In this document: one piece after another, positions 1 through 64,000 of the stretch
Numbering within the stretch: position 1 is the first letter of the stretch
How the letters are laid out: each line of letters opens with the position of its first letter
Assembly: GCF_002266435.3 (NCBI RefSeq)
Contig: NZ_CP029426.2
Span: 2,696,001 to 2,760,000, forward strand
Reading direction: 5' to 3'
DNA length: 64,000 nt
Origin: Bradyrhizobium amphicarpaeae
Lineage (GTDB): Bacteria; Pseudomonadota; Alphaproteobacteria; Rhizobiales; Xanthobacteraceae
Notes under the pieces: generated by a model
Told to the model about the DNA's origin: nothing
The model's database searches: none
What the model saw: the letters and a program-made list of their open reading frames with translations, nothing else
Program-made: the position numbers and the translations under genes

Positions 1-260
1 CGATGGCGATCCCGGGGCTGGCCTCGACCATGCTGCTCAATCTGATCCTGGCCTGGAACGAGGCGTTCTGGACGCTCAATCTGTCGACGTCGAACGCCGC
101 GCCGCTCACCACGTTCATCGCGTCCTATTCCAGTCCCGAAGGGCTGTTCTGGGCAAAGCTGTCGGCGGCCTCGACGCTGGCGATCGCGCCCATTCTCGTC
201 CTCGGCTGGTTCAGCCAGAAGCAGCTCGTGCGCGGGCTCACCTTCGGCGCGGTAAAGTAA
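1..260 (+). CDS. Sugar/polyol ABC transporter permease, MalG type (5' truncated)
   Basis: Only the last 86 or so codons lie in the window; the gene begins to the left. The visible part has hydrophobic membrane segments around an LAWNEAFW stretch and ends in RGLTFGAVK, the usual C-terminus of MalG/UgpE-like inner-membrane permeases of the carbohydrate (CUT1) family. It would form half of the channel that moves the sugar delivered by a periplasmic binding protein. The ATPase of the same importer starts 15 bp downstream, so they are one operon. The substrate cannot be read from this fragment; the downstream dehydrogenase and kinases suggest a polyol. Confidence 0.85.
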   Translation, partial: MAIPGLASTMLLNLILAWNEAFWTLNLSTSNAAPLTTFIASYSSPEGLFWAKLSAASTLAIAPILVLGWFSQKQLVRGLTFGAVK

Positions 261-275
261 AGGGGCTGCCGGATC

Positions 276-1283
<1,008 letters not shown>

Positions 1284-1322
1284 GAACAAATCGGCAGAAC
1301 GGCAAGAAACGGAAAGACCACC

Positions 1323-2096
1323 ATGTACCTGGAAAAATTCAAGCTGAACGGCAAGACCGCGTTCATCACCGGCGGCGGGCAGGGCATTGGCCTTGGCTGC
1401 GCGGAAGCGCTGGCTGAAGCCGGCGCCAGGGTCATCATCGGAGACCGCGACGGCAAGGTCGCCGACAGCGCCAAGGCCAGCCTGAAGGCGAAGGGTTTTG
1501 ACGTGGAGACGGTGATTATGGACGTGACCGATACCAAGCGCGTGGCAGAGGTCGCCAACGACCTCGTCGCCCGCCACGGCAAGGTCGACATTCTCGTCAA
1601 CAACGCAGGTATTGCCCGCAGCGAAACCCCGGCGGAGACCGTCACCGACGAACACTGGCTCAACGTCATCGACGTCAATCTCAACGGCACCTTCTGGTGC
1701 TGCCGCGAATTCGGCAAGCACATGCTGAAGGCGAAGAGCGGGGCCATCGTCAATGTCGGCTCGATGTCCGGCTTCATCGTCAACAGGCCGCAGGAGCAGT
1801 GTTTCTACAATGCGTCCAAGGCGGGGGTGCATCATCTGACCAAATCACTGGCCGCCGAATGGGGCGCGCGCGGCATCCGCGTCAATGCGGTGGCGCCGAC
1901 CTATATCGAGACGCCGCTCAACGCTTTCGTGAAGAGCAACGCCAAGATGTACGACGCCTGGATCGGCGGAACCCCGATGGCGCGGATGGGGCAGGTCGAG
2001 GAGATCGCCTCGGTCGTGTTGTTCCTGAGCTCCGAAGCGGCCAGCCTGATGACCGGCAGCATCGTGCTGGTGGATGGCGGCTATACTTGCTGGTAG
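1323..2096 (+). CDS. SDR-family NAD(P)-dependent dehydrogenase, probably polyol/sugar oxidising
   Basis: This 257-residue classical short-chain dehydrogenase has the cofactor loop TGGGQGIG (residues 16-23), an Asp (D41) at the end of the second beta strand that favours NAD over NADP, NNAG (93-96), and a catalytic Ser149-Tyr162-Lys166 set (YNASK). It begins 39 bp after the ABC ATPase and is followed by two sugar kinases, so it most likely oxidises an imported polyol to a ketose (arabitol, ribitol, sorbitol or threitol type). The family is secure; the substrate is inferred from context only. Confidence 0.88.
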   Translation: MYLEKFKLNGKTAFITGGGQGIGLGCAEALAEAGARVIIGDRDGKVADSAKASLKAKGFDVETVIMDVTDTKRVAEVANDLVARHGKVDILVNNAGIARSETPAETVTDEHWLNVIDVNLNGTFWCCREFGKHMLKAKSGAIVNVGSMSGFIVNRPQEQCFYNASKAGVHHLTKSLAAEWGARGIRVNAVAPTYIETPLNAFVKSNAKMYDAWIGGTPMARMGQVEEIASVVLFLSSEAASLMTGSIVLVDGGYTCW

Positions 2097-2136
2097 GCTC
2101 ACCGTCAAAACCGACGGAAAGCGACCGGGAGCGACA

Positions 2137-3783
2137 ATGCCGCGAGCGTATATCGGCGTCGACGTGGGGACCACAAGCACGCGCGCCGGAGTGTTTGACG
2201 AGGCCGGCACGCTGTTGGGCACCGCCCGGCATCCCATCCGGATCTGGCACGAGGCTGGCGATATCGTCGAGCAATCGTCCGGGGACATCTGGGACGCATG
2301 CGTCAAATCGGTGCGCGCCGCGATGGCGGAGGCAGCGATCGTGCCCGACAGCATCGGCGGCATCGGCTTTGACGCGACGTGTTCGTTGGTTGTCCTCGAC
2401 AGGCAGGGCGAGCCGCTCACCGTCAGCGCATCGGGGGACAGGCAGCGCAACGTCATCGTCTGGATGGATCATCGCGCCATCGCCGAGGCGCGGCTGATCA
2501 ACGAGACTGGGGATGACGCGCTGCGCTATGTCGGCGGCTCGATCTCGCCCGAGATGGAGATGCCGAAGCTCTTGTGGCTGAAGCGGCACCTGCGCGCGAG
2601 CTTCGACGCCGCCGGCTACTTCTTCGATCTCGCGGATTACCTGACCTGGCGCGCAACCGGTTCCTTGCAGCGTTCGACCTGTACTGTCACCTGCAAATGG
2701 AACTATCTCGCGCATGACGGCGGCGGCTGGAGCGCGCAGTTCTTCGAACGCATCGGTCTGTCTGACTTTGTTGCCGAAACATATGCCCGCATCGGTACCG
2801 AGATCGTCGCCCCCGGCACCCGGCTCGGCGCGGGGCTGACCGGAGCGGCTGCGGCCGAGCTCGGCTTGGTGCCGGGCACGCCAGTCGGCGCGGCGCTGAT
2901 CGACGCCCATGCCGGCGGCATCGGGGCGATCGGCGGCCGCGACGGATCGGGCGGGGAGAGTGATGTCAGCGATCGGCTCGCCTACATCATGGGAACGTCG
3001 GCCTGCATCATGGCGACGACGAGGGAGCCATGTTTCGTACCCGGCGTGTGGGGGCCTTATTACTCCGGCATGGTCCCGGGCTTCTGGCTCAACGAGGGCG
3101 GCCAGTCGGCCGCGGGCGCGGCGATCGACCATCTCCTGAAATCGCATCCGGGCTACACAGAGGCGAGCGCGGCGGCACGCAGCGAGGGCCTCGACCTCAT
3201 CGATTTTCTCGAGCGCCGCATCATCGCGCGCGCGGGCAATGCCAGCCGCGCCGCGCTGCTCGCCCGCGACATCCATGTTCTCCCCGAATTCATCGGCAAT
3301 CGCTCGCCCTACGCCGACCCCGATACGCGCGCGGTGATCGCGGGCCTCGATCTTGACACCGACATCGCCGCGATGGAGCGGCTGTTCGTTGCCGGCCTCT
3401 GTGGTCTCGCCTATGGGCTTGCCGAGGTGATCGAGGCCTTCGCCGCACATGGCGTCCGCTCCAGCCTCATGATCATGGGGGGCGGTGCGAGCCGCAGCCC
3501 GTTGGTGCGGCAGATCATGGCGGATACGACGGGCCTTACCGTCGCACTGCCGCAGACCAGGGAGCCGGTGCTGCTGGGGGCTGCGATGCTGGGCGCGGTG
3601 GCCGGCGGCGCCTATGCTTCGATCGGCGAGACCATGGCCAAAATGTCGGCGCTGGGACGGAAGAGCGAGCCGACCGCGGCCGACATGGCCGCGTTCCACG
3701 CCCGCAAGCGCGAGGTCTACAAGCTCCTGCGCGAAATCGATCGCGGCAGCCGCGCGGCGATGCGCGACGTGGCGAGAGGTTGA
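2137..3783 (+). CDS. FGGY-family carbohydrate kinase, D-ribulokinase-like
   Basis: This 548-residue kinase would phosphorylate a ketopentose with ATP in the cytoplasm. The N-terminus GVDVGTTSTRAGVFD is the FGGY phosphate-binding loop. A TCKWNY motif near residue 188 is typical of the ribulokinase-like branch, and the C-terminal domain has a GGGASRSPLVRQIMAD stretch followed by GAAMLGAV. An upstream in-frame ATG at 2074 overlaps the SDR gene by 23 bp; I chose ATG 2137 because GGGAG lies just before it and the conserved loop begins directly after it. It lies in the operon with the ABC importer, SDR and PfkB kinase, consistent with SDR-made D-ribulose or a similar ketose as substrate. Confidence 0.85.
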   Translation: MPRAYIGVDVGTTSTRAGVFDEAGTLLGTARHPIRIWHEAGDIVEQSSGDIWDACVKSVRAAMAEAAIVPDSIGGIGFDATCSLVVLDRQGEPLTVSASGDRQRNVIVWMDHRAIAEARLINETGDDALRYVGGSISPEMEMPKLLWLKRHLRASFDAAGYFFDLADYLTWRATGSLQRSTCTVTCKWNYLAHDGGGWSAQFFERIGLSDFVAETYARIGTEIVAPGTRLGAGLTGAAAAELGLVPGTPVGAALIDAHAGGIGAIGGRDGSGGESDVSDRLAYIMGTSACIMATTREPCFVPGVWGPYYSGMVPGFWLNEGGQSAAGAAIDHLLKSHPGYTEASAAARSEGLDLIDFLERRIIARAGNASRAALLARDIHVLPEFIGNRSPYADPDTRAVIAGLDLDTDIAAMERLFVAGLCGLAYGLAEVIEAFAAHGVRSSLMIMGGGASRSPLVRQIMADTTGLTVALPQTREPVLLGAAMLGAVAGGAYASIGETMAKMSALGRKSEPTAADMAAFHARKREVYKLLREIDRGSRAAMRDVARG

Positions 3784-3788
3784 AGGTC

Positions 3789-4724
3789 ATGCTGATTGCC
3801 TGCGGTGATGCGCTGATCGATTTCGTGCCGACGCGGAACGCCGGGGGGCGCGAGGCGGTGATGCCGGCGGTCGGCGGCTCCTGTCTCAACGTCGCGATCG
3901 GCATGGCGCGGCTGGGTGCGCCGACCAGCTTTGTCGGCGGCATCTCGACCGACATGTTTGGGCGGATGATCGCGGATCACGCCACAGCTTCGAACGTGGA
4001 TATCGCTCTCGCCACTCGCAGCGATCTCCAGACAACACTCGCCTTCGTGCGCATCGTTGCGGGCGAATCGCACTATGCCTTCTATGACGCAGAAACCGCG
4101 ACGCGGAACTGGACCTACCGGCCTGGAACGATTCCGTTCGCAAGCGTCGAGGCCCTTCATGTCGGCTCGACCACGCTTGTCAGCGATCGGGGCGCGGCCG
4201 AGACGAAAGCACTGATTGCGGACGGGCGGGGGAGGTCGACGGTCTCGTTCGATCCGAATTGTCGCCCTAACCTGGTCAAGGACAAGCCGGCCTACCTCGC
4301 ACGCATCGCCGAATTTGCGGGGCACGCCGACCTCATCAAGATGTCCGACGTCGATTTCGCCTACCTCTTCGGCGACGAGCCCTGTCACCGGCGCGCCGAC
4401 ATGCTGCTGGCACAGGGCCCGAGCCTCGTCGTCATCACCCGCGGCAACGATGGCGCGATTGCGTGGCATGCCGGGGCAGGCCAGATCGAAGTTCCCGCGC
4501 CAAAGGTCGAGGTCGCCGATACCATCGGCGCAGGCGACAGCTTCCAGGCAGCGCTGCTGTTTGCCCTGTACAAGCAGGGTCGTGTCGCGCGCGAACGGCT
4601 GAAGGACATCGGTGCAGACGAACTCCGCCGCGCGCTGTCTTTTGCCGCCAATTGCGCCGGCCTTACCTGCACCCGCCCGGGCGCCGATCCGCCCTGGAGC
4701 CGCGAGATCAATTGGAGCTGGTAG
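3789..4724 (+). CDS. PfkB-family carbohydrate kinase, fructokinase-like
   Basis: This 311-residue ribokinase/fructokinase-fold protein has an N-terminal sugar-binding stretch (GGSCLNVAIGMARLG) and the C-terminal PfkB signature DTIGAGDSFQAALL with catalytic Asp250. A TTG at 3780 overlapping the previous stop is possible, but the GAGAGG at 3774-3779 sits nine bases before ATG 3789, which I prefer. It is the last gene of the polyol operon; having both an FGGY and a PfkB kinase suggests more than one ketose product (for example a pentulose and fructose). It ends 7 bp before the stop of the convergent LysR gene, with no room for a separate terminator. Confidence 0.86.
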   Translation: MLIACGDALIDFVPTRNAGGREAVMPAVGGSCLNVAIGMARLGAPTSFVGGISTDMFGRMIADHATASNVDIALATRSDLQTTLAFVRIVAGESHYAFYDAETATRNWTYRPGTIPFASVEALHVGSTTLVSDRGAAETKALIADGRGRSTVSFDPNCRPNLVKDKPAYLARIAEFAGHADLIKMSDVDFAYLFGDEPCHRRADMLLAQGPSLVVITRGNDGAIAWHAGAGQIEVPAPKVEVADTIGAGDSFQAALLFALYKQGRVARERLKDIGADELRRALSFAANCAGLTCTRPGADPPWSREINWSW

Positions 4725-4731
4725 CGCCAGC

Positions 4732-5625
4732 TCACATCCGCGCGACGGCCTTCTCGGCGCATTTGATGAACCTGGAGATCAGCGGGCTCTGGGAATCCCG
4801 TCGCCAGCATACCGCGATGTCGATGGAATCGGCTGCATCGCGCAGCGGTCTGAACACGATGCCGCGCGGCGCGCCGGGCTTGGCGCAGGCCGGCACGATG
4901 GCAAAACCTTCGCCGGCGAGAACCAGGCTGAGCGCCGAATGCACAGTCTCGACTCGGCTCGCGATCGGCATCACGACCTGATGACGTCGCAGCAGAGCCG
5001 CGACTGCGGAGGAGGCTGGATCTTGCTCCGGCGGCGGCAGTGCAATCAGAGGGCGGCCATGCAACCGCTCCATCGGAACGGTGCTGAGCCGTGCGAGTGG
5101 CGAGCGGATCGGCATCGCCAGCATGAAGCGCTGCGCACCGATCCGCGCCACCTGGATCTCGGGGTGGTTGATGGCCGGCATGCACAGGGCAACAGTGACG
5201 CTGCGGTCGAGCAGCCGGGCCTCGCGTGTCGAGGCGCTGAGCTCGGCGAAGTCGAGATCGACGCCGGGAACCGAGCGTCGCAGCTCCGGGATGAGCCGAG
5301 GCAGCATCGCGTTCGCCAGCACGAACATGTAGCCGACCGAGAGCCGTCCACGCTTGCCGGCGGCAACCGCGCGCGCGGCTTCGGCGCCGTCGACGGCCAG
5401 CGCCAGCGCCTCGCTCGCGCGTGTCAGCAGTGCCTGGCCCGCCTCGGTCAGATCCATGCCCCGGGTGCCACGGCGGAACAGCGGCGCGCCGATCTCGGCC
5501 TCGAGCTTGCGGATCTGGACCGAAAGCGGAGGCTGCGCCATCCGCAGCCGCTCGGCGGCCTTGCCGATGCTGCGCGCCTCGGCGACGGCGACGAAATAGC
5601 GGAGCCGGCGAAGATCCATTGGCAT
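4732..5625 (-). CDS. LysR-family transcriptional regulator of the amidase/peptide-importer cluster
   Basis: This regulator of about 297 residues has a winged helix-turn-helix in the first 65 residues (LRRLRYFVAVAEARSIGKAA, then PPLSVQIRKLE), followed by a LysR co-inducer-binding domain. It is divergent from the amidase gene with a 117-bp gap, the usual place for a LysR regulator that controls its neighbour. I chose ATG 5625; ATG 5619 and TTG 5652 are alternatives and none has a strong ribosome-binding site. A dyad covering 5624-5638 overlaps the proposed start, which would favour 5619 if it is a true operator. Confidence 0.88.
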   Translation of the reverse strand: MPMDLRRLRYFVAVAEARSIGKAAERLRMAQPPLSVQIRKLEAEIGAPLFRRGTRGMDLTEAGQALLTRASEALALAVDGAEAARAVAAGKRGRLSVGYMFVLANAMLPRLIPELRRSVPGVDLDFAELSASTREARLLDRSVTVALCMPAINHPEIQVARIGAQRFMLAMPIRSPLARLSTVPMERLHGRPLIALPPPEQDPASSAVAALLRRHQVVMPIASRVETVHSALSLVLAGEGFAIVPACAKPGAPRGIVFRPLRDAADSIDIAVCWRRDSQSPLISRFIKCAEKAVARM

Positions 5626-5663
5626 ACCGAAAACGTATGGGTTGGCGACCAAAATCGTATTGG
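5624..5663. promoter_or_regulatory. Candidate LysR operator pair in the regulator/amidase divergent region
   Basis: Two related dyads sit side by side. ATACCGAAAACGTAT (5624-5638) contains a T-N11-A core, and CCAAAATCGTATTGG (5649-5663) has CCAA/TTGG arms. Both contain an AAAA-(T)-CGTAT-GG block, with the CGTAT units 22 bp apart, about two helical turns. LysR proteins typically bind such T-N11-A dyads between divergent genes. The dyads are seen directly; the binding role is inferred. Confidence 0.4.
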
Positions 5664-5742
5664 ACGGCGAGTTAACAAAACTGCCATTCTCGCTGTCAAT
5701 GTCTTCGGGTCAATGGCGGCCCGCTTCGGAGCGTGATGTGAC

Positions 5743-7164
5743 ATGAACAGCGATCCCTGTCTCCTCTCCGCAACCGAGCTGCGCGGCCTCATTGCCGGTA
5801 AGAAGATTTCTCCGGTCGAGATCGTCAGCGCCGTGCTGGCGCGCGCCGAGGCGCTCCAGCCCGAGCTGAACTGCTTCATCACCCTGTGTGGCGACGAGGC
5901 GATGACGCAGGCGCGCGTCGCGGAACGCGGGATGATGGCCGGCGAGCCGCTCGGCCTGCTTCACGGCATCCCCGTCACCGTCAAGGACATCGTCAACACA
6001 GAGGGCGTCAAGACCACCTTCGGCGCCGTTCCCTTCAAGGACAATTTGCCGAACGAGGATGCCGTCGCGGTGGCGCGGTTGCGCAGCCAGAGCGCGATCC
6101 TGATCGGCAAGACCACGACGCCGGAATTCGGCAGCAAGTGCCTGACGGATTCTCCTTTGTTCGGCCGCACCCGCAACGCGTGGCACGCCGGACGTTCGTC
6201 CGGCGGCTCCAGCGGCGGCGCGGCGGTGGCGGTGGCCAGCGGCATCGCGCCGCTCGCGATCGCGACCGACGGCGGCGGCTCGACGCGAATTCCCGCTGCA
6301 TGCAATGGCGTGGTGGGCCTGAAGCAGAGCAACGGTGTGATCCCGCACAGCCAGGCGCTGGATGCGTTCGGCAACCAGACCTATGTCACGCCGATGACGC
6401 GCACCGTCGCCGACACCGCGCTGATGATGCAGGCGATGGCAGGCGAGGATGCCTGCGACCCCTGGTCGATCGGCGTCCCCGTGCCCGATTTCATCGGCGC
6501 GACTGCGGCGCGCGGCGATCTGCGCGGGCAGCGGATCCTGTACTGCCTGACGCCGCCGGGCCGTCCGGTGTCCGCCGAGGTCGCAGCCAGCTTCGAGGCG
6601 AGCCTCGACCGGCTGGCCGGACTTGGTGCCGAGCTCGAGGAATTCTCCGGCGACGGTTTCGACATCGAGCCGATCTGGCGCGCCATCAACCACACGGTCT
6701 GGCGAACGCGCTTTGCAAAACTCGCAGCCGAGCACAAGGACCAGCTGAGCGAGGCCTTCCTCAAGCAGTTGGCGCTCGCGACCGAGGTCAGCGGCGTCGA
6801 CTACCAAGAGGCGATGTTCGCGCGCACCGCGCTGTTCCGGCGCGTGCAATCGCTGCTTGCGCGCGGACACTTTCTGGCGATGCCGACGCTGACGCGCACC
6901 GCGCTTCCGATCGAGCAGGACCTGTTCGGAACCATCGAGATCGACGGAGCGCATTTCGACAGCGTCCGGCCGCACTGGTTTCCCTGGACCATGTTGTTCA
7001 ACATGACCGGCCATCCCGCAATCAGCCTGCCCTCCGGCTTCGGCCGCGACGGCCTGCCGATCGGGCTTCAGCTCGTCGGCCGCTTCCGGGCCGATGCGGA
7101 ATTGCTTCGGGTGAGCGCGCTGTTCGAGGCTTCGAGCGATCTTCTGTCCCGCTGGCCGGAATGA
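5743..7164 (+). CDS. Amidase of the amidase-signature family
   Basis: This 473-residue enzyme hydrolyses a carboxylic amide to acid and ammonia. The Ser-cisSer-Lys triad is visible: Lys81 (TVKD), Ser156 in GGSSGG, and nucleophile Ser180 in TDGGGSTRIP, with the family spacing of 24 residues between the serines. No signal peptide is seen, so it is cytoplasmic. GGAG precedes ATG 5743 by about ten bases. A full oligopeptide/amide-type ABC importer follows 84 bp later, so the amidase probably acts on the imported compound. The substrate is unknown; related proteins are often mislabelled as GatA, but there is no gatB/gatC beside it. Confidence 0.9.
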   Translation: MNSDPCLLSATELRGLIAGKKISPVEIVSAVLARAEALQPELNCFITLCGDEAMTQARVAERGMMAGEPLGLLHGIPVTVKDIVNTEGVKTTFGAVPFKDNLPNEDAVAVARLRSQSAILIGKTTTPEFGSKCLTDSPLFGRTRNAWHAGRSSGGSSGGAAVAVASGIAPLAIATDGGGSTRIPAACNGVVGLKQSNGVIPHSQALDAFGNQTYVTPMTRTVADTALMMQAMAGEDACDPWSIGVPVPDFIGATAARGDLRGQRILYCLTPPGRPVSAEVAASFEASLDRLAGLGAELEEFSGDGFDIEPIWRAINHTVWRTRFAKLAAEHKDQLSEAFLKQLALATEVSGVDYQEAMFARTALFRRVQSLLARGHFLAMPTLTRTALPIEQDLFGTIEIDGAHFDSVRPHWFPWTMLFNMTGHPAISLPSGFGRDGLPIGLQLVGRFRADAELLRVSALFEASSDLLSRWPE

Positions 7165-7248
7165 CAACGTGCTCACGCAGCAAAAGACTTGCGTCCTGCG
7201 CCTGGACATGTTGATCGTGCCGCAGATGAGCCCTGAAGCCGAGCGCGC

Positions 7249-8199
7249 ATGAGCGTCTTTGTCCTCCGACGTCTGGTGACCTTGCTGGCGACGCTGGTTG
7301 GCGCATCGCTGATCATCTTCCTCGTGCTCGATGCGCTGCCCGGCAACGCCGCGCAGATGCTGATGGGCGCCGATGCCTCGGCGGATGCGGTGCGCGCGCT
7401 CACGGTCAAGCTCGGGCTCGATCAGCCGCTGGCGGTCCGCTATCTGCAATGGATCAAGGGCCTGCTCGTCGGCGATCTCGGCAATTCCTATGTCTACGGC
7501 ACGTCGGTCGCCAGCCTGATCGCGGAGCGGCTGGTGCTGACCGTTCCACTCGCGATCATGGCCATGGCCATCACGGTGTCGCTGGCGCTCACGGCCGGCA
7601 TCTACACCGCCGCCAACCACAACAGGCTCGGCGACGTCGGCGTGATGTCGCTGACGCAAATCGGCATCGCGCTGCCGAATTTCTGGTTCGCGATCCTGCT
7701 GGTGCTGTTGTTCGCGGTCCGCTTGCAATGGCTCTCGGCGGGGGGATTTTCCGGCTGGGAGGATGGCATCTGGCTCGGCGTCAAGTCGCTGCTGCTGCCG
7801 GCGATCTCGCTCGCGGTGGTGCAGGCCGCAATCCTTGCGCGGGTCACGCGATCGGCCGTGCTGGAAGTGCTGCGGGAGGATTTCGTCCGCACCGCCCGCG
7901 CGAAAGGGCTCGGCAAGCGCGAGGTGCTGTGGAGCCACGTACTGCGCAATGCCATGATCCCCGTGATGACGGTGATGGGGCTGCAATTCGCCAATCTGCT
8001 CGCCGGCACCATCGTGATCGAGAACGTGTTCTACCTGCCGGGCCTCGGCCGGCTGATCTTCCAGTCGATCGCCAATCGCGACCTGATCGTGGTGCGCAAT
8101 TGCGTGATGCTGCTGGCGACCATGGTCGTCATCGTCAATTTCGTGGTCGACGTGCTTTATGCCTTTATCGATCCCCGCATCAAGGTCCACGACCTGTGA
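7249..8199 (+). CDS. ABC transporter permease, DppB/OppB type
   Basis: This 316-residue inner-membrane protein begins with the usual FVLRRLVTLLATLVGASLIIF first helix of DppB-type permeases, followed by about five more membrane segments. The EAA loop for contact with the ATPase is seen around FVRTARAKGLGKREVLWSHVLRNA. It forms the channel with the DppC-type permease, whose GTG start overlaps its stop by 4 bp. The cluster order (permease, permease, ATPase, ATPase, binding protein last) suggests one transcript with the amidase. Substrate is a peptide, amide or opine-like compound; this is inferred from the family only. Confidence 0.92.
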   Translation: MSVFVLRRLVTLLATLVGASLIIFLVLDALPGNAAQMLMGADASADAVRALTVKLGLDQPLAVRYLQWIKGLLVGDLGNSYVYGTSVASLIAERLVLTVPLAIMAMAITVSLALTAGIYTAANHNRLGDVGVMSLTQIGIALPNFWFAILLVLLFAVRLQWLSAGGFSGWEDGIWLGVKSLLLPAISLAVVQAAILARVTRSAVLEVLREDFVRTARAKGLGKREVLWSHVLRNAMIPVMTVMGLQFANLLAGTIVIENVFYLPGLGRLIFQSIANRDLIVVRNCVMLLATMVVIVNFVVDVLYAFIDPRIKVHDL

Positions 8200-9089
8200 G
8201 CGGGCCCCTGACCACGCCGATTGACGCGTCAGTCGCGGCGCGCCGCGTGCCGGCCAGGACCTTCTGGGCCCGCGCGCTGCGCCATCGCAGCTTCGTGCTC
8301 GGCGGTTCGCTGAGCCTTCTCGTTCTTGCTTCAGCACTGCTGTCGCTGGTGTGGACGCCGTGGTCGCCCTACGACATCGACATCGCCGCGAAGCTGCGGC
8401 CGCCCTCGGCCGCGCACTGGCTCGGCACCGATTCCTTCGGCCGCGACATCGTCTCGCTGCTGCTGGCGGGCGCCCGCTCCACGATCCTGGTCGGCGTCAT
8501 CGCCGTCGGCATCGGTCTCAGCTTCGGTGTCACGCTGGGCCTGATCGCCTCGGCCCGGCGCGGCTGGAGCGAAGAGATCATCATGCGCTTCTCCGACTTC
8601 ACCTTCGCCTTTCCGGCCGTGCTCTCTGCGATCATGCTCGCCGCGGTGTTCGGACCCGGCATGGTCACCTCGATCGTCGCGATCGGCATCTTCCAGATCC
8701 CGACGCTGACCCGGCTGACGCGAGGCTCGGCCAACGCGATCTGGGCGCGCGAATTCGTGCTGGCCGCGCGCGCGGCAGGCAAGGGCGCCTTCCGCATCAC
8801 CATCGAGCATGTGCTGCCGAATATCCTGTCGATCCTGATCGTGCAGGTCACCATCCAGTTCGCGCTCGCCATTCTCGCAGAAGCCGCCTTGTCCTATCTC
8901 GGCCTCGGCACCCAGCCGCCGCAGCCGTCCTGGGGGCGGATGCTGAACGATGCGCAGACGTTGCTGTTCCAGTCGCCGATGCTCGCGGTCTATCCAGGCG
9001 CTGCGATCGCGATCGCGGTGCTCGGCCTCAATCTGCTCGGCGACGGATTGCGCGACCTGCTCGATCCCCGACTGGCGCGGGAGCGATGA
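8196..9089 (+). CDS. ABC transporter permease, DppC/OppC type
   Basis: This 297-residue partner permease of DppB starts at a GTG overlapping the upstream stop (GTGA), showing translational coupling. The N-terminal cytoplasmic part leads into a first membrane helix (SFVLGGSLSLLVLASALLSL) and then the HWLGTDSFGRDIVSLLLAGAR motif, which is diagnostic of DppC/OppC proteins. The EAA loop is at EFVLAARAAGKGAFRITIEH. The C-terminus ([18 protein letters not shown]) is also typical. It forms the translocation pore in the inner membrane together with the gene just upstream. Confidence 0.92.
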   Translation: MSGPLTTPIDASVAARRVPARTFWARALRHRSFVLGGSLSLLVLASALLSLVWTPWSPYDIDIAAKLRPPSAAHWLGTDSFGRDIVSLLLAGARSTILVGVIAVGIGLSFGVTLGLIASARRGWSEEIIMRFSDFTFAFPAVLSAIMLAAVFGPGMVTSIVAIGIFQIPTLTRLTRGSANAIWAREFVLAARAAGKGAFRITIEHVLPNILSILIVQVTIQFALAILAEAALSYLGLGTQPPQPSWGRMLNDAQTLLFQSPMLAVYPGAAIAIAVLGLNLLGDGLRDLLDPRLARER

Positions 9090-10105
9090 CGATGGGCGCG
9101 CGACAGGCAGTGCCGCTGCTCGAGGTCGAAAATCTCGGCGTCGGTCTCAACACCAGCCGCGGGCCGGCGGAGGCCGTGCGCGGTGTCAGCCTTGCCCTGA
9201 AGCGCGGGGAAACGCTGGGGCTGGTCGGCGAGTCCGGCTGCGGCAAGTCGGTCACGGCGCTGTCGCTGATGGGGCTGCTGCCTGACAGCGCCGTCGTCAC
9301 CGGCAGCATCAAGCTCGACGGCAACGAGCTTGCCGGGCTTGCGGACGCGGACTATTGCAAGCTACGCGGCAACCGCATCAGCATGATCTTCCAGGAGCCG
9401 ATGACCGCGCTCAATCCGATGCATACGATCGGTCATCAGGTCGCCGAGCCGCTGCGGCGTCACAAGAAATACTCGGCGGCGCAGGCGCGCAAAGAGGCGG
9501 TCGCCTTGCTCGACCGTGTCGGACTGCCCGATGCCGTCAGGCGCGTCGATGCCTATCCGCACCAGTTCTCCGGCGGCCAGCGCCAGCGTATCACGATCGC
9601 GATGGCGCTCGCTTGCGAGCCGGATCTGCTGATCGCGGACGAGCCGACCACCGCGCTCGACGTCACCATCCAGGGCCAGATCCTCGACCTCATCGCCGAT
9701 CTCGTCGAGGAGCGCGGCATGTCGATGATCCTGATCTCGCACGATCTCGGCGTCATCGCCGAGAACGTGCAGCGCATGATGGTGATGTATGGCGGCACGG
9801 TCGTCGAGAGCGGGCCGACCGACGAGGTGTTCCGCCGCATGGGCCATCCTTATACGCAGGGCCTGTTCCGCGCCCGACCGAAGCTCGGCGCGCGCAAGGG
9901 CACGCGGCTGAAGACGATCGCGGGCACTGTGCCGGAGCTTGCCGATCTGCCGTCCGGCTGCGCCTTCTCCGACCGCTGTCCGCTGGTGATCGACCAGTGC
10001 CGCGCCGCGCTTCCGCCGATGATCGACGTCGGACCCGGGCACTTCGTCCGCTGCATCAGGACCGATGTCTCGATGTCGGAACGCGAGGGAGTGCTGACCG
10101 CATGA
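9086..10105 (+). CDS. ABC transporter ATP-binding protein, DppD/OppD type
   Basis: This 339-residue ATPase starts at ATG 9086, overlapping the permease stop (ATGA); ATG 9092 is an alternative. It shows Walker [10 protein letters not shown], signature FSGGQRQRI, Walker B LLIADEP and H-loop ISHDLGV. The C-terminal oligopeptide-transport domain has the cysteine cluster (CAFSDRCP...CR...VRC) that holds an Fe-S cluster or metal in DppD/OppD proteins. It pairs with the following DppF-type ATPase to drive import. Confidence 0.92.
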
Positions 10106-11106
10106 CTTCCGTGCCGCTTCTCGACGTGAAGGATCTCGAGCAACGCTATGCCTTGCCGCGCGAAAGCCTGTTTCGCCCGCCGGGGCAGGTGCGTGCGCTC
10201 AATGGCGTGAGCGTGCAGGTTGCCGCGGGCAGGAGCCTCGGTGTCGTCGGCGAGTCCGGGTCGGGCAAGTCGACCCTCGCGCGGCTGGTGATGGCGCTGG
10301 AGCGGCCGACGTCGGGGCAGGTCGCGCTGCTCGGCCGCGATCTCAATCGCATCTCCGCCGACGAGCTGCGCCGTGCCCGCCGCGATTTCCAGATGGTGTT
10401 CCAGGACCCCTACGGCTCGCTCGATCCGCGCCAGACCATCGCCCGCATTGTCGCCGAGCCGCTGACGGTGCTGGAGGGAACCGATCGCACCACGTTCCGC
10501 GAACGTGTCGCGGCGGCACTGCGTCAGGTCGGCTTGCGCGACGCGGACATGGAGAAATATCCGCACGAATTCTCCGGCGGCCAGCGCCAGCGCATCGCGA
10601 TTGCGCGCGCGCTGATCACCCAGCCCAAGCTGATCGTCGCCGACGAGCCGGTCTCGGCGCTCGATGTCTCGGTCCAGGCGCAGGTGCTGAACCTGATGCA
10701 GGATCTGCAGGAGCAGTTCGGCCTCAGCTATGTCCTGATCAGCCACGACCTCGCCGTCGTCGACTATCTCTGCGACGAGGTCGCCGTGATGTATCTCGGC
10801 CGGATCGTCGAGCAGGGCCGGCCGGAGGATTTGTTCGAGCATTGCGCCCACCCCTATACGCGGGCGCTGCTCGAGGCGGTGCCGCGGGCGCGTGCCGGCG
10901 GCGGGCGGCGGCGGCGCGGGAGCCAGGCGATCGCCTCGCAATCGGCGGCCACGACCGGGTGCCCCTATGTCGTGCGTTGTCCGCTCGCCGACCAGCATTG
11001 CCGCGAGGCCCTGCCTGAGTTACGCAAGGTGGGCGAGGGGCACCTTGCCGCCTGCCACAAGGCCGAGGCCGTGATGGCGTTGCCCCAGGCAGCCGTGGAA
11101 GGTTAG
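10102..11106 (+). CDS. ABC transporter ATP-binding protein, DppF/OppF type
   Basis: This 334-residue ATPase begins at ATG 10102, overlapping the previous stop by 4 bp. Motifs are Walker A GESGSGKST, signature FSGGQRQRI, Walker B LIVADEP with SALDVSVQAQVLN, and H-loop ISHDLAVVDYLC. The C-terminal oligopeptide domain again has a cysteine set (CPYVVRCPLADQHC). It is the second nucleotide-binding subunit of the importer. The binding-protein gene follows after 55 bp, a larger gap than elsewhere in the operon, perhaps with its own ribosome-binding or processing signals. Confidence 0.92.
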   Translation: MTSVPLLDVKDLEQRYALPRESLFRPPGQVRALNGVSVQVAAGRSLGVVGESGSGKSTLARLVMALERPTSGQVALLGRDLNRISADELRRARRDFQMVFQDPYGSLDPRQTIARIVAEPLTVLEGTDRTTFRERVAAALRQVGLRDADMEKYPHEFSGGQRQRIAIARALITQPKLIVADEPVSALDVSVQAQVLNLMQDLQEQFGLSYVLISHDLAVVDYLCDEVAVMYLGRIVEQGRPEDLFEHCAHPYTRALLEAVPRARAGGGRRRRGSQAIASQSAATTGCPYVVRCPLADQHCREALPELRKVGEGHLAACHKAEAVMALPQAAVEG

Positions 11107-11161
11107 TGTCCGGAGCAGGATTGGCTTAGGCTCAAGAACAGAACAGGCCGGGGAGTTACGC

Positions 11162-12655
11162 ATGTTGAGGAAACTATCGATCGTCGCCTTTGCCGCCGCG
11201 CTGGTGGCTGCGCCTTTGCCCGTGCTGGCGCAGAGCAAGAAGGACAGCGTCGTCATGGGGATGACGCTGGAGCCGCCGGGACTCGACCCCACCAATGCCG
11301 CCGCCGCTGCGATCGCCGAGGTCACGCTCTACAACATCTACGAGACGCTGACCAAGATCAACGAGGACGGCTCGACCTCGCCGCTGCTGGCGGAGAGCTG
11401 GACCGCATCGCCCGACCTGAAGACCTACACGTTCAAGCTGCGCAAGGGCGTCAAATTCCACAATGGCGAGCCGTTCAACTCAGCGGCGGTGAAGTTTTCG
11501 TTCGAACGCAACGCGGCCGCGACCAGCACCAACAAGGACAAGAGCCTGTTCCAGGCCTTCGAGAAGGTCGAGACGCCAGACGCCGACACCGTCGTCATCG
11601 CAGTGAAATATTCCGAGCCGAACCTGCCGTTCCTGCTCGGACAGGCGAGCGCCTCGATCGTCGAGCCGAAGAGCGCGGCGACCAACGTCACCCAGCCGGT
11701 CGGGACCGGACCCTATCAGCTTGGCGCCTGGGCCAAGGGCTCCTCGATCACGCTCAACAAATGGGCCGACTATCGCGATGCCTCGGCGATCAAGCTTTCG
11801 AAGGTCACGATCCGCTTCATCTCCGATCCGGCCGCGCAGGCGGCTGCGCTGCTCTCGAACGACGTCGACGCGTTCCCGCGCATCGCGACCCGCGTCGTTG
11901 CTCAGTTCAAGTCCGATCCGCGCTTCACGGTACTGATCGGCGGATCCCGGGCCAAGACCATCGTCGCGATCAACCACCGCAAGAAGCCGCTCGACGACGT
12001 CCGCGTTCGCCGCGCCATTCTCGCTGCGATCGACCGCAAGGCCTTGATCGACGGCGCCGTCGAGGGCTTCGGCACGCCGATCGGCAGCTTCTACACGCCG
12101 GGATCGCTTGGCTATGTCGACACCACCGGCGTCAACCCTTTCGACCCCGAGAAAGCCAAGAAGCTGCTGACTGAAGCCGGCGTCACCACCCCGCTCGAGC
12201 TGTCGCTGAAGCTGCCGCCGCCGCCCTATGCGCGGCAGGGTGGCGAGATCGTCGCGGCCCAGCTCGCCAAGGTCGGCATCGTCGCCAAGATCGAGAACGT
12301 CGAATGGGCGCAGTGGCTGTCGCAGGTGTTCGCACCCAACGGTCCGCACAATTTCGACCTGACCATCGTCAGCCATGTCGAGCCGTTCGACCTCGTCAAG
12401 CTCACCGAGCCGGACTACTATATCGGTTACAACAACGAGGCCTTCAACGCGCTCTACAAGCAGATCGTGTCGACGCCGGATGAAGCCGCGCGTACCAAGC
12501 TGCTCGGCGACGCCCAGCGCATGCTGGCCACCGACGCCGTCTCCGCCTACCTGTTCCAGCCGCAATGGCCGACCGTCACCAACAAGAAGCTGAAGGGCGT
12601 CTGGAAGGAAGTCCCGCAGTTCGAGAACGACTTCTCGGCGTGGTCCTGGGAATAG
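11162..12655 (+). CDS. ABC transporter substrate-binding protein, family 5 (DppA/OppA type)
   Basis: This 497-residue periplasmic protein has a clear signal peptide (LRKLSIVAFAAALVAAPLPV, cleavage after VLAQ at about residue 23) and the SBP_bac_5 layout: TLEPPGLDPTNAAAAAIAEV near the start, LAESWTASPDLKTYTFKLRKGVKFHNGEPF, and VGTGPYQL. It captures the substrate for the DppBCDF-type importer upstream. A strong intrinsic terminator follows 33 bp after its stop, ending the amidase-importer operon. The ligand cannot be deduced from sequence; the linked amidase argues for an amide-bearing compound. Confidence 0.92.
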   Translation: MLRKLSIVAFAAALVAAPLPVLAQSKKDSVVMGMTLEPPGLDPTNAAAAAIAEVTLYNIYETLTKINEDGSTSPLLAESWTASPDLKTYTFKLRKGVKFHNGEPFNSAAVKFSFERNAAATSTNKDKSLFQAFEKVETPDADTVVIAVKYSEPNLPFLLGQASASIVEPKSAATNVTQPVGTGPYQLGAWAKGSSITLNKWADYRDASAIKLSKVTIRFISDPAAQAAALLSNDVDAFPRIATRVVAQFKSDPRFTVLIGGSRAKTIVAINHRKKPLDDVRVRRAILAAIDRKALIDGAVEGFGTPIGSFYTPGSLGYVDTTGVNPFDPEKAKKLLTEAGVTTPLELSLKLPPPPYARQGGEIVAAQLAKVGIVAKIENVEWAQWLSQVFAPNGPHNFDLTIVSHVEPFDLVKLTEPDYYIGYNNEAFNALYKQIVSTPDEAARTKLLGDAQRMLATDAVSAYLFQPQWPTVTNKKLKGVWKEVPQFENDFSAWSWE

Positions 12656-12967
12656 CAGCGCTCGAACAAATCGAAGGTTCGCCTCGACAAAAATGGCCTC
12701 TTCCTTCGGGAAGAGGCCATTTTTTCGACGGGCCCAAAGCAAAAACGCGAAAACAACCCCATGCACAGTAGACGGGGCCAGCTATTTCAATGGCTTGCGC
12801 GCCTTGCTCGGCATCAAACGCCACAACTAACCCCGCTTGATGCGTCGGGCAAAACACCGACATGATGGCAGCATCGTAACAAGATCGCGCCGTTTCTTTC
12901 GAGCGCAGCTTCTGTCGATTTCCGGACATTGAACGATTGAAATCCTCATGCGTTAGCTTGTCGCAGG
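12656..12967. other. Intergenic stretch of about 312 bp before the CorA-family gene
   Basis: The first 70 bp hold the intrinsic terminator of the importer operon. The rest is AT-richer than its surroundings and has no reading frame with plausible protein features; it presumably contains the promoter of the CorA-family gene. I could not identify a convincing -35/-10 or -24/-12 promoter. Confidence 0.5.
12689..12725 (+). terminator. Strong rho-independent terminator after the Dpp-type operon
   Basis: A perfect 14-bp stem (12691-12704 with 12709-12722) closes on a TTCG tetraloop, with A residues before and a T-run after (through 12725). The stem sequence AAATGGCCTCTTCC pairs with GGAAGAGGCCATTT. 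The A and T runs on both sides mean it may also work on the opposite strand. Confidence 0.93.
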
Positions 12968-13993
12968 ATGGCCGTATGCCGCGCGATCCGCCGCCAGGGG
13001 GCACACGGAGTTCGGTTCTTGCTCAAGCTGTACAGATGGCCGTCCAATGACTGGCGAAGCATCAGCGCGGAAATGCCCTCGGAGATCATCTGGGCCGACC
13101 TGCTGAATGCGACCGACGAGGAGAAGCAGTTCGTCGAACGGCTGCTCAATATACACATTCGATCCGAGGATTCGCTCAGCGAGATCGAGGCGTCCAGCCG
13201 TCTGGTCTTCGAGCGCGGAACGCTCTATCTCAGCGCGCCTGCTGTCCGGCTCGACGAGGAAGGCGAGGCCGAAATCACGCCGGTGGGTTTTGTTATCGGC
13301 CCGCGCGTGCTGGTCACGGTCCGCTTCGCCGAGTTGCCGATTTTCGACGACGTCGGCAAGCGTATCGGTTCCGACGACAGCCTCGAGAACGGCATGTGCG
13401 TGTTCACCAGCCTGCTTGAAGCCATGGTCGATCGCGGCGCCGATGTCCTGGAGCATCTCGGCGCCAAGCTCGACGAGCTCTCGCGGGGCGTCTTCAAGGG
13501 GGGCCTCGTTCGCTCCAAGCGGCCGGTTCGCTCCAGCCGCAGGATGCGAGAGGCGTTGGAGAACGTTGGCGAGCTGGCCGACCGTCTCGCCAAGGCGCGC
13601 GATGTCCTGCTCGGGGTCGGCCGCATCGCGTCGTTTGCCGGCGATGTCGGAAGCGGATGGGTCACGGCCGCGTCGAAGAAGCGCCTGGAGGCCGTATCGA
13701 AAGACGTGGCTTCGCTCGGCGACTACGAGACCCGGCTGTCCGACAAGATCCAGCTTCTGCTCGATGCGGTGCTCGGCTTCATCAACATCCAGCAGAACGA
13801 ACTGTTCAAGATCCTGACGATCGTGTCCGTGGTCGGCGTCCCCCCAACCATCCTCGTCGGCATCTGGGGCATGAATTTCAAGCACATGCCCGAGCTTGAC
13901 TGGACCTTCGGCTATCCGCTGGCATGGCTCGCGGTCATTGCAAGCGGCATTCTGCCGCTGATCTGGTTCAAGCGGCGCGGCTGGTTCGAGTGA
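12968..13993 (+). CDS. CorA-family divalent cation transporter
   Basis: This protein of about 341 residues has an acidic, helical N-terminal cytoplasmic domain and, near the C-terminus, two membrane helices (FKILTIVSVVGVPPTILVGI and WLAVIASGILPLIWF) joined by a loop with the GMN selectivity motif (WGMNFKHMPEL). This is the CorA/ZntB layout; the motif plus MPEL fits Mg2+/Co2+ (CorA) better than zinc export. The C-terminus KRRGWFE is typical. The ATG at 12968 has only a weak AGG close by, and the first 15 residues look unlike the family, so the true start may be a little downstream. It is transcribed alone. Confidence 0.87.
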   Translation: MAVCRAIRRQGAHGVRFLLKLYRWPSNDWRSISAEMPSEIIWADLLNATDEEKQFVERLLNIHIRSEDSLSEIEASSRLVFERGTLYLSAPAVRLDEEGEAEITPVGFVIGPRVLVTVRFAELPIFDDVGKRIGSDDSLENGMCVFTSLLEAMVDRGADVLEHLGAKLDELSRGVFKGGLVRSKRPVRSSRRMREALENVGELADRLAKARDVLLGVGRIASFAGDVGSGWVTAASKKRLEAVSKDVASLGDYETRLSDKIQLLLDAVLGFINIQQNELFKILTIVSVVGVPPTILVGIWGMNFKHMPELDWTFGYPLAWLAVIASGILPLIWFKRRGWFE

Positions 13994-13996
13994 AAA

Positions 13997-14028
13997 GAGC
14001 GGCGCATCGTTCGTACGATGCGCCGCTC
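13997..14028 (-). terminator. Perfect hairpin between convergent CorA and hydrolase genes
   Basis: A 14-bp perfect stem (GAGCGGCGCATCGT, 13997-14010, with 14015-14028) closes on a 4-base loop. On the minus strand it is followed by TTTT (complement of AAAA at 13993-13996), so it best fits a terminator for the hydrolase transcript; on the plus strand it lies just after the CorA stop but lacks a T-run. Confidence 0.8.
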
Positions 14029-14033
14029 GTGGA

Positions 14034-14660
14034 TCATGCAGCCTCGGCGTCGACCTTGCCGATCCAGTCGCGGGCGAGCGTCAAATCGGCCTGCGACAAT
14101 TGATGGCCCGCCGGCAGGACCCTGTGGGTCACGCTCGCGCCCGCTTGCGACAGCAGGGCGGCAAGCTTGGCCGAATTGCCGGGCGGCACGATCGGATCGC
14201 CTTGGCCGGACAATAGCAGGACCGGCTTGCCTGCAAGATCGGCCGTGGGCGGATCCGACAGCGGCACCATCGCGCGCAGCAGGATCGCGCCGGCCAGCAC
14301 CTCCGGCTGCAGCAGCAACAGCGCGGCTGCGATGTTGGCGCCGTTGGAGAAGCCGACCGCGATCGGCGCGGCGATGCCATATTGCTTCCGTGCCTCGCTG
14401 ACGAAATCGCCAAGCTCACGCGCGCGCAACCGCACATCGTCCTCGTCGAACACGCCTTCGGCGAGACGACGGAAGAAGCGCGGCATGCCGTGTTCGAGCA
14501 CGCGGCCGCGCGGCGAGAGCAGGGCGGATCCGGGCGAGATCATCTTGCCGAGCCCGAGCAGGTCGTTCTCGTCGCCGCCAGTGCCGTGCAGCAGCAGCAG
14601 CGGAGGGGAGCCCGCGCTTACCGCGGGCTCGAAGCGATTGATGAAGGCACTCTCGGTCAT
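14034..14660 (-). CDS. Alpha/beta hydrolase, MhqD/carboxylesterase type
   Basis: This 208-residue cytosolic serine hydrolase has an oxyanion-region LLLLHGTGGDEND, nucleophile Ser105 in GFSNG, Asp155 (SGQGDPIVP) and His186 (PAGHQLS), the complete triad of the phospholipase/carboxylesterase family. It overlaps the upstream dioxygenase gene by 4 bp (ATGA), so the two are translated together. Hydrolase-dioxygenase pairs like this are found in hydroquinone/quinone resistance operons (MhqD with MhqO in Bacillus). Here the hydrolase may process the ring-cleavage product; that is inference from the pairing. Confidence 0.87.
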   Translation of the reverse strand: MTESAFINRFEPAVSAGSPPLLLLHGTGGDENDLLGLGKMISPGSALLSPRGRVLEHGMPRFFRRLAEGVFDEDDVRLRARELGDFVSEARKQYGIAAPIAVGFSNGANIAAALLLLQPEVLAGAILLRAMVPLSDPPTADLAGKPVLLLSGQGDPIVPPGNSAKLAALLSQAGASVTHRVLPAGHQLSQADLTLARDWIGKVDAEAA

Positions 14661-15595
14661 GACACGCTCTCTTCCAGGCTCGGCAACACGCCCTCGATCT
14701 GCTTGCGCTGGGCCTCGAGGAAGCTGGGCAGCTTCAGGTCGCGTCCCAGCGTCGCTACGGGTTCGTCGACGGCGAAGCCGGGGATGTCGGTCGCGATCTC
14801 GAACAGCACGCCGCCGGGCTCGCGGAAGTAGATCGAGCGGAAGTAGTTGCGATCCCTCTGCTCGGTCGGATGCAGGCCGTGATTGCTCACGAGCCTTTGC
14901 GCCATCTGGCCTTGCTCGGCGTCGTCAGCCGCGCGGAACGCGATGTGATGCACGGAGCCGCCGCCTTGATGCCCGCGCAGAAAGCCCTTGGCCTCGTAGA
15001 TATCGACCACGCTGCCCTCGGCATCGCCCGGCGCCTTGAAGCGGATCACCGAGCCTTCGCGTCCCGTCTCCTTGAAGCCGAACACGTCGGTGAGAACGGC
15101 AGCCGTCTTCACCGCGCTGTCGAGCAGCAGCGTCACGCCGTGGAAGCCGCGGATCGCATGCTCGGCCGGCACGTCGCCGTTGCTCCAGCCTGGCTCGCTC
15201 TCCGCACCCGGTACGCCGACCAGCGCCAGCGCCATGCCGTCGGGGTCGGTGAACGGCAGCACGGACTCGCCGAAGCGCTTCTCGAGCGCCTCATAGGCAA
15301 TGCCCTTTTCGGTGAAGCGCTGGGTCCAGTAGCCGAGCGAGCGCTGCGGCACGCGGAAGGCGGTCTGATGGGTCTCGCCGACGCCGCGGCGCCCGGCCGG
15401 AACGCCGGCCCAGGGAAAGAAGGTCAGGATTGTACCGGGCCGGCCGGTCTCGTCGCCGTAATAGAAGTGATAGGTGCCGGGATCGTCGAAATTGACCGTC
15501 TTCTTGACGAAGCGCAGGCCGAGATCCCTTGTGTAGAAGCCAAAATTGCGGATCGGGTCGCCCGCGATCGCGGTCACGTGGTGCAGTCCAGACAT
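14657..15595 (-). CDS. Glyoxalase-fold ring-cleaving dioxygenase, MhqO/MhqA type
   Basis: This 312-residue protein contains two vicinal-oxygen-chelate modules. The first starts GLHHVTAIAGDPIRNFGFY with a histidine pair at 5-6. The second starts at about residue 149 with GFHGVTLLL, and its last strand carries the metal-binding Glu in GGVLFEIATD. Together these give the two-His/one-Glu Fe(II) site of extradiol-type dioxygenases acting on hydroquinones. GGAGGA lies six bases before ATG 15595. It is co-transcribed with the downstream hydrolase and diverges from a LysR gene, fitting a quinone-responsive detoxification operon. Family is firm; substrate is inferred. Confidence 0.87.
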   Translation of the reverse strand: MSGLHHVTAIAGDPIRNFGFYTRDLGLRFVKKTVNFDDPGTYHFYYGDETGRPGTILTFFPWAGVPAGRRGVGETHQTAFRVPQRSLGYWTQRFTEKGIAYEALEKRFGESVLPFTDPDGMALALVGVPGAESEPGWSNGDVPAEHAIRGFHGVTLLLDSAVKTAAVLTDVFGFKETGREGSVIRFKAPGDAEGSVVDIYEAKGFLRGHQGGGSVHHIAFRAADDAEQGQMAQRLVSNHGLHPTEQRDRNYFRSIYFREPGGVLFEIATDIPGFAVDEPVATLGRDLKLPSFLEAQRKQIEGVLPSLEESVS

Positions 15596-15653
15596 TGTGG
15601 TCCTCCAAGGCTCGGGGAGCGTCTTGCTCTGGCCGGAAATATTGTTCCGCTTT

Positions 15654-15709
15654 GGATTGGAGACAATCCATGCAAATATGACGGCTATGTCTACGATTTG
15701 GAAACAATC
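15654..15709. promoter_or_regulatory. Two related LysR-type dyads between the dioxygenase and LysR genes
   Basis: GGATTG-GAGA-CAATCC (15654-15669) is a perfect 6-bp inverted repeat, and GATTTGGAAACAATC (15695-15709) is nearly the same sequence with one base inserted. They lie about 40 bp apart, close to four helical turns, in the 128-bp divergent gap. They are good candidates for the binding sites of the adjacent LysR protein; the repeats are directly visible, the function is inferred. Confidence 0.5.
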
Positions 15710-15723
15710 GGCGGAAACAGCCC

Positions 15724-16635
15724 GTGGATAAGCTCGGCAGCCTGCGGGCGTTCGTGAAGGTGGTCGAAAGCGGCAGCTTTGCGGAAGCCGGCCGGCAGCT
15801 GCGGCTGTCGCGTTCGGCGATCAGCAAGTACATCGCCGACCTTGAGGAGAGCCTTGGCGTCCAGCTGCTGAACCGGACCACGCGGCATGCGAGCCCGACC
15901 GAGAGCGGCCAGCGCTATTTCGAACGCGCGCTCGTCATCCTCTCGGAGGTCGAGGCGGCCGATCAGGCGGTGACACAGGCCCAATCGGCGCCGCGTGGGC
16001 TGCTCCGCGTCAACGCACCGATGTCGTTCGGCACGATGCGGTTGGGTCCGGTGCTGGCCGATTTCATGGCGCGTCACGGCGAGCTTCAGCTCCAGATCGT
16101 GCTCAGCGACGATCTGCTCGATCCGGTCCAGGACGGTTTTGATGTCACTTTGCGGATCGCCGAACTGGAATCGTCGAGCCTGATCGCGCGAAAGATCATG
16201 CCGGTGCCGCGGATGATCTGTGCGTCCCCGGATTATCTCGTGCGTCACGGCACGCCAAAACATCCGCAGGATCTGCGCGAACACACTTCGCTGACTTACG
16301 GCTTCCTGCTCACCGGCAATCAGTGGAAGCTGACGGGCGCCGACGGCGACCACTGGATCCAGCCGGCCTGGTCACTCTGCGTCAACAATGCCGAAGTGCT
16401 GCGCGATGTCGCGATCAAAGGCAGGGGGCTCGCGCTGCTGCCGGAGTTCATCGCGGCAAATGCTTTGCGGAAGGGCGAGCTGCGCGCTGTTCTTGAGGAC
16501 TATTCGGCGCCGCCGCTCGCGCTTTATGCGGTCTATCCGCCGACTCGGCACCTGTCAGTGAAGGTGCGGCTGTTCATTGACTTTCTGGTGGAGCGGTTTG
16601 GACGTGAGGAGGAAGCGGGCGCGCGCATGCGCTGA
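15724..16635 (+). CDS. LysR-family regulator of the dioxygenase/hydrolase pair
   Basis: This 303-residue regulator of the AaeR/DsdC-like LysR branch has a helix-turn-helix in residues 1-60 (SLRAFVKVVESGSFAEAGRQ, then RSAISKYIADLEESLG) and a substrate-binding domain from about 90 (LRVNAPMSFG). It starts at a GTG (VDKLGSLRAFV); no in-frame ATG upstream fits the family. It is divergent from the dioxygenase gene with two related dyads between them, so it most likely controls that operon in response to a quinone or related aromatic. It ends 297 bp before the next importer gene. Confidence 0.88.
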   Translation: MDKLGSLRAFVKVVESGSFAEAGRQLRLSRSAISKYIADLEESLGVQLLNRTTRHASPTESGQRYFERALVILSEVEAADQAVTQAQSAPRGLLRVNAPMSFGTMRLGPVLADFMARHGELQLQIVLSDDLLDPVQDGFDVTLRIAELESSSLIARKIMPVPRMICASPDYLVRHGTPKHPQDLREHTSLTYGFLLTGNQWKLTGADGDHWIQPAWSLCVNNAEVLRDVAIKGRGLALLPEFIAANALRKGELRAVLEDYSAPPLALYAVYPPTRHLSVKVRLFIDFLVERFGREEEAGARMR

Positions 16636-16932
16636 GGCATAGCGACTGCAATCCCGTGCCGGCGAGTGCGCCTCCGGCGGCCACAGAACCGAAGACGGTA
16701 GTCTGCTGCCCTCAACAACCGCTCTGCCTTTCACAAGGGCGGAAAAGCGCACTTTGCCCAACTCTTGAGCTATGCAAGCCTGCAAATCAATCACCAGGAA
16801 GATTGATTTCAATATGCAGTTTTGCACGAGCGATTGCATATCTCGCCATTTTCTTTCGCGCCGCTGAAGCCAACACTTCCCTTGCTCACGGCGGCAAGCG
16901 CGCAGCGAACCGCAGAGACCACGAGGATGCTG
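16636..16932 (+). promoter_or_regulatory. Leader region of the importer-nitrilase operon with a perfect dyad
   Basis: This 297-bp gap has no convincing gene. It contains a perfect inverted repeat, AAATCAATC (16784-16792) and GATTGATTT (16801-16809) separated by 8 bp, about 120 bp upstream of the permease start, inside a locally AT-rich stretch. It is a good candidate operator/promoter for the operon, perhaps bound by the LysR protein encoded at the operon end. GAGG (16923-16926) is the likely ribosome-binding site. Confidence 0.45.
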
Positions 16933-17718
16933 ATGCAACAGATCACCGAGGCGATCTCGAATCCAAAGGTGAAGCGCGCCATCGAATTGGCGATAGGGCC
17001 GCTGCTGCTGTTCGCCTTGTGGTGGATCGCGTTCAAGGGGCAATTGGTCAACAAGGATCTGTTGCCGTCGCCAGTCGACACTCTGCGCGATACCGCGGCC
17101 AGCATCGCGGCCGGTAAGATGACCGGAGATTTCGTCCACACCATCGCGCGTGTCGGCTATTCGACCTTGATCGCGGTGATTGCCGGCGTTCCGATCGGGA
17201 TCGTGCTCGGCGCCAAGGCCGCGATCTATCGCTCGGTCGAATTCCTGGTGGACTTCTTCCGCTCCACGCCGGCGACCGCACTGTTCCCGCTGTTCCTGCT
17301 GCTGTTCGGCCTCGGCGATTTTGCCAAGATTGCGGTTGCCGCTTTCGCTGCCTGGCTCGTCATCGTCTTCAACGTCGCCTACGGCGTGATGAATGCTCGT
17401 CAGACCCGCATCCTTGCCGCGCGTTCGATGGGCGCCTCGTCACTCCGTATCTTCAAGGACGTCATCTTCTACGAAACCCTGCCGCAGACCTTCGTCGGCC
17501 TGCGCACTGCGGTGTCGCTAGCGCTGGTGGTGATCATCGTCGCCGAGATGTTCATCGGTGCGACCGACGGCATCGGTCACCGCATCATCGACGCACAGAT
17601 CTCGTATTCGCTCACCGACATGTACGGCTCCATCCTGATCGCGGGCGCGATGGGATACGGGCTCAACCTCATGCTCCTGATGATCGAACGCTCGTTCATT
17701 CACTGGTCGGGTAAATAG
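16933..17718 (+). CDS. ABC transporter permease, SsuC/TauC type
   Basis: This inner-membrane permease of about 261 residues belongs to the nitrate/sulfonate/taurine importer class. It has a first helix (AIGPLLLFALWWIAFKG), the periplasmic LPSPVDTL motif that typifies SsuC/TauC proteins, four or five further helices, and an EAA loop (AARSMGASSLRIFKDVIFYETLPQ). I chose ATG 16933 because GAGG at 16923-16926 is six bases upstream; the frame stays open to 16822 but that extension is not family-like. The binding protein (17747) and ATPase (18755) follow in the same operon. Confidence 0.9.
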   Translation: MQQITEAISNPKVKRAIELAIGPLLLFALWWIAFKGQLVNKDLLPSPVDTLRDTAASIAAGKMTGDFVHTIARVGYSTLIAVIAGVPIGIVLGAKAAIYRSVEFLVDFFRSTPATALFPLFLLLFGLGDFAKIAVAAFAAWLVIVFNVAYGVMNARQTRILAARSMGASSLRIFKDVIFYETLPQTFVGLRTAVSLALVVIIVAEMFIGATDGIGHRIIDAQISYSLTDMYGSILIAGAMGYGLNLMLLMIERSFIHWSGK

Positions 17719-17746
17719 TCCGCCAATCCAAAACCAAGAGGCCATC

Positions 17747-18742
17747 ATGCAAACGAAGAGATTTCTTGCTGCGTTCGCGACGTCCACGTTCCTGCTTGGC
17801 ACGGCCGGTGCGCATGCGGCCTGCGACAAGACCGAGAAGGTGACCGCAGTCTGGCTGCCGATCATGCAGACGACGGCCTACTACGTCGCTCTCGAAGAGA
17901 AGCTGTTCGAAAAGGCCTGCATCGAAATCGTCTCGACCAAGATGGAAGCGCCGAACCAGATCATCGACGCCCTCATCGCAGAGCGCGCCGATTTCGGTCC
18001 TCCGGGGGCTGCGGCCGGCATTGCGATGATTGCGGAAGCCAAATTCCCAGGCAAGCTGAAGGTGTTCGGCCTGCAGGGCGGGGGCATCGCCGTCGATCGC
18101 ATCAATGACGGACTGATCGTCAAGCCGGACAGCCCGATTAAGAGCTTTGCCGATCTGAAAGGCAAGTCGCTAGGTCATGTTCCGGGCATTCAGTGGCGTA
18201 CCATCTCGCGCCACATGGTCCGCTCGGCGGGGCTCGATCCCGATACCGACGTCAAGCTGGTCGACCTTGCCGTCGCCATGCAGGTGCCTGCCGTCGTCGG
18301 CGGGACGGTGGATGCGACATTGTCGCTCGAGCCGGTCGGGTCGATCGCCGTCGCCTCCGGCAAGGCGGTTCGCGCCATGAGCAATCCGGTCGCGCACGTG
18401 ATAGCCGATCCCTTCTATTCCGGAGCTTCGTTGATGACCACGAAGTTCCTGAAGGAACGACCCGACGTTGCGCGCAAAGTCGTTGCCGCGATCGACGAGG
18501 CGACCGACCTCGTGAACGCCGACTTCAAGAAGTACAAGCCGATCCTCACCAAGTACACACCCATCAAGGAGGACCAGCTCGAACTCCTGGCGCAGCCCTA
18601 TCTGCGCGGCTTCAAGGACCTGAACGACGTCGACCTGAAGTCGTATCAGGCGCTGGTCGATGTCTTCATCAAGGAGGGCGTCGTGGCCGGCCCGATCAAC
18701 GTCAAGGACAAGATTCTCGCCAAGTCTGATCTCGGAAATTGA
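17747..18742 (+). CDS. ABC transporter substrate-binding protein, NrtA/TauA (NMT1-like) type
   Basis: This 331-residue periplasmic protein has a Sec signal peptide (KRFLAAFATSTFLLGTAGAHA, cleavage after about residue 24). The mature part has the NMT1/SBP_bac_9-like pattern: VWLPIMQTTAYYVALEEKLF, then DLKGKSLGHVPGIQWRT and a run leading to YSGASLMTTKFLKERPDV. Family members bind small organics such as taurine, sulfonates, riboflavin, thiamine precursors or nitrate. The nitrilase-like gene in the same operon points to a nitrile, amide or carbamoyl compound, which is inference. Confidence 0.9.
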   Translation: MQTKRFLAAFATSTFLLGTAGAHAACDKTEKVTAVWLPIMQTTAYYVALEEKLFEKACIEIVSTKMEAPNQIIDALIAERADFGPPGAAAGIAMIAEAKFPGKLKVFGLQGGGIAVDRINDGLIVKPDSPIKSFADLKGKSLGHVPGIQWRTISRHMVRSAGLDPDTDVKLVDLAVAMQVPAVVGGTVDATLSLEPVGSIAVASGKAVRAMSNPVAHVIADPFYSGASLMTTKFLKERPDVARKVVAAIDEATDLVNADFKKYKPILTKYTPIKEDQLELLAQPYLRGFKDLNDVDLKSYQALVDVFIKEGVVAGPINVKDKILAKSDLGN

Positions 18743-18754
18743 TTGGATCATCCG

Positions 18755-19591
18755 ATGGGTAATGTGACTGCGATGCGTGTCGTGGACCGGACGGCCGCCG
18801 AGGGTGCGTCACCTGTTCCGTCGGCCAAGCCGCGGCAGGCCTACGTCACGGTGCGTGGGCTCAGCAAGAAATTCCAGGGCACCACGATCTATGAAGACTT
18901 CTCGATCGACCTGCCGATGGGGAAGTTCATCTCGGTGTTCGGCCCGAATGGTTGCGGCAAGAGCACCTTCATCAACATGATCTCCGGCCTGATGCCGATG
19001 GATGCGGGTGAGGTGCTTTACGACGGCCAGACCATCCGGGACACCCGGATATCGTACGTATTCCAGAACTACAGGGAGGCGCTGTTTCCCTGGATGCGCG
19101 CGATCGACAACATCCACTATCCGCTCAAGGTGATCGGCGTGGACCGCAAGGAGAGGGGCCGTCGCGTCGAGAAGCTGCTCGCTGATTTCGACGTGCCGTT
19201 CGACCTCAACGCCTATCCCTACACGCTGTCCGGAGGACAGCAGCAGACGGTTTCTATCCTGCGCGCGCTGGTGACCGAGCCTGAAGTGCTGTTCCTCGAC
19301 GAGCCCTTCTCCGCGCTTGACTACGAGATGACGCTGTTCATGCGGGAACGGCTCCAGCACATCTTCATGAAGCTGAAGACCACGATGCTGCTGGTGTCAC
19401 ACGATCTCGAGGAAGCCATCCAGCTCGCCGACCAGGTCGTGCTATTGACGCGCCGGCCGACGCGGGTCGCGGAGATCGTTCCGGTGGATCTGCCGTGGCC
19501 GCGCGACCTCGACGTCACCACCGGCGAGGGGTTCATCACCCTGAAACGCCATTGCCTCGACCGCTTCTGGCGCGAGGTCAAGCGAGATTAA
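18755..19591 (+). CDS. ABC transporter ATP-binding protein, SsuB/TauB type
   Basis: This 278-residue ATPase has Walker A FGPNGCGKSTF, Q-loop (YVFQNYREALFPWM), signature LSGGQQQTV, Walker B LFLDEPFSALD and H-loop VSHDLEEA. The FPW after the Q-loop is characteristic of SsuB/TauB proteins. I chose ATG 18755 with GGAT upstream; a TTG at 18743 would add four residues. The first 30 residues are a poorly conserved extension before the core. It drives the importer formed with the permease at 16933. Confidence 0.9.
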   Translation: MGNVTAMRVVDRTAAEGASPVPSAKPRQAYVTVRGLSKKFQGTTIYEDFSIDLPMGKFISVFGPNGCGKSTFINMISGLMPMDAGEVLYDGQTIRDTRISYVFQNYREALFPWMRAIDNIHYPLKVIGVDRKERGRRVEKLLADFDVPFDLNAYPYTLSGGQQQTVSILRALVTEPEVLFLDEPFSALDYEMTLFMRERLQHIFMKLKTTMLLVSHDLEEAIQLADQVVLLTRRPTRVAEIVPVDLPWPRDLDVTTGEGFITLKRHCLDRFWREVKRD

Positions 19592-19622
19592 GTCGATCAA
19601 CTTTCGAAAGATGGAGACCAAC

Positions 19623-21296
19623 ATGACGAAGCGCCGTTTCCGCGCTGCCGCCGTCCAGACGCTCGCCCGTCTGGGGGATTTCGACCACAACATCGCGCTT
19701 GTCACGCAATATGTCCAGGAGGCCGTAAGGCAGGGGGCCGAACTGGTGGTGTTCCCCGAATGCATGGACACCGGCTATCTGTTCGATTCCGTCGACCACT
19801 GCCGCGAGCTCGCCGAAACGATGTCGGATGGACCGTTTGTCACGGCGCTGTCCGCACTCGCCAGGAAGCACCGCATCTACATTGCCAGCGGCGTCACCGA
19901 GTGGGATCCCGCCAAGGAGAAGATCTTCAACACAGGCATCATGTTCGGCAGGAATGGCGAGACCGTCTGCCACTACCACAAGCAGTTCCTCGCGACCCAC
20001 GATCAGAACTGGTTTGCGTTCGGCGAGCGCGGCTGCCCGGTGGTGGATACCGATCTCGGCAGGATCGGCCTGCTGATCTGCTTCGATGGCCGCATTCCCG
20101 AGATCTTCCGCGCGATGGCGATGCAGGGCGCGGAAGTGATCGTCGACATGGCGAACTTCTTTGCCATGGACCAGGCGGACATGTGGGGTCCGGCCCGCAG
20201 CTACGAGAACGGCATGTGGCTCGTCGCGGCCACCAAGGCCGGCTATGAACGCTCGATCTACTATCCCGGCGGCAGCATGATCGTCGACCCCAAGGGACGC
20301 GTGCTGTCGAAGGTGCCTTACGATACGCACGGCATGGCCATTGCTGACATCGATCTCGACGCCGCGCACGACAAGTCGATCTACGCGGCGAATGACAAGA
20401 TCGCCGACCGCCGTCCCGAGACCTACGGCCTGATGGCGCTGCCATACGAGAAGACGCCGGTTTACCGGATCGCCGAGCAGCCGCTGATCCCGGCGAAATC
20501 CGTCGCGAAGGTGGCGGCGGTGCAGATGCACGTGACCAAGGACAGCCCGCCCGAAGACGTGTTCGACATGGTCGACCACGCGGCGAAGCTGGGCATCAAG
20601 GTCCTCACGCTGCCGGAATATGCGTTCTGTCCGTCCGCCATTCCGAATGCAGCGGAGGCCGCGGCCCTGGCCGACCAGACGGCGATGTTGCTGGCAAAGA
20701 CAAGCGCGATCGCGTCCCGCTATCAGTGCCTGATCGCATTGCCCACCGTGGAGCGGGCCGCAGCGGGGCTATATGTCACGACGTTCCTGATCGGGCCCGA
20801 CGGCAAGGAGGTCGGGAAATATCGCAAGACTCACCTGACGGCCGAGGAGCGTAAATGGGCGAAAGCGGGCGACGACTATCCGGTGTTCGAGACGCCGTTC
20901 GGCCGGATAGGTGTCATGTCCGGCTATGACGCCGTATTCCCTGAGGTGTCGCGTTGCCTCGGCATCGCGGCCGCGGACATCATCCTGTGGCCGGCCTCGC
21001 TGCGCGAGCCGTTCGAACGGGAGTTGCTGGCGATCCCGAGAGCCGAGGACAATCGGGTGGCGGTGGTGCTGGCTAACCGCGTCGATTCGCCCTATCCGGG
21101 CGGCAGCCTCGTGATTCCGCCGACCGGCTTTCCGCTTTGGGACATCAACGTGGTCGCGCCGCGCGCCCTCAGGCTTGGCGCCGTGATGCCCAAACATATC
21201 GACCTGGCGGTCTGCCGGCAAAAGCTGATGATCCCGAAGGTCGACATGTTCGCCAACCGGCTGGTCGAGACCTACGCTCCGATCATTGCCGCCTGA
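19623..21296 (+). CDS. Tandem carbon-nitrogen hydrolase (nitrilase superfamily) with a dead second domain
   Basis: This 557-residue protein is two nitrilase-fold domains in one chain, about twice the normal length. Domain 1 (about 1-280) has the full Glu46 (VFPECMDTG), Lys120 (YHKQF), Cys153 (LLICFDGRIPE) triad and should hydrolyse a C-N bond. Domain 2 (about 295-557) keeps Glu332 (LPEYAF) and Lys402 (YRKTHL), but the nucleophile position is Gly434 (GVMSGYDAVFPE), so it cannot form the thioester. ATG 19623 is favoured by GGAG six bases upstream; ATG 19611 is an alternative. It lies 31 bp after the ATPase of a TauABC-like importer, so it probably acts on the imported nitrile or amide. Confidence 0.9.
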   Translation: MTKRRFRAAAVQTLARLGDFDHNIALVTQYVQEAVRQGAELVVFPECMDTGYLFDSVDHCRELAETMSDGPFVTALSALARKHRIYIASGVTEWDPAKEKIFNTGIMFGRNGETVCHYHKQFLATHDQNWFAFGERGCPVVDTDLGRIGLLICFDGRIPEIFRAMAMQGAEVIVDMANFFAMDQADMWGPARSYENGMWLVAATKAGYERSIYYPGGSMIVDPKGRVLSKVPYDTHGMAIADIDLDAAHDKSIYAANDKIADRRPETYGLMALPYEKTPVYRIAEQPLIPAKSVAKVAAVQMHVTKDSPPEDVFDMVDHAAKLGIKVLTLPEYAFCPSAIPNAAEAAALADQTAMLLAKTSAIASRYQCLIALPTVERAAAGLYVTTFLIGPDGKEVGKYRKTHLTAEERKWAKAGDDYPVFETPFGRIGVMSGYDAVFPEVSRCLGIAAADIILWPASLREPFERELLAIPRAEDNRVAVVLANRVDSPYPGGSLVIPPTGFPLWDINVVAPRALRLGAVMPKHIDLAVCRQKLMIPKVDMFANRLVETYAPIIAA

Positions 21297-21340
21297 CGAT
21301 TGCCGGGCCTGCTGATATGCCCGAAACTGGCGAGTGTTAG

Positions 21341-22309
21341 ATGCCGAAGCTCGCGAACGGGCATATCAGGACGGCCGAGATGGCGAAGGCTGCGCGAACG
21401 CTGCGCTACAATTGGGACGACGTGATCTTCTTCCTGGAGGTCGCGCGCACCCGCAATCTGGTTCGCGCCGGCCAGAAGCTGAAGGTCGACCACACCACCG
21501 TCAGCCGGCGGGTGAGGGAGCTCGAACGCAGCCTCAACACCACCCTCTTCAAGCGCAGTAAGGCCGGCTTTGCCCTGACCGAAGCGGGCCTACGGCTGCT
21601 TCAGTTCGCCGAGGGCATGGAGAACAACGCCAACGCCATCATCGAGACGGTGGTTGGGTCCGAGAAGGCGGATGCCGCTGGAGCGGTGCGAATTGCCGCC
21701 ATGGAAGGCATCGGCAGCATGTACCTGACGAGCTGCATGGCCGCGTTCAGCAAGGCGTGGCCCTCGATTCAGGTCGAGCTGATTACCGATACACGCCTGC
21801 TCGACATGACGCGCCGTGAGGCCGACATCTTCATCAGCTTCTTCCGACCGAAGGGAAGGCGGCTCTCGGTCAAGAAGATCGGCGAGTTCCGGATATTTCT
21901 TTACGCCTCCAATGCCTATTTGCAGCGCGCGGGAGTCCCGTCCGATCTGAAGGACCTCGACAACCACGCCTTCATCGATTTCATCGACGAGCACATCCAC
22001 ATCAAGGAAAACCGCTGGCTGTCCGATATCCTGCGGCCGGCCCATGTCGTGTTTCGCAGCACCAGCCTGGTCTCGCAATATATGGCGGCATCGAACGGCC
22101 TCGGCATCGCCATGCTGCCGTCCTACGTGGCGGCTCACAACAAGGATCTGCGCCCGATACTGCCGAGCTATTTTTCCGTCCGCGACATCTGGATTTCTGT
22201 CCACGAGGACCTTCTCCACATCGCCCGCATCAAGGCGGTCATGGGCTTCCTCGAGAAACGCGTCGCGGCCGATGTCGATCACCTGATGTCGGCGGCGCAT
22301 CCGCGTTGA
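21341..22309 (+). CDS. LysR-family regulator at the end of the importer-nitrilase operon
   Basis: This 322-residue regulator has about 22 extra N-terminal residues before the helix-turn-helix (WDDVIFFLEVARTRNLVRAG, then HTTVSRRVRELERSL), followed by a co-inducer domain (VRIAAMEGIGSMYL). It is in the same direction as the importer and nitrilase genes, 44 bp after the nitrilase stop, so it may be the last gene of the operon and control its own transcript. The substrate-binding region (IFISFFRPKGRRLSVKKIGEF) resembles the branch of LysR proteins with a short DNA-binding linker. Target and inducer are unknown. Confidence 0.87.
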   Translation: MPKLANGHIRTAEMAKAARTLRYNWDDVIFFLEVARTRNLVRAGQKLKVDHTTVSRRVRELERSLNTTLFKRSKAGFALTEAGLRLLQFAEGMENNANAIIETVVGSEKADAAGAVRIAAMEGIGSMYLTSCMAAFSKAWPSIQVELITDTRLLDMTRREADIFISFFRPKGRRLSVKKIGEFRIFLYASNAYLQRAGVPSDLKDLDNHAFIDFIDEHIHIKENRWLSDILRPAHVVFRSTSLVSQYMAASNGLGIAMLPSYVAAHNKDLRPILPSYFSVRDIWISVHEDLLHIARIKAVMGFLEKRVAADVDHLMSAAHPR

Positions 22310-22321
22310 CGAGGTCGCATC

Positions 22322-25015
22322 TCACTTGATCGACGGTTGTTCCAACGGCCGGAGCAGATCGTTCAGCGCGTTCATCGATGACTTTTGAAGCGCAGCAAGC
22401 TCGCGGGCGGCATCCTTGCATTCGGCAGGCGACATCGAGGAGGACGCAAGCTCGACCTCGCGGCAGCGCTCGAACAGGCGAACGAGGCCGAGCGCGCCGG
22501 CGGCGCTGCCGAGCTGGTGCGTGAGCCGCGCAAGTTGCCTGCGATCGCCGGCCGCCGCGGCCGTGGCAATGTCCTCGATCAGCTTGTCGCTGGTCTCCTG
22601 CAGCAGATGATGCAGTTTTGCGATCTGCGCGGCGCCGAGCAACTCCTTTTGGTCGTCGAGATAGTGCCGGTCGATGATCGCGCCCGCGGCGAGTTGCGCT
22701 GCGGCCGGCTCGACGCCGGGGTCGTTCTCGATCGCCTCGCGGAGCGCATTGACCAGGATCGGCTTGCTGACCATTTGAACAATGCCAGCGCCCGCGAGCC
22801 GCTCGCGGGCACTGGAGGAAACGTCGGCGGTCACGGCGATGATGCGCGGCACCCTCGGCAGGCCGAGCTTGCCGATCCGCGACGCCGCCTCGACGCCGTC
22901 CATGTCGGGCATGTGCAGATCCATCAGGATGACGTCGAATGATTGATCACGGGCGAGCGCAACGGCCGATGCGCCGTCCGTGGCGATCGTGGCATGATGG
23001 CCGAGCCGGTTCAGAATCGCTTCGCCGACCTCGCGATTGACCGGATCGTCGTCGACCAGCAACACGCGGAGCGGCCGCGACGGCGGCGGAAGCGCGCCTG
23101 ATGCGACGCCGCTCGCGGCAAGGGCGAGCGGCACCTCGAACGTGAACGTGCTGCCCGTGCCCGGCGTGCTCTCGACGGTCAGCTCGCCTTGCATCAGGCG
23201 GCTGAGGCGCCGCGCGATCGCAAGGCCGAGGCCGGTGCCGCCGAACCGCCGCGCGATGCTGTCGTCCGCCTGGACGAAATCCTCGAAGATCCGCTCGTGC
23301 ATGTCGGGGGCGATGCCGATGCCGGTGTCGCGGACCGTGATGCGCAGCAGGATATGGCCGGCCTGCCGATCGGCGGCCGCGTTCACGGCGATCCCGCCCG
23401 ACGGCGTGAACTTGATGGCATTGCCGATCAGGTTGAGCAGGATGCGATTGAGCCTGACGGGGTCGCCGTGCACGGAGGTGTGGACCGAGGCATCGCAGGC
23501 GACGTCGAAGGTCAGTCCCTTGCCGAAGGCCTGGGGACGCATCAGGTCGGCGGCCGTTTCGATCAGCTGGTCGAGGCGGAAGCTGCGCGGCTCCAGCGCC
23601 TCGGTGCTGGCCTCCAGGCGCGCATATTCCAGGATGGCATCGACCAGCGCTATCAGCGTCTCGCCGGATGCGGCTGCGGTGGTGAGATGGCGCCGCTGCG
23701 CTTCGCCAAGGCTGCCGTCGTCGAGCAGCTGCAGCACGCCCATGACGCCGTTCAGCGGCGTGCGCAACTCGTGGCTGACGACGGCGAGGAAACGCGATTT
23801 GGTCTCGTTGGCCGCCACCGCCGCGCTGCGCGCGCGCTCGGCGGCGTCGTGCTCGGCGAGGGCCTGATCGCGCGCTTTCTCCAGTTCGGAGGTGCGCTCG
23901 ACCACCTTGCGTTCGAGCGTCGCATAGGAATAGCGCAGCTGCGCGGCCATCCGGTTGAACTGGTCGCCGAGCGCCTCCAGCTCGTCGCCGGTCTTGATCG
24001 CGAGCCGCAGGCCGAGATCGCCGCTCCCGATCCGCCGCGCGCCCTGCGTCAGGAGCTGGATCGGCCCGGTCATGCGCCGGCTGAGAAAGAGCGAGACCAG
24101 TACCGCACCGGCGAGCAGGACGACGAGGAGAAAGGTCGAACGGCTGATCGACGCATAGATCGGCGCATAGGCCTCGCTGAGCGGCAGCTCGACGAAGACC
24201 AGCCAGCCGAGCGAGGGGACCGTTGCATAGGTCGACAGCACGCGCTGGCCGGTCAGATCCTCCTTGACCAGCCCGCCGGAGGGCGGCCCCACGCCGTCGA
24301 GTGCGGCGCGGACGTCGGCGTGCCCCGAGAGATCGCTGCGCTGAAGGGCCCGCCACAAATCGGGATGCGCGATCAGGACGCCCATGCGGTCGACCACGTA
24401 GGCCTTGCCGGTGTTGCCGACCCTGATCCCCGTGACGAGGTCCCAGATGAAACGCAAATTGACCTCGGCGACGATCACATCCGGATTGCGGCCGGTGCCG
24501 CGCGTCGCAAGCGTCATGTACGGTTCGGTGTCGCCGAAGAAGTAGACCGGCCCGTAATAGGCCCGGCTATCGTTGGCGCCGCGGAAGGCCGGCGACGCCG
24601 AGAGGTCGGCCTTGCTGCCGATCCTGTCCGCCACACGGCGGGACACGCGCACCCGCTCGATCCCCTGCGAATCGAGCTCGGCGATTTCCGCGATGGCGGG
24701 CGACAGGCGCAGCAGGCGGATGGCGTTCAGGCGCTGGTCTTCGTTGGTCGACAGCTCCGGCGGCAGGCGTGCGAGCCATCTGATCTGGCTTTCGATCTGG
24801 CCGATGAATTGGCCGATCTGGATCGCCGCGGAGGCGGCCTGTTCGCGCTGGGTTGCCGCCAGAAGCTGCTTCTGCTCGCGATAGGAGAACCAGACGTCGA
24901 AGCCGGTGCTGATGGCGAGCGCGGCAAAGGCGAGGGCGACGATCGAGTAGAGATATTTGCGGAACAGCCGGCCGGGAGGCGTCCGCACAGGTCCCTGGTC
25001 GACGGCCTCGTTCAC
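22322..25015 (-). CDS. Membrane hybrid sensor histidine kinase with receiver and Hpt domains (TorS-like layout)
   Basis: This 897-residue phosphorelay protein starts at a GTG (25015) overlapping the stop of the binding-protein gene by 4 bp. Order of parts: membrane helix (about 20-40), periplasmic Cache/PDC-like sensor (about 45-300), second helix (about 300-320), HAMP, coiled coil, HisKA with phospho-His in FLAVVSHELRTPLN, ATPase with N box (NLIGNAIKF) and G boxes (DTGIGIAP, GGTGLGL), receiver with Asp in ILMDLHMPDMDG, and a C-terminal Hpt domain (ARLTHQLGSAAGALG). No DNA-binding output or separate response regulator is nearby, so the phosphate acceptor is elsewhere. The coupled binding protein suggests it senses a ligand-loaded partner. 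Confidence 0.92.
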   Translation of the reverse strand: MNEAVDQGPVRTPPGRLFRKYLYSIVALAFAALAISTGFDVWFSYREQKQLLAATQREQAASAAIQIGQFIGQIESQIRWLARLPPELSTNEDQRLNAIRLLRLSPAIAEIAELDSQGIERVRVSRRVADRIGSKADLSASPAFRGANDSRAYYGPVYFFGDTEPYMTLATRGTGRNPDVIVAEVNLRFIWDLVTGIRVGNTGKAYVVDRMGVLIAHPDLWRALQRSDLSGHADVRAALDGVGPPSGGLVKEDLTGQRVLSTYATVPSLGWLVFVELPLSEAYAPIYASISRSTFLLVVLLAGAVLVSLFLSRRMTGPIQLLTQGARRIGSGDLGLRLAIKTGDELEALGDQFNRMAAQLRYSYATLERKVVERTSELEKARDQALAEHDAAERARSAAVAANETKSRFLAVVSHELRTPLNGVMGVLQLLDDGSLGEAQRRHLTTAAASGETLIALVDAILEYARLEASTEALEPRSFRLDQLIETAADLMRPQAFGKGLTFDVACDASVHTSVHGDPVRLNRILLNLIGNAIKFTPSGGIAVNAAADRQAGHILLRITVRDTGIGIAPDMHERIFEDFVQADDSIARRFGGTGLGLAIARRLSRLMQGELTVESTPGTGSTFTFEVPLALAASGVASGALPPPSRPLRVLLVDDDPVNREVGEAILNRLGHHATIATDGASAVALARDQSFDVILMDLHMPDMDGVEAASRIGKLGLPRVPRIIAVTADVSSSARERLAGAGIVQMVSKPILVNALREAIENDPGVEPAAAQLAAGAIIDRHYLDDQKELLGAAQIAKLHHLLQETSDKLIEDIATAAAAGDRRQLARLTHQLGSAAGALGLVRLFERCREVELASSSMSPAECKDAARELAALQKSSMNALNDLLRPLEQPSIK

Positions 25016-26043
25016 TCGCGGATCTCGTCGGCGCGCGCCAGCAGCGTGAAGGGAATGCTCAATCCCAGCGTTCGGGCGACCGTGCGGTTGATCAGGAGCT
25101 CGTATTTCCGCGGCGACTGCACCGGAAGATCGCCGGCCTTGGTGCCGCGCAGGATCAGATCGACGTAATCGGCCGAGCGCACTTCCAGCGTCGGCCCGTA
25201 ACTCATCAATCCGCCGGCATCCATGAAGTAATGGAACGGATAGATCGTGGGCACGCGATATTTGGCGGCCGCCGCAACGACGGCCTGCCGGTTGACGACG
25301 AGGAAGCTGTCGACCAGCGCAATCATCGCCCCCTTCGGCTGTTCGGCGAAGCGCCTGAAGGCCTCGTCGATGTCCGCAGGTGCGTCGATCGGGACGGGGA
25401 TGACGGATACGCCGCACTCGGTGGCCTCCTGCTCGATCGAGTCGAGGAAGAAACGTCCCGCCCGCGGTGTGGTCGACGGGTTGTACAGGGCTCCTGCGCG
25501 GGCAATATCCGGCACCGCCTCACGGACGAGCTGAAGCCATTTGCCGCCCATCTCGGCGGTGCTGCTGGTGAAGCCCGTCACGTTGCCGCCGGGATGGGCA
25601 AGGCTCTGGACGAAGCCATTGCCGACGGGATCGTTGGCGGTCGCGAACACGATCGGAATGGTCTTGGTGGCGGCAAGAACCGCCGCGGTTTCGACCGTCG
25701 ACCCTGTCAGAATCACGTCCGGCTTGAGCTCCAGCAATTCCTGAATCGCCGCCTTCATCCGCCCCGGTGCACCGAAGCTCGAACGGAGCTCGAGGCGGAA
25801 GTTGACGCCTTCGACCCAGCCGCGCTGCCTCAAGCCGACGATGAGGCCGCCGAGGCGGGATGTCGCGCTGTCGATCATGCTCCTTCGGGTCAGTTCGTCG
25901 TCGAGCGGCAATGCGGTCAACGATGCGACGATCCGCACGCGATCCGACGTTGCGCCGAGCGCGACCCATCCTGCGGCGGTTGCGCCCGCAAGCCGAATGA
26001 AGCCGCGGCGATCCACCGCGAGTGCGGAAGGCCGTTCGGTCAT
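25012..26043 (-). CDS. ABC_sub_bind-family periplasmic binding protein with Tat-like signal
   Basis: This 343-residue protein resembles the PF04392 (ABC_sub_bind) binding proteins: TSRLGGLIVGLRQRGWVEG, then LLELKPDVILTGSTVETAAV, IPIVFATANDPVGNGFV and HPGGNVTGFTS. The N-terminus DRRGFIRLAGATAAGW is a twin-arginine-type signal, suggesting export in folded form. No permease or ATPase is nearby; instead its stop overlaps the start of a hybrid histidine kinase. This arrangement (compare TorT with TorS) points to a role as a ligand-sensing partner of the kinase rather than in transport. The ligand is unknown. Confidence 0.88.
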   Translation of the reverse strand: MTERPSALAVDRRGFIRLAGATAAGWVALGATSDRVRIVASLTALPLDDELTRRSMIDSATSRLGGLIVGLRQRGWVEGVNFRLELRSSFGAPGRMKAAIQELLELKPDVILTGSTVETAAVLAATKTIPIVFATANDPVGNGFVQSLAHPGGNVTGFTSSTAEMGGKWLQLVREAVPDIARAGALYNPSTTPRAGRFFLDSIEQEATECGVSVIPVPIDAPADIDEAFRRFAEQPKGAMIALVDSFLVVNRQAVVAAAAKYRVPTIYPFHYFMDAGGLMSYGPTLEVRSADYVDLILRGTKAGDLPVQSPRKYELLINRTVARTLGLSIPFTLLARADEIRE

Positions 26044-26340
26044 GAAACTCTTCGCATGATGGCTTGCCCCGGAGCGGATGATTAGCGCGAACGGCCGGCA
26101 TCCACAATTGATGAAAAAATGCGCTTATGAATGCTCATTCGCAGCGTTTGGCAGCCCGATACCGTATTCCTACGTTGCCAAAGAGTCGCTGTTTCGAACG
26201 CTGTCTTCTTCGTGACGCCTTGTAACGCCTTCGCGTTGCAGCATTTTCCGTCTCGGTTGCGAGGACGGTGCGGGGGAAGGCGATTTCGCAGCCGCCGATT
26301 TTTGGAAAGCGATGTTTCAGGCTTGTTTCAAAGGTTTTCG
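26044..26340. other. Divergent intergenic region between binding protein and small secreted protein
   Basis: This stretch of about 297 bp separates the minus-strand sensor operon from the plus-strand adhesin locus and should contain promoters for both. A frame stays open from 26131 into the downstream gene, but the signal peptide and AAGG site place the real start at 26341. I see no clear palindrome or promoter consensus. Confidence 0.5.
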
Positions 26341-27090
26341 ATGCGCAAAATCTATCTCATTCCGGCTGTCGTCGGCCTGCTCACCTCCATTGCAGCCGGA
26401 CCGCTCGCGGCACAGGGCGCCGTATCAAAGCAGAAGGCTGCGCCGGCACCGAGAGCCGCCGCGGCCGGCGCTCCCGCTGCAGCCGGCACGCCCGTCGCCG
26501 CCGGAGCGAATTCGGCCGAGACACCGGCCGCCGACGACAAGACCAAGGCGATCGACGGCTTCCGCTCCGCCAAGTTCGGCATGAACGAGGCCGACGTGCG
26601 CGCGGCGATGACGAAGGATTTCAACGCCAGGCCCGACGCCATCAAGTCACAGGACAATGCGTCCGAGCTGACGCACAGCCTGCTGTATTCGGCTCCCGAC
26701 CTGCTGCCGAACGGCGGCACCGCCGAGCTCTCCTACGTGTTCGGCTACAAGTCGAAGTCGCTGATCCAGGTCGGCGCGGTCTGGTCGAAGGGGACCGACG
26801 CGGCGATGACGGCGGAGAAGCTTTTCTCCAACGCCAACATCCTGCGCGCCCATTTCATGGGTGAAGGCTTCAAGCCCGATTCCATCGCCGTCAACATGCC
26901 CGTCGCCGGCGGCATCGTGATGTTCCGGGGCAGCGACGCCAAGGACCGCTCGGTGATCCTGCTGCTCCAGGGCACCTTCGAGAACAAGGAGAACAACCAG
27001 CGTGTGCTGACGCCGACCAGCCTGCTGCTGTTCTATGTGGCCGACGCCAAGAGCCCCGACATCTTCAAGCTGCCGCCCGGCCAGTTCTGA
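26341..27090 (+). CDS. Small secreted/periplasmic protein upstream of the giant adhesin
   Basis: This 249-residue protein has a Sec signal peptide (RKIYLIPAVVGLLTSIAAGP, cleavage near PLAAQG, about residue 26), then an Ala/Pro-rich linker (about 30-75) and a globular domain of about 170 residues beginning with a GFRSAKFGMNEADVRAAM stretch. That GM-x-x-x-x-VRAAM pattern recalls the BamE/SmpA-type fold, but the match is by eye and weak. Preceded by AAGG six bases from the ATG. It ends 66 bp before the tpsA start, in the same direction, so it may belong to the two-partner secretion operon, for instance as a periplasmic helper. I do not recognise a named family. Confidence 0.75.
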   Translation: MRKIYLIPAVVGLLTSIAAGPLAAQGAVSKQKAAPAPRAAAAGAPAAAGTPVAAGANSAETPAADDKTKAIDGFRSAKFGMNEADVRAAMTKDFNARPDAIKSQDNASELTHSLLYSAPDLLPNGGTAELSYVFGYKSKSLIQVGAVWSKGTDAAMTAEKLFSNANILRAHFMGEGFKPDSIAVNMPVAGGIVMFRGSDAKDRSVILLLQGTFENKENNQRVLTPTSLLLFYVADAKSPDIFKLPPGQF

Positions 27091-27156
27091 TGCCTGGATC
27101 GCACATTCTCCCACCTGGTTGTGGATCGGCGCCTATGCCGATGAAGAGGATCTGAC

Positions 27157-30100
27157 ATGCCCGGACCGTCCGCGGCGCGGGACAATGACGAACCGACGAC
27201 GCTGCGCCGGCTGGCGCGGTTTCGTTCGATGTCGCTGCTGTGTGCGATGCAGATGGTGTTCCTGCCGGTCTACGGCGTCCGCGTTCAGGCGCAGACGGCG
27301 AACGTGATCGTTCCCGATGGACGGACTGGAACGAGCCTCCAGACCTCCGGCAGCGTCACCAACGTCACGACGTCGACGGTCTCGGGCAACAACGCCTTCA
27401 ACTCGTTCTCGCAATTCAGCGTCGGGCAGGGCAACACCGTCAATCTGCAACTGCCGACGGGCACGCAAAACCTCGTCAACATCGTTCGCGACGCGCCGGT
27501 CTACGTCAACGGCACGCTGAACTCCTACATGAACGGCTCGATCGGCGGCAACGTCTACTTCGCCGATCCCAAGGGGTTCGTGGTCGGCCGCAGCGGCGTG
27601 GTCAATGTCGGGAGCCTCAACGTCTCGACGCCGACGCGTGAGTTCACCGACAGCCTGATCGGTCCGGGAGGTGCGATCAACGGCACGGCCGTCGGCAATC
27701 TGATGGCGGGCTCGTTCCCGGTCTCGCCGGACGGCAACATCCGCATCTATGGCCGGGTCAATGCCCAGGATGGCGTTCGCCTGACCGGACAGAACGTTTT
27801 TGTCGGCGGCGCGACCCAGCGCGACATCGCCAATCTCGACCACGCCGCGAAGTTCGCGGCATCCGTGAATTCCAAGGGGCTGCGCAGCGCCAGCGCGATC
27901 ACCGTCAGCAACGGTTCGATCCATATCGGCGCCGTCAACAATGCGCGCGTCAACGGTCGGCTGACCGCACGCAGCAAGTCCTCGACGCCGAGCAACATCA
28001 CTGTGCAGGCCGGCAACAATATCGAGGTCGGCAAGAACGCCCGGCTGAACATTGCCAGTAAGACCGGCGATGCCGGCGAGATCCGTCTGAAGGCGGCGCA
28101 AAATCTGACCGTGACGGGCGGGGCAAGGTTCAACGCGAGCGCAAAGATCGGCAATGCGGGCCTCGTCGATTTCAGCGCGAATGGCGTCATCGATATCGGC
28201 CAGGGCATCAAGGTCGATCTTGGCGCGGCTAACGGCAAGGCCGGCACGCTGCTGATCGATCCGACGGATCTCGTCGTTGGTGATGCCGCTCAGGGCGATA
28301 TCGGCGTGACGCTGTCGAACAGCTCGGTCGCGGCGGCGATCAACGGGCTCAGCGCCGGCGCCACCTACCTTATCCAGGCAGACAACTCGGTCACGCTGGC
28401 GGCCCACGCGGTGGTCGATACCCGTCGTCTCGATGCCAATGGTTATTCGACGGGCAATGCCAACGACATCCGGATAGAGGCGCGGATAATCGATATCCAG
28501 AACGGTGCGCAAATTCTCGCGCAGGCCGTCAACTCCGCCAGCACGCATTACACCAGCGGCAATGTGACGCTCGCGGCGACGGCGAGCGACAGCAAGCTGT
28601 CCGGCCAAGCCACTGCGACCTCGGGAATTGCGGTCGACGGCCGGATCACCGGCGGTGACATCACGATCGCATCGGTCTCGACGGCGTCGTCCAGCTTCAC
28701 GAGCTCGGTCCCTGGCCTCTTTACGCTGGTGGGCACCACGCTCGCGGCCTCGATGCTCGGCATCAACGGCGGCTACGTGGCCGCGAGCGCCACCGCGACG
28801 GTCAATATCAACGGCAACGCCAACATCAACGGCACCGGCAACGTCTCCATCGCCTCGCATGGTTCGGAGACCGCGCAGGATCCGGCGATTGCGAGCACCT
28901 TGATCGGCGGCTCGCCGATCGGCGCCGCCGCTGTCGTCGGCAAGATCGACGGCAATGTCAGCACCAATGTTGCCTCCGGCGCCACGATCAACGCAGGCGG
29001 CAACCTCGGCATCCACGCCATCAACGATGCAAATTTGGCCGTCACCGCGGTCGCAGCGACCTCCAGCGCGCAATTCGTCGAGACGGTGGCCTATTCCACC
29101 GGTTCGGTCTCGACCACGGCCAATGTCGCGACCGGCGCGAACCTTGCCGTCGGCACCGTGAATGCATCCGGCAACTCGCTGACAGTGCGGGCGATCAACA
29201 ACAACTCGTTCTCGACCGGCGCCACGTCGGTTGCGCTGAGCACGCCGACCGCCAGCGGTGGTGTTGGCGGGGCGCTTGCGATCAGCGACGTCACCACGTC
29301 CGCAACCGCGAAGCTCGGCTCGTCGCTGGGCACTAGCGCGTCGTCGCGGATGAACGGCTCAGTTCTGGTCGAGGCGACCTCGAACACGACGAGCAACTCG
29401 ACCATGGCGTCGACCATTGTCGGCACGCCGGCCCTGGTCGGCGCGATCCAGGAGTTTTTGGTCTCCAGCCCCAGCCTGACGGGGATGATGGCTCAGCAGA
29501 TGGTCTCGCTGATGCCGGTGAACTTCAATTTCAAGGCCGCCGGTGCGCTGTCGCTGGCCAACAGCACTGAAAACGCGACGGCATCGATCGGCCAGAATCC
29601 GAGCGGCGGCGCGCCGAGCCTTTATGTCAGCGGCAACGTCGCGGTCGTTAGCACTCTCATCGATCGGGGCGTGCGCAGCAATGCGACGGCTTCCGCGATC
29701 ACCAAGGACGTTACCAGCGGCGAGGGCGTCGCGATCAGCGCGGCGGTCGCCTGGGGCAATTTCAACCACAATTCCAACGCCTATATCGGCAGCGGCACCA
29801 CCGTCAACGCGGCCAACATCGCCGTTGACGCCACCACCTCGATGCCGATCACCAATACCTGGCTGAAGTGGGACGGACTGACAGAGGTCCTCGGCCATCT
29901 CAACGGCAATCTCGGCGTTGGCGGCAATATCCTGACGAGCTATGCCAACGCTACTGCCGACGCTGGCGACACGATCGGCCTCGCCGGCTCGATGAACCAT
30001 TTCGTCGTCAACAACAACACGACGGCCTGGGTGGCCGGCAGCGCCAGTCTGACCGCGACTTGCACCACCGCGGCCTGCGGCAGCAGCTGGTCCGCGACGG

Positions 30101-33100
30101 TCAACAACGGTGACGTCCATACCTACGACACCAGCATCCAGATCGCGGCGACCACGACCATGGCGTCGATCGACGCGGCCGGCAATGTCGGCACGCTCGG
30201 CTTCCTGTTCGGCAACACCTCGGGCGGATCGTCCGTGGGCGGAGCGCTCAATCTCGTCCAGTTCAACACCAACACCATTGCGGGCGTTTCCGACCGCGCG
30301 ACGCTGCGCGCGGCGGACGACATCGCCGTCAACGCGATCACCTCCGACCAGTTCGTCGCTGTCGCACCCTCGTCCGGCAAGGCGGCGGGCGCGCTGGCGC
30401 TGAACGGCATCACGTCGCTCGGTTTCCTGAACAATACGACCCACGCGTCGATCTCAAGCCAGGCCACCGTCTATGCACCGACCGTCGGCATCCTGGCGCA
30501 GCAGGACCTGTCGGTCGTGACCCTGTCCGGCGCGATGAGCTTTAACGGCAGCGGCGGTTCGGCGGTCGGGTTGTCGGTCGCCTATCTGGGCGCAAATACC
30601 GACACCTCCGCCTATATCGGCGACAACCATTCCGATATCCGGCCCGGCGTGTTCAGCTCCAACGATCCATTCGCCGGCACCAGTGGCGGGAGCGGAGCGG
30701 TCAACGTCGACAACCTGACGCTCAGCGCGACCACCTCGGGGCGCATCACCGCGGCCGCCGTCGCGGCCGCGGTCTCCGACCCGGCGTCGTCGAGCTTCTC
30801 CGACAAGGCCGAAGCTGCCGGCGCGGCCTCGACCGGAGGGGCCGGGGGCGTGGCGACGGCCGCAAGCAAGATCGGTTCGACCTCTGGATCGAGCACCAGC
30901 GGCTTCAGCCTCGATCTCGCCGGCAGCTCGTCGGTGAGCGACGTCTCGCTCGGCACCAGCGCCTATATCCGGAACACGACGGTCAACAAATACACCACGG
31001 CGAGCGCTGTCACGACCAATACGATCGTTCAAGCGCTCAACGACACCATGCTCAACAATGGGTCCGGCTCGGCGGCGCTCAATCTGGCCGGAGCGTCCGC
31101 CACCGGGGCTGCGATCGGCGGCGCGATCGCATCGGCGATGTCGAACAACGCGACGCTCGCCTATATCTACGGCACCACCATGAACGACCAAAGTTTGGTG
31201 ACGGTGCAAGCGCTAAATGGCGGCTCGGAAACCGTCGTTGCTCTTGGCGTGGCGGGATCGAGATCCAATTCGGCGTCGCTGTCGGCCTCGGTCGGCATCA
31301 TCACCGACAGCGCCAACGCCTATATCGAGAGCTCGACGATCACGGGGCAGGCGACCGGCGTCAACCGGGCGCTCGAGGTCGACGCCTACCAGACGACGAA
31401 CATCGCGATCGGCGGCGGCTCGCTCTATCTATCGGGCGGCCAGGTCGGCGTCGGCATCGGGCTGACCTATGCGTCGATTGCCGATCCCACGGGGGGCAAT
31501 GCCACCGACGCGCACATCCGTACCTCCGCCCTCTCGAACTACGACACCCTGCTGGTGATGGCCGACAGCGCCAGCGTGATTGCGGCCGGTGCGGCCTCGG
31601 GCGGGGGAGGGGCCAGCGCCAACGGACTTGCCGGCGCGATCGTCGTCAACGAGATCTCGCCCACCACGACCGCCTACATCAACAGCGGCGCGACGGTGAC
31701 CATCAACGTCGGACGCGTGACGGTGCTGGCGGACAGCGGCGCCGTGTCGGCGCTCGACACCGCGCTCGGAAACCTCGTCAAGAAGTCGAACAACAACCAT
31801 CTCGCCTCGGACACCTGCACGGTCGCCGGCGGCACGGGCGGGCAGAATTGCATCGACTTCAGCGCGGCCGCGCTCAACGACGGTGCGGGCAACGGGCCGG
31901 GTGCCAGCATCATCTCCGTTGCGGGCATGATCCAGGCCGGCAAGAACAATGTTGGGGCGTCGCTGGTGTACGACACCATCGCGACGACGCATTCGGCCTA
32001 TATCGCCAACGTGCTGCTGACGGCGGGCGTCAACGGCAATGTCAGCGTGAGTGCGGTCGATTCCTCGAAGATCCAGTCGGTCACGATCGGCTTTGGCCTG
32101 GCGACCGGGCAGTTTGCGGGCGTCGGCGGCACGACGATCAGCAGCATCGCCAATACCGTTTCGGCGGCCATCGGCAACAACCTTTCGAGCGCGTCGCAAT
32201 CGGCCATCACGGCCAAGAGCATTCTGGTGACGGCGACCGACAATTCCAGCATCACCGGGACCGCCGCCGTCGCAGGCGCCTCGACGCAGGGCAGCGCCGC
32301 GGGTCTGGCGCTCGTCAACAGCAGCATCGCCAACAATGTCAGCGCCGGGGTGACCGGCTCCAAGCTGACCGCCTCGGGCAGTGTCGCGGTCGGCGCGAAC
32401 TCGAACGCTGTCATCTCGACCGTCGCGGTCGGTATCGCGATGTCCTCGCAGGTCGGTCTCGCTGGCTCGGTCGCCACCAATCTGATGGGAACCAACGTCA
32501 CCGCCAGCATCACGGCGGCCGGCACCAACGGTATCAACGGCGCCGACGTCACCGCCACCAACAATGTCGGGGTGATCGCCGGCAACAACGACAAGGCAGC
32601 CGTGTTCGCCGGCGCCGTCTCGATCAGCAAGGGCGCGGCCGGTGGCGCCGGCTCGCTGGTGACCAATCAGATCACCGGCACCACCGCGGCCTATATCACC
32701 GGGGCGAACACCAAGGTCGACGCGCTCGGCACCAGCACCACCGATACGCTGTCGGTGAACAACGGCACGCTCGTGCATGCCTTCGATCTCGGCGCGGCCC
32801 AGGCGCCGACCGACACCACGCCCGACCTTTCCGAGAACCAGGATGTTCTGCGTGGGCTCGGCGTGGTCGCGAGCTCGCACCAGGCGGTCGTGACCAACGT
32901 CGCTTCGGTCGCCGCCAGCAGCGGCATCGCCATCATGATCAACCCCATCACCAACGTGATGAGCGGAGCGACGCGGGCCTATATCGACGGCGCGGCGATC
33001 GACACGCGCCTGACGTCGTCGACCCTCAAGCCGCAGATCGAGGTCGCCGCCTCGAGCTTCTCCTATTCCGGAGCGTTCGGAGCCGGCGTCGCCTATGGCA

Positions 33101-36100
33101 GCACCGGCGGGGGCGGTGCGACGATCGTCTCGACGACGATGTCGCGCGAGACCTTCGCCACCATCACCAATGCCACGGTCGGCGGCATCCGGTCGTCAAG
33201 CGCGACGGTCGGTGCCGTCACCGTGAAGGCCAATGCCGAACAGGATGCGTCTTCGATCGCGATCGGCTTCAACACCGGCTCGGTCGGGTTGAACGTCTTC
33301 CAGGCGACGACGGAAGCCTATGTCGACGGGGGCGCGCTGACGGCGTCGTCGCTGACGGTGAACGCCAACAACACCACGGGCATCTTCTCCGCGAACGGCT
33401 CCGGCGCCTATGGCAGCCAGGCCGCGATCGGCGCGGCATTCCTGGTCCAGGTCTCCTCGAACCGGACCGAGGCCTATGTCGGCGACGAGTTCCACTATCA
33501 GGGCAATGGTGCCGCACACACGACCGCGCTCAATCTGAGCGGGGCGCTCGACGTCGAGGCCAACACCAAGAATCGCTTCGAGGCCTATGCGATCGGCGGT
33601 GCGCTCTCGACCGGAACGGCGGCGATCGCGGGCATGGCGAACATCGAGATCGCCAGCAACACCACCATCGCCGGCGTGTATGACACCACGCTGCAATCGG
33701 TGACAGGCGGTGCGGCGGGTGCGGTCACTATCAACGCGACCGAGGACGTGGCGATCAAGGAGATCGCAGGTGCGCTCGCGGTCGGCGCCAGCGGGGCTGG
33801 CGTCGGTGTCGGCGCCGCCGCCAACGTGATCTCGTTCAAGAGCCAGACCATCGCCGAGAGCCGCAACAGCAACTTGAATTCGTCCGGTGCGATCAATGTC
33901 GCCGCGCTCAGCACCAAGGAAGTGCTGTCCTACGCGGTCACCGCCGGCATCGGCGGCAGCGTCGGCATCGGCGCGACCGTCGGCGTCATCATCATCGGCA
34001 CGAACACAGCCGATACCGACACCCAGGGTCAGCAGACCGGCCAGCTCAATCAGGGCAACAACGGCACGATTGCGGCGGTGAACGCCAGAACCAGCACCAC
34101 GCATGGCGGCGACGCCGTCGGAAGCGGGACGGCCGGCAATCCGAGCAATGCCAATGCCACCTCGACCTACGACGTCAGCGGCGTCCTGAGCGGCGGCAAC
34201 GACGCCGTCGTCGCGCAGATCGCCGGCGGCAACGTCATCGGCACGCAGGTCAATGTCACCGCGACCAGCGCAAACGCGGCCAAGATGTATCTGCTCGGCG
34301 CCGGTTTCGCGAAGAATGTCGGCATCGGGGCCGGCATCGGCTACACCAGCGTCAACAGCACCGTGCTCGCCAATTTGAGCGATTACGGGCGCGACGGCTC
34401 CGGCAATTTGGTGGCCGCCGATACGCCTCTGACGGTCTCGGCGACCGCGGTCAATGTCGCGGCGGTCGTCAAGGACGCCAGCACCGGACCTTACGCCGGC
34501 AAGACCATCGACACCGAGGCGATCGCCGGCGGCGCGGCGCTCTATTTCGGCGCCCAGGCCTCCGTGGCGGTCGGCAATGTCAACAATTCCGTGGTCGCCA
34601 TGCTCGGGGGCCAGATCACCGGTACGGGCGCCGCCGCCGTCATGGCGCTGGATTCGTCGAGCCAGGTCGTCTTCACCGGCGGCGCTAGCGCCGGTGCCGT
34701 GGCGGTCGGCGCATCGGTCGCAACGGCGAGCCGAAACAGCTCGGTCGCAGCGCGTGTCCTGAACGGCGCCACCGTCAGCACCTCGACATTGGCGGTTGGA
34801 GCCGCGGGTGCGGGCACAATGAGCACGACCGCAACCGCTCTCGGCGGCGGTATCGTTGCCGGCGTCGGCGCGGATGCAGAGGCCCACGAAGACTCGGGCG
34901 TGCTCGCCGAGATCGGATCCGGCGCCTCGATCGCGACCTCCGCGACCGGTGTCGGCACGCTGGTGACGGCGTCAATCACGCCCAATCTGTCGAGCGAGGC
35001 GATTGGCGTCTCGGTCGGTGGCGGTGCCGTCGGTATCGCGATCGCGCAGTCGACCGTCGGAGCCACCGTGACTGCCGATGTCGGCGACAACGCTATTTTC
35101 TCCGGCGGCGCGCTCGGCGTGACCGCGATGGCGCTCGTCCCGATCATCGGTACGCAGAGCAATGCCGACGGAACCACGACGACAATCTATGGCACCACGA
35201 CCTGGGCCAAGGCGCTCGCCGGCGGCGGCGGTTCGCTGATCGGCGCACAGGGCAGCTTGGCGAGGGCATCGGAGAACGCGACCGTCAACGCGTATGGCGG
35301 AACCGGGATCCGGCTTCCCAACGCCGACGTGGCCATCGCTGCCGAGAACGACAGCGCCCAATACGCCGAGGCGACCGGTCTTTCCAGCGGATTCCTGGCA
35401 CTGGGCGCGACCGTGGCGCAGACGTCGTCGAACGCGCACACCTATGCCTATCTGGGCGCACCTGCCGACATGGATACGCTGAACCATGCCGACTACACCG
35501 GCATCCTCCAGATCACCGCCACCGGCAGGGACACCAACGTTTCCAACGCGACGGTCGGGGCGGGCGGCACCTATGCCGGTGCGGCGGCGGTCGCCACCAC
35601 CAGTTCGACCGCGGTCACCAATGCGCGGTTCGACGGCGGCTCGACCGACGACACGCTCTATTTCGGCGGTCTCAGCGTCAAGGCCACGCACACCACGAAT
35701 TATGCGGCCAACGGCGATGCCTACCAGGCGTCCACGGCCGGCGTCTCGGGCGGCAGCGCGCGGAACGACGTCACCTCGACCACCACGGCCGAGATCGGAA
35801 CGCATCTGATCATCAATACCGATGGCGGCAATATCGTCGTCATCTCCAACGACATCGTGAACCAGGCCGGCGGCGGCGCACGTTCGGGCTCCGGCGGTAC
35901 GTTCGCAGGGGCGGCTGCGCTGAGCGAATCCTTCGTCACCCAGAACGTCACCACCAATATCGGCGCCGGGACGATCCTGAGCCTCAACGGCGATCCGCGC
36001 ACGGCGACGGGCGTGATCGACATCGAGGCCTACAACACGCTGAACACGGTGGACACGGCAAGTCTTGCCACCGCCGCCTTCTTCGCCGGCGGGGGTGCCG

Positions 36101-39100
36101 AGTCCAACATGACGGCGAACGCGACGCTCGCGGTCAACATCCATGCCCGCGAGCTGTTCAGCGTCGGCAAGATCTTCGTCGGCACGGCGGCGAAAATGTC
36201 GGCTTCCAACTATGCCAATGCCAGCCTCTATGGCGCGATCGCCGGCGTCGGCGCCAGCACCAATAGCTGGGTCCATGCGGACCAGGAGGTCACCGTCGAC
36301 AGCGGCACGACGATCCAGGCCTGGCGCGACATCAATATCTTCGCCGGCATGTCGGGCGATACCATCACGTTCAGCAGCATTCAGGCCACTGCGACGACCG
36401 TCGTCTACAACAACACCGCCATTCCGATCTCGGCTCTCTACCGCGGCACGGCCAATGCCGGCGGCGACAGCAGCCTGACGCTCTCCGACGGCTCGCGCGT
36501 GCTTGGCGTCCGCGACATCTATCTGGGCGCGACGCAAGGGCAGGTCACCGCCACCGGCAACGGCAGCAATTACAATCCGTATCTGGACATCTTCAGCGCC
36601 AAGAACAGCGACAATCACAGCCACACCAGCGGAACCGGTGATGTCGCGCTCAATGGCCTGGTGGTGGCGGGCATCAACAACGACCTGACCATCCTGATCG
36701 AGCTCGGTGCAAGCGCGCCGACCCTGAGCACGACGAGCCCGTATTCGTCGCTGTCATCCACGCTCGAATACGTCGCCGACGTCGATCATTTCAGCCCGGT
36801 GAAAAGCTGGAACCATCAGACGGTGCAGTACACCATCGTCGGCGGCTTCAATCCCTACCAGAACATCGTCGACCAACTCGCCACCCTGACCGGCCTGACT
36901 GATACGCAGGTCCGGACCCAGCTCGCGACGTCGACGAACGCGCATCCCGCCACGATGGCTCCGTCGGGCGCCGATCCGACCCGTGACATCCAGCGCCAGA
37001 TCAACGCGTTGATCCAGCAGGCGCCTTATACCTCCGACGCCGGCGGCAACGCCTTCGCGTTCGGCGACATGCTGGTGTCCGCGGGCAATGTCTCGATCCT
37101 GGCGCAGAAGCTGACCGGGAACAGTCTCGCCGGTCACACAGCGCCGTCCGTCACCGCACTGAGTTCGCCAAAGATCAAGGTCGAGAACCGCGGCCTCGAC
37201 TTCATGGACTTCGCCAACCTGACCGTCACCAACGTGACCGGCGGCAACATCACCTACCGCCAGATCGACCATGTCGACCCGGATTCGCATTCCAACGTGA
37301 CCTTCACCGCCACGCCGAGCGCGACGCCGATCATCGACATCTCGGCGAGTTACAACCGCGTGGATCCCAGCACCGGGCTCGGCGTCGACGACAATGGAAA
37401 CCAGCTGACCCGCAAGCCCGACATCTATTTCGACGGCATCGTCACCAACGAGAACGGCCTCCTCAAGATCACCAGCCAGCTCGGCAGCGTCGTCGCGTCG
37501 CAGTCGCTCAATGCAGCGACCATCCAGATGGTGGCGCCCAACGGCTCGTTCATCTTCCTCGGCGGCATCGGCAGCTTCTACAACTCCAACCACGACGTCA
37601 CCTCGCAATGGGCCGGTGTCGAGTACAAGCCGGCCGACAACGACACGCTGACGGCGGTGATGGCGGCGGCGACCTATCTCGGCGCCTATGGCGACTACGC
37701 GACCAGCCCGCATATCGGCGCAGGCGGCAATCACCCGTATTTCTATTACTGCTGCGTCGACGGCAATACCGGCGTTCAGCAAACGGCCGCCAACAGCACG
37801 GTCTTCACGGCCCGCATGCTGATGACATATTATGACGGCTTGTCGCTCTATTCGGCGATCTTCCTGCCGATGGGCAACGGCACGCCCAACGGAGGCGGCG
37901 GCAGCGTCGGCAGCACCGCCACGCTCGCGGCAATGGAAGGCCCGACGGTCCAGCCGATCTCAACTGCGCCGTGGGAGAGAAATACCTATGCCGGCCAGGG
38001 CGTCTTCAGCAACACGACCCACGATTACACCACGACCTCGACGGATGCCCAGGGCAACACCGTCACCACCAACCACACGGCGACGTACTACTCGCCGTTC
38101 AATTGCTCGGGATGCTCGGCCTATTTCCAGGTCGTCAATATCCAGAACGACGTGATCACGCCAAGAACTGCGAGCACGAACGCGAGCACGAACTGGGCGT
38201 CCACGACGCCTTCGGGGTTCCAGAACCCTGCGAATGCGCCCTTCATCCTCGGTCAGGCGATCATCATCTCGGCGGGGGTCATCAACGTCAACGGCCTGAT
38301 CCAGAGCGGCACGAGCAGCAATTACTCGGTCGATATCGGTGGCGGGGTGCTGTCCGCCGTCAACGACCTCAAGTCCCGCAACAACGGAGCCGACTTCCTC
38401 CAGGCCCAGGCCAATGCGCGGAACGGCAGCTATTACGACATCACGGCGGCTGCGACGACGCAGGTCTCCAGCGATATCAAGATCGGCGTGAAGTACAATG
38501 CACTCACCGACCAGATCATGGTGAACGGCGTGGTGCAGGGCTCGGGCGGCTACGTCTATCTGAACGGCAAGATCATCTCGACCTCGACCGACGGCACCGC
38601 TCAGGGCACGATCGCGGTCAAGGGTGGCGCCGGGTCGATCACGGTCAACAACACGACCGGGCTCCAGCTCGTCACCAACACCATCAACACCGGCGTCAGC
38701 GCGCCGAGCGTGATCCAGATCGTCGATCAGCTGCAGCAGCAGACGACGTGGTACGTCTACAATCCGTCCGCGTCGGGCGGCCAGCAGGTGTCGACGTATC
38801 GGACGAATGGCGTCAATGCGAGCCAGTTCACCGACTCGATGCTGGCCGGCCTCAGCGGCACGGCAGGCATCCAGTACGCCGTGAAGCCAAACATGTACTA
38901 CCAGTGGGTCGATACGGCGACGCTGGATCGTCCGACCACCAGCACGCAGTTCGACTATGGCTGGCACTACACGCCGAACGCGTCCGGAGACAACTGGACC
39001 CGCACCGTCAGCCTGGTCGAGAACGTGATGCAGGCCACCGGCGGTGGCGGCAACACCGGCCAATTACAGACCGCCAACTTTCAGGAAGTCGTCACCGCGA

Positions 39101-42100
39101 CCGGCAGCTATCATAACGCCGGCTACAACACGTCGGCCGGCCTGTGCTGCGGTGCGGACGCACATTTCGACTGGTTTCAGCAGATCTACGATCACCTGAC
39201 CCTGACGCTGACCAACACGGTCAAGGCGTCGAATCCGATCAACATCCAGTTCAGCGGCGGGGGCGTCAGCACCGTCAATGTCAGTTCGAACTCCGGCATC
39301 GTCATCAACGGCCCGATCAACAACCTGTCCGGTGATACGACTGTGCGGGCCATCGGCGTCAATTCCGCCATCACGTCCGGTCCGAGCGCCAACAACCCGA
39401 TGATCTCGGGCAAGAACGTGACGCTGCAGGGCGATGGTGGCATTGGTTCGCTCGGTGCGAACGGCGTTCCGGTTCAAGTGCAGGTCTATGGCGGCAATCT
39501 GACCGCCACCTCGATTGATCGCGACATCGCGGTCGCGGCTGTCGGCTCGCTCTCGATCAACCAGGTCGCCGTCGCCTCGGGTGTCTCCGGCCGTGCGCCG
39601 CAGGGCAGCGTCTCCATCTCGGCAACCGGTGACATCAACTCGGCTGGTGCTTATGACGCCGCCACCCCCGTCGTGATCGGCAAGAATATCGAGATCGACT
39701 CCAGCGCCGGCGCGATCGGCGCCACGAGCAGCGTCGTCAATGGTGCGACCACGCTGACCAACATCAAGCCGCTGGTGATCCAGGCGACGGGCACGACGCA
39801 GTCCGACGGCACCGTCGATGGCGGCGTTCTCGACAGCGCTTCGGCCGGCGGCACTTATATCGTCCAGTCCAAGGGCGATTTGCGGATCGGCACGATCCAG
39901 TCGACCGGCGGTCCGGTCTTCCTGGCGGCGGCCGGTTCCGACGGCAACCAGGCCAGCATCCTGAACGGCCGTGCGACCGTTGGTATCTCCGCCGCGGAAA
40001 GCGCGCATCTCCAGCAGGTCTGGGACAACCTCAATTTGCTCAACGGCAACCCGGCCACAGCCGCCGTCAACAGCTACCAGTCCATGGTGACGGCGGCCTA
40101 CAACGACTACTTCCAGCTCAAGAACATCGCCTTTGCCAACGACACCTACAACCCGACCTCGGTAGGCCTGACGGTGCTGCGGGCGCAGGTGGCTGCCAAG
40201 CTCGGCATCGACCCGGCGAACGTCTCGACAACACAAATGAAGGTCGAGGCCACGACCAGGTTCCTGAAGGATCAGTTCCTGCTCGGCAAGATCTCGACGG
40301 CTGAGCTCCAGAGCGGGTTGACGACGTTGCTCGGAAGCGCTCCTGCGGATGCGCTGGGGACGGTGTTCGGCAGCACGCTGTCGTCGGGCCTGTTCACCAG
40401 TCTGTTCCAGGGCGTGGCGGCGGCCGATCAGCGCCTGCCGACCAACGCTGCGCTGCAGGCGGCGCTGAACAGCTATAGCGCGAGCTACAACTACACGCTC
40501 GCGTCGACCGAGCGGGTCTACAGCATCATCACCGCGGGCTCGAACTGGACGCACGACCAGCTCGCCTACACGGTCTCTTCGTCCGCCATCGGCGCAACGC
40601 CGCCGCCGATCGACGACAACGTCATGGCCAATATCAGCGCCAACCAGATCATGCTCTACGCGCCGCGCGGCTCGGTCGGCAATTCGGCCGCGCCCCAAAT
40701 GTTCTCGTTCACAAGCGCCGATTCCTCGACGCTGTCGAATGAGCAGAAGGCATTGCTCGCGTCGGCCGGCCCCGGCCAACTCACGGTCAGCGCGACCACG
40801 GACCCGACCACCCATGTCACGACCTATACGGTCAGCCTGTCGCAGCAGAACCTCGTCGTCGTCGACAACCCGATCGCGATTTCGGCCAAGGCGCTGTCCA
40901 ATGTCTATCTCGGCAGCAAGAACGGCCTCACGCTCGGCGGCGTCACCGCGAACTACGGCCCGATCGCTGCGGCGCAGGCCGACGGCATCGCGGTGACCGG
41001 CCGCGGCGACGTCAAGCTCCACGCGGTGAACGGCATCACCGCCGGCGTGGCCGGCGTGCCCGTGATCTCCGGCGACATTGCCAACCTGACCCTGATCGCC
41101 GAGCACGGCAATATCGGTGCCCCGTCGGGAACGGCCGGAAGCAACCCCGCGACCAACCCGAACGCGCTCCAGATCGCCTTCGCCGATCCGTCCAACGATC
41201 AGCTCGACCAGGTCTCGTCGGGGCAGGGCATCTATATCAGGCAGACCACCGGCGATCTCGTCCTCGGCAACATCGCCGCCGGCAACGATATCCAACTGGC
41301 CGCGGCCGGCAGCATCTACGCCGAAGCCGGCTTTACCGACCGGTCGGCAATCCACATTCTGGGCTCGGACCTCGACCTGCGCGCCGGCGGCAGCATCGGC
41401 TTCAACGGCTCGACGTTCCAGCCGCTGCAGGTGAACATCTCCGGCGCGGTTACAGGCTCTGCGGTCGGCGATCTCAGCATCCTCGCGGTGACGGGCGATC
41501 TCGCGGTCGGCACGAGCGGTCCCTATGGCGCGCTGACGGCCGGCGGCGCGTTGACGCTGAACGTGGCGCGCGGCGCACTCACCATCAACACTGGCATCAC
41601 CAGTGACGGCCTGATGCAGCTGCTCGCCAACCGCGGCATCACCTTCGCGGCCGGCACCAGCGCGGCGCCGGTGGTCGCGACCAGCAGCTCGGAAGGCGTG
41701 ACGCTGGTGGCTTCCACCCTGTCGATGGGCGCCTATTCGGCCATCAATGCGGCCGGGTTGATCTCGGTGACCACCACGGCCGATGCGACGATCGGCCAGC
41801 TGAATTCGTCGCTATCCTACGCGGCCGCCTCGAACACCCCGTCGATCATCGTCACCGCCGGCGGTGTCGCCTCGCTTGGCGCGATCATCGACAATGGCGA
41901 CGGCCAGACCAAGTTCATCGCCTCCGGCGCGGGCGCGGAGCTCTCGCTGAGCGCATCGAACGGTATCGGCAACGCGGCCGGCCGGTTCAACCTCAGTGCC
42001 GCGCGTCTGTCGGCGAGCGCGGGCGCCGGCGACATCTACGTCAATGTTCTCACCGACACCGAGGTGAGCTTGCTGTCCGCGGTGAAGGGAAGCGTGGACA

Positions 42101-43572
42101 TTATCGGCACCGGCGGCTTGACGCTCGACCAGGTGCTGGCGGGCACGGCGACCGGCGCGAGCGGATCTTTCCGCGCCGTGGCGAACAATGGCGGCATCGT
42201 CATCGGCACCGCCGACAGCAGCGGTTCGCAGACGGTCCACGCGACTGGGAACGTGACGTTCAAGTCGCTGGCCGCCACCGGCAGCAGCGGCGATGTCGGC
42301 AACATCAACGTCACCGCCGACACCGGCTTCATCCTGGCGCAGACGGTGATGTCGGGCGGCGTGCCGACGCTGGGTTCGGTCTCGGCCCATGGCTCGGCGA
42401 GGCTGACCGCCGCGGGCACCAACACCGGGCACAATCTCACGGCCTCGACCGGCAACGCCGTCCTCAGCGGCACCGTCGTCCATTGGGATAATCTCAACGC
42501 GGGCGGCACGCTCGACGTCACCGCGACGACCGGAGGGATCACCGTCGGCACCGCCATCAGCGGCGGCACCCAGACCCTGCATGCCCTGGACGACATCGTC
42601 TTCAGCCAGCTCACCACGACGGGTATCCCTGATGATGCCGGCGACCTCAACGTCAGGTCCGACACCGGCTCGCTCCGCGGCGGATCGATCTCCGCGCATG
42701 GCGACACGCATTTCGATGTGGCCGGCCCGATCTCGCTCGACCGGATCAGCGGCGACGTCGTGAAAATGACCTCGTCGGGCGACCTGACGATCAACTGGGT
42801 CAGCGTCGTGAGCGAGCTCGACCTCGCGGCCGACACGATCAACGTCAGGGGCGAGCAGGTCCGTTCGAACCCGTCGATCCCGCTGGTGCTGAACATCACC
42901 GGCTATAACGGCGGTGTCGCCAAATATGCCGACGTCTGGATCGATCCTGACAGCATCATCGTCAACCAGTTCAGGGTGGTGGATGCAAATTTCTGGACCG
43001 ACGCGCACGCCGTCGCGATCGTGAACGGCTACGTGCCGGGCCAGCTCATGCTCACCACGGCCACCCAGCAGGTGCTGCTCAACAACCGCACGCCGGCGCC
43101 GTCCAACTGGCCGACGCTGCAGCTCTATCAGCCGGGCGGCGTGTTCACGATGAGCCAGACCGGCAACGCCAATGTCAGCAACGCCTATGTGGTGTTCTAC
43201 ACCGGCGACGTCTCGGCGACCGTCACCAATTACGGGCCGACCCACACCTGCTGCAATGTCTTCACCGGCGCAAGCATGATGCGCAACATCTCCGTCGACG
43301 GCGAGGGCAGCGAGAGCATCGAAAGCTGGCTTGCGAAGAAGGACGGGGGCACGTTCTACCAGCTCGGTCTCTCCGGCCAGGCGCGCCTCGACGCGCTGCT
43401 GACGCCGCGGCCGGTCGAGACCATCGGCTCCGGCCCCGCCGTCAACATCGAGGGGCTCAGCGATATGCGCAAGCTGCGCCAGAAGGGACAGCGTGCGGGA
43501 CGTCCCGGCTGGAAGGATGCGGCGGTCGAAATTGCGAAGCCGGCCGTCGGCCGTCTCGCACAGGCATGGTAG
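27157..43572 (+). CDS. Giant filamentous hemagglutinin/LktA-like adhesin, two-partner secretion TpsA
   Basis: This 5,471-residue exoprotein is a surface or secreted filamentous adhesin. AGAGGA precedes ATG 27157. A long N-terminus ends in a signal-like stretch (MSLLCAMQMVFLPVYGVRVQ, cleavage after about residue 46). A TPS secretion domain follows, with NSFSQFSVGQGNTVNL and ADPKGFVVGRSGVVNVGSL, the counterpart of the NPNGI-type motif. The rest is degenerate Gly/Ala/Ser/Thr/Asn-rich beta-strand repeats with recurring AYI units, typical of a long beta-helix. After the signal region the only cysteines I see are six close pairs (including three CC). It has no autotransporter barrel; the TpsB gene overlaps its end by 7 bp. 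Exact adhesive target unknown. Confidence 0.92.
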   Translation: MPGPSAARDNDEPTTLRRLARFRSMSLLCAMQMVFLPVYGVRVQAQTANVIVPDGRTGTSLQTSGSVTNVTTSTVSGNNAFNSFSQFSVGQGNTVNLQLPTGTQNLVNIVRDAPVYVNGTLNSYMNGSIGGNVYFADPKGFVVGRSGVVNVGSLNVSTPTREFTDSLIGPGGAINGTAVGNLMAGSFPVSPDGNIRIYGRVNAQDGVRLTGQNVFVGGATQRDIANLDHAAKFAASVNSKGLRSASAITVSNGSIHIGAVNNARVNGRLTARSKSSTPSNITVQAGNNIEVGKNARLNIASKTGDAGEIRLKAAQNLTVTGGARFNASAKIGNAGLVDFSANGVIDIGQGIKVDLGAANGKAGTLLIDPTDLVVGDAAQGDIGVTLSNSSVAAAINGLSAGATYLIQADNSVTLAAHAVVDTRRLDANGYSTGNANDIRIEARIIDIQNGAQILAQAVNSASTHYTSGNVTLAATASDSKLSGQATATSGIAVDGRITGGDITIASVSTASSSFTSSVPGLFTLVGTTLAASMLGINGGYVAASATATVNINGNANINGTGNVSIASHGSETAQDPAIASTLIGGSPIGAAAVVGKIDGNVSTNVASGATINAGGNLGIHAINDANLAVTAVAATSSAQFVETVAYSTGSVSTTANVATGANLAVGTVNASGNSLTVRAINNNSFSTGATSVALSTPTASGGVGGALAISDVTTSATAKLGSSLGTSASSRMNGSVLVEATSNTTSNSTMASTIVGTPALVGAIQEFLVSSPSLTGMMAQQMVSLMPVNFNFKAAGALSLANSTENATASIGQNPSGGAPSLYVSGNVAVVSTLIDRGVRSNATASAITKDVTSGEGVAISAAVAWGNFNHNSNAYIGSGTTVNAANIAVDATTSMPITNTWLKWDGLTEVLGHLNGNLGVGGNILTSYANATADAGDTIGLAGSMNHFVVNNNTTAWVAGSASLTATCTTAACGSSWSATVNNGDVHTYDTSIQIAATTTMASIDAAGNVGTLGFLFGNTSGGSSVGGALNLVQFNTNTIAGVSDRATLRAADDIAVNAITSDQFVAVAPSSGKAAGALALNGITSLGFLNNTTHASISSQATVYAPTVGILAQQDLSVVTLSGAMSFNGSGGSAVGLSVAYLGANTDTSAYIGDNHSDIRPGVFSSNDPFAGTSGGSGAVNVDNLTLSATTSGRITAAAVAAAVSDPASSSFSDKAEAAGAASTGGAGGVATAASKIGSTSGSSTSGFSLDLAGSSSVSDVSLGTSAYIRNTTVNKYTTASAVTTNTIVQALNDTMLNNGSGSAALNLAGASATGAAIGGAIASAMSNNATLAYIYGTTMNDQSLVTVQALNGGSETVVALGVAGSRSNSASLSASVGIITDSANAYIESSTITGQATGVNRALEVDAYQTTNIAIGGGSLYLSGGQVGVGIGLTYASIADPTGGNATDAHIRTSALSNYDTLLVMADSASVIAAGAASGGGGASANGLAGAIVVNEISPTTTAYINSGATVTINVGRVTVLADSGAVSALDTALGNLVKKSNNNHLASDTCTVAGGTGGQNCIDFSAAALNDGAGNGPGASIISVAGMIQAGKNNVGASLVYDTIATTHSAYIANVLLTAGVNGNVSVSAVDSSKIQSVTIGFGLATGQFAGVGGTTISSIANTVSAAIGNNLSSASQSAITAKSILVTATDNSSITGTAAVAGASTQGSAAGLALVNSSIANNVSAGVTGSKLTASGSVAVGANSNAVISTVAVGIAMSSQVGLAGSVATNLMGTNVTASITAAGTNGINGADVTATNNVGVIAGNNDKAAVFAGAVSISKGAAGGAGSLVTNQITGTTAAYITGANTKVDALGTSTTDTLSVNNGTLVHAFDLGAAQAPTDTTPDLSENQDVLRGLGVVASSHQAVVTNVASVAASSGIAIMINPITNVMSGATRAYIDGAAIDTRLTSSTLKPQIEVAASSFSYSGAFGAGVAYGSTGGGGATIVSTTMSRETFATITNATVGGIRSSSATVGAVTVKANAEQDASSIAIGFNTGSVGLNVFQATTEAYVDGGALTASSLTVNANNTTGIFSANGSGAYGSQAAIGAAFLVQVSSNRTEAYVGDEFHYQGNGAAHTTALNLSGALDVEANTKNRFEAYAIGGALSTGTAAIAGMANIEIASNTTIAGVYDTTLQSVTGGAAGAVTINATEDVAIKEIAGALAVGASGAGVGVGAAANVISFKSQTIAESRNSNLNSSGAINVAALSTKEVLSYAVTAGIGGSVGIGATVGVIIIGTNTADTDTQGQQTGQLNQGNNGTIAAVNARTSTTHGGDAVGSGTAGNPSNANATSTYDVSGVLSGGNDAVVAQIAGGNVIGTQVNVTATSANAAKMYLLGAGFAKNVGIGAGIGYTSVNSTVLANLSDYGRDGSGNLVAADTPLTVSATAVNVAAVVKDASTGPYAGKTIDTEAIAGGAALYFGAQASVAVGNVNNSVVAMLGGQITGTGAAAVMALDSSSQVVFTGGASAGAVAVGASVATASRNSSVAARVLNGATVSTSTLAVGAAGAGTMSTTATALGGGIVAGVGADAEAHEDSGVLAEIGSGASIATSATGVGTLVTASITPNLSSEAIGVSVGGGAVGIAIAQSTVGATVTADVGDNAIFSGGALGVTAMALVPIIGTQSNADGTTTTIYGTTTWAKALAGGGGSLIGAQGSLARASENATVNAYGGTGIRLPNADVAIAAENDSAQYAEATGLSSGFLALGATVAQTSSNAHTYAYLGAPADMDTLNHADYTGILQITATGRDTNVSNATVGAGGTYAGAAAVATTSSTAVTNARFDGGSTDDTLYFGGLSVKATHTTNYAANGDAYQASTAGVSGGSARNDVTSTTTAEIGTHLIINTDGGNIVVISNDIVNQAGGGARSGSGGTFAGAAALSESFVTQNVTTNIGAGTILSLNGDPRTATGVIDIEAYNTLNTVDTASLATAAFFAGGGAESNMTANATLAVNIHARELFSVGKIFVGTAAKMSASNYANASLYGAIAGVGASTNSWVHADQEVTVDSGTTIQAWRDINIFAGMSGDTITFSSIQATATTVVYNNTAIPISALYRGTANAGGDSSLTLSDGSRVLGVRDIYLGATQGQVTATGNGSNYNPYLDIFSAKNSDNHSHTSGTGDVALNGLVVAGINNDLTILIELGASAPTLSTTSPYSSLSSTLEYVADVDHFSPVKSWNHQTVQYTIVGGFNPYQNIVDQLATLTGLTDTQVRTQLATSTNAHPATMAPSGADPTRDIQRQINALIQQAPYTSDAGGNAFAFGDMLVSAGNVSILAQKLTGNSLAGHTAPSVTALSSPKIKVENRGLDFMDFANLTVTNVTGGNITYRQIDHVDPDSHSNVTFTATPSATPIIDISASYNRVDPSTGLGVDDNGNQLTRKPDIYFDGIVTNENGLLKITSQLGSVVASQSLNAATIQMVAPNGSFIFLGGIGSFYNSNHDVTSQWAGVEYKPADNDTLTAVMAAATYLGAYGDYATSPHIGAGGNHPYFYYCCVDGNTGVQQTAANSTVFTARMLMTYYDGLSLYSAIFLPMGNGTPNGGGGSVGSTATLAAMEGPTVQPISTAPWERNTYAGQGVFSNTTHDYTTTSTDAQGNTVTTNHTATYYSPFNCSGCSAYFQVVNIQNDVITPRTASTNASTNWASTTPSGFQNPANAPFILGQAIIISAGVINVNGLIQSGTSSNYSVDIGGGVLSAVNDLKSRNNGADFLQAQANARNGSYYDITAAATTQVSSDIKIGVKYNALTDQIMVNGVVQGSGGYVYLNGKIISTSTDGTAQGTIAVKGGAGSITVNNTTGLQLVTNTINTGVSAPSVIQIVDQLQQQTTWYVYNPSASGGQQVSTYRTNGVNASQFTDSMLAGLSGTAGIQYAVKPNMYYQWVDTATLDRPTTSTQFDYGWHYTPNASGDNWTRTVSLVENVMQATGGGGNTGQLQTANFQEVVTATGSYHNAGYNTSAGLCCGADAHFDWFQQIYDHLTLTLTNTVKASNPINIQFSGGGVSTVNVSSNSGIVINGPINNLSGDTTVRAIGVNSAITSGPSANNPMISGKNVTLQGDGGIGSLGANGVPVQVQVYGGNLTATSIDRDIAVAAVGSLSINQVAVASGVSGRAPQGSVSISATGDINSAGAYDAATPVVIGKNIEIDSSAGAIGATSSVVNGATTLTNIKPLVIQATGTTQSDGTVDGGVLDSASAGGTYIVQSKGDLRIGTIQSTGGPVFLAAAGSDGNQASILNGRATVGISAAESAHLQQVWDNLNLLNGNPATAAVNSYQSMVTAAYNDYFQLKNIAFANDTYNPTSVGLTVLRAQVAAKLGIDPANVSTTQMKVEATTRFLKDQFLLGKISTAELQSGLTTLLGSAPADALGTVFGSTLSSGLFTSLFQGVAAADQRLPTNAALQAALNSYSASYNYTLASTERVYSIITAGSNWTHDQLAYTVSSSAIGATPPPIDDNVMANISANQIMLYAPRGSVGNSAAPQMFSFTSADSSTLSNEQKALLASAGPGQLTVSATTDPTTHVTTYTVSLSQQNLVVVDNPIAISAKALSNVYLGSKNGLTLGGVTANYGPIAAAQADGIAVTGRGDVKLHAVNGITAGVAGVPVISGDIANLTLIAEHGNIGAPSGTAGSNPATNPNALQIAFADPSNDQLDQVSSGQGIYIRQTTGDLVLGNIAAGNDIQLAAAGSIYAEAGFTDRSAIHILGSDLDLRAGGSIGFNGSTFQPLQVNISGAVTGSAVGDLSILAVTGDLAVGTSGPYGALTAGGALTLNVARGALTINTGITSDGLMQLLANRGITFAAGTSAAPVVATSSSEGVTLVASTLSMGAYSAINAAGLISVTTTADATIGQLNSSLSYAAASNTPSIIVTAGGVASLGAIIDNGDGQTKFIASGAGAELSLSASNGIGNAAGRFNLSAARLSASAGAGDIYVNVLTDTEVSLLSAVKGSVDIIGTGGLTLDQVLAGTATGASGSFRAVANNGGIVIGTADSSGSQTVHATGNVTFKSLAATGSSGDVGNINVTADTGFILAQTVMSGGVPTLGSVSAHGSARLTAAGTNTGHNLTASTGNAVLSGTVVHWDNLNAGGTLDVTATTGGITVGTAISGGTQTLHALDDIVFSQLTTTGIPDDAGDLNVRSDTGSLRGGSISAHGDTHFDVAGPISLDRISGDVVKMTSSGDLTINWVSVVSELDLAADTINVRGEQVRSNPSIPLVLNITGYNGGVAKYADVWIDPDSIIVNQFRVVDANFWTDAHAVAIVNGYVPGQLMLTTATQQVLLNNRTPAPSNWPTLQLYQPGGVFTMSQTGNANVSNAYVVFYTGDVSATVTNYGPTHTCCNVFTGASMMRNISVDGEGSESIESWLAKKDGGTFYQLGLSGQARLDALLTPRPVETIGSGPAVNIEGLSDMRKLRQKGQRAGRPGWKDAAVEIAKPAVGRLAQAW

Positions 43573-45263
43573 CTGGATTCGGGATGCGGATTCTGGGGGC
43601 ATGGTTGGGGATCGGGCTTGCAGCTTGCTGCATCGCCTCCGCGCATGCCCAGTCGATCAACCCCGGCGTGATCCAGAACGATGTCGACAGGCAGCGGCGA
43701 CAGCTCGAGCAGCAGAGCGCCCCGCCCAAGCTCACCGGGCCGGCGGTGATCGGCGGCGAGCGGGAAAAGTCCCAGCTCCTGAAGCCGGGCGGGCCGAAAT
43801 TCCGTCTGCGCAAGGTTACCTTCGACGAGTCCAAATTCATCACGCCGGCGGAGCTGGATGAGATCGCGAAGAGATATGTCGGCAAGAACGTCGACATCGC
43901 CTCGCTGTTGCAACTCGTCGCCGACATCAACGCGGTCTATGCCGCGCGCGGCATCGTCACGGGCATCGCGACGCTGCCCGAGCAGGACGCCAAGGGCGGC
44001 GTCGTCCGCGTCAAGCTGACCGAAGGACGGCTGCAGAAGACCACCATCGAGGGCAACAAGCAGACCCGCGCCGATTACATCCTCGATCGCGTGAAGGAGC
44101 CCGAAGGCGAGGTCCTCGACGTTCCCAAGCTCAATCGCGACGTGATCTGGTTCAACCGCACCAACGACGTGCAGATCAAGGCGCTGCTGCAGCCCGGCAC
44201 CAGCTTCGGCCTCACCGACCTCCAGTTCGCGGTGATCGAGCCGCCGGTCGACACCTTGCAGCTCTTCACCGACAACCAGGGTGCGGAGAACACCGGACGC
44301 TGGGAGGGCGGGGCCTTCTACAAGCGCCACGGCCTGTTCGGCGTCGATGATCGCCTGACCTTCTACGGCGTCCGCTCCGACGGCAATCTCAACGGCAATG
44401 TCGCCTACAGCATCCCGGTCAATCCCTGGGGCGGCCGCGCCGGCGTCAGCTATACCGAAGGCAAGATCAAGATCATCCAGGGACCGTTCGTCGCGCTCGA
44501 CGTCACCGGGCGATCGAGCCAGGCCGCCGTCAATTTCAGCCAGCCGGTCTGGGTGACCCAGGACTGGCTGGTGCTGCTCAACGCGGCCTTGACCGAGGGC
44601 AAGACCGTCAGCCGCTTCGCCACCGTCGCCGTCACCGATGACCATTACGACAAGACCACGGCGGGCGTCTCGGTGACCAAGTCCGGCAACACCTATTCGA
44701 TCACGGTGTCACCGGCAGTGAACTACGTTGCGTGGCAGGACCATGTGCTCGGCAACAACCGCGCGTTCAACACCTATACCGGCTCGCTGATCGCGACCAG
44801 CGCCGCAGGGCCGCAGAATTTCAGCGCCAATGTGCTGGCGAGCTGGCAGTACACGCAGGAGAAGCTGCTGCCCGGCGATCAGATCTTTTCGATCGGCGGT
44901 CCCACCACCGTGCGCGGTTATCCCTCCAATGCGGCCTCCGGTGACAGCGGCTATTATTTCAACGCCGAGCTGCACTACAACTGGTCGCAATGGTTGAGGG
45001 GTTTCGACACCTACATCTTCACCGATTGGGGCGCGGTGTATTCGACCTTCCCCGGCGTCACCGAAATGGCCTCGGTCGGCGTCGGCTTCTCCTGGACCTA
45101 TGCGCAGTTCATGACCTTCGAGGCAAACTACGCGACGCCGCTGAAGATGGCGGTCTCGACCCAGAACCATTACGAGGCCTATGGCCGCGTCATCCTGCGT
45201 CCGTTGTTGATGTTCCAGAAGCAGGATAGCGCGGCGGCGGTGCCGGGCAGAAACAAGTCGTAG
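43566..45263 (+). CDS. TpsB outer-membrane transporter, ShlB/FhaC/HecB family
   Basis: This protein of about 565 residues exports the giant adhesin across the outer membrane. ATG 43566 overlaps the adhesin stop; ATG 43584 is an alternative that leaves a cleaner signal peptide (RILGAWLGIGLAACCIASAH). A plug-helix/linker region rich in Q and R (VIQNDVDRQRRQLEQQSAP) is followed by POTRA domains (FRLRKVTFDESKFITPAELD; VVRVKLTEGRLQKTTIEGN). A 16-strand-type beta-barrel follows, with the family VRGY motif (TTVRGYPSNAASGDSGYY). Together with the upstream gene it forms a classic two-partner secretion pair. Confidence 0.93.
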   Translation: MVAGFGMRILGAWLGIGLAACCIASAHAQSINPGVIQNDVDRQRRQLEQQSAPPKLTGPAVIGGEREKSQLLKPGGPKFRLRKVTFDESKFITPAELDEIAKRYVGKNVDIASLLQLVADINAVYAARGIVTGIATLPEQDAKGGVVRVKLTEGRLQKTTIEGNKQTRADYILDRVKEPEGEVLDVPKLNRDVIWFNRTNDVQIKALLQPGTSFGLTDLQFAVIEPPVDTLQLFTDNQGAENTGRWEGGAFYKRHGLFGVDDRLTFYGVRSDGNLNGNVAYSIPVNPWGGRAGVSYTEGKIKIIQGPFVALDVTGRSSQAAVNFSQPVWVTQDWLVLLNAALTEGKTVSRFATVAVTDDHYDKTTAGVSVTKSGNTYSITVSPAVNYVAWQDHVLGNNRAFNTYTGSLIATSAAGPQNFSANVLASWQYTQEKLLPGDQIFSIGGPTTVRGYPSNAASGDSGYYFNAELHYNWSQWLRGFDTYIFTDWGAVYSTFPGVTEMASVGVGFSWTYAQFMTFEANYATPLKMAVSTQNHYEAYGRVILRPLLMFQKQDSAAAVPGRNKS

Positions 45264-45285
45264 AGGGGACATTGTCTCTCTCCAC

Positions 45286-45375
45286 CGTCATTGCGAGGAG
45301 CCCTTGCGACGAAGCAATCCAGAATCCCTCCGCAGAAAAATCTCTGGATTGCTTCGCTACGCTTGCAATGACGGA
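45286..45375. repeat. Dispersed palindromic intergenic repeat (Bradyrhizobium type)
   Basis: A nested palindrome of 90 bp: outer arms CCGTCATTGCGAG (45286-45298) and CTTGCAATGACGG (45363-45375), inner arms GCGACGAAGCAATCCAG (45307-45323) and its near complement ending in CTGGATTGCTTCGC. This sequence type is scattered in many copies through Bradyrhizobium-like genomes. It sits between the convergent tpsB and bluB genes and may also stop transcription from both sides. Confidence 0.8.
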
Positions 45376-45395
45376 GGATAGAACTGGGCCGGCTT

Positions 45396-46028
45396 CTAAC
45401 GTCGCAGCGTAAACTCCTCGGCGCCCCGCCGGTGTTCCCATTTCGCCTGCTCGAGCTCGGGCTGGTCGCATTCGACCTCGGGATAACCGATGCAGAGATA
45501 GGCGATGAACTTCCAGCCATGAGGCACGTCGAGAATCGCGTGGATGCGGTCCGGATTGAGGATCGAGACCCAGCCGATGCCGATGCCCTCGGCGCGTGCG
45601 GCGAGCCACATCGCGGTGATGGCGGCGACCACTGAATATTCGGTCGTCTCCGGCATGGTCGCGCGGCCGAGGCCGTGGCCGACGTCGCTGGCCTTGTCGG
45701 CGAACACGGCGAGGTGGCCGGGGGCCTGTTCGAGGCCCGACAGTTTCAGCGCGGCGTAGCGCGCCGCACGTTCGCCGGAATAGCAATTCAGGGCTTCGGC
45801 GTTGCACGCCGTGAAATCGTCGATGACGGCGCGGCGGCGTGCAACATCGTCGACGATGACGAAGCGCCAGGGCTGACTGAGGCCGACCGAGGGCGACAGG
45901 CAGGCGGTCTCGATCAGGCGATCGATGAGGCCGGCCGGCAGCGGGTCGGTTCGAAAGCGGCGGACGTCGCGGCGCCACACGAGCAGCTCGCGCAAGTGTT
46001 GGCGGAAGCTATCGTCGAACTCGACCAT
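45396..46028 (-). CDS. bluB: 5,6-dimethylbenzimidazole synthase BluB
   Basis: This 210-residue nitroreductase-fold enzyme breaks down FMNH2 with O2 to make the cobalamin lower ligand, DMB. Typical BluB features are WRRDVRRFRTDPLP near the N-terminus, SVGLSQPWRFVIVDD, and GIGIGWVSILNPD before the C-terminal ILDVPHGWKFIAYLCIGYP. The GGGAGG eight bases before ATG 46028 (inside the end of cobS) fixes the start; the open frame upstream is not used. It is the last gene of cobU-cobS-bluB, so DMB synthesis is co-expressed with nucleotide-loop assembly. Because it needs O2, it matches the aerobic CobG-type pathway further right. Confidence 0.93.
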   Translation of the reverse strand: MVEFDDSFRQHLRELLVWRRDVRRFRTDPLPAGLIDRLIETACLSPSVGLSQPWRFVIVDDVARRRAVIDDFTACNAEALNCYSGERAARYAALKLSGLEQAPGHLAVFADKASDVGHGLGRATMPETTEYSVVAAITAMWLAARAEGIGIGWVSILNPDRIHAILDVPHGWKFIAYLCIGYPEVECDQPELEQAKWEHRRGAEEFTLRR

Positions 46029-46032
46029 GACA

Positions 46033-46815
46033 TCAGCCTCCCATCCGGAAGGACGCCGCCACCAGCAGAATGAGGATCTCGCCGATCTGCTCGAATGCAC
46101 CGAGAATGTCGCCGGTCTGCCCGCCGATCTGGCGCACGGCAAGCCGCGCCAGCAACAGGCCGGCGAGCGACAGCAAGATCAGGCCGACCAGCGCCTTGCC
46201 CGGCCCCGACGCGAGCGCCAGCGCGAGCGCTCCGAGAGCGAAGGCGATGGCGACGCTGCGGCCCGGCGGCGATCCCGCGCTTGCCGACAGCCCGTCCGGC
46301 CGCGCCGGCGGCACCAGTGCCATGAAGGCCGGCACGCCCGCGCGGGCGGCGGTGTGCGCGGCGCAAAGCGCAAATGCCACCAGCAAGGGATCGGCGATCG
46401 CGGCGAGTGCGCTCCAGCGCAGGCCGAACGACAGGATCAGCGCGCAGACGCCATAGGTCCCGATTCGGCTGTCGCGCATGATCTCGAGCTTGCGTTCGCG
46501 CGTGCGGCCGCCACCGAGCCCGTCGGCGGTATCTGCGAGACCGTCTTCGTGCAGCGCGCCCGTGATGAGCGCGGTCGTGGCGAGAGCGAGCAGGGCGGCC
46601 AGGTTCGGCGTCAGTCCGAACCGGATGGCGGCCTTGTAGACGAACGCGCCGGCAAGCCCGACCAGCAGTCCGGCCAAGGGCAGGGCCCATGTCGCACGCG
46701 CGACGGCGCCGTCGGCCGCAGGCTTCGGCGATGCCACGGGAAGAATCGTGACGAACGATGCCGCCATCCTGAGATCGGCGACCACGTTATTCCAGAATTC
46801 TGCGCGCGGTATCAT
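46033..46815 (-). CDS. cobS: Adenosylcobinamide-GDP ribazoletransferase (cobalamin synthase)
   Basis: This 260-residue inner-membrane enzyme (CobV in Pseudomonas denitrificans naming) joins adenosylcobinamide-GDP to alpha-ribazole. The N-terminal half has FVTILPVASP, typical of the family, then LPLAGLLVGLAGAFVY and the conserved GALHEDGLADTADGLGGGRTRERKLEIMRDSRIGTYG region with the acidic metal-binding residues (HEDGLADTADG). Several hydrophobic helices follow. The ATG overlaps the cobU stop by 4 bp. Confidence 0.95.
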   Translation of the reverse strand: MIPRAEFWNNVVADLRMAASFVTILPVASPKPAADGAVARATWALPLAGLLVGLAGAFVYKAAIRFGLTPNLAALLALATTALITGALHEDGLADTADGLGGGRTRERKLEIMRDSRIGTYGVCALILSFGLRWSALAAIADPLLVAFALCAAHTAARAGVPAFMALVPPARPDGLSASAGSPPGRSVAIAFALGALALALASGPGKALVGLILLSLAGLLLARLAVRQIGGQTGDILGAFEQIGEILILLVAASFRMGG

Positions 46816-47315
46816 TTGAGCTTCATCGGCAGGCCGGCAACGACGAACTCGACTTCGTTGGACGCCGCCGCGATGACCTGGTTCATGGTTCCGGCAGCGT
46901 CGCGATAGCGCCGCGCCAGTGCGTTGTCGGGCACGATGCCGAGGCCGACCTCGTTGGTGACGAAGACGACGGGGCTTTTCAAACGGGGCAGGGCGGCCGC
47001 GAGCTCGGTCACTTCACTTTCCCAGTTGCGCTCGGCATGCATCAAATTGGAGAGCCACAGCGTCAGGCAGTCCACCAGTCTTGCGCCGCCGCCATCCGTC
47101 GCGACCAGCGCGGGGACGAGATCAAGCGGCACCTCGCGTTCGATCCAGTCGGCTCCGCGCCGCGCGCGATGCGTGGCGATGCGCGCTTCCATCTCCGCAT
47201 CGAGCGCCTCGGCCGTCGCGACGTAAACGGGCTGCCCGGGGAAGCTGCGCGTGCGCATTTCCGCACGCCTGCTCTTGCCCGATCGCGCTCCGCCTGTGAT
47301 CAAGATGATGGCCAT
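46812..47315 (-). CDS. cobU: Bifunctional adenosylcobinamide kinase/guanylyltransferase
   Basis: This 167-residue enzyme (CobP in P. denitrificans naming) phosphorylates adenosylcobinamide and then transfers GMP to it. The P-loop GGARSGKS lies at residues 8-15, YVATAEALDAEMEARIATH carries the family histidine-containing region, and VFVTNEVGLGIVPDNALARRYRDAAG is a family hallmark near the C-terminus. GGGAGA lies about six bases before ATG 47315. First gene of the minus-strand cobU-cobS-bluB operon; 121 bp separates it from divergent cbiB. Confidence 0.95.
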   Translation of the reverse strand: MAIILITGGARSGKSRRAEMRTRSFPGQPVYVATAEALDAEMEARIATHRARRGADWIEREVPLDLVPALVATDGGGARLVDCLTLWLSNLMHAERNWESEVTELAAALPRLKSPVVFVTNEVGLGIVPDNALARRYRDAAGTMNQVIAAASNEVEFVVAGLPMKLK

Positions 47316-47436
47316 GAAGGTCTCCCGAGGGCCTGACTAATCATCAAACGCGGGCAAAGACAAAGCCGAAATCAGGCAGCCGGGGGCTTGCGCTTGGCCT
47401 TCGCTTTGCGCAACAGGGGCGTGACAGGAGGCGGGA

Positions 47437-48378
47437 TTGGGCTTTGCGGGCGCGATGGTGGTGGCGATGGCGGTGGATGCCCTGCTGGGCTGGCCGTCGT
47501 GGCTGTTCGCGCGGATCGGCCATCCCGTGACCTGGCTCGGGCGGATGATTGGCGCCATTGATTCCGCGTGGAATCGCGCGTCGGATCCGCCGGCGCTTCG
47601 CCGTGGCGCGGGCATCGCCGGCGCGCTCGTGGTGATCGCAATCTCCGTTGCGGTCGGCTGGCTGCTTCAGGTCCTGCTTCCCTCGGGCTGGATCCAGATC
47701 GCGCTGCTCGGCGTCCTGGCCTGGCCGCTGGTCGCGCTGCGCTCGCTGCATGATCATGTGGCCGCCGTCGCAAATCCATTGCTGGCCGGCGACATCGCCA
47801 ACGCGCGCGAGGCGGTCTCGCGCATCGTCGGTCGCGATCCCGCGGCGCTCGATGAGGCCGGCATCGCGCGCGCGGCGATCGAGAGCCTCGCGGAGAATGC
47901 TTCCGACGGCATCATCGCGCCGGTGTTCTGGGGCGCGCTGTTCGGCCTGCCGGGTATCCTCGGTTACAAGGCGATCAACACGCTGGACTCCATGATCGGG
48001 CATCGCAGCGAGCGGCACGAGGCGTTCGGCTGGGCGGCAGCACGCATCGACGATATCGCGAACTTCATTCCCGCGCGCCTGACCGGCTTTCTGTTCGTGT
48101 TGCTGGCACCGCGGCGATCCGACGCGCTGACGTGCATGACGCGCGATGCGCGCCGCCACCGCTCGCCGAATGCCGGCTGGCCGGAGGCCGCGATGGCGGG
48201 CGGGCTTGGCGTGCGGCTCAGCGGGCCCCGTATCTATCACGGCAGCATCACGAACGAGCCCTGGCTGAACGAAGGCGCGCGCGATCCGCGCGCCGCCGAC
48301 ATCGCCGAGGCCCTGACGGTCTACCGCCGCGCCATGCTGCTGCTCGCAGGCCTGCTTGCGATCCTGGCTTTCGCGTGA
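47437..48378 (+). CDS. cbiB: Adenosylcobinamide-phosphate synthase CbiB/CobD
   Basis: This 313-residue membrane enzyme attaches aminopropanol phosphate to adenosylcobyric acid. It shows MAVDALLGWPSWLFARIGHPV, WLGRMIGAID, AIESLAENASDGIIAPVFW and GYKAINTLDSMIGHRSERHEAFGWAAARIDDIANFIPARLTG-type regions, all diagnostic. A perfect AGGAGG (47426-47431) lies five bases before a TTG at 47437, which I take as the start; ATG 47455 is too far away. It is followed by the decarboxylase gene that supplies the aminopropanol phosphate. Confidence 0.93.
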   Translation: MGFAGAMVVAMAVDALLGWPSWLFARIGHPVTWLGRMIGAIDSAWNRASDPPALRRGAGIAGALVVIAISVAVGWLLQVLLPSGWIQIALLGVLAWPLVALRSLHDHVAAVANPLLAGDIANAREAVSRIVGRDPAALDEAGIARAAIESLAENASDGIIAPVFWGALFGLPGILGYKAINTLDSMIGHRSERHEAFGWAAARIDDIANFIPARLTGFLFVLLAPRRSDALTCMTRDARRHRSPNAGWPEAAMAGGLGVRLSGPRIYHGSITNEPWLNEGARDPRAADIAEALTVYRRAMLLLAGLLAILAFA

Positions 48379-48389
48379 AAGAACGGGGC

Positions 48390-49355
48390 ATGCGCGAGCA
48401 CGGTGGAAATCTCGATCTGGCCCAGCAGCGTTTTGGCGGACGCGCGGAAGACTGGATCGATCTGTCGACAGGGATCAACCGGCTGCCTTATCCCGTGGGC
48501 GAAATGAGCGCACGGGCGTGGAGCACGCTGCCGTCGCGCGCCGAGATCGACGCCTTGCATCAGGCTGCGCGGCACGCCTATCGCACGCGCGCGCCGATCG
48601 TCGCAACGGGCGGGGCCCAGGCCGTCATTCAAATGCTGCCGCAACTGGCGCCGCGCGGACGTGCACGCATCCTCGCGCCGACCTACAATGAATATGCCGG
48701 CGTGCTGGCCGCTGCGGGCTGGGATGTGCAGGAAGTCGCGGAGCTCGACGCGCTGGCGGGGGCGGATCTCGCCGTCGTCGTCAATCCCAACAATCCCGAT
48801 GGCCGGTGTCATGCGCCGAAGGATTTGCTGACGCTGCTGCCACGCGTCGGCCGTCTCGTGATTGACGAAAGCTTTGCGGACACGGTTCCGCAGCTGTCGC
48901 TCGCTTCGGAAGCGGATCGGTACGGGTTGCTGGTCTTGCGCTCGTTCGGAAAGTTCTATGGGCTCGCCGGCTTGCGTCTCGGGTTCGCCATCGGCAATGC
49001 CGCGGACGTCACCAGGCTCGCCGCGATGGCGGGCCCATGGCCGGTCTCTGGAGCTGCGATCGCGATCGGCAGCCGGGCATTGCGTGACGATGCCTGGGCC
49101 GAAGCGACCTCGGCGCGTCTCGTGCGCGATTGTGTCCGGCTGGACGAGCTGACGCAAGCGCAAGGCTGGCGGCTCGTCGGCGGTGTGTCACTGTTTCGTC
49201 TGTACGAGACGCCCGACGCACGCGCCGCGCAGGAGAAGCTCGCGCGCGGCCAGATCTGGTCGCGCGTGTTCGCGCAAAGGCCGACATGGCTGCGCCTCGG
49301 GCTTCCGGGCAGCGAAGCCGAGTGGACACGCGTTGCCGAGGTCCTAGCGCGCTAG
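48390..49355 (+). CDS. cobD: Threonine-phosphate decarboxylase (PLP enzyme), CobD/CobC type
   Basis: This enzyme of about 321 residues (CobC in P. denitrificans naming) makes (R)-1-amino-2-propanol phosphate. It is a fold-type I aminotransferase-like protein: [16 protein letters not shown] with [14 protein letters not shown] near the N-terminus, [22 protein letters not shown], and the PLP lysine in [23 protein letters not shown] 48375 overlapping the cbiB stop is an equally possible start. Its end overlaps the convergent cobQ end by 12 bp. The product feeds CbiB directly upstream. Confidence 0.92.
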
Positions 49356-50792
49356 CGCGAGCAGTCCTTCGACGTCGAGATGCTGTTCGATGTGATCGGC
49401 CAGCGCGTCGAGCGTGCTCTCGACGCGGGCGTGATAGGGCTCATCGCCCGCGGGAATGTCGAGGCCGCCCAGATACGCCTTGCGGAAATCATCCGATGTG
49501 AACAGGCCGTGCAGATAGCTGCCCTGCACGCGGCCATCGCGCGAGATCGCGCCTTCCGGCTCGCCGTTCAATGCCGCGAACGGGCGCGCGCGATCGGGCC
49601 CATCGGTACGGCCGATGTGGATTTCGTAGGCCTGGATCGGCTGGTTTGTGGCGGCATGCACGGCCGCGACCCGCGTCAGAGTCTTCTGCGGGTTCATGAC
49701 CGTCTCGACATCAAGCAATCCGAGCCCCGCCGTGTCGCCGGCGGGCCCTTCGATGCCGTCGGGATCGGCGACGCTGCGGCCCAGCATCTGATAGCCGCCG
49801 CAGAGGCCGAGCACATGGCCACCCCTGCGGTGATGCGCGAGCAGATCGATGTCCCAGCCTTGCGCGCGCAGGAAGTCAAGATCGCCGCGGGTAGATTTGG
49901 AGCCGGGGATGATCACCAGGCGTACATCGCCCGGGATCGCTTGGCCCGGGCGCACCATGACGAGATCGACGCCTGGCTCCAGCTTGAGCGGATCGAGGTC
50001 GTCGAAATTGGCGATCCGTGACAGCGCCAGGCAGGCGATCTTGCATTGGCCCGGCTTGCGTGCATCGCTCAGCCCCAGCGCGTCCTCGGCCGGCAACTCG
50101 CCGGCGCGCGGAAACCAGGGCAGCACGCCGAGGCCGCGCCATGCCGTCTTTTCTTCGATCAGCCTGTAGCCGTCGTCGAACAGCGTGGGATCGCCGCGGA
50201 ACTTGTTGATGACAAAACCCTGGATCATCGCGGCATCGTCGGGGTCGATCACCGTCTTGATGCCGACCAGTTGGGCGATGACGCCGCCGCGGTCGATGTC
50301 GCCGACCAGCACGACCGGAACATCCGCCTTGCGCGCAAAGCCCATATTGGCGATGTCGGACTTGCGTAGATTCACCTCGGCCGGACTGCCGGCGCCTTCG
50401 ACCAGCACCAGATCAGATCGCGCCTTCAGCCGCTCGAAACTTTCCAGCACCGCGCCCATCAGCGAGGGCTTCATCGCCGCGTAGTCGCGCGCCCGCGCGG
50501 TTGCGATGCGCTTTCCGTGGACGATCACCTGCGCGCCGACATCGGTCTCGGGCTTGAGCAGCACCGGGTTCATGTCGGTGTGCGGCTCGACGCCGGCGGC
50601 CAGCGCCTGCAGCGCCTGGGCGCGGCCGATCTCACCGCCATCGATGGTGACGGCTGCATTGTTCGACATGTTCTGCGGCTTGAAAGGCAGCACGCGCAGG
50701 CCGCGCCGCGTGAAGGCCCTCGCGAGGCCGGCGACAATGAGCGATTTGCCCACGTCCGAGCCGGCCCCCTGGATCATCAATGCGCGTGCCAT
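49344..50792 (-). CDS. cobQ: Cobyric acid synthase CobQ
   Basis: This 482-residue glutamine-dependent enzyme amidates four carboxyls of adenosylcobyrinic acid a,c-diamide. The N-terminal DTBS-like ATPase half has GAGSDVGKS and [12 protein letters not shown]. The C-terminal class I glutaminase half has the nucleophile Cys in [11 protein letters not shown] and a late catalytic His in GSYLHGLF. Length is normal for the family (about 480-500). It is the gene downstream of cobO on the minus strand, with a dispersed repeat in the 221-bp gap between them. Confidence 0.95.
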
Positions 50793-50850
50793 CGGCGTCT
50801 TCTAATGCGGAACGGGATTGGGTTGAATCAAGCGGCTGCGCGCTTGGTGC

Positions 50851-50970
50851 ACCTCTCCCGCTCGCGGGAGAGGTCGCGCCGAAGGCGCGGGTGAGGGCTT
50901 TCTCCTCTTGGGGGTTCTCGATTGCGGAGACACCCTCTCCCCAGCCCTCCCCCGCAAGCGGGGGAGGGAG
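50851..50970. repeat. Dispersed double-hairpin repeat between cobO and cobQ
   Basis: Two hairpins flank a short spacer: CCTCTCCCG-CTCG-CGGGAGAGG (50852-50873) and an 11-bp stem CCCTCCCCCGC-AA-GCGGGGGAGGG (50945-50968), with the AGGTCGCGCC...GGTGAGGGCTTTCTCCTC type linker. This kind of element is repeated in Bradyrhizobium genomes, usually between genes. Here it lies between two genes of the same direction, so it could shape mRNA stability or terminate readthrough from cobO into cobQ. Confidence 0.75.
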
Positions 50971-51013
50971 CACACTTCCCTCGGCGCAGCATTTGAATTC
51001 AATCTCATCGGCT

Positions 51014-51649
51014 TCAGAACTCGACGCCGGCCTGCGCCTTGATGCCGGAGCGGAAGGGGTGCTTGACCAGCGTCATTTCGGTGACGAGATCGGCGATCTC
51101 GATCAACTCGTCCTTGGCGTTGCGGCCGGTGAGCACGACATGCGTCATCTCGGGCTTCGAGGTGGTCAGGAACTCGACGACTTCCGCGATGTCGAGATAG
51201 TCGTAGCGCAGCGCGATGTTGATCTCGTCGAGCACGACCATGCGCAAGCTCTCGTCGAGGATCAGCTCCTTGGCTTTCTCCCAGCCGGCGCGGGCGGCTG
51301 CGATGTCGCGGGCGCGGTCTTGCGTCTCCCAGGTGAATCCCTCGCCCATGGCGTGGAACTGGCAGAGATCGCCGAAATGGCCGGTGAGCAGGCGCCGCTC
51401 GCCGGTATCCCAGGCGCCCTTGATGAACTGCACGACCGCGCAGGGGAAGCCATGGGCGACGCAGCGAACGATCATGCCGAAGGCCGAGGAGGACTTGCCC
51501 TTGCCGGCGCCGGTGTGGACGATGATCAGGCCCTTTTCGCCGCTCTTGGTCGCCATGATCTTGTCGCGGGCGGCCTTCTTCTTCGCCATTTTCGTGGCGT
51601 GCCTGACGTCGCTATCATCGACCGTTTTCGTATCCGGTTCAGGCGTCAT
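51014..51649 (-). CDS. cobO: Cob(I)yrinic acid a,c-diamide adenosyltransferase CobO
   Basis: This 211-residue enzyme transfers the adenosyl group from ATP to the Co(I) corrinoid. The P-loop HTGAGKGKSSSAFGM and the VVQFIKGAWDTGERR, FTWETQDRARD, LILDESLRMVVLDEINIALRY-type regions identify the CobA/CobO (BtuR) family. The N-terminal 35 residues are Lys/Asp-rich (MAKKKAARDKIMATK), common in alphaproteobacterial CobO. The start is ATG 51649, with AAGGA and GGGA upstream; a long open extension to 51874 runs through the riboswitch region and is not coding. It diverges from the riboswitch-controlled operon. Confidence 0.94.
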   Translation of the reverse strand: MTPEPDTKTVDDSDVRHATKMAKKKAARDKIMATKSGEKGLIIVHTGAGKGKSSSAFGMIVRCVAHGFPCAVVQFIKGAWDTGERRLLTGHFGDLCQFHAMGEGFTWETQDRARDIAAARAGWEKAKELILDESLRMVVLDEINIALRYDYLDIAEVVEFLTTSKPEMTHVVLTGRNAKDELIEIADLVTEMTLVKHPFRSGIKAQAGVEF

Positions 51650-51678
51650 CGGTCCCGGTCCTTCGGCTTGACAAGTGG

Positions 51679-51701
51679 CGGCCACCGGCAAATGGTGGCC
51701 G
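51679..51701. other. Short hairpin between cobO start and the riboswitch
   Basis: CGGCCACC (51679-51686) pairs with GGTGGCCG (51694-51701) around a 7-base loop, giving an 8-bp stem in the narrow gap between the divergent cobO and the riboswitch. It may be an operator or part of the cobO leader; no T-run follows, so it is not an intrinsic terminator. Confidence 0.4.
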
Positions 51702-51702
51702 G

Positions 51703-51894
51703 GCGTTGGTTCCTGTCCTATGACAGGCGAAGAGGGAATGCGATAGGGTCCGAATCGGCAAGATTTTGGTCCAAAATGCAGCCGCCCCCGCGACCGTGAC
51801 CGGAGAGATGCCCGAAGCCACTGATCCCCTGGGATCGGGAAGGCGGGGATCGAAGGGGAAACCCTGCTCCGCAAGCCGGGAGACCTGCCAGCGC
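51703..51894 (+). ncRNA. Cobalamin (B12) riboswitch
   Basis: The leader of the DUF1636-cobW-cobN operon contains the conserved pieces of the B12 riboswitch in order: AGAGGGAATGCGA (from 51731), GCAGCCGCCCCCGCGACCG (from 51778), the GCCACTG element (51817-51823), GGGAAGGCGGGG, and the B12 box GCAAGCCGGGAGACCTGCC (51871-51889). P1 is formed by GCGTTGG (51703-51709) with CCAGCGC (51888-51894). No T-run terminator follows, and a weak GCGGA/TCCGC hairpin lies at 51911-51928, so control is probably translational: adenosylcobalamin binding lowers expression of the synthesis operon. Confidence 0.95.
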
Positions 51895-51999
51895 AACGAG
51901 TTTTGGACCGGCGGACGGGGTGTTCCGCGACGGGGAAGCAGGCCTTCGGAAGAATGGTCCGTGCGCCTCATCGCCTCCGCCGTTTAATCTGGAAGAGCG

Positions 52000-52374
52000 A
52001 TGACCGTCACACTTCACGTTTGCATCACCTGCCGCGCCGGCGAGACGCCGGGCGAAGGCGAGACCACGCCCGGCAAGCGCCTGCTTGGCGCGATCCTCGA
52101 GGCCGGCGTGCCCGAGGGCGTCGATGTGGTTCCGGTCGAATGCCTGTCGGCCTGCAGCCAGGGCTGCTCGGTCGCACTCAGCGCGCCCGGCCGCTGGTCC
52201 TATGTCTACGGCCGCCTGTCCGAGACGAACGCGCAGGACGTGGTCACGGGCGCAGCCGCCTATGCCGCCGCACCGGACGGGCTCGTGCCGTGGCGCAGCC
52301 GTCCCGAAATCTTCCGCAAGCAGTCGCTTGCGCGCATTCCCCCTGTTGCCGTCGTGCCGGAGGCCGCCGAATGA
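52000..52374 (+). CDS. DUF1636 protein, cysteine-rich, first gene of the riboswitch operon
   Basis: This 124-residue protein begins MTVTLHVCITCRAGE and has cysteines at 8, 11, 48, 52 and 56 (C-x2-C and CLSACSQGC), a pattern like thioredoxin-fold [2Fe-2S] ferredoxins. The function of DUF1636 is not known to me; its place directly behind a B12 riboswitch and coupled to cobW (ATGA overlap) suggests a role in cobalt handling or in supplying electrons or metal for corrin synthesis. GGAAGAG precedes ATG 52000 by a few bases. Confidence 0.88.
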   Translation: MTVTLHVCITCRAGETPGEGETTPGKRLLGAILEAGVPEGVDVVPVECLSACSQGCSVALSAPGRWSYVYGRLSETNAQDVVTGAAAYAAAPDGLVPWRSRPEIFRKQSLARIPPVAVVPEAAE

Positions 52375-53405
52375 GTTCGCTCGCAAAAGTCCCGGTGACT
52401 GTGGTCACCGGTTTCCTCGGCTCCGGCAAGACGACGCTGATCCAGCATCTGCTCAGCAATGCCAACGGCAAGAAGCTCGCGGTGCTCGTCAACGAGTTCG
52501 GCAGCGAGGGCGTGGATGGCGAGATCCTGAAGTCCTGCGCCGACGCGAACTGCCCGGAGGAGAACATCATCGAGCTCGCCAATGGCTGCATCTGCTGCAC
52601 CGTTGCCGACGATTTCATTCCGACCATGGAGAAACTGCTGGCGCGGCCGGTGCGGCCCGATCATATCCTGATCGAGACCTCGGGTCTGGCGCTGCCCAAG
52701 CCGCTGCTGAAGGCGTTCGACTGGCCGGAGATCCGCTCGCGCATCACGGTCGACGGCGTCATCGCGCTCGCCGATGCCGAAGCCGTTGCGGCGGGCCGCT
52801 TCGCGCCCGATCCGGCTGCGGTGGAAGCACAACGCGCGGCGGATGAAAGTCTCGATCACGAGACGCCGCTGTCGGAAGTGTTCGAGGACCAGATCGCCTG
52901 CGCCGATATCGTGCTGCTGACCAAGGCCGATCTCGCGGGCGCCGCCGGCATCGAAGCCGCCAAGGCCGCGATCACCGCCGAGATGCCGCGCCGCGTGCCG
53001 ATGCTGGCCGTCACCGACGGCGCCATCGATGCGCGCCTCATCCTCGGCCTCGGCGCTGCCGCGGAGAACGATCTCGCGGCGCGTCCCTCGCATCATGATG
53101 GCGAAGACGAACACGAGCATGATGATTTCAATTCGGTGGTGATCGATCTTCCCGAGGTGACCGACGTCGATGCGCTGGTCGCATCCGTTCAGCGGCTGGC
53201 GCGCGAGCAGAACGTGCTGCGCGCCAAGGGTTATATCGCGGTCGCGGGCAAGCCTATGAGGCTGCTGCTTCAGGCGGTCGGCGAGCGCGTGCGCCACCAG
53301 TTCGACAAGCCATGGGGAGCGGGCATCAGGCAGTCGAAGCTCGTCGTGATCGGCGAACACGGCGATATCGACGAGGCCGCGATCAAGGCGGGATTGGGAG
53401 TCTGA
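52371..53405 (+). CDS. cobW: CobW, GTP-dependent metal chaperone for cobalamin synthesis
   Basis: This 344-residue G3E-family GTPase has Walker A GFLGSGKTT (residues 15-23 or so), the metal-binding CxCC in NGCICCTV, the guanine-specificity TKAD, and a His/Asp/Glu-rich loop (HHDGEDEHEHDD) of the kind that holds Co2+ or Zn2+. CobW is thought to deliver cobalt to the CobNST chelatase, and the cobN gene follows with a 1-bp overlap (TGATG). ATG 52371 overlaps the DUF1636 stop by 4 bp. Confidence 0.94.
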   Translation: MSSLAKVPVTVVTGFLGSGKTTLIQHLLSNANGKKLAVLVNEFGSEGVDGEILKSCADANCPEENIIELANGCICCTVADDFIPTMEKLLARPVRPDHILIETSGLALPKPLLKAFDWPEIRSRITVDGVIALADAEAVAAGRFAPDPAAVEAQRAADESLDHETPLSEVFEDQIACADIVLLTKADLAGAAGIEAAKAAITAEMPRRVPMLAVTDGAIDARLILGLGAAAENDLAARPSHHDGEDEHEHDDFNSVVIDLPEVTDVDALVASVQRLAREQNVLRAKGYIAVAGKPMRLLLQAVGERVRHQFDKPWGAGIRQSKLVVIGEHGDIDEAAIKAGLGV

Positions 53406-56400
53406 TGCACGTCGTTTTCCGCGAGAGCCGCGGTCTCGAGGAGACCGCGACGCCAAGGGACATCGGCCAGGACCCGGCCGATCTCGTGGTGCTCTCGTAT
53501 TCGGATTCCGATCTCGCTGCGTTCGCGGCCGGTTGGCGGCGCGGCCGCGATAGCCTGCCGACGCTGCGGCTTGCGAACCTTGCTGAGCTGCGTCATCCGC
53601 TTTCGGTGGACACTTATGTCGAGCGGACACTGTCGCGGGCGCGTGGCATTCTGGTGCGGCTGATCGGCGGCGAGTCCTATTGGGCGTACGGCCTCGCGGC
53701 TCTTCAGCAACTCGCGAAGGATCGCAATATCGTGCTGGCCGTGCTGCCGGCCGACGGCCGCGACGACGTCAGGCTCGATGCGTATTCGACCCTGCCGGTC
53801 TCGACGCTGCGGCGGCTGAAGGTGCTCTGCGACACCGGCGGCCCGGTGGCCGCGCAAGCGGCGATTGCGCAGCTTGCGCTGGCTTCGGGCCTCTATGCCG
53901 GGCCTGTCATCGGCGAGACGACCGTGCCCGAGATGGGCTTTTACGATCCCGCGCGCGGCGTCATCGCTGCGCCGGTGGGCGGCGACGGCAGGCCGCGCGC
54001 GCTGGTGACGTTCTATCGCTCCTACCTCACAGCCGCGGATACCGGTCCGGTCGATGCGCTGATCGCAGCGCTGCGTGAGGAGGGATTCGACGCCTGCGGC
54101 GCGTTCGTCACCTCGCTGAAGGCCCCGGGCGTTGCGGATTGGTTGCGGGCGCATCTCGCGCAACATCCTCCGGCTGCGATCGTCAACGCGACGGCGTTCT
54201 CGGCCCTGGGCGATGACGGAACGACGCCGTTCGACGCCGCGTCATGTCCCGTGTTCCAGGTCGCGCTCTCGTCGGCCCGGCGCGAAGACTGGGCGGAGTC
54301 GTTGCGCGGCCTGTCGCCCGGCGATCTCGCGATGCATGTGGTGCTGCCCGAGATCGACGGCCGGCTGTTCGCGGGCGTGGTGAGTTTCAAATCGGCCGCG
54401 CAGCGCGATCCCGATCTGCAATTTTCGCATCTTGCGCACAGGGCGGATGAAGAGCGCGTGAAGGCCATCGCCGCCCGCGTCGCGGCCTGGCGGCGGCTCG
54501 CGGAGACGCCGGCTGCAGACAAGAAGCTGGCGATCGTGCTCTCGAACTATCCGGGGCGACCGCACCAGATCGCGCACGCCGTCGGGCTCGATGCGCTGGC
54601 TTCGGTCGAAGCCCTGGTGTCCGATCTGGCGGCAGCCGGCTATGGTCTCACGCCGGTCCACGCACTTGGCGAGACGCTGCTGAAGCAGAGCTTGATCTGG
54701 AACGTCGCAGACTATCGCGCCGCGCTCGCGCGCCTGCCGCAAGCATTGCAGGATGATCTCGCGCAGGCCTGGGGTGCGCCGGAGAGTGATCCGTGTTGCC
54801 GCAATGGCGAGTTCCACTTCGCGGCTGTCGCATGCGGCCGCTCGATTGTCGCGGTCCAGCCCGAGCGCGGCGATGCGGTCGCGCGCGACAGCGATTATCA
54901 CGATCTCGCCCGCACGCCGCGCCACGGCTACGTCGCGTTCCATCTCTGGCTCCGGGAGCAGGCGTGTGATGCCGTCGTGCATATGGGCGCACATGGCACG
55001 CTGGAATGGCTGCCGGGAAAATCCGTCGCGCTCTCCTCACAGTGCTGGCCGGAAGCCCTGATCGGCGATCTCCCCGTGATCTATCCCTTCATCGTCAACG
55101 ATCCCGGCGAGGCCGCGCAAGCCAAGCGGCGCTTGGGGGCGGTCACCATCGGCCACCTGCCGCCGCCGCTGGAAACATCGGCAGTGCCCGAGGGCCTGCG
55201 ACGGCTCGAACGCCTGCTCGACGAATATTCGACCGCCGATGGTCTCGATCCCGCGCGCCGCCAGCGATTGATCGCCGCGATCCGCGACGAGGCGCGTGCG
55301 GTGGGCCTCGAAGACGATCTTGGTCTGAACGCCTCAGCGGCACCGGCCGAAGCCATTCCGCGGATCGACCGCTTCGTCTGCGATCTCAAGGAAAGCCAGT
55401 TCGGCGACGGCCTGCACGTGTTCGGCCGCGGCGCCTGCGGCGATGCGGAGCGGGATGCGCTACGTGCCGCACTCGCGGGGCAGCGCATTGCGCCCGGGCC
55501 TTCGGGTTCGCCCTATCGCGGACGTCAGGACGTGCTACCGACCGGGCGCAATCTCTTTGCCGTCGACCCGCGCGCGGTGCCGACGCCGTCAGCGCATGCG
55601 CAGGGCATCAAGCTTGCCGAAGAGCTGCTGCGCCGTCACTTGCAGGATCATGGCGATTGGCCGAAGGGGCTCGTGGTCGATCTCTGGGGTTCGGCGACGA
55701 TGCGCACGGCCGGCGAGGAATTTGCGATGGCGCTGCATCTGGCCGGCCTCGCGCCGCGCTGGGATCACGCCTCCGGCCGTGTGACCGGCTACGACATCAT
55801 CGCGCCGGCCGAGCTTGGCCGTCCTCGCATCGACGTCACGTTGCGCGTGTCCGGGCTGTTCCGCGACGTCTTCTCGGGCCTTGCGCAATTGTTCGAAGCC
55901 GCCTCCGAGGCGCTTGCAGGCCGTGAGGAGGAGGGCGACGAGAATCCGTACCGCCACCGCGCCTCCCGCGTGTTCGCGCCGCGTCCGGGGCAATACGGCG
56001 TCGGCCTGTCGGCGATATCAGATGCCTTCACGCCGGAGACGCGCGACGCCGCCGGCGAAGCCTGGTTGTCGGCATCGTCATGGGCGTTTTCGGCCGACGG
56101 AGAAATCAGGCACGATCGCGCCGGCATCGAGCAGCGCCTCGCTGAGGCCGACGCCTTTGTCCATGTCCAGGACCTGCCGGAGACCGACCTGCTGCTCGCG
56201 GCCGATTATGCCGCGCACGAAGCCGGCGTTGTGGCCGCTGCAGTGCATCTCGGCGCGGCAGGGCCATCGCTCTATCACCTCGACTCGACGCATCCCGAAC
56301 AGCCGCGCGCCCGCACGCTGACTGAGGAAATTTCCCGCGTCGTCCGCGCACGCGCGGTCAATCCGGGCTGGATCGCCGGCATGATGCGTCACGGATTTCG

Positions 56401-56653
56401 CGGCGCAGCCGAGATCACGGCGACGCTGGAGCACATGGCCGCTTTCGCTCATCTCGCGAACGCCGTGCCGCCGCACCTGTTCGATCTCTACTACGGAGCG
56501 ACGCTCGGCAATGACGACGTCCGTGCCTTCATGGCGCGCGACAATCCGTCCGCGCTCGCCGCGATGGAAACCTGTTTTGCGCGCCTGCACGATGCGGCGC
56601 TGTGGCAAACGCGCCGCAATTCGATCGCCGCGGCGCTGCGGGAGGCCTCATGA
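53405..56653 (+). CDS. cobN: Cobaltochelatase subunit CobN
   Basis: This 1,082-residue large subunit of the ATP-dependent aerobic cobaltochelatase inserts Co2+ into hydrogenobyrinic acid a,c-diamide. Conserved CobN/Mg-chelatase BchH-type parts are visible: the VRLIGGESYWAYG region, VLSNYPGRPHQI, VVHMGAHGTLEWLPGK and RIDVTLRVSGLFRDVF. It is a little shorter than the P. denitrificans protein (about 1,275). The ATG overlaps the cobW stop, and the cobG ATG overlaps its own stop. The CobS and CobT partner subunits are not in the window. Confidence 0.95.
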   Translation: MHVVFRESRGLEETATPRDIGQDPADLVVLSYSDSDLAAFAAGWRRGRDSLPTLRLANLAELRHPLSVDTYVERTLSRARGILVRLIGGESYWAYGLAALQQLAKDRNIVLAVLPADGRDDVRLDAYSTLPVSTLRRLKVLCDTGGPVAAQAAIAQLALASGLYAGPVIGETTVPEMGFYDPARGVIAAPVGGDGRPRALVTFYRSYLTAADTGPVDALIAALREEGFDACGAFVTSLKAPGVADWLRAHLAQHPPAAIVNATAFSALGDDGTTPFDAASCPVFQVALSSARREDWAESLRGLSPGDLAMHVVLPEIDGRLFAGVVSFKSAAQRDPDLQFSHLAHRADEERVKAIAARVAAWRRLAETPAADKKLAIVLSNYPGRPHQIAHAVGLDALASVEALVSDLAAAGYGLTPVHALGETLLKQSLIWNVADYRAALARLPQALQDDLAQAWGAPESDPCCRNGEFHFAAVACGRSIVAVQPERGDAVARDSDYHDLARTPRHGYVAFHLWLREQACDAVVHMGAHGTLEWLPGKSVALSSQCWPEALIGDLPVIYPFIVNDPGEAAQAKRRLGAVTIGHLPPPLETSAVPEGLRRLERLLDEYSTADGLDPARRQRLIAAIRDEARAVGLEDDLGLNASAAPAEAIPRIDRFVCDLKESQFGDGLHVFGRGACGDAERDALRAALAGQRIAPGPSGSPYRGRQDVLPTGRNLFAVDPRAVPTPSAHAQGIKLAEELLRRHLQDHGDWPKGLVVDLWGSATMRTAGEEFAMALHLAGLAPRWDHASGRVTGYDIIAPAELGRPRIDVTLRVSGLFRDVFSGLAQLFEAASEALAGREEEGDENPYRHRASRVFAPRPGQYGVGLSAISDAFTPETRDAAGEAWLSASSWAFSADGEIRHDRAGIEQRLAEADAFVHVQDLPETDLLLAADYAAHEAGVVAAAVHLGAAGPSLYHLDSTHPEQPRARTLTEEISRVVRARAVNPGWIAGMMRHGFRGAAEITATLEHMAAFAHLANAVPPHLFDLYYGATLGNDDVRAFMARDNPSALAAMETCFARLHDAALWQTRRNSIAAALREAS

Positions 56654-57813
56654 GCGCGACCGCGGTCAAGGGCTGGTGTCCCGGCGCGCTGCGTCCGATG
56701 CTCTCGGGCGACGGGCTCGTGGTGCGCGTGCGTCCGTTCGGTGGGCGGCTCGAAGCACCACAAATCACCGGACTTGCCGAGCTCGCGGGGCAATACGGCA
56801 ATGGTCTGATCGACGTGACGAGCCGCGCCAATCTGCAGATCAGGGGCGTCAGCGAGGAAGGCCATCGGCCGTTGATCGACGGCCTTGCACGATTGGCGCT
56901 GCTCGATCCCGATCCGGCCACGGAAGCCCGACGCAACATCCTCGTCATGCCGTTCTGGCGCACGGGCGACGCGACTCAGTCGCTCGCCGCCGAGCTCGAA
57001 GAAGCGCTCGCGGATAGCGCGCTCGCGCTTCCAACGAAATTCGGCTTCGCGATCGATGACGGGACCTCGCGCGTGCTCGCCGGCAATTCCGCCGACATAC
57101 GGATCGAGCGCGATCGCACAGGCCGTCTCCTGGTGCGGGCCGACGGTGCAAAGCTCGGCCGCTCCGTCGCACGCGGAGAGGCCGTGAGCACGGCGCTCGC
57201 GCTCGCAGGCTGGTTCATGGTCTCCGGCGGCGCGACGGGCGGGCGAGGGCGCATGGCGGCCCATATCGCGTCGGGTGCAGTGTTGCCTCAATCGCTGCGC
57301 GGCGAGACCGAGCCCGCGCCCGTGATGGCGGCGTCGCGCCCCGGGCACTATCCGCAAGGTGCGATGGTCGGCGTCGCGTTCGGGCAGATGCTGCATACGA
57401 CGCTGCGGCAGTTCGCCGGTTGCGGACACGCGCTGCGCATGACGCCGTGGCGGATGGTGCTCAGCGAAGGCAAGCGCGAGATGCCGAGCGGGCCGGGCCT
57501 CATCACCGAGCCCTTTGATCCCGCGCTGCGCGTCATCGCCTGCAGCGGCGCACCGCGCTGCCGCGAAGCCCATGCCGATACGCGCGCGCTCGCAGCGGCG
57601 CTCGCGCCGCGCATCGCCGCCGATACGCGGCTCCACGTCTCCGGCTGCGGCAAGGGCTGTGCCCATTCCGGCACGGCCGCAGTGACGCTGGTAGCAACGC
57701 GCGCCGGCTTCGACCTCGTCCGTGACGGCTCGATCCGCGACGAGCCGGTGTTGCGCGGCCTGAACGGCGCCGACATCGTCAGTGATCCCTCGATCCTGGT
57801 GGGAGGGCATTGA
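56650..57813 (+). CDS. cobG: Precorrin-3B synthase CobG
   Basis: This 387-residue O2-dependent ring-contraction enzyme is related to sulfite/nitrite reductases. An N-terminal ferredoxin-like half-domain (GLVVRVRPFGGRLEAPQI) leads to a [4Fe-4S] cysteine set (CSGAPRCREA...CGKGC) near the C-terminus. ATG 56650 overlaps the cobN stop (ATGA). Its presence marks the aerobic cobalamin route. Length is typical (about 390-460). Confidence 0.92.
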   Translation: MSATAVKGWCPGALRPMLSGDGLVVRVRPFGGRLEAPQITGLAELAGQYGNGLIDVTSRANLQIRGVSEEGHRPLIDGLARLALLDPDPATEARRNILVMPFWRTGDATQSLAAELEEALADSALALPTKFGFAIDDGTSRVLAGNSADIRIERDRTGRLLVRADGAKLGRSVARGEAVSTALALAGWFMVSGGATGGRGRMAAHIASGAVLPQSLRGETEPAPVMAASRPGHYPQGAMVGVAFGQMLHTTLRQFAGCGHALRMTPWRMVLSEGKREMPSGPGLITEPFDPALRVIACSGAPRCREAHADTRALAAALAPRIAADTRLHVSGCGKGCAHSGTAAVTLVATRAGFDLVRDGSIRDEPVLRGLNGADIVSDPSILVGGH

Positions 57814-58442
57814 TGCCGCATACCTACGAGACCGATGGCGCGGCGATCTACCGGCAGTCCTTCGCCACCATCCGGGCCGAGGCCGATCTTGGCCGCTTCA
57901 CACCGGATGAGGAGCAGGTGGTGGTGCGGATGATCCATGCTGCCGGCATGGTCGGCCTGGAGGCGCATGTCCGCTTCACGCCCGGCATGGCGACGGCCGC
58001 GCGCGCTGCCCTGTTGAGAGGCGCGCCGATCCTGTGCGATGCGCGCATGGTCTCGGAAGGGATTACGCGCGCAAGACTGCCTGCTGCGAATGCCGTCATC
58101 TGCACGCTCGGCGACGAGATCGTGCCTGCGCTCGCGCAATCCATGCGCAACACGCGTTCTGCCGCGGCACTGGAGCTGTGGCGACCGCATCTCGATGGCG
58201 CGATCGTTGCGATCGGCAATGCGCCGACCGCGTTGTTTCATCTGCTCAACATGCTGGAGGACCGCGATTGCCCGCGGCCCGCGGCGATCATCGGCTGTCC
58301 GGTCGGCTTCGTCGGTGCCGCCGAATCCAAGGCGGCGCTGATGGCCGATCCGCCGGTGCCGGCGCTGACGGTTGAGGGCCGCCTCGGCGGCTCTGCGATC
58401 ACGGTTGCCGCCGTGAATGCGCTGGCGAGCCGGAGCGAATAG
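57813..58442 (+). CDS. cobH: Precorrin-8X methylmutase CobH
   Basis: This 209-residue enzyme moves the C11 methyl to C12, giving hydrogenobyrinic acid. The catalytic His is in VVRMIHAAGM (His42, matching His43 of the studied enzyme). Other family parts are GAPILCDARMVSEGI and the C-terminal ENAPTAL-like AIGNAPTALFHLLNML and PAAIIGCPVGFVGAAESK. GGGAGGG lies before the ATG, which overlaps the cobG stop. A TTG at 57810 would add one Met only. Confidence 0.94.
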   Translation: MPHTYETDGAAIYRQSFATIRAEADLGRFTPDEEQVVVRMIHAAGMVGLEAHVRFTPGMATAARAALLRGAPILCDARMVSEGITRARLPAANAVICTLGDEIVPALAQSMRNTRSAAALELWRPHLDGAIVAIGNAPTALFHLLNMLEDRDCPRPAAIIGCPVGFVGAAESKAALMADPPVPALTVEGRLGGSAITVAAVNALASRSE

Positions 58443-58444
58443 CG

Positions 58445-59176
58445 ATGGGACGCATCATCTGCTGCGGTCTCGGCCCCGGCGATCCTGATCTGATGAGCGT
58501 GCGTGCCGATCGCACCGTACGCGCCGCCAGCCACGTCGCTTATTTCCGCAAGAAGGGCCGGCCTGGTCAGGCCCGGCGCATCGTCGAAGGCATGTTGGCG
58601 CCTGACGTCACCGAATATCCTATGGAATATCCTGTCACGACGGAGATTGCGTTCGACAGCGTGGAATATGTCCAACTCCTAGCCGGCTTCCACGACGAAT
58701 GGGCCGAGCGTCTGGCGCGGCTTTCGCGTGCAGTCGATGTCGTCGTGCTGTGTGAGGGCGATCCCTACTTCTACGGCTCCTTCATGCATCTGCACACGCG
58801 CCTGCAAGGTCGCGTCGAGATCGAGGTGGTCGCGGGCATTCCCGGCATGGTCGGCTGCTGGAATGGGGTGGGACAGCCGATCGCGCTCGGTGATGACGTG
58901 ACGACGGTGCTGATGGGAACGCTTCCCGAAGATGAGCTCGAGCGGCACATGCGCGATTCCGATGCGCTCGTCGTCATGAAGACCGGCCGCAATCTCGCAA
59001 AGGTGCGGCGCGCGCTCGCATCCGCCGGCCGGCTCGACGATGCCTGGCTGGTCGAGCGCGGCACCATGCCGGGCGAGCGGGTGGTGCGGCTCGCCGAGGT
59101 CGATGGCGGCGACTGTCCTTATTTCGCGATCGTGCTGGTGCACGGCAAGGGCCGGCACCTGGACGCCGCCGAATGA
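58445..59176 (+). CDS. cobI: Precorrin-2 C20-methyltransferase CobI
   Basis: This 243-residue SAM-dependent tetrapyrrole methylase methylates C20 of precorrin-2. It starts GRIICCGLGPGDPDLMSVRA, the family's first motif, then has YPVTTEIAF, VVVLCEGDPYFYGSFMHLHTRL and the VVAGIPGMVGCWNGVGQPIALGD region. It lies 2 bp after cobH. The starting metabolite precorrin-2 needs CobA, which is not seen in this window. Confidence 0.94.
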   Translation: MGRIICCGLGPGDPDLMSVRADRTVRAASHVAYFRKKGRPGQARRIVEGMLAPDVTEYPMEYPVTTEIAFDSVEYVQLLAGFHDEWAERLARLSRAVDVVVLCEGDPYFYGSFMHLHTRLQGRVEIEVVAGIPGMVGCWNGVGQPIALGDDVTTVLMGTLPEDELERHMRDSDALVVMKTGRNLAKVRRALASAGRLDDAWLVERGTMPGERVVRLAEVDGGDCPYFAIVLVHGKGRHLDAAE

Positions 59177-59907
59177 CGGGCACATTGACCATCGCGGGTC
59201 TCGGGCCGGGCAGCGATGCGCTGGTGACGCCCGAGGTCACGGCTGCGCTTGCGTCAGCGACCGACATTCTGGGCTACGCGCCCTACGTCGCGCGCGTGCT
59301 TCCGCGGGCGGGGCTGAAGCTGCATCCCTCCGACAATCGCGAGGAGCTGCAGCGCGCCAGCGAGGCGTTGCGGCTTGCGTCGGAAGGCGGGCAGGTCGTC
59401 GTCGTCTCCTCCGGCGATCCCGGCGTCTTTGCGATGGCCTCCGCGGTGTTCGAGGCACTCGAACAGGCGCCGCAATGGCGGGATCTATCGATCCGCGTGC
59501 TGCCGGGCATCACGGCGATGCTGGCAGCGGCCGCACGCGCGGGCGCGCCGCTCGGTCATGATTTCTGCGCGATCAATCTCTCCGACAATCTCAAGCCGTG
59601 GGCCGTGATCGAGAAGCGCCTGCGGCTCGCCGCCGAGGCCGATTTTTCGATTGCGATGTACAATCCGCGCTCGGCAAGCCGGCAGGAAGGATTCGGCCGC
59701 GTGCTTGCAGTGCTGAAAGAGGCAGGCTGCGGCGAGCGCCTCTTGATCTTCGCACGCGCAATCAGCGCCGCCGACGAGAAGATCGTGACCGTGACGCTGA
59801 ACGACGCCACACCCGAGATGGCCGACATGCGCACGCTGGTGATCGTCGGCAATTCGCAGACGCGCCGGGTCGGCCGCTGGGTCTATGCGCCGAGGCAGGT
59901 CCGATGA
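59173..59907 (+). CDS. cobJ: Precorrin-3B C17-methyltransferase CobJ
   Basis: This 244-residue SAM-dependent enzyme methylates C17 and closes the contracted ring after CobG. It has LTIAGLGPGSDALVTPEV, a conserved ILGYAPYVARV, VVVVSSGDPGVFAMASAVFEAL and the GHDFCAINLSDNLKPW region typical of CobJ/CbiH. ATG 59173 overlaps the cobI stop. Its 3' end overlaps the 3' end of the opposite-strand cobK gene by 25 bp. Confidence 0.95.
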   Translation: MTGTLTIAGLGPGSDALVTPEVTAALASATDILGYAPYVARVLPRAGLKLHPSDNREELQRASEALRLASEGGQVVVVSSGDPGVFAMASAVFEALEQAPQWRDLSIRVLPGITAMLAAAARAGAPLGHDFCAINLSDNLKPWAVIEKRLRLAAEADFSIAMYNPRSASRQEGFGRVLAVLKEAGCGERLLIFARAISAADEKIVTVTLNDATPEMADMRTLVIVGNSQTRRVGRWVYAPRQVR

Positions 59908-60629
59908 CCGAGCCACTGCATCACCTCGGTGACGCTCTCGACCCGCAGCCGCTCGGGCAGTTGCGGCCGCGAGATCATGATCACGGGCAGGCCGAGCATG
60001 CGGGCCGCGTCGATCTTTGCGTGCGCGCCGTGGCCGCCGGAATTGCGGGCGACGATCCAGCCGATGCCGCGTTCCCGCATCATCTCCAACTCACCGTTCA
60101 GCAAGAACGGCCCGCGCGATACGATCATTTCGGCCGCGAAGGGCAGGGGCGCTTCGGGCGGATCGACGAAACGCAGCGTGTAAATGTGCTGCGGCTTTGC
60201 CGCGAACGGTGCGATGTGCTGGCGGCCGATGCCGAGAAACACTTTTGCGGGCGCCTCGGGCAGCGTGGCGACGGCGACGCTGACATCGGCCACCTCGATC
60301 CAGTTGTCGCCGGGCGCCCGCGTCCAGGGCGCGCGCTCCAGCGCGATCAACGGCGTGCCGGTCTGCGCGCATGCCTCGACCGCATTGCGGCTCATTTCCG
60401 CGGCGAAAGGATGCGTCGCGTCGATCACATGCGTGATGCCCTCGCTGCGAATGTAGTCGGCGAGCCCGCCCACGCCGCCGAAGCCGCCGATGCGGGTCGG
60501 CAACGGCTGATCCGCAGGCGCGCGGGTGCGGCCGCCATAGGAATAGACGGCGTTGAGGCGCGCGCGCGCGATCGCCGCGGCGAACTGGCTCGCATCGGCC
60601 GTTCCGCCCAGGATGAGCGCACGCGTCAT
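59883..60629 (-). CDS. cobK: Precorrin-6A reductase CobK (antisense within the cob operon)
   Basis: This 248-residue enzyme reduces precorrin-6A with NADPH. It starts MTRALILGGTADASQFA, and has the family YSYGGRT, DATHPFAAEMSRNAVEAC, LALERAPW-like IALERAPW, VFLGIGRQHI and VIMISRPQLP regions. It is on the minus strand while all neighbours are on the plus strand. Its ATG (60627-60629) overlaps the cobL ATG (60628-60630), and its end overlaps the cobJ end by 25 bp. It therefore needs its own promoter, lying inside cobL, and is antisense to any full-length operon transcript. ATG 60665 would add 12 residues but is less family-like. Confidence 0.93.
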   Translation of the reverse strand: MTRALILGGTADASQFAAAIARARLNAVYSYGGRTRAPADQPLPTRIGGFGGVGGLADYIRSEGITHVIDATHPFAAEMSRNAVEACAQTGTPLIALERAPWTRAPGDNWIEVADVSVAVATLPEAPAKVFLGIGRQHIAPFAAKPQHIYTLRFVDPPEAPLPFAAEMIVSRGPFLLNGELEMMRERGIGWIVARNSGGHGAHAKIDAARMLGLPVIMISRPQLPERLRVESVTEVMQWLGHRTCLGA

Positions 60630-61821
60630 GGTTGATCCCTTAGCTGGTCCCTGGCTGACGATCATCGGTATCGGCGAAGATGGCCTTGCCGGGCTGTCCG
60701 AGGCAAGCCGGAAGGCGCTTTCTTTGGCAGAAATCGTGTTCGGCGGCGAACGTCATCTTGCGCTCGCGAATGTCGGCAACCGCGGCCGTCCATGGCCGGT
60801 GCCGTTCGACGCCGATATCGTTCTGAGCTACCGCGATCGGCCGACGGTGGTGCTCGCCTCGGGGGATCCGTTCTGGCATGGCGCAGGCGCTGTTCTCGCC
60901 GAGAAGCTCGGTGGCGACGAATGGATCGCGCATCCGGCCCCGTCCACTTTCTCCCTCGCTGCCGCGCGCCTCGGCTGGCGGCTGGAGTCCGTGACTTGCA
61001 TCGGCCTCCATGCGGCGCCGTGCGAACGTCTGGTGCCGCATCTGGTGCGAGATGCACACATCATTTGCCTGATGCGGGACGCCGCGGCGGTCAAAGACCT
61101 CGCGAAATGGCTGACCGAGCGCGGATGGGGCGCCTCGCTGTTGTGGACGCTCGAGGCGCTTGGCGGGCCCCGGGAATCCGTCGACCAGCATCGCGTTGAT
61201 CTCATTGCCGGGGATATTGCCGGAGATCTTGTTGCGGTCGCGTTGTTGCTGATCGGGACGCAGGGCATTCCTCGCAGTTCGGGGTTGCCCGACGATCTGT
61301 TCATTCACGACGGCCAGATCACCAAGCGTCCGGTGCGCGCGCTGGCGCTCTCGGCGCTGGCGCCGCGTCCGGGCGAACGTCTCTGGGATATCGGTGCCGG
61401 TTCGGGCTCGATCTCGGTCGAGTGGGCGCTGTGCGGCGGCACGGCGACCGCCATCGAGGCGCGCGAGGATCGGGTCGCGAACATCCGCAGCAATGCAGCG
61501 ACGTTTGGACTCTCGCACCGGATCACACTCGTCACCGGGAGGGCGCCCGAAGCCGTTGCCGCACTCGAAGCACCGGATGCCGTCTTCATCGGCGGCGGCC
61601 TCGATAGCGCGATGTTCGAAGCGATCTGGTCGCGTCTTCCATCCGGCACACGGCTGGTCGCGCATTCCGTGACGCTGGAGACGGAAGCGTTGCTTGGCGA
61701 GTTGCACCAGCGCCATGGCGGCGAGCTGATGCGGGTCGAGATTGCGCATGCCGCGCCGCTTGGCCGCTACCGGTCATGGGAGGCGGCACGGCCGGTGGTG
61801 CAGTGGAGCGTGGTCCGATGA
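60628..61821 (+). CDS. cobL: Precorrin-6Y C5,15-methyltransferase (decarboxylating) CobL
   Basis: This bifunctional enzyme of about 397 residues fuses a CbiE-like methyltransferase (WLTIIGIGEDGLAGLSEASR at the N-terminus, ASGDPFWHGAG) to a CbiT-like SAM-binding domain (LWDIGAGSGSISVEWAL, about 265-280, then AVFIGGG). It methylates C5 and C15 and removes the C12 acetate carboxyl. ATG 60628 gives the usual start; ATG 60613 is possible and would deepen the overlap with cobK. cobE overlaps its end by 4 bp. Confidence 0.94.
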   Translation: MVDPLAGPWLTIIGIGEDGLAGLSEASRKALSLAEIVFGGERHLALANVGNRGRPWPVPFDADIVLSYRDRPTVVLASGDPFWHGAGAVLAEKLGGDEWIAHPAPSTFSLAAARLGWRLESVTCIGLHAAPCERLVPHLVRDAHIICLMRDAAAVKDLAKWLTERGWGASLLWTLEALGGPRESVDQHRVDLIAGDIAGDLVAVALLLIGTQGIPRSSGLPDDLFIHDGQITKRPVRALALSALAPRPGERLWDIGAGSGSISVEWALCGGTATAIEAREDRVANIRSNAATFGLSHRITLVTGRAPEAVAALEAPDAVFIGGGLDSAMFEAIWSRLPSGTRLVAHSVTLETEALLGELHQRHGGELMRVEIAHAAPLGRYRSWEAARPVVQWSVVR

Positions 61822-62186
61822 AGGTCGCGGGGCTCGGTTTCAGAAAGGATGTCACGCTGGCTTCGTTGCGCGAAGCGTTGCTCGCGGCAGGTGGCCCTGA
61901 GGGCCTCACAGCGATAGCGACTGCCAGCGACAAGGCCGACACGGAGCCGTTGCGGGAGCTCGCACGTGAGTGCGGCTTGCCGATCAAGGCTGTTCCAGCC
62001 GATAGGTTAGCCGGCATCGCCACGCCGACCCGGTCGGATCTCGTGATGGAGAAGTTCGGTACCGGATCGGTTGCCGAGGCTGCGGCGCTCGCGGCCGCCG
62101 GTTCTCGCGCACGATTGATTGCGACGCGCGTCGTCTCGCAGGATCGCACGGCGACCGCCGCGATCGCGGAAGGGGACGGCGCATGA
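61818..62186 (+). CDS. cobE: CobE/CbiG C-terminal-like protein of cobalamin synthesis
   Basis: This 122-residue protein starts [21 protein letters not shown] and matches the C-terminal domain of CbiG (cobalamin synthesis G C-terminus): [21 protein letters not shown], then [14 protein letters not shown]. In the aerobic pathway CobE is needed but its exact step is not settled; some suggest handling of the eliminated C20 fragment or shuttling of intermediates. ATGA overlaps with both cobL and cobM show tight coupling. Confidence 0.9.
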
Positions 62187-62968
62187 CGGTGCATTTCATC
62201 GGCGCAGGGCCCGGGGCGCCTGACTTGCTGACCTTGCGCGGCCGCGACCTGATCGCGGCCTGTCCGGTCTGCCTCTATGCCGGCTCGCTGGTGCCGGAGG
62301 GCGTGCTGGCGCATTGCCCGCCCGGCGCGCGCATCGTCAACACCGCGCCACTGTCGCTCGACCAGATCATCGCCGAGATCGCCGCCGCGCATGAGGCGGG
62401 CAAGGACGTGGCGCGGCTGCATTCCGGCGATCTCTCGATCTGGTCGGCGATGGGCGAGCAGCTTCGCCGCCTGCGCGCGCTCGGCATCCCCTACACGGTC
62501 ACGCCCGGCGTTCCCTCCTTCTCGGCTGCAGCGGCGGCGCTCGAGGTCGAGCTGACGCTGCCCGGGCTTGCCCAGACAGTGGTGCTGACGCGCACGCCGG
62601 GCCGGGCCAGCGCGATGCCCGAGGGTGAGAAGCTGGCGGCATTTGCCGCGACCGGCGCGGTGCTGGCGATCCATCTGTCGATCCATCTGCTGGCCGAGGT
62701 CGTCGCCGAGCTCACGCCGCATTACGGCGCGGATTGCCCGGTCGCGATCGTCTGGCGCGCGAGCTGGCCGGACCAACGCATCGTCCGCGCCACGCTCGCA
62801 ACACTCGATGCTGCAGTCGGTGCCGAGATGGAGCGCACCGCGATCATTCTGGTCGGCAAGACGTTAGGCGGCGCTGCGGATTTCGACGAGAGCCGCCTTT
62901 ATGCCGCCGATTACGACCGCCGCTATCGGCCGGTTGGTGCCGAGCCGCGCTTCCCGGAGGCCTCGTGA
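62183..62968 (+). CDS. cobM: Precorrin-4 C11-methyltransferase CobM
   Basis: This 261-residue SAM-dependent methylase starts [20 protein letters not shown] and has the CobM hallmark [39 protein letters not shown], and [20 protein letters not shown]. It methylates C11 of precorrin-4; the next enzyme, CobF, is not seen in this window. The stop overlaps the cobB ATG by 1 bp (TGATG). Confidence 0.95.
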
Positions 62969-64000
62969 TGGCGGCAGGCCTCGTCATCTCCGCACCGGCT
63001 TCGGGCGTCGGCAAGACCACGCTGACGCTGGCGCTCGCGCGCGCCTGGCGCCAGCGCGGATTGAACGTGCAGTGCTTCAAGAGCGGTCCCGATTACATCG
63101 ATCCCGCCTTCCACGCGGCCGCCACCGGCCGCGCCTCCGTCAACGTCGACAGCTGGGCGATGGACCGCGGGACCATCGCCCATCTCGTCAGCCGCGGCGC
63201 GGATGCCGATGTCGTGCTCGCCGAGGGCTCGATGGGCCTGTTCGACGGCGTCGCCGCCCGCGGCGTTTCCGGCACCGGTGCCACCGCCGATATCGCAGAA
63301 ATGCTGGGCTGGCCCGTGGTGCTGGTGATCGATCCTTCCGGACAAGCGCAGACCGCAGCGGCGATTGCCGCAGGGCTTCGCGATTATCGCCCCGGAGTGA
63401 AGCTTGCCGGCGTCGTGCTCAATCGCGTCGCCAGCCCGCGCCACGAAGCTCTCGTGCGGCATGCGCTCGACGAGGCCGGCATTGCCGTGTTCGGCGCGCT
63501 GCCGCGCCATGCCGAGATCAGCCTGCCGAAGCGGCATCTCGGCCTGGTGCAGGCCGAAGAGCAGGCCGAGATCGGCAAGCTGATCGACGAGGCCGCGCGT
63601 TTCGTCGCCGAGCATGTCGATCTCGACGCGGTGCTGCGCTGCGCTGCGTCCTGGTCGCTGCAACCCGCCGTGAACGGGCCGAACGTGACGCCACCGGGGC
63701 AGCGCATCGCGCTCGCCCGCGATGCCGCGTTCTCCTTCGTCTATCCGCATATGCTGGAAGCCTGGCGCGTGGGGGGCGCGGAGATCTCGACATTCTCGCC
63801 GCTCGCCGATGAAGCGCCTGACGCCGGCGCCGATGTGTGTTGGCTCCCCGGCGGCTACCCCGAGCTCCATGCAGGCAGGATCGCGGCCAGTGCGCGTTTT
63901 CGCAGCGGCTTGCGCGCCTTCGCCGAGACCCGGCCGGTGCACGGCGAATGCGGGGGCTATATGGTGCTGGGTACCGCTTTGACCGACGCGGACGGCATTC
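62968..64000 (+). CDS. cobB: Hydrogenobyrinic acid a,c-diamide synthase CobB (3' truncated)
   Basis: The first 344 codons are present; the gene runs off the window. It begins [20 protein letters not shown] (DTBS-type P-loop) followed by FKSGPDYIDPAFH, the CobB/CbiA signature. The class I glutaminase part at the edge shows the nucleophile Cys in HGECGGYMVLG. It amidates the a and c side chains with glutamine and ATP before cobalt insertion by CobN. It is the last visible gene of the riboswitch operon; genes beyond the edge may include cobA or cobF. Confidence 0.94.
   Translation, partial: MAAGLVISAPASGVGKTTLTLALARAWRQRGLNVQCFKSGPDYIDPAFHAAATGRASVNVDSWAMDRGTIAHLVSRGADADVVLAEGSMGLFDGVAARGVSGTGATADIAEMLGWPVVLVIDPSGQAQTAAAIAAGLRDYRPGVKLAGVVLNRVASPRHEALVRHALDEAGIAVFGALPRHAEISLPKRHLGLVQAEEQAEIGKLIDEAARFVAEHVDLDAVLRCAASWSLQPAVNGPNVTPPGQRIALARDAAFSFVYPHMLEAWRVGGAEISTFSPLADEAPDAGADVCWLPGGYPELHAGRIAASARFRSGLRAFAETRPVHGECGGYMVLGTALTDADGI

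Follow-up and report, generated by a model that had tools for sequence, protein, structure and literature searches.

The window, the whole 64,000-nucleotide stretch of Bradyrhizobium amphicarpaeae DNA analyzed here, carries a tandem nitrilase gene on its forward strand at 19623..21296. The open reading frame spans 19611..21296 (+; 561 amino acids), and the in-frame ATG at 19611 is a possible start; the ATG at 19623 has a GGAG motif 5′ of it and yields a protein of 557 amino acids. Domain 1 (D1; about residues 1 to 285, 19623..20477, +) has the C-N hydrolase fold with an intact triad and belongs to Pfam family PF00795 (CN_hydrolase), while domain 2 (D2; residues 290 to 557, 20490..21293, +) is a pseudo-nitrilase. 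PF00795 was matched twice along the chain, and the D2 stretch by itself matched both this family (92.4 bits; E value, 8.3e-26 in the window genome) and the sequences of solved nitrilase superfamily chains in the PDB (E value, 2e-20). An AlphaFold model of the whole, single chain predicts one fixed two-domain body (pTM, 0.92) in which the strands and helices of D2 repeat those of D1; the score indicates a fixed D1/D2 arrangement and does not specify which surfaces pack. The two Pfam stretches, the matches of D2 alone, and the predicted structure bear out the claim of the sequence-only reading that two nitrilase-fold domains are joined in one chain. Its further proposal of a built-in heterodimer fits the confidently predicted single body, with the packing of D1 against D2 a presumption of that proposal.

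The catalytic residues, read directly from the window protein, are as previously reported. D1 possesses Glu46 (codon at 19758-19760, +), Lys120 (19980-19982, +), and the nucleophile Cys153 (20079..20081, +). D2 keeps Glu332 (20616-20618, +) and Lys402 (20826-20828, +), and Gly434 (20922..20924, +) stands where its Cys nucleophile would be expected. The second Glu of the E-K-C-E set is presumably located seven residues after the Lys (Lys+7), as we judge from alignment to solved enzymes; the window protein has Asp127 there (20001-20003, +). Asp is found at Lys+7 in the window type and in a third type of tandem nitrilase and Glu in a second subfamily, giving 63 Asp, 42 Glu, and 1 unreadable residue over the 106 distinct tandem rows described below.

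Conservation was assessed with three protein searches, from which the best 120 of 791, 1485, and 306 matches were retained, and with a scan for both tandem types in which each species was represented by one genome. The scan yielded 221 confirmed stretches, and the best 80 loci among them were carried forward. The scan patterns were drawn from D1 only, and the rows are thus unselected on D2 yet selected for the D1 motif. Scan and genome-search loci together made 127 rows, or 106 distinct rows after 21 exact duplicates were dropped; this set and the two 121-row sets partly overlap. In the window protein and its best 120 homologues, Glu46, Lys120, Cys153, Lys402, and Gly434 are each present in 121/121, and position 332 is Glu in 119 and Asp in 2. 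The own-genome copy of the second subfamily and its best 120 homologues have Gly at the position equivalent to 434 in 121/121, and the third type (L136 and L137; 36 to 38% identical) also has Gly at the D2 site. Across the 106 distinct rows, position 434 is Gly in 101, Asp in 4, and unreadable in 1 (L032, with an open frame ending inside D2), with no Cys at all, and the D1 residues are invariant in the readable rows (Glu, 104/104; Lys, 105/105; Cys, 105/105). A search with D2 alone found, in the first 79 of the best 120 matches (mainly fragments and relatives of the window type), Gly in 71, no residue in 7, and Val in 1 misaligned row, and in the 41 weaker matches Cys in 29, Gly in 1, and no residue in 11. 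Tandem homologues with an intact D2 Cys had been named beforehand as the finding that would overturn the idea of a lost nucleophile; none occurs among the tandem proteins in the sets examined, and the Cys-to-Gly change proves to be conserved. The anatomy of D1 and D2 and its conservation are solid.

The tandem nitrilase gene belongs to an importer operon, in which an ABC permease similar to TauC, SsuC, and SaoP (16822..17718, +; in our judgement its true start is probably downstream), a substrate-binding protein of the NMT1/SsuA type (17747..18742, +), and an ABC ATPase (18743..19591, +) precede it. A LysR-type regulator gene follows at 21341..22309 (+), and a second one lies upstream of the importer (15724..16635, +); the co-encoding with a TauABC-like importer and a LysR gene noted earlier is thus confirmed. 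The importer proteins score below the NCBIfam cut-offs (SsuA_fam, 96.1 versus 163.5 bits; TauC, 94 versus 342 bits; taurine ATPase, 162.5 versus 357 bits). A search with Rfam identified no guanidine or other riboswitch at the importer operon, and over six relative loci it returned tRNA only and no riboswitch. The only Rfam match in the window is a cobalamin riboswitch at 51690-51906 (+; 105.9 bits).

Gene neighbors were counted over 80 named loci (54 of the window type and 26 of the second subfamily), some shortened by contig ends, with genes in the relatives' stretches called by a custom script. The permease, binding protein, and ATPase genes immediately precede the nitrilase gene, in the same orientation, in 53/54 window-type loci, and the sole exception (L056) is cut off by a contig end and starts within the gene; a relative of the downstream LysR gene is present in 34/54. 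A NifA-like sigma-54 regulator is present in 9/54. Genes for nitrogen metabolism are found in a minority: nitrile hydratase alpha in 8/54 (that of L048 on the opposite strand, some 4 kb off), a BiuH-like hydrolase in 6/54, and allophanate hydrolase (AtzF) or a relative in 5/54. The identity of the isochorismatase-like neighbor as BiuH is not established (217.6 bits against a cut-off of 370). The window genome encodes allophanate hydrolase and nitrile hydratase elsewhere. Nitrogen-scavenging clusters with BiuH, AtzF, and nitrile hydratase, and with genes named nit1 and nit2, have been described (PMC12625717); some window-type loci hold such genes, and the available passages of that paper contain no tandem nitrilase. 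A divergent window-type tandem nitrilase in a genome of the same genus (L181:7167-8882, -) lies inside a nif island with nifE, nifN, nifX, and nifS (NCBIfam), DUF269 and Rieske domains (Pfam), and nifK recognized by eye; no importer gene was recognized adjoining it.

The window genome encodes a second tandem nitrilase (L002), about 100 kb away and 33% identical, which the sequence-only reading did not mention. Its operon (L176:2803-12954) comprises AmiC-like, ANTAR, UrtA-like, Liv permease, ATPase, formamidase-family, tandem nitrilase, and SDR genes, the ANTAR gene being assigned by library search and most others by likeness to L091. The label "AmiC-like" for the binding protein is our own assumption, the library matches being to Peripla_BP_5 and UrtA-like families. 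An acetamidase/formamidase-family gene is present in 22/26 second-subfamily loci, and genes of a urea-type importer are likewise found in most; UrtA-like, AmiC-like, and LivH queries each matched in 21/26, where the first two may cross-match. The formamidase-family neighbor could not be assigned as FmdA (71.2 versus 500 bits). A third-type tandem nitrilase (L179:3609-12519) adjoins a Tau/Ssu-like importer set, and a second such set was seen by eye.

Besides chromosomes, plasmids of Klebsiella, Agrobacterium, and Rhizobium carry tandem nitrilase operons, and 54 of 72,556 plasmid records matched at an E value of 1e-40. A Klebsiella IncR plasmid encodes a sigma-54 regulator, an importer, a tandem nitrilase with Asp at the D2 site, a second importer, nitrile hydratase, an isochorismatase-family hydrolase, and LysR, while a Klebsiella IncFIB plasmid encodes a urea-type importer, a formamidase-family protein, ANTAR, and a tandem nitrilase. 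These two plasmids, which come from a single Klebsiella wastewater isolate, carry the two operon types (L193:3919-16634 and L194:1319-10719), with transposase genes on either side. An Agrobacterium pAt plasmid has ANTAR, a urea-type importer, and a tandem nitrilase, with no formamidase annotated in the stretch. The distribution of tandem nitrilases is patchy. With the window genome counted each time, matches were found in 12/41 relatives (E value, 1e-50), 21/198 genomes of the family (1e-100), 4/289 of the class (1e-50), and, at 1e-60 in the phylum, 13/349 with a mixed alignment and 9/398 with a third-type query. The 15 mixed-alignment matches comprise 9 full-length tandem proteins in 8 genomes and 6 single-domain proteins. 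Hosts given in the records of the one-genome-per-species scan include alpha-, beta-, and gammaproteobacteria, cyanobacteria, an actinomycetote MAG, Bacillota MAGs, and Pelagibacteraceae MAGs.

The best sequence matches include the PH0642-type archaeal amidase/nitrilase (PDB entries 6ypa, 1j31, and 3ivz), which is also the best structure match. This enzyme shares the fold and the Glu-Lys-Cys triad with D1; unlike the window protein, it has a single domain, Glu rather than Asp at Lys+7, and no dead partner domain. The window protein scores below the NCBIfam cut-offs for nitrilase (NF040852; 244.7 versus 500 bits) and N-carbamoylputrescine amidase (TIGR03381; 184 versus 410.25 bits). The aliphatic amidase AmiE (structures 2uxy and 2plq) is a member of the same superfamily but is single-domain with an intact Cys. 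AmiE is controlled by AmiC/AmiR, and the second-subfamily operons hold an ANTAR gene together with the binding-protein gene that we take to be AmiC-like. NitFhit (1ems) is a nitrilase domain fused to Fhit, not to a second dead nitrilase, and the DRT1 anti-phage reverse transcriptase, described as having a nitrilase domain with lid exchange between protomers, has the reverse transcriptase as its fusion partner (PMC13275509). Receptor phosphatases whose second domain is inactive and the AdoMetDC prozyme similarly pair an active unit with a dead paralogue, in unrelated folds and processes.

Among close orthologues, D2 is as constrained as D1 and is under purifying selection: comparison of the window gene with seven orthologues (Bradyrhizobium or Bradyrhizobiaceae) gave dN/dS values of 0.036 to 0.064 for D1 and 0.045 to 0.069 for D2. 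The excess conservation of two presumed D2 interface helices was not significant (circular-shift P value, 0.18). In the domain trees, D2 rows cluster on one side of a weakly supported branch (73, then 32), and D1 rows form two groups; constraint tests rejected neither a single D1 clade (AU P value, 0.667) nor D1 and D2 together (0.491). These trees would be compatible with one ancient fusion event. A candidate stand-alone D2 (P0299, 272 amino acids) is probably a fragment, since the two genes most closely related to it are an intact tandem (L157) and a frameshifted one (L156).

We consider it reasonably probable that the protein is an importer-coupled C-N hydrolase in which the usual homodimer has been replaced by a covalent pair with D2 as the permanently dead partner. 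D1 would carry out the chemistry via Glu46-Lys120-Cys153, with a presumed amidase-type activity, while D2, which keeps the fold without the nucleophile, would complete or stabilize the D1 active site. The compound taken up by the upstream Tau/Ssu-like importer may be a small amide, ureide, or nitrile rich in nitrogen, and the putatively cytoplasmic tandem nitrilase would hydrolyze it to ammonia for nitrogen nutrition. Structural kinship makes an amide or ureide the more likely substrate; a nitrile, one of the two options named earlier, is unsupported, the nearest solved enzymes including amidases as well as a thermophile nitrilase. The nitrile hydratase in some operons suggests that nitriles may enter upstream. 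We count against this account the minority of window-type loci with nitrogen-gene neighbors, the helix-conservation result, and the nif-island relative lacking a recognized importer. D2 is best understood as a built-in partner: with its nucleophile absent across the relatives examined, D2 looks like a long-standing helper rather than a broken part. D2 might also supply the C-terminal lid that a neighboring subunit would give in other nitrilases. In structure matches, the alignment of several solved chains covers D1 and then the end of D2, hinting that the C-terminal segment of D2 may take the place of a subunit tail; this stays a hint because 4gyl, 4kzf, and 5g3o, which represent the same or related enzymes, align to D1 only.

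The strongest competing explanation, which we regard as improbable yet worth serious attention, is that D2 acts as a ligand sensor: with the imported substrate or a nitrogen metabolite bound in its emptied pocket, it would turn D1 on or off. The near-invariant Glu332 and Lys402 of the close relatives and the strong purifying selection on D2 would suit such a role, and PTPRU and prozyme are examples of a dead domain or subunit alongside an active twin. Over the 106 distinct rows, however, these pocket charges are often lost, position 332 being Glu in 88, Gln in 9, Leu in 6, and other in 3, and position 402 being Lys in 79, Gln in 24, and other in 3. Retention of both residues in the window protein is therefore no class-wide rule, and the earlier suggestion that it makes D2 a substrate gate is unsupported. 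The same decay makes D2 look like a pseudoenzyme rather than a Cys-free hydrolase. There is little likelihood that D2 mainly sets a higher-order assembly (a filament or C-surface contact) instead of completing the D1 site. Passages on superfamily enzymes describe them as dimers or larger assemblies (PMC4700190), with activity shaped by oligomerization (PMC4700190; PMC13275509), whereas the AlphaFold model covers one chain only. A functionless D2, decaying after duplication, seems very unlikely: it does diverge faster over longer distances (D1 is more alike in 571/595 pairs of 35 rows, with means of 49.1% for D1 and 38.6% for D2), but its dN/dS is about as low as that of D1, and a full-length D2 is retained across phyla. 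Slightly less credible still is a D2 that hydrolyzes by another nucleophile or by direct water attack; Glu and Lys persist in the window protein and close relatives, yet many others have exchanged them for Gln, Leu, or something else, and the adjacent residue 433 offers no conserved substitute nucleophile (41 Ser, 40 Ile, 12 Leu, 5 Val, 3 Ala, 2 Met, 1 Asn, 1 Thr, and 1 unreadable among the 106 rows). Gly434 is neither a one-off mutation nor a sequencing error, given Gly in every member of both 121-row sets.

Returning to the built-in partner, a broader proposal can be offered tentatively, as a possibility that we would not yet favor. The tandem nitrilases may form an unrecognized multi-phylum class of obligate active/dead pairs in which D2 is an ancient, prozyme-like activating subunit, fused before the subfamilies split, that lends a lid and, through its vacated pocket, may sense the imported substrate; they would be the hydrolases dedicated to two mobile importer operons that take up nitrogen compounds. 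A search of open papers found no description of tandem active/dead nitrilases; the papers retrieved include one whose wording refers to tandem Arabidopsis NIT genes and others on different pseudoenzymes, on DRT1 nitrilase domains, or with general counts. A fused family with a dead half would allow the contribution of a partner subunit to be asked without partner chemistry, and it would point to two importer operons, both chromosomal and plasmid-borne, as likely routes of nitrogen-compound uptake.

Elsewhere in the window, a very long open frame at 27157-43572 (+) encodes 5471 amino acids and is repetitive by eye; we take it to resemble an adhesin of the filamentous-hemagglutinin type.
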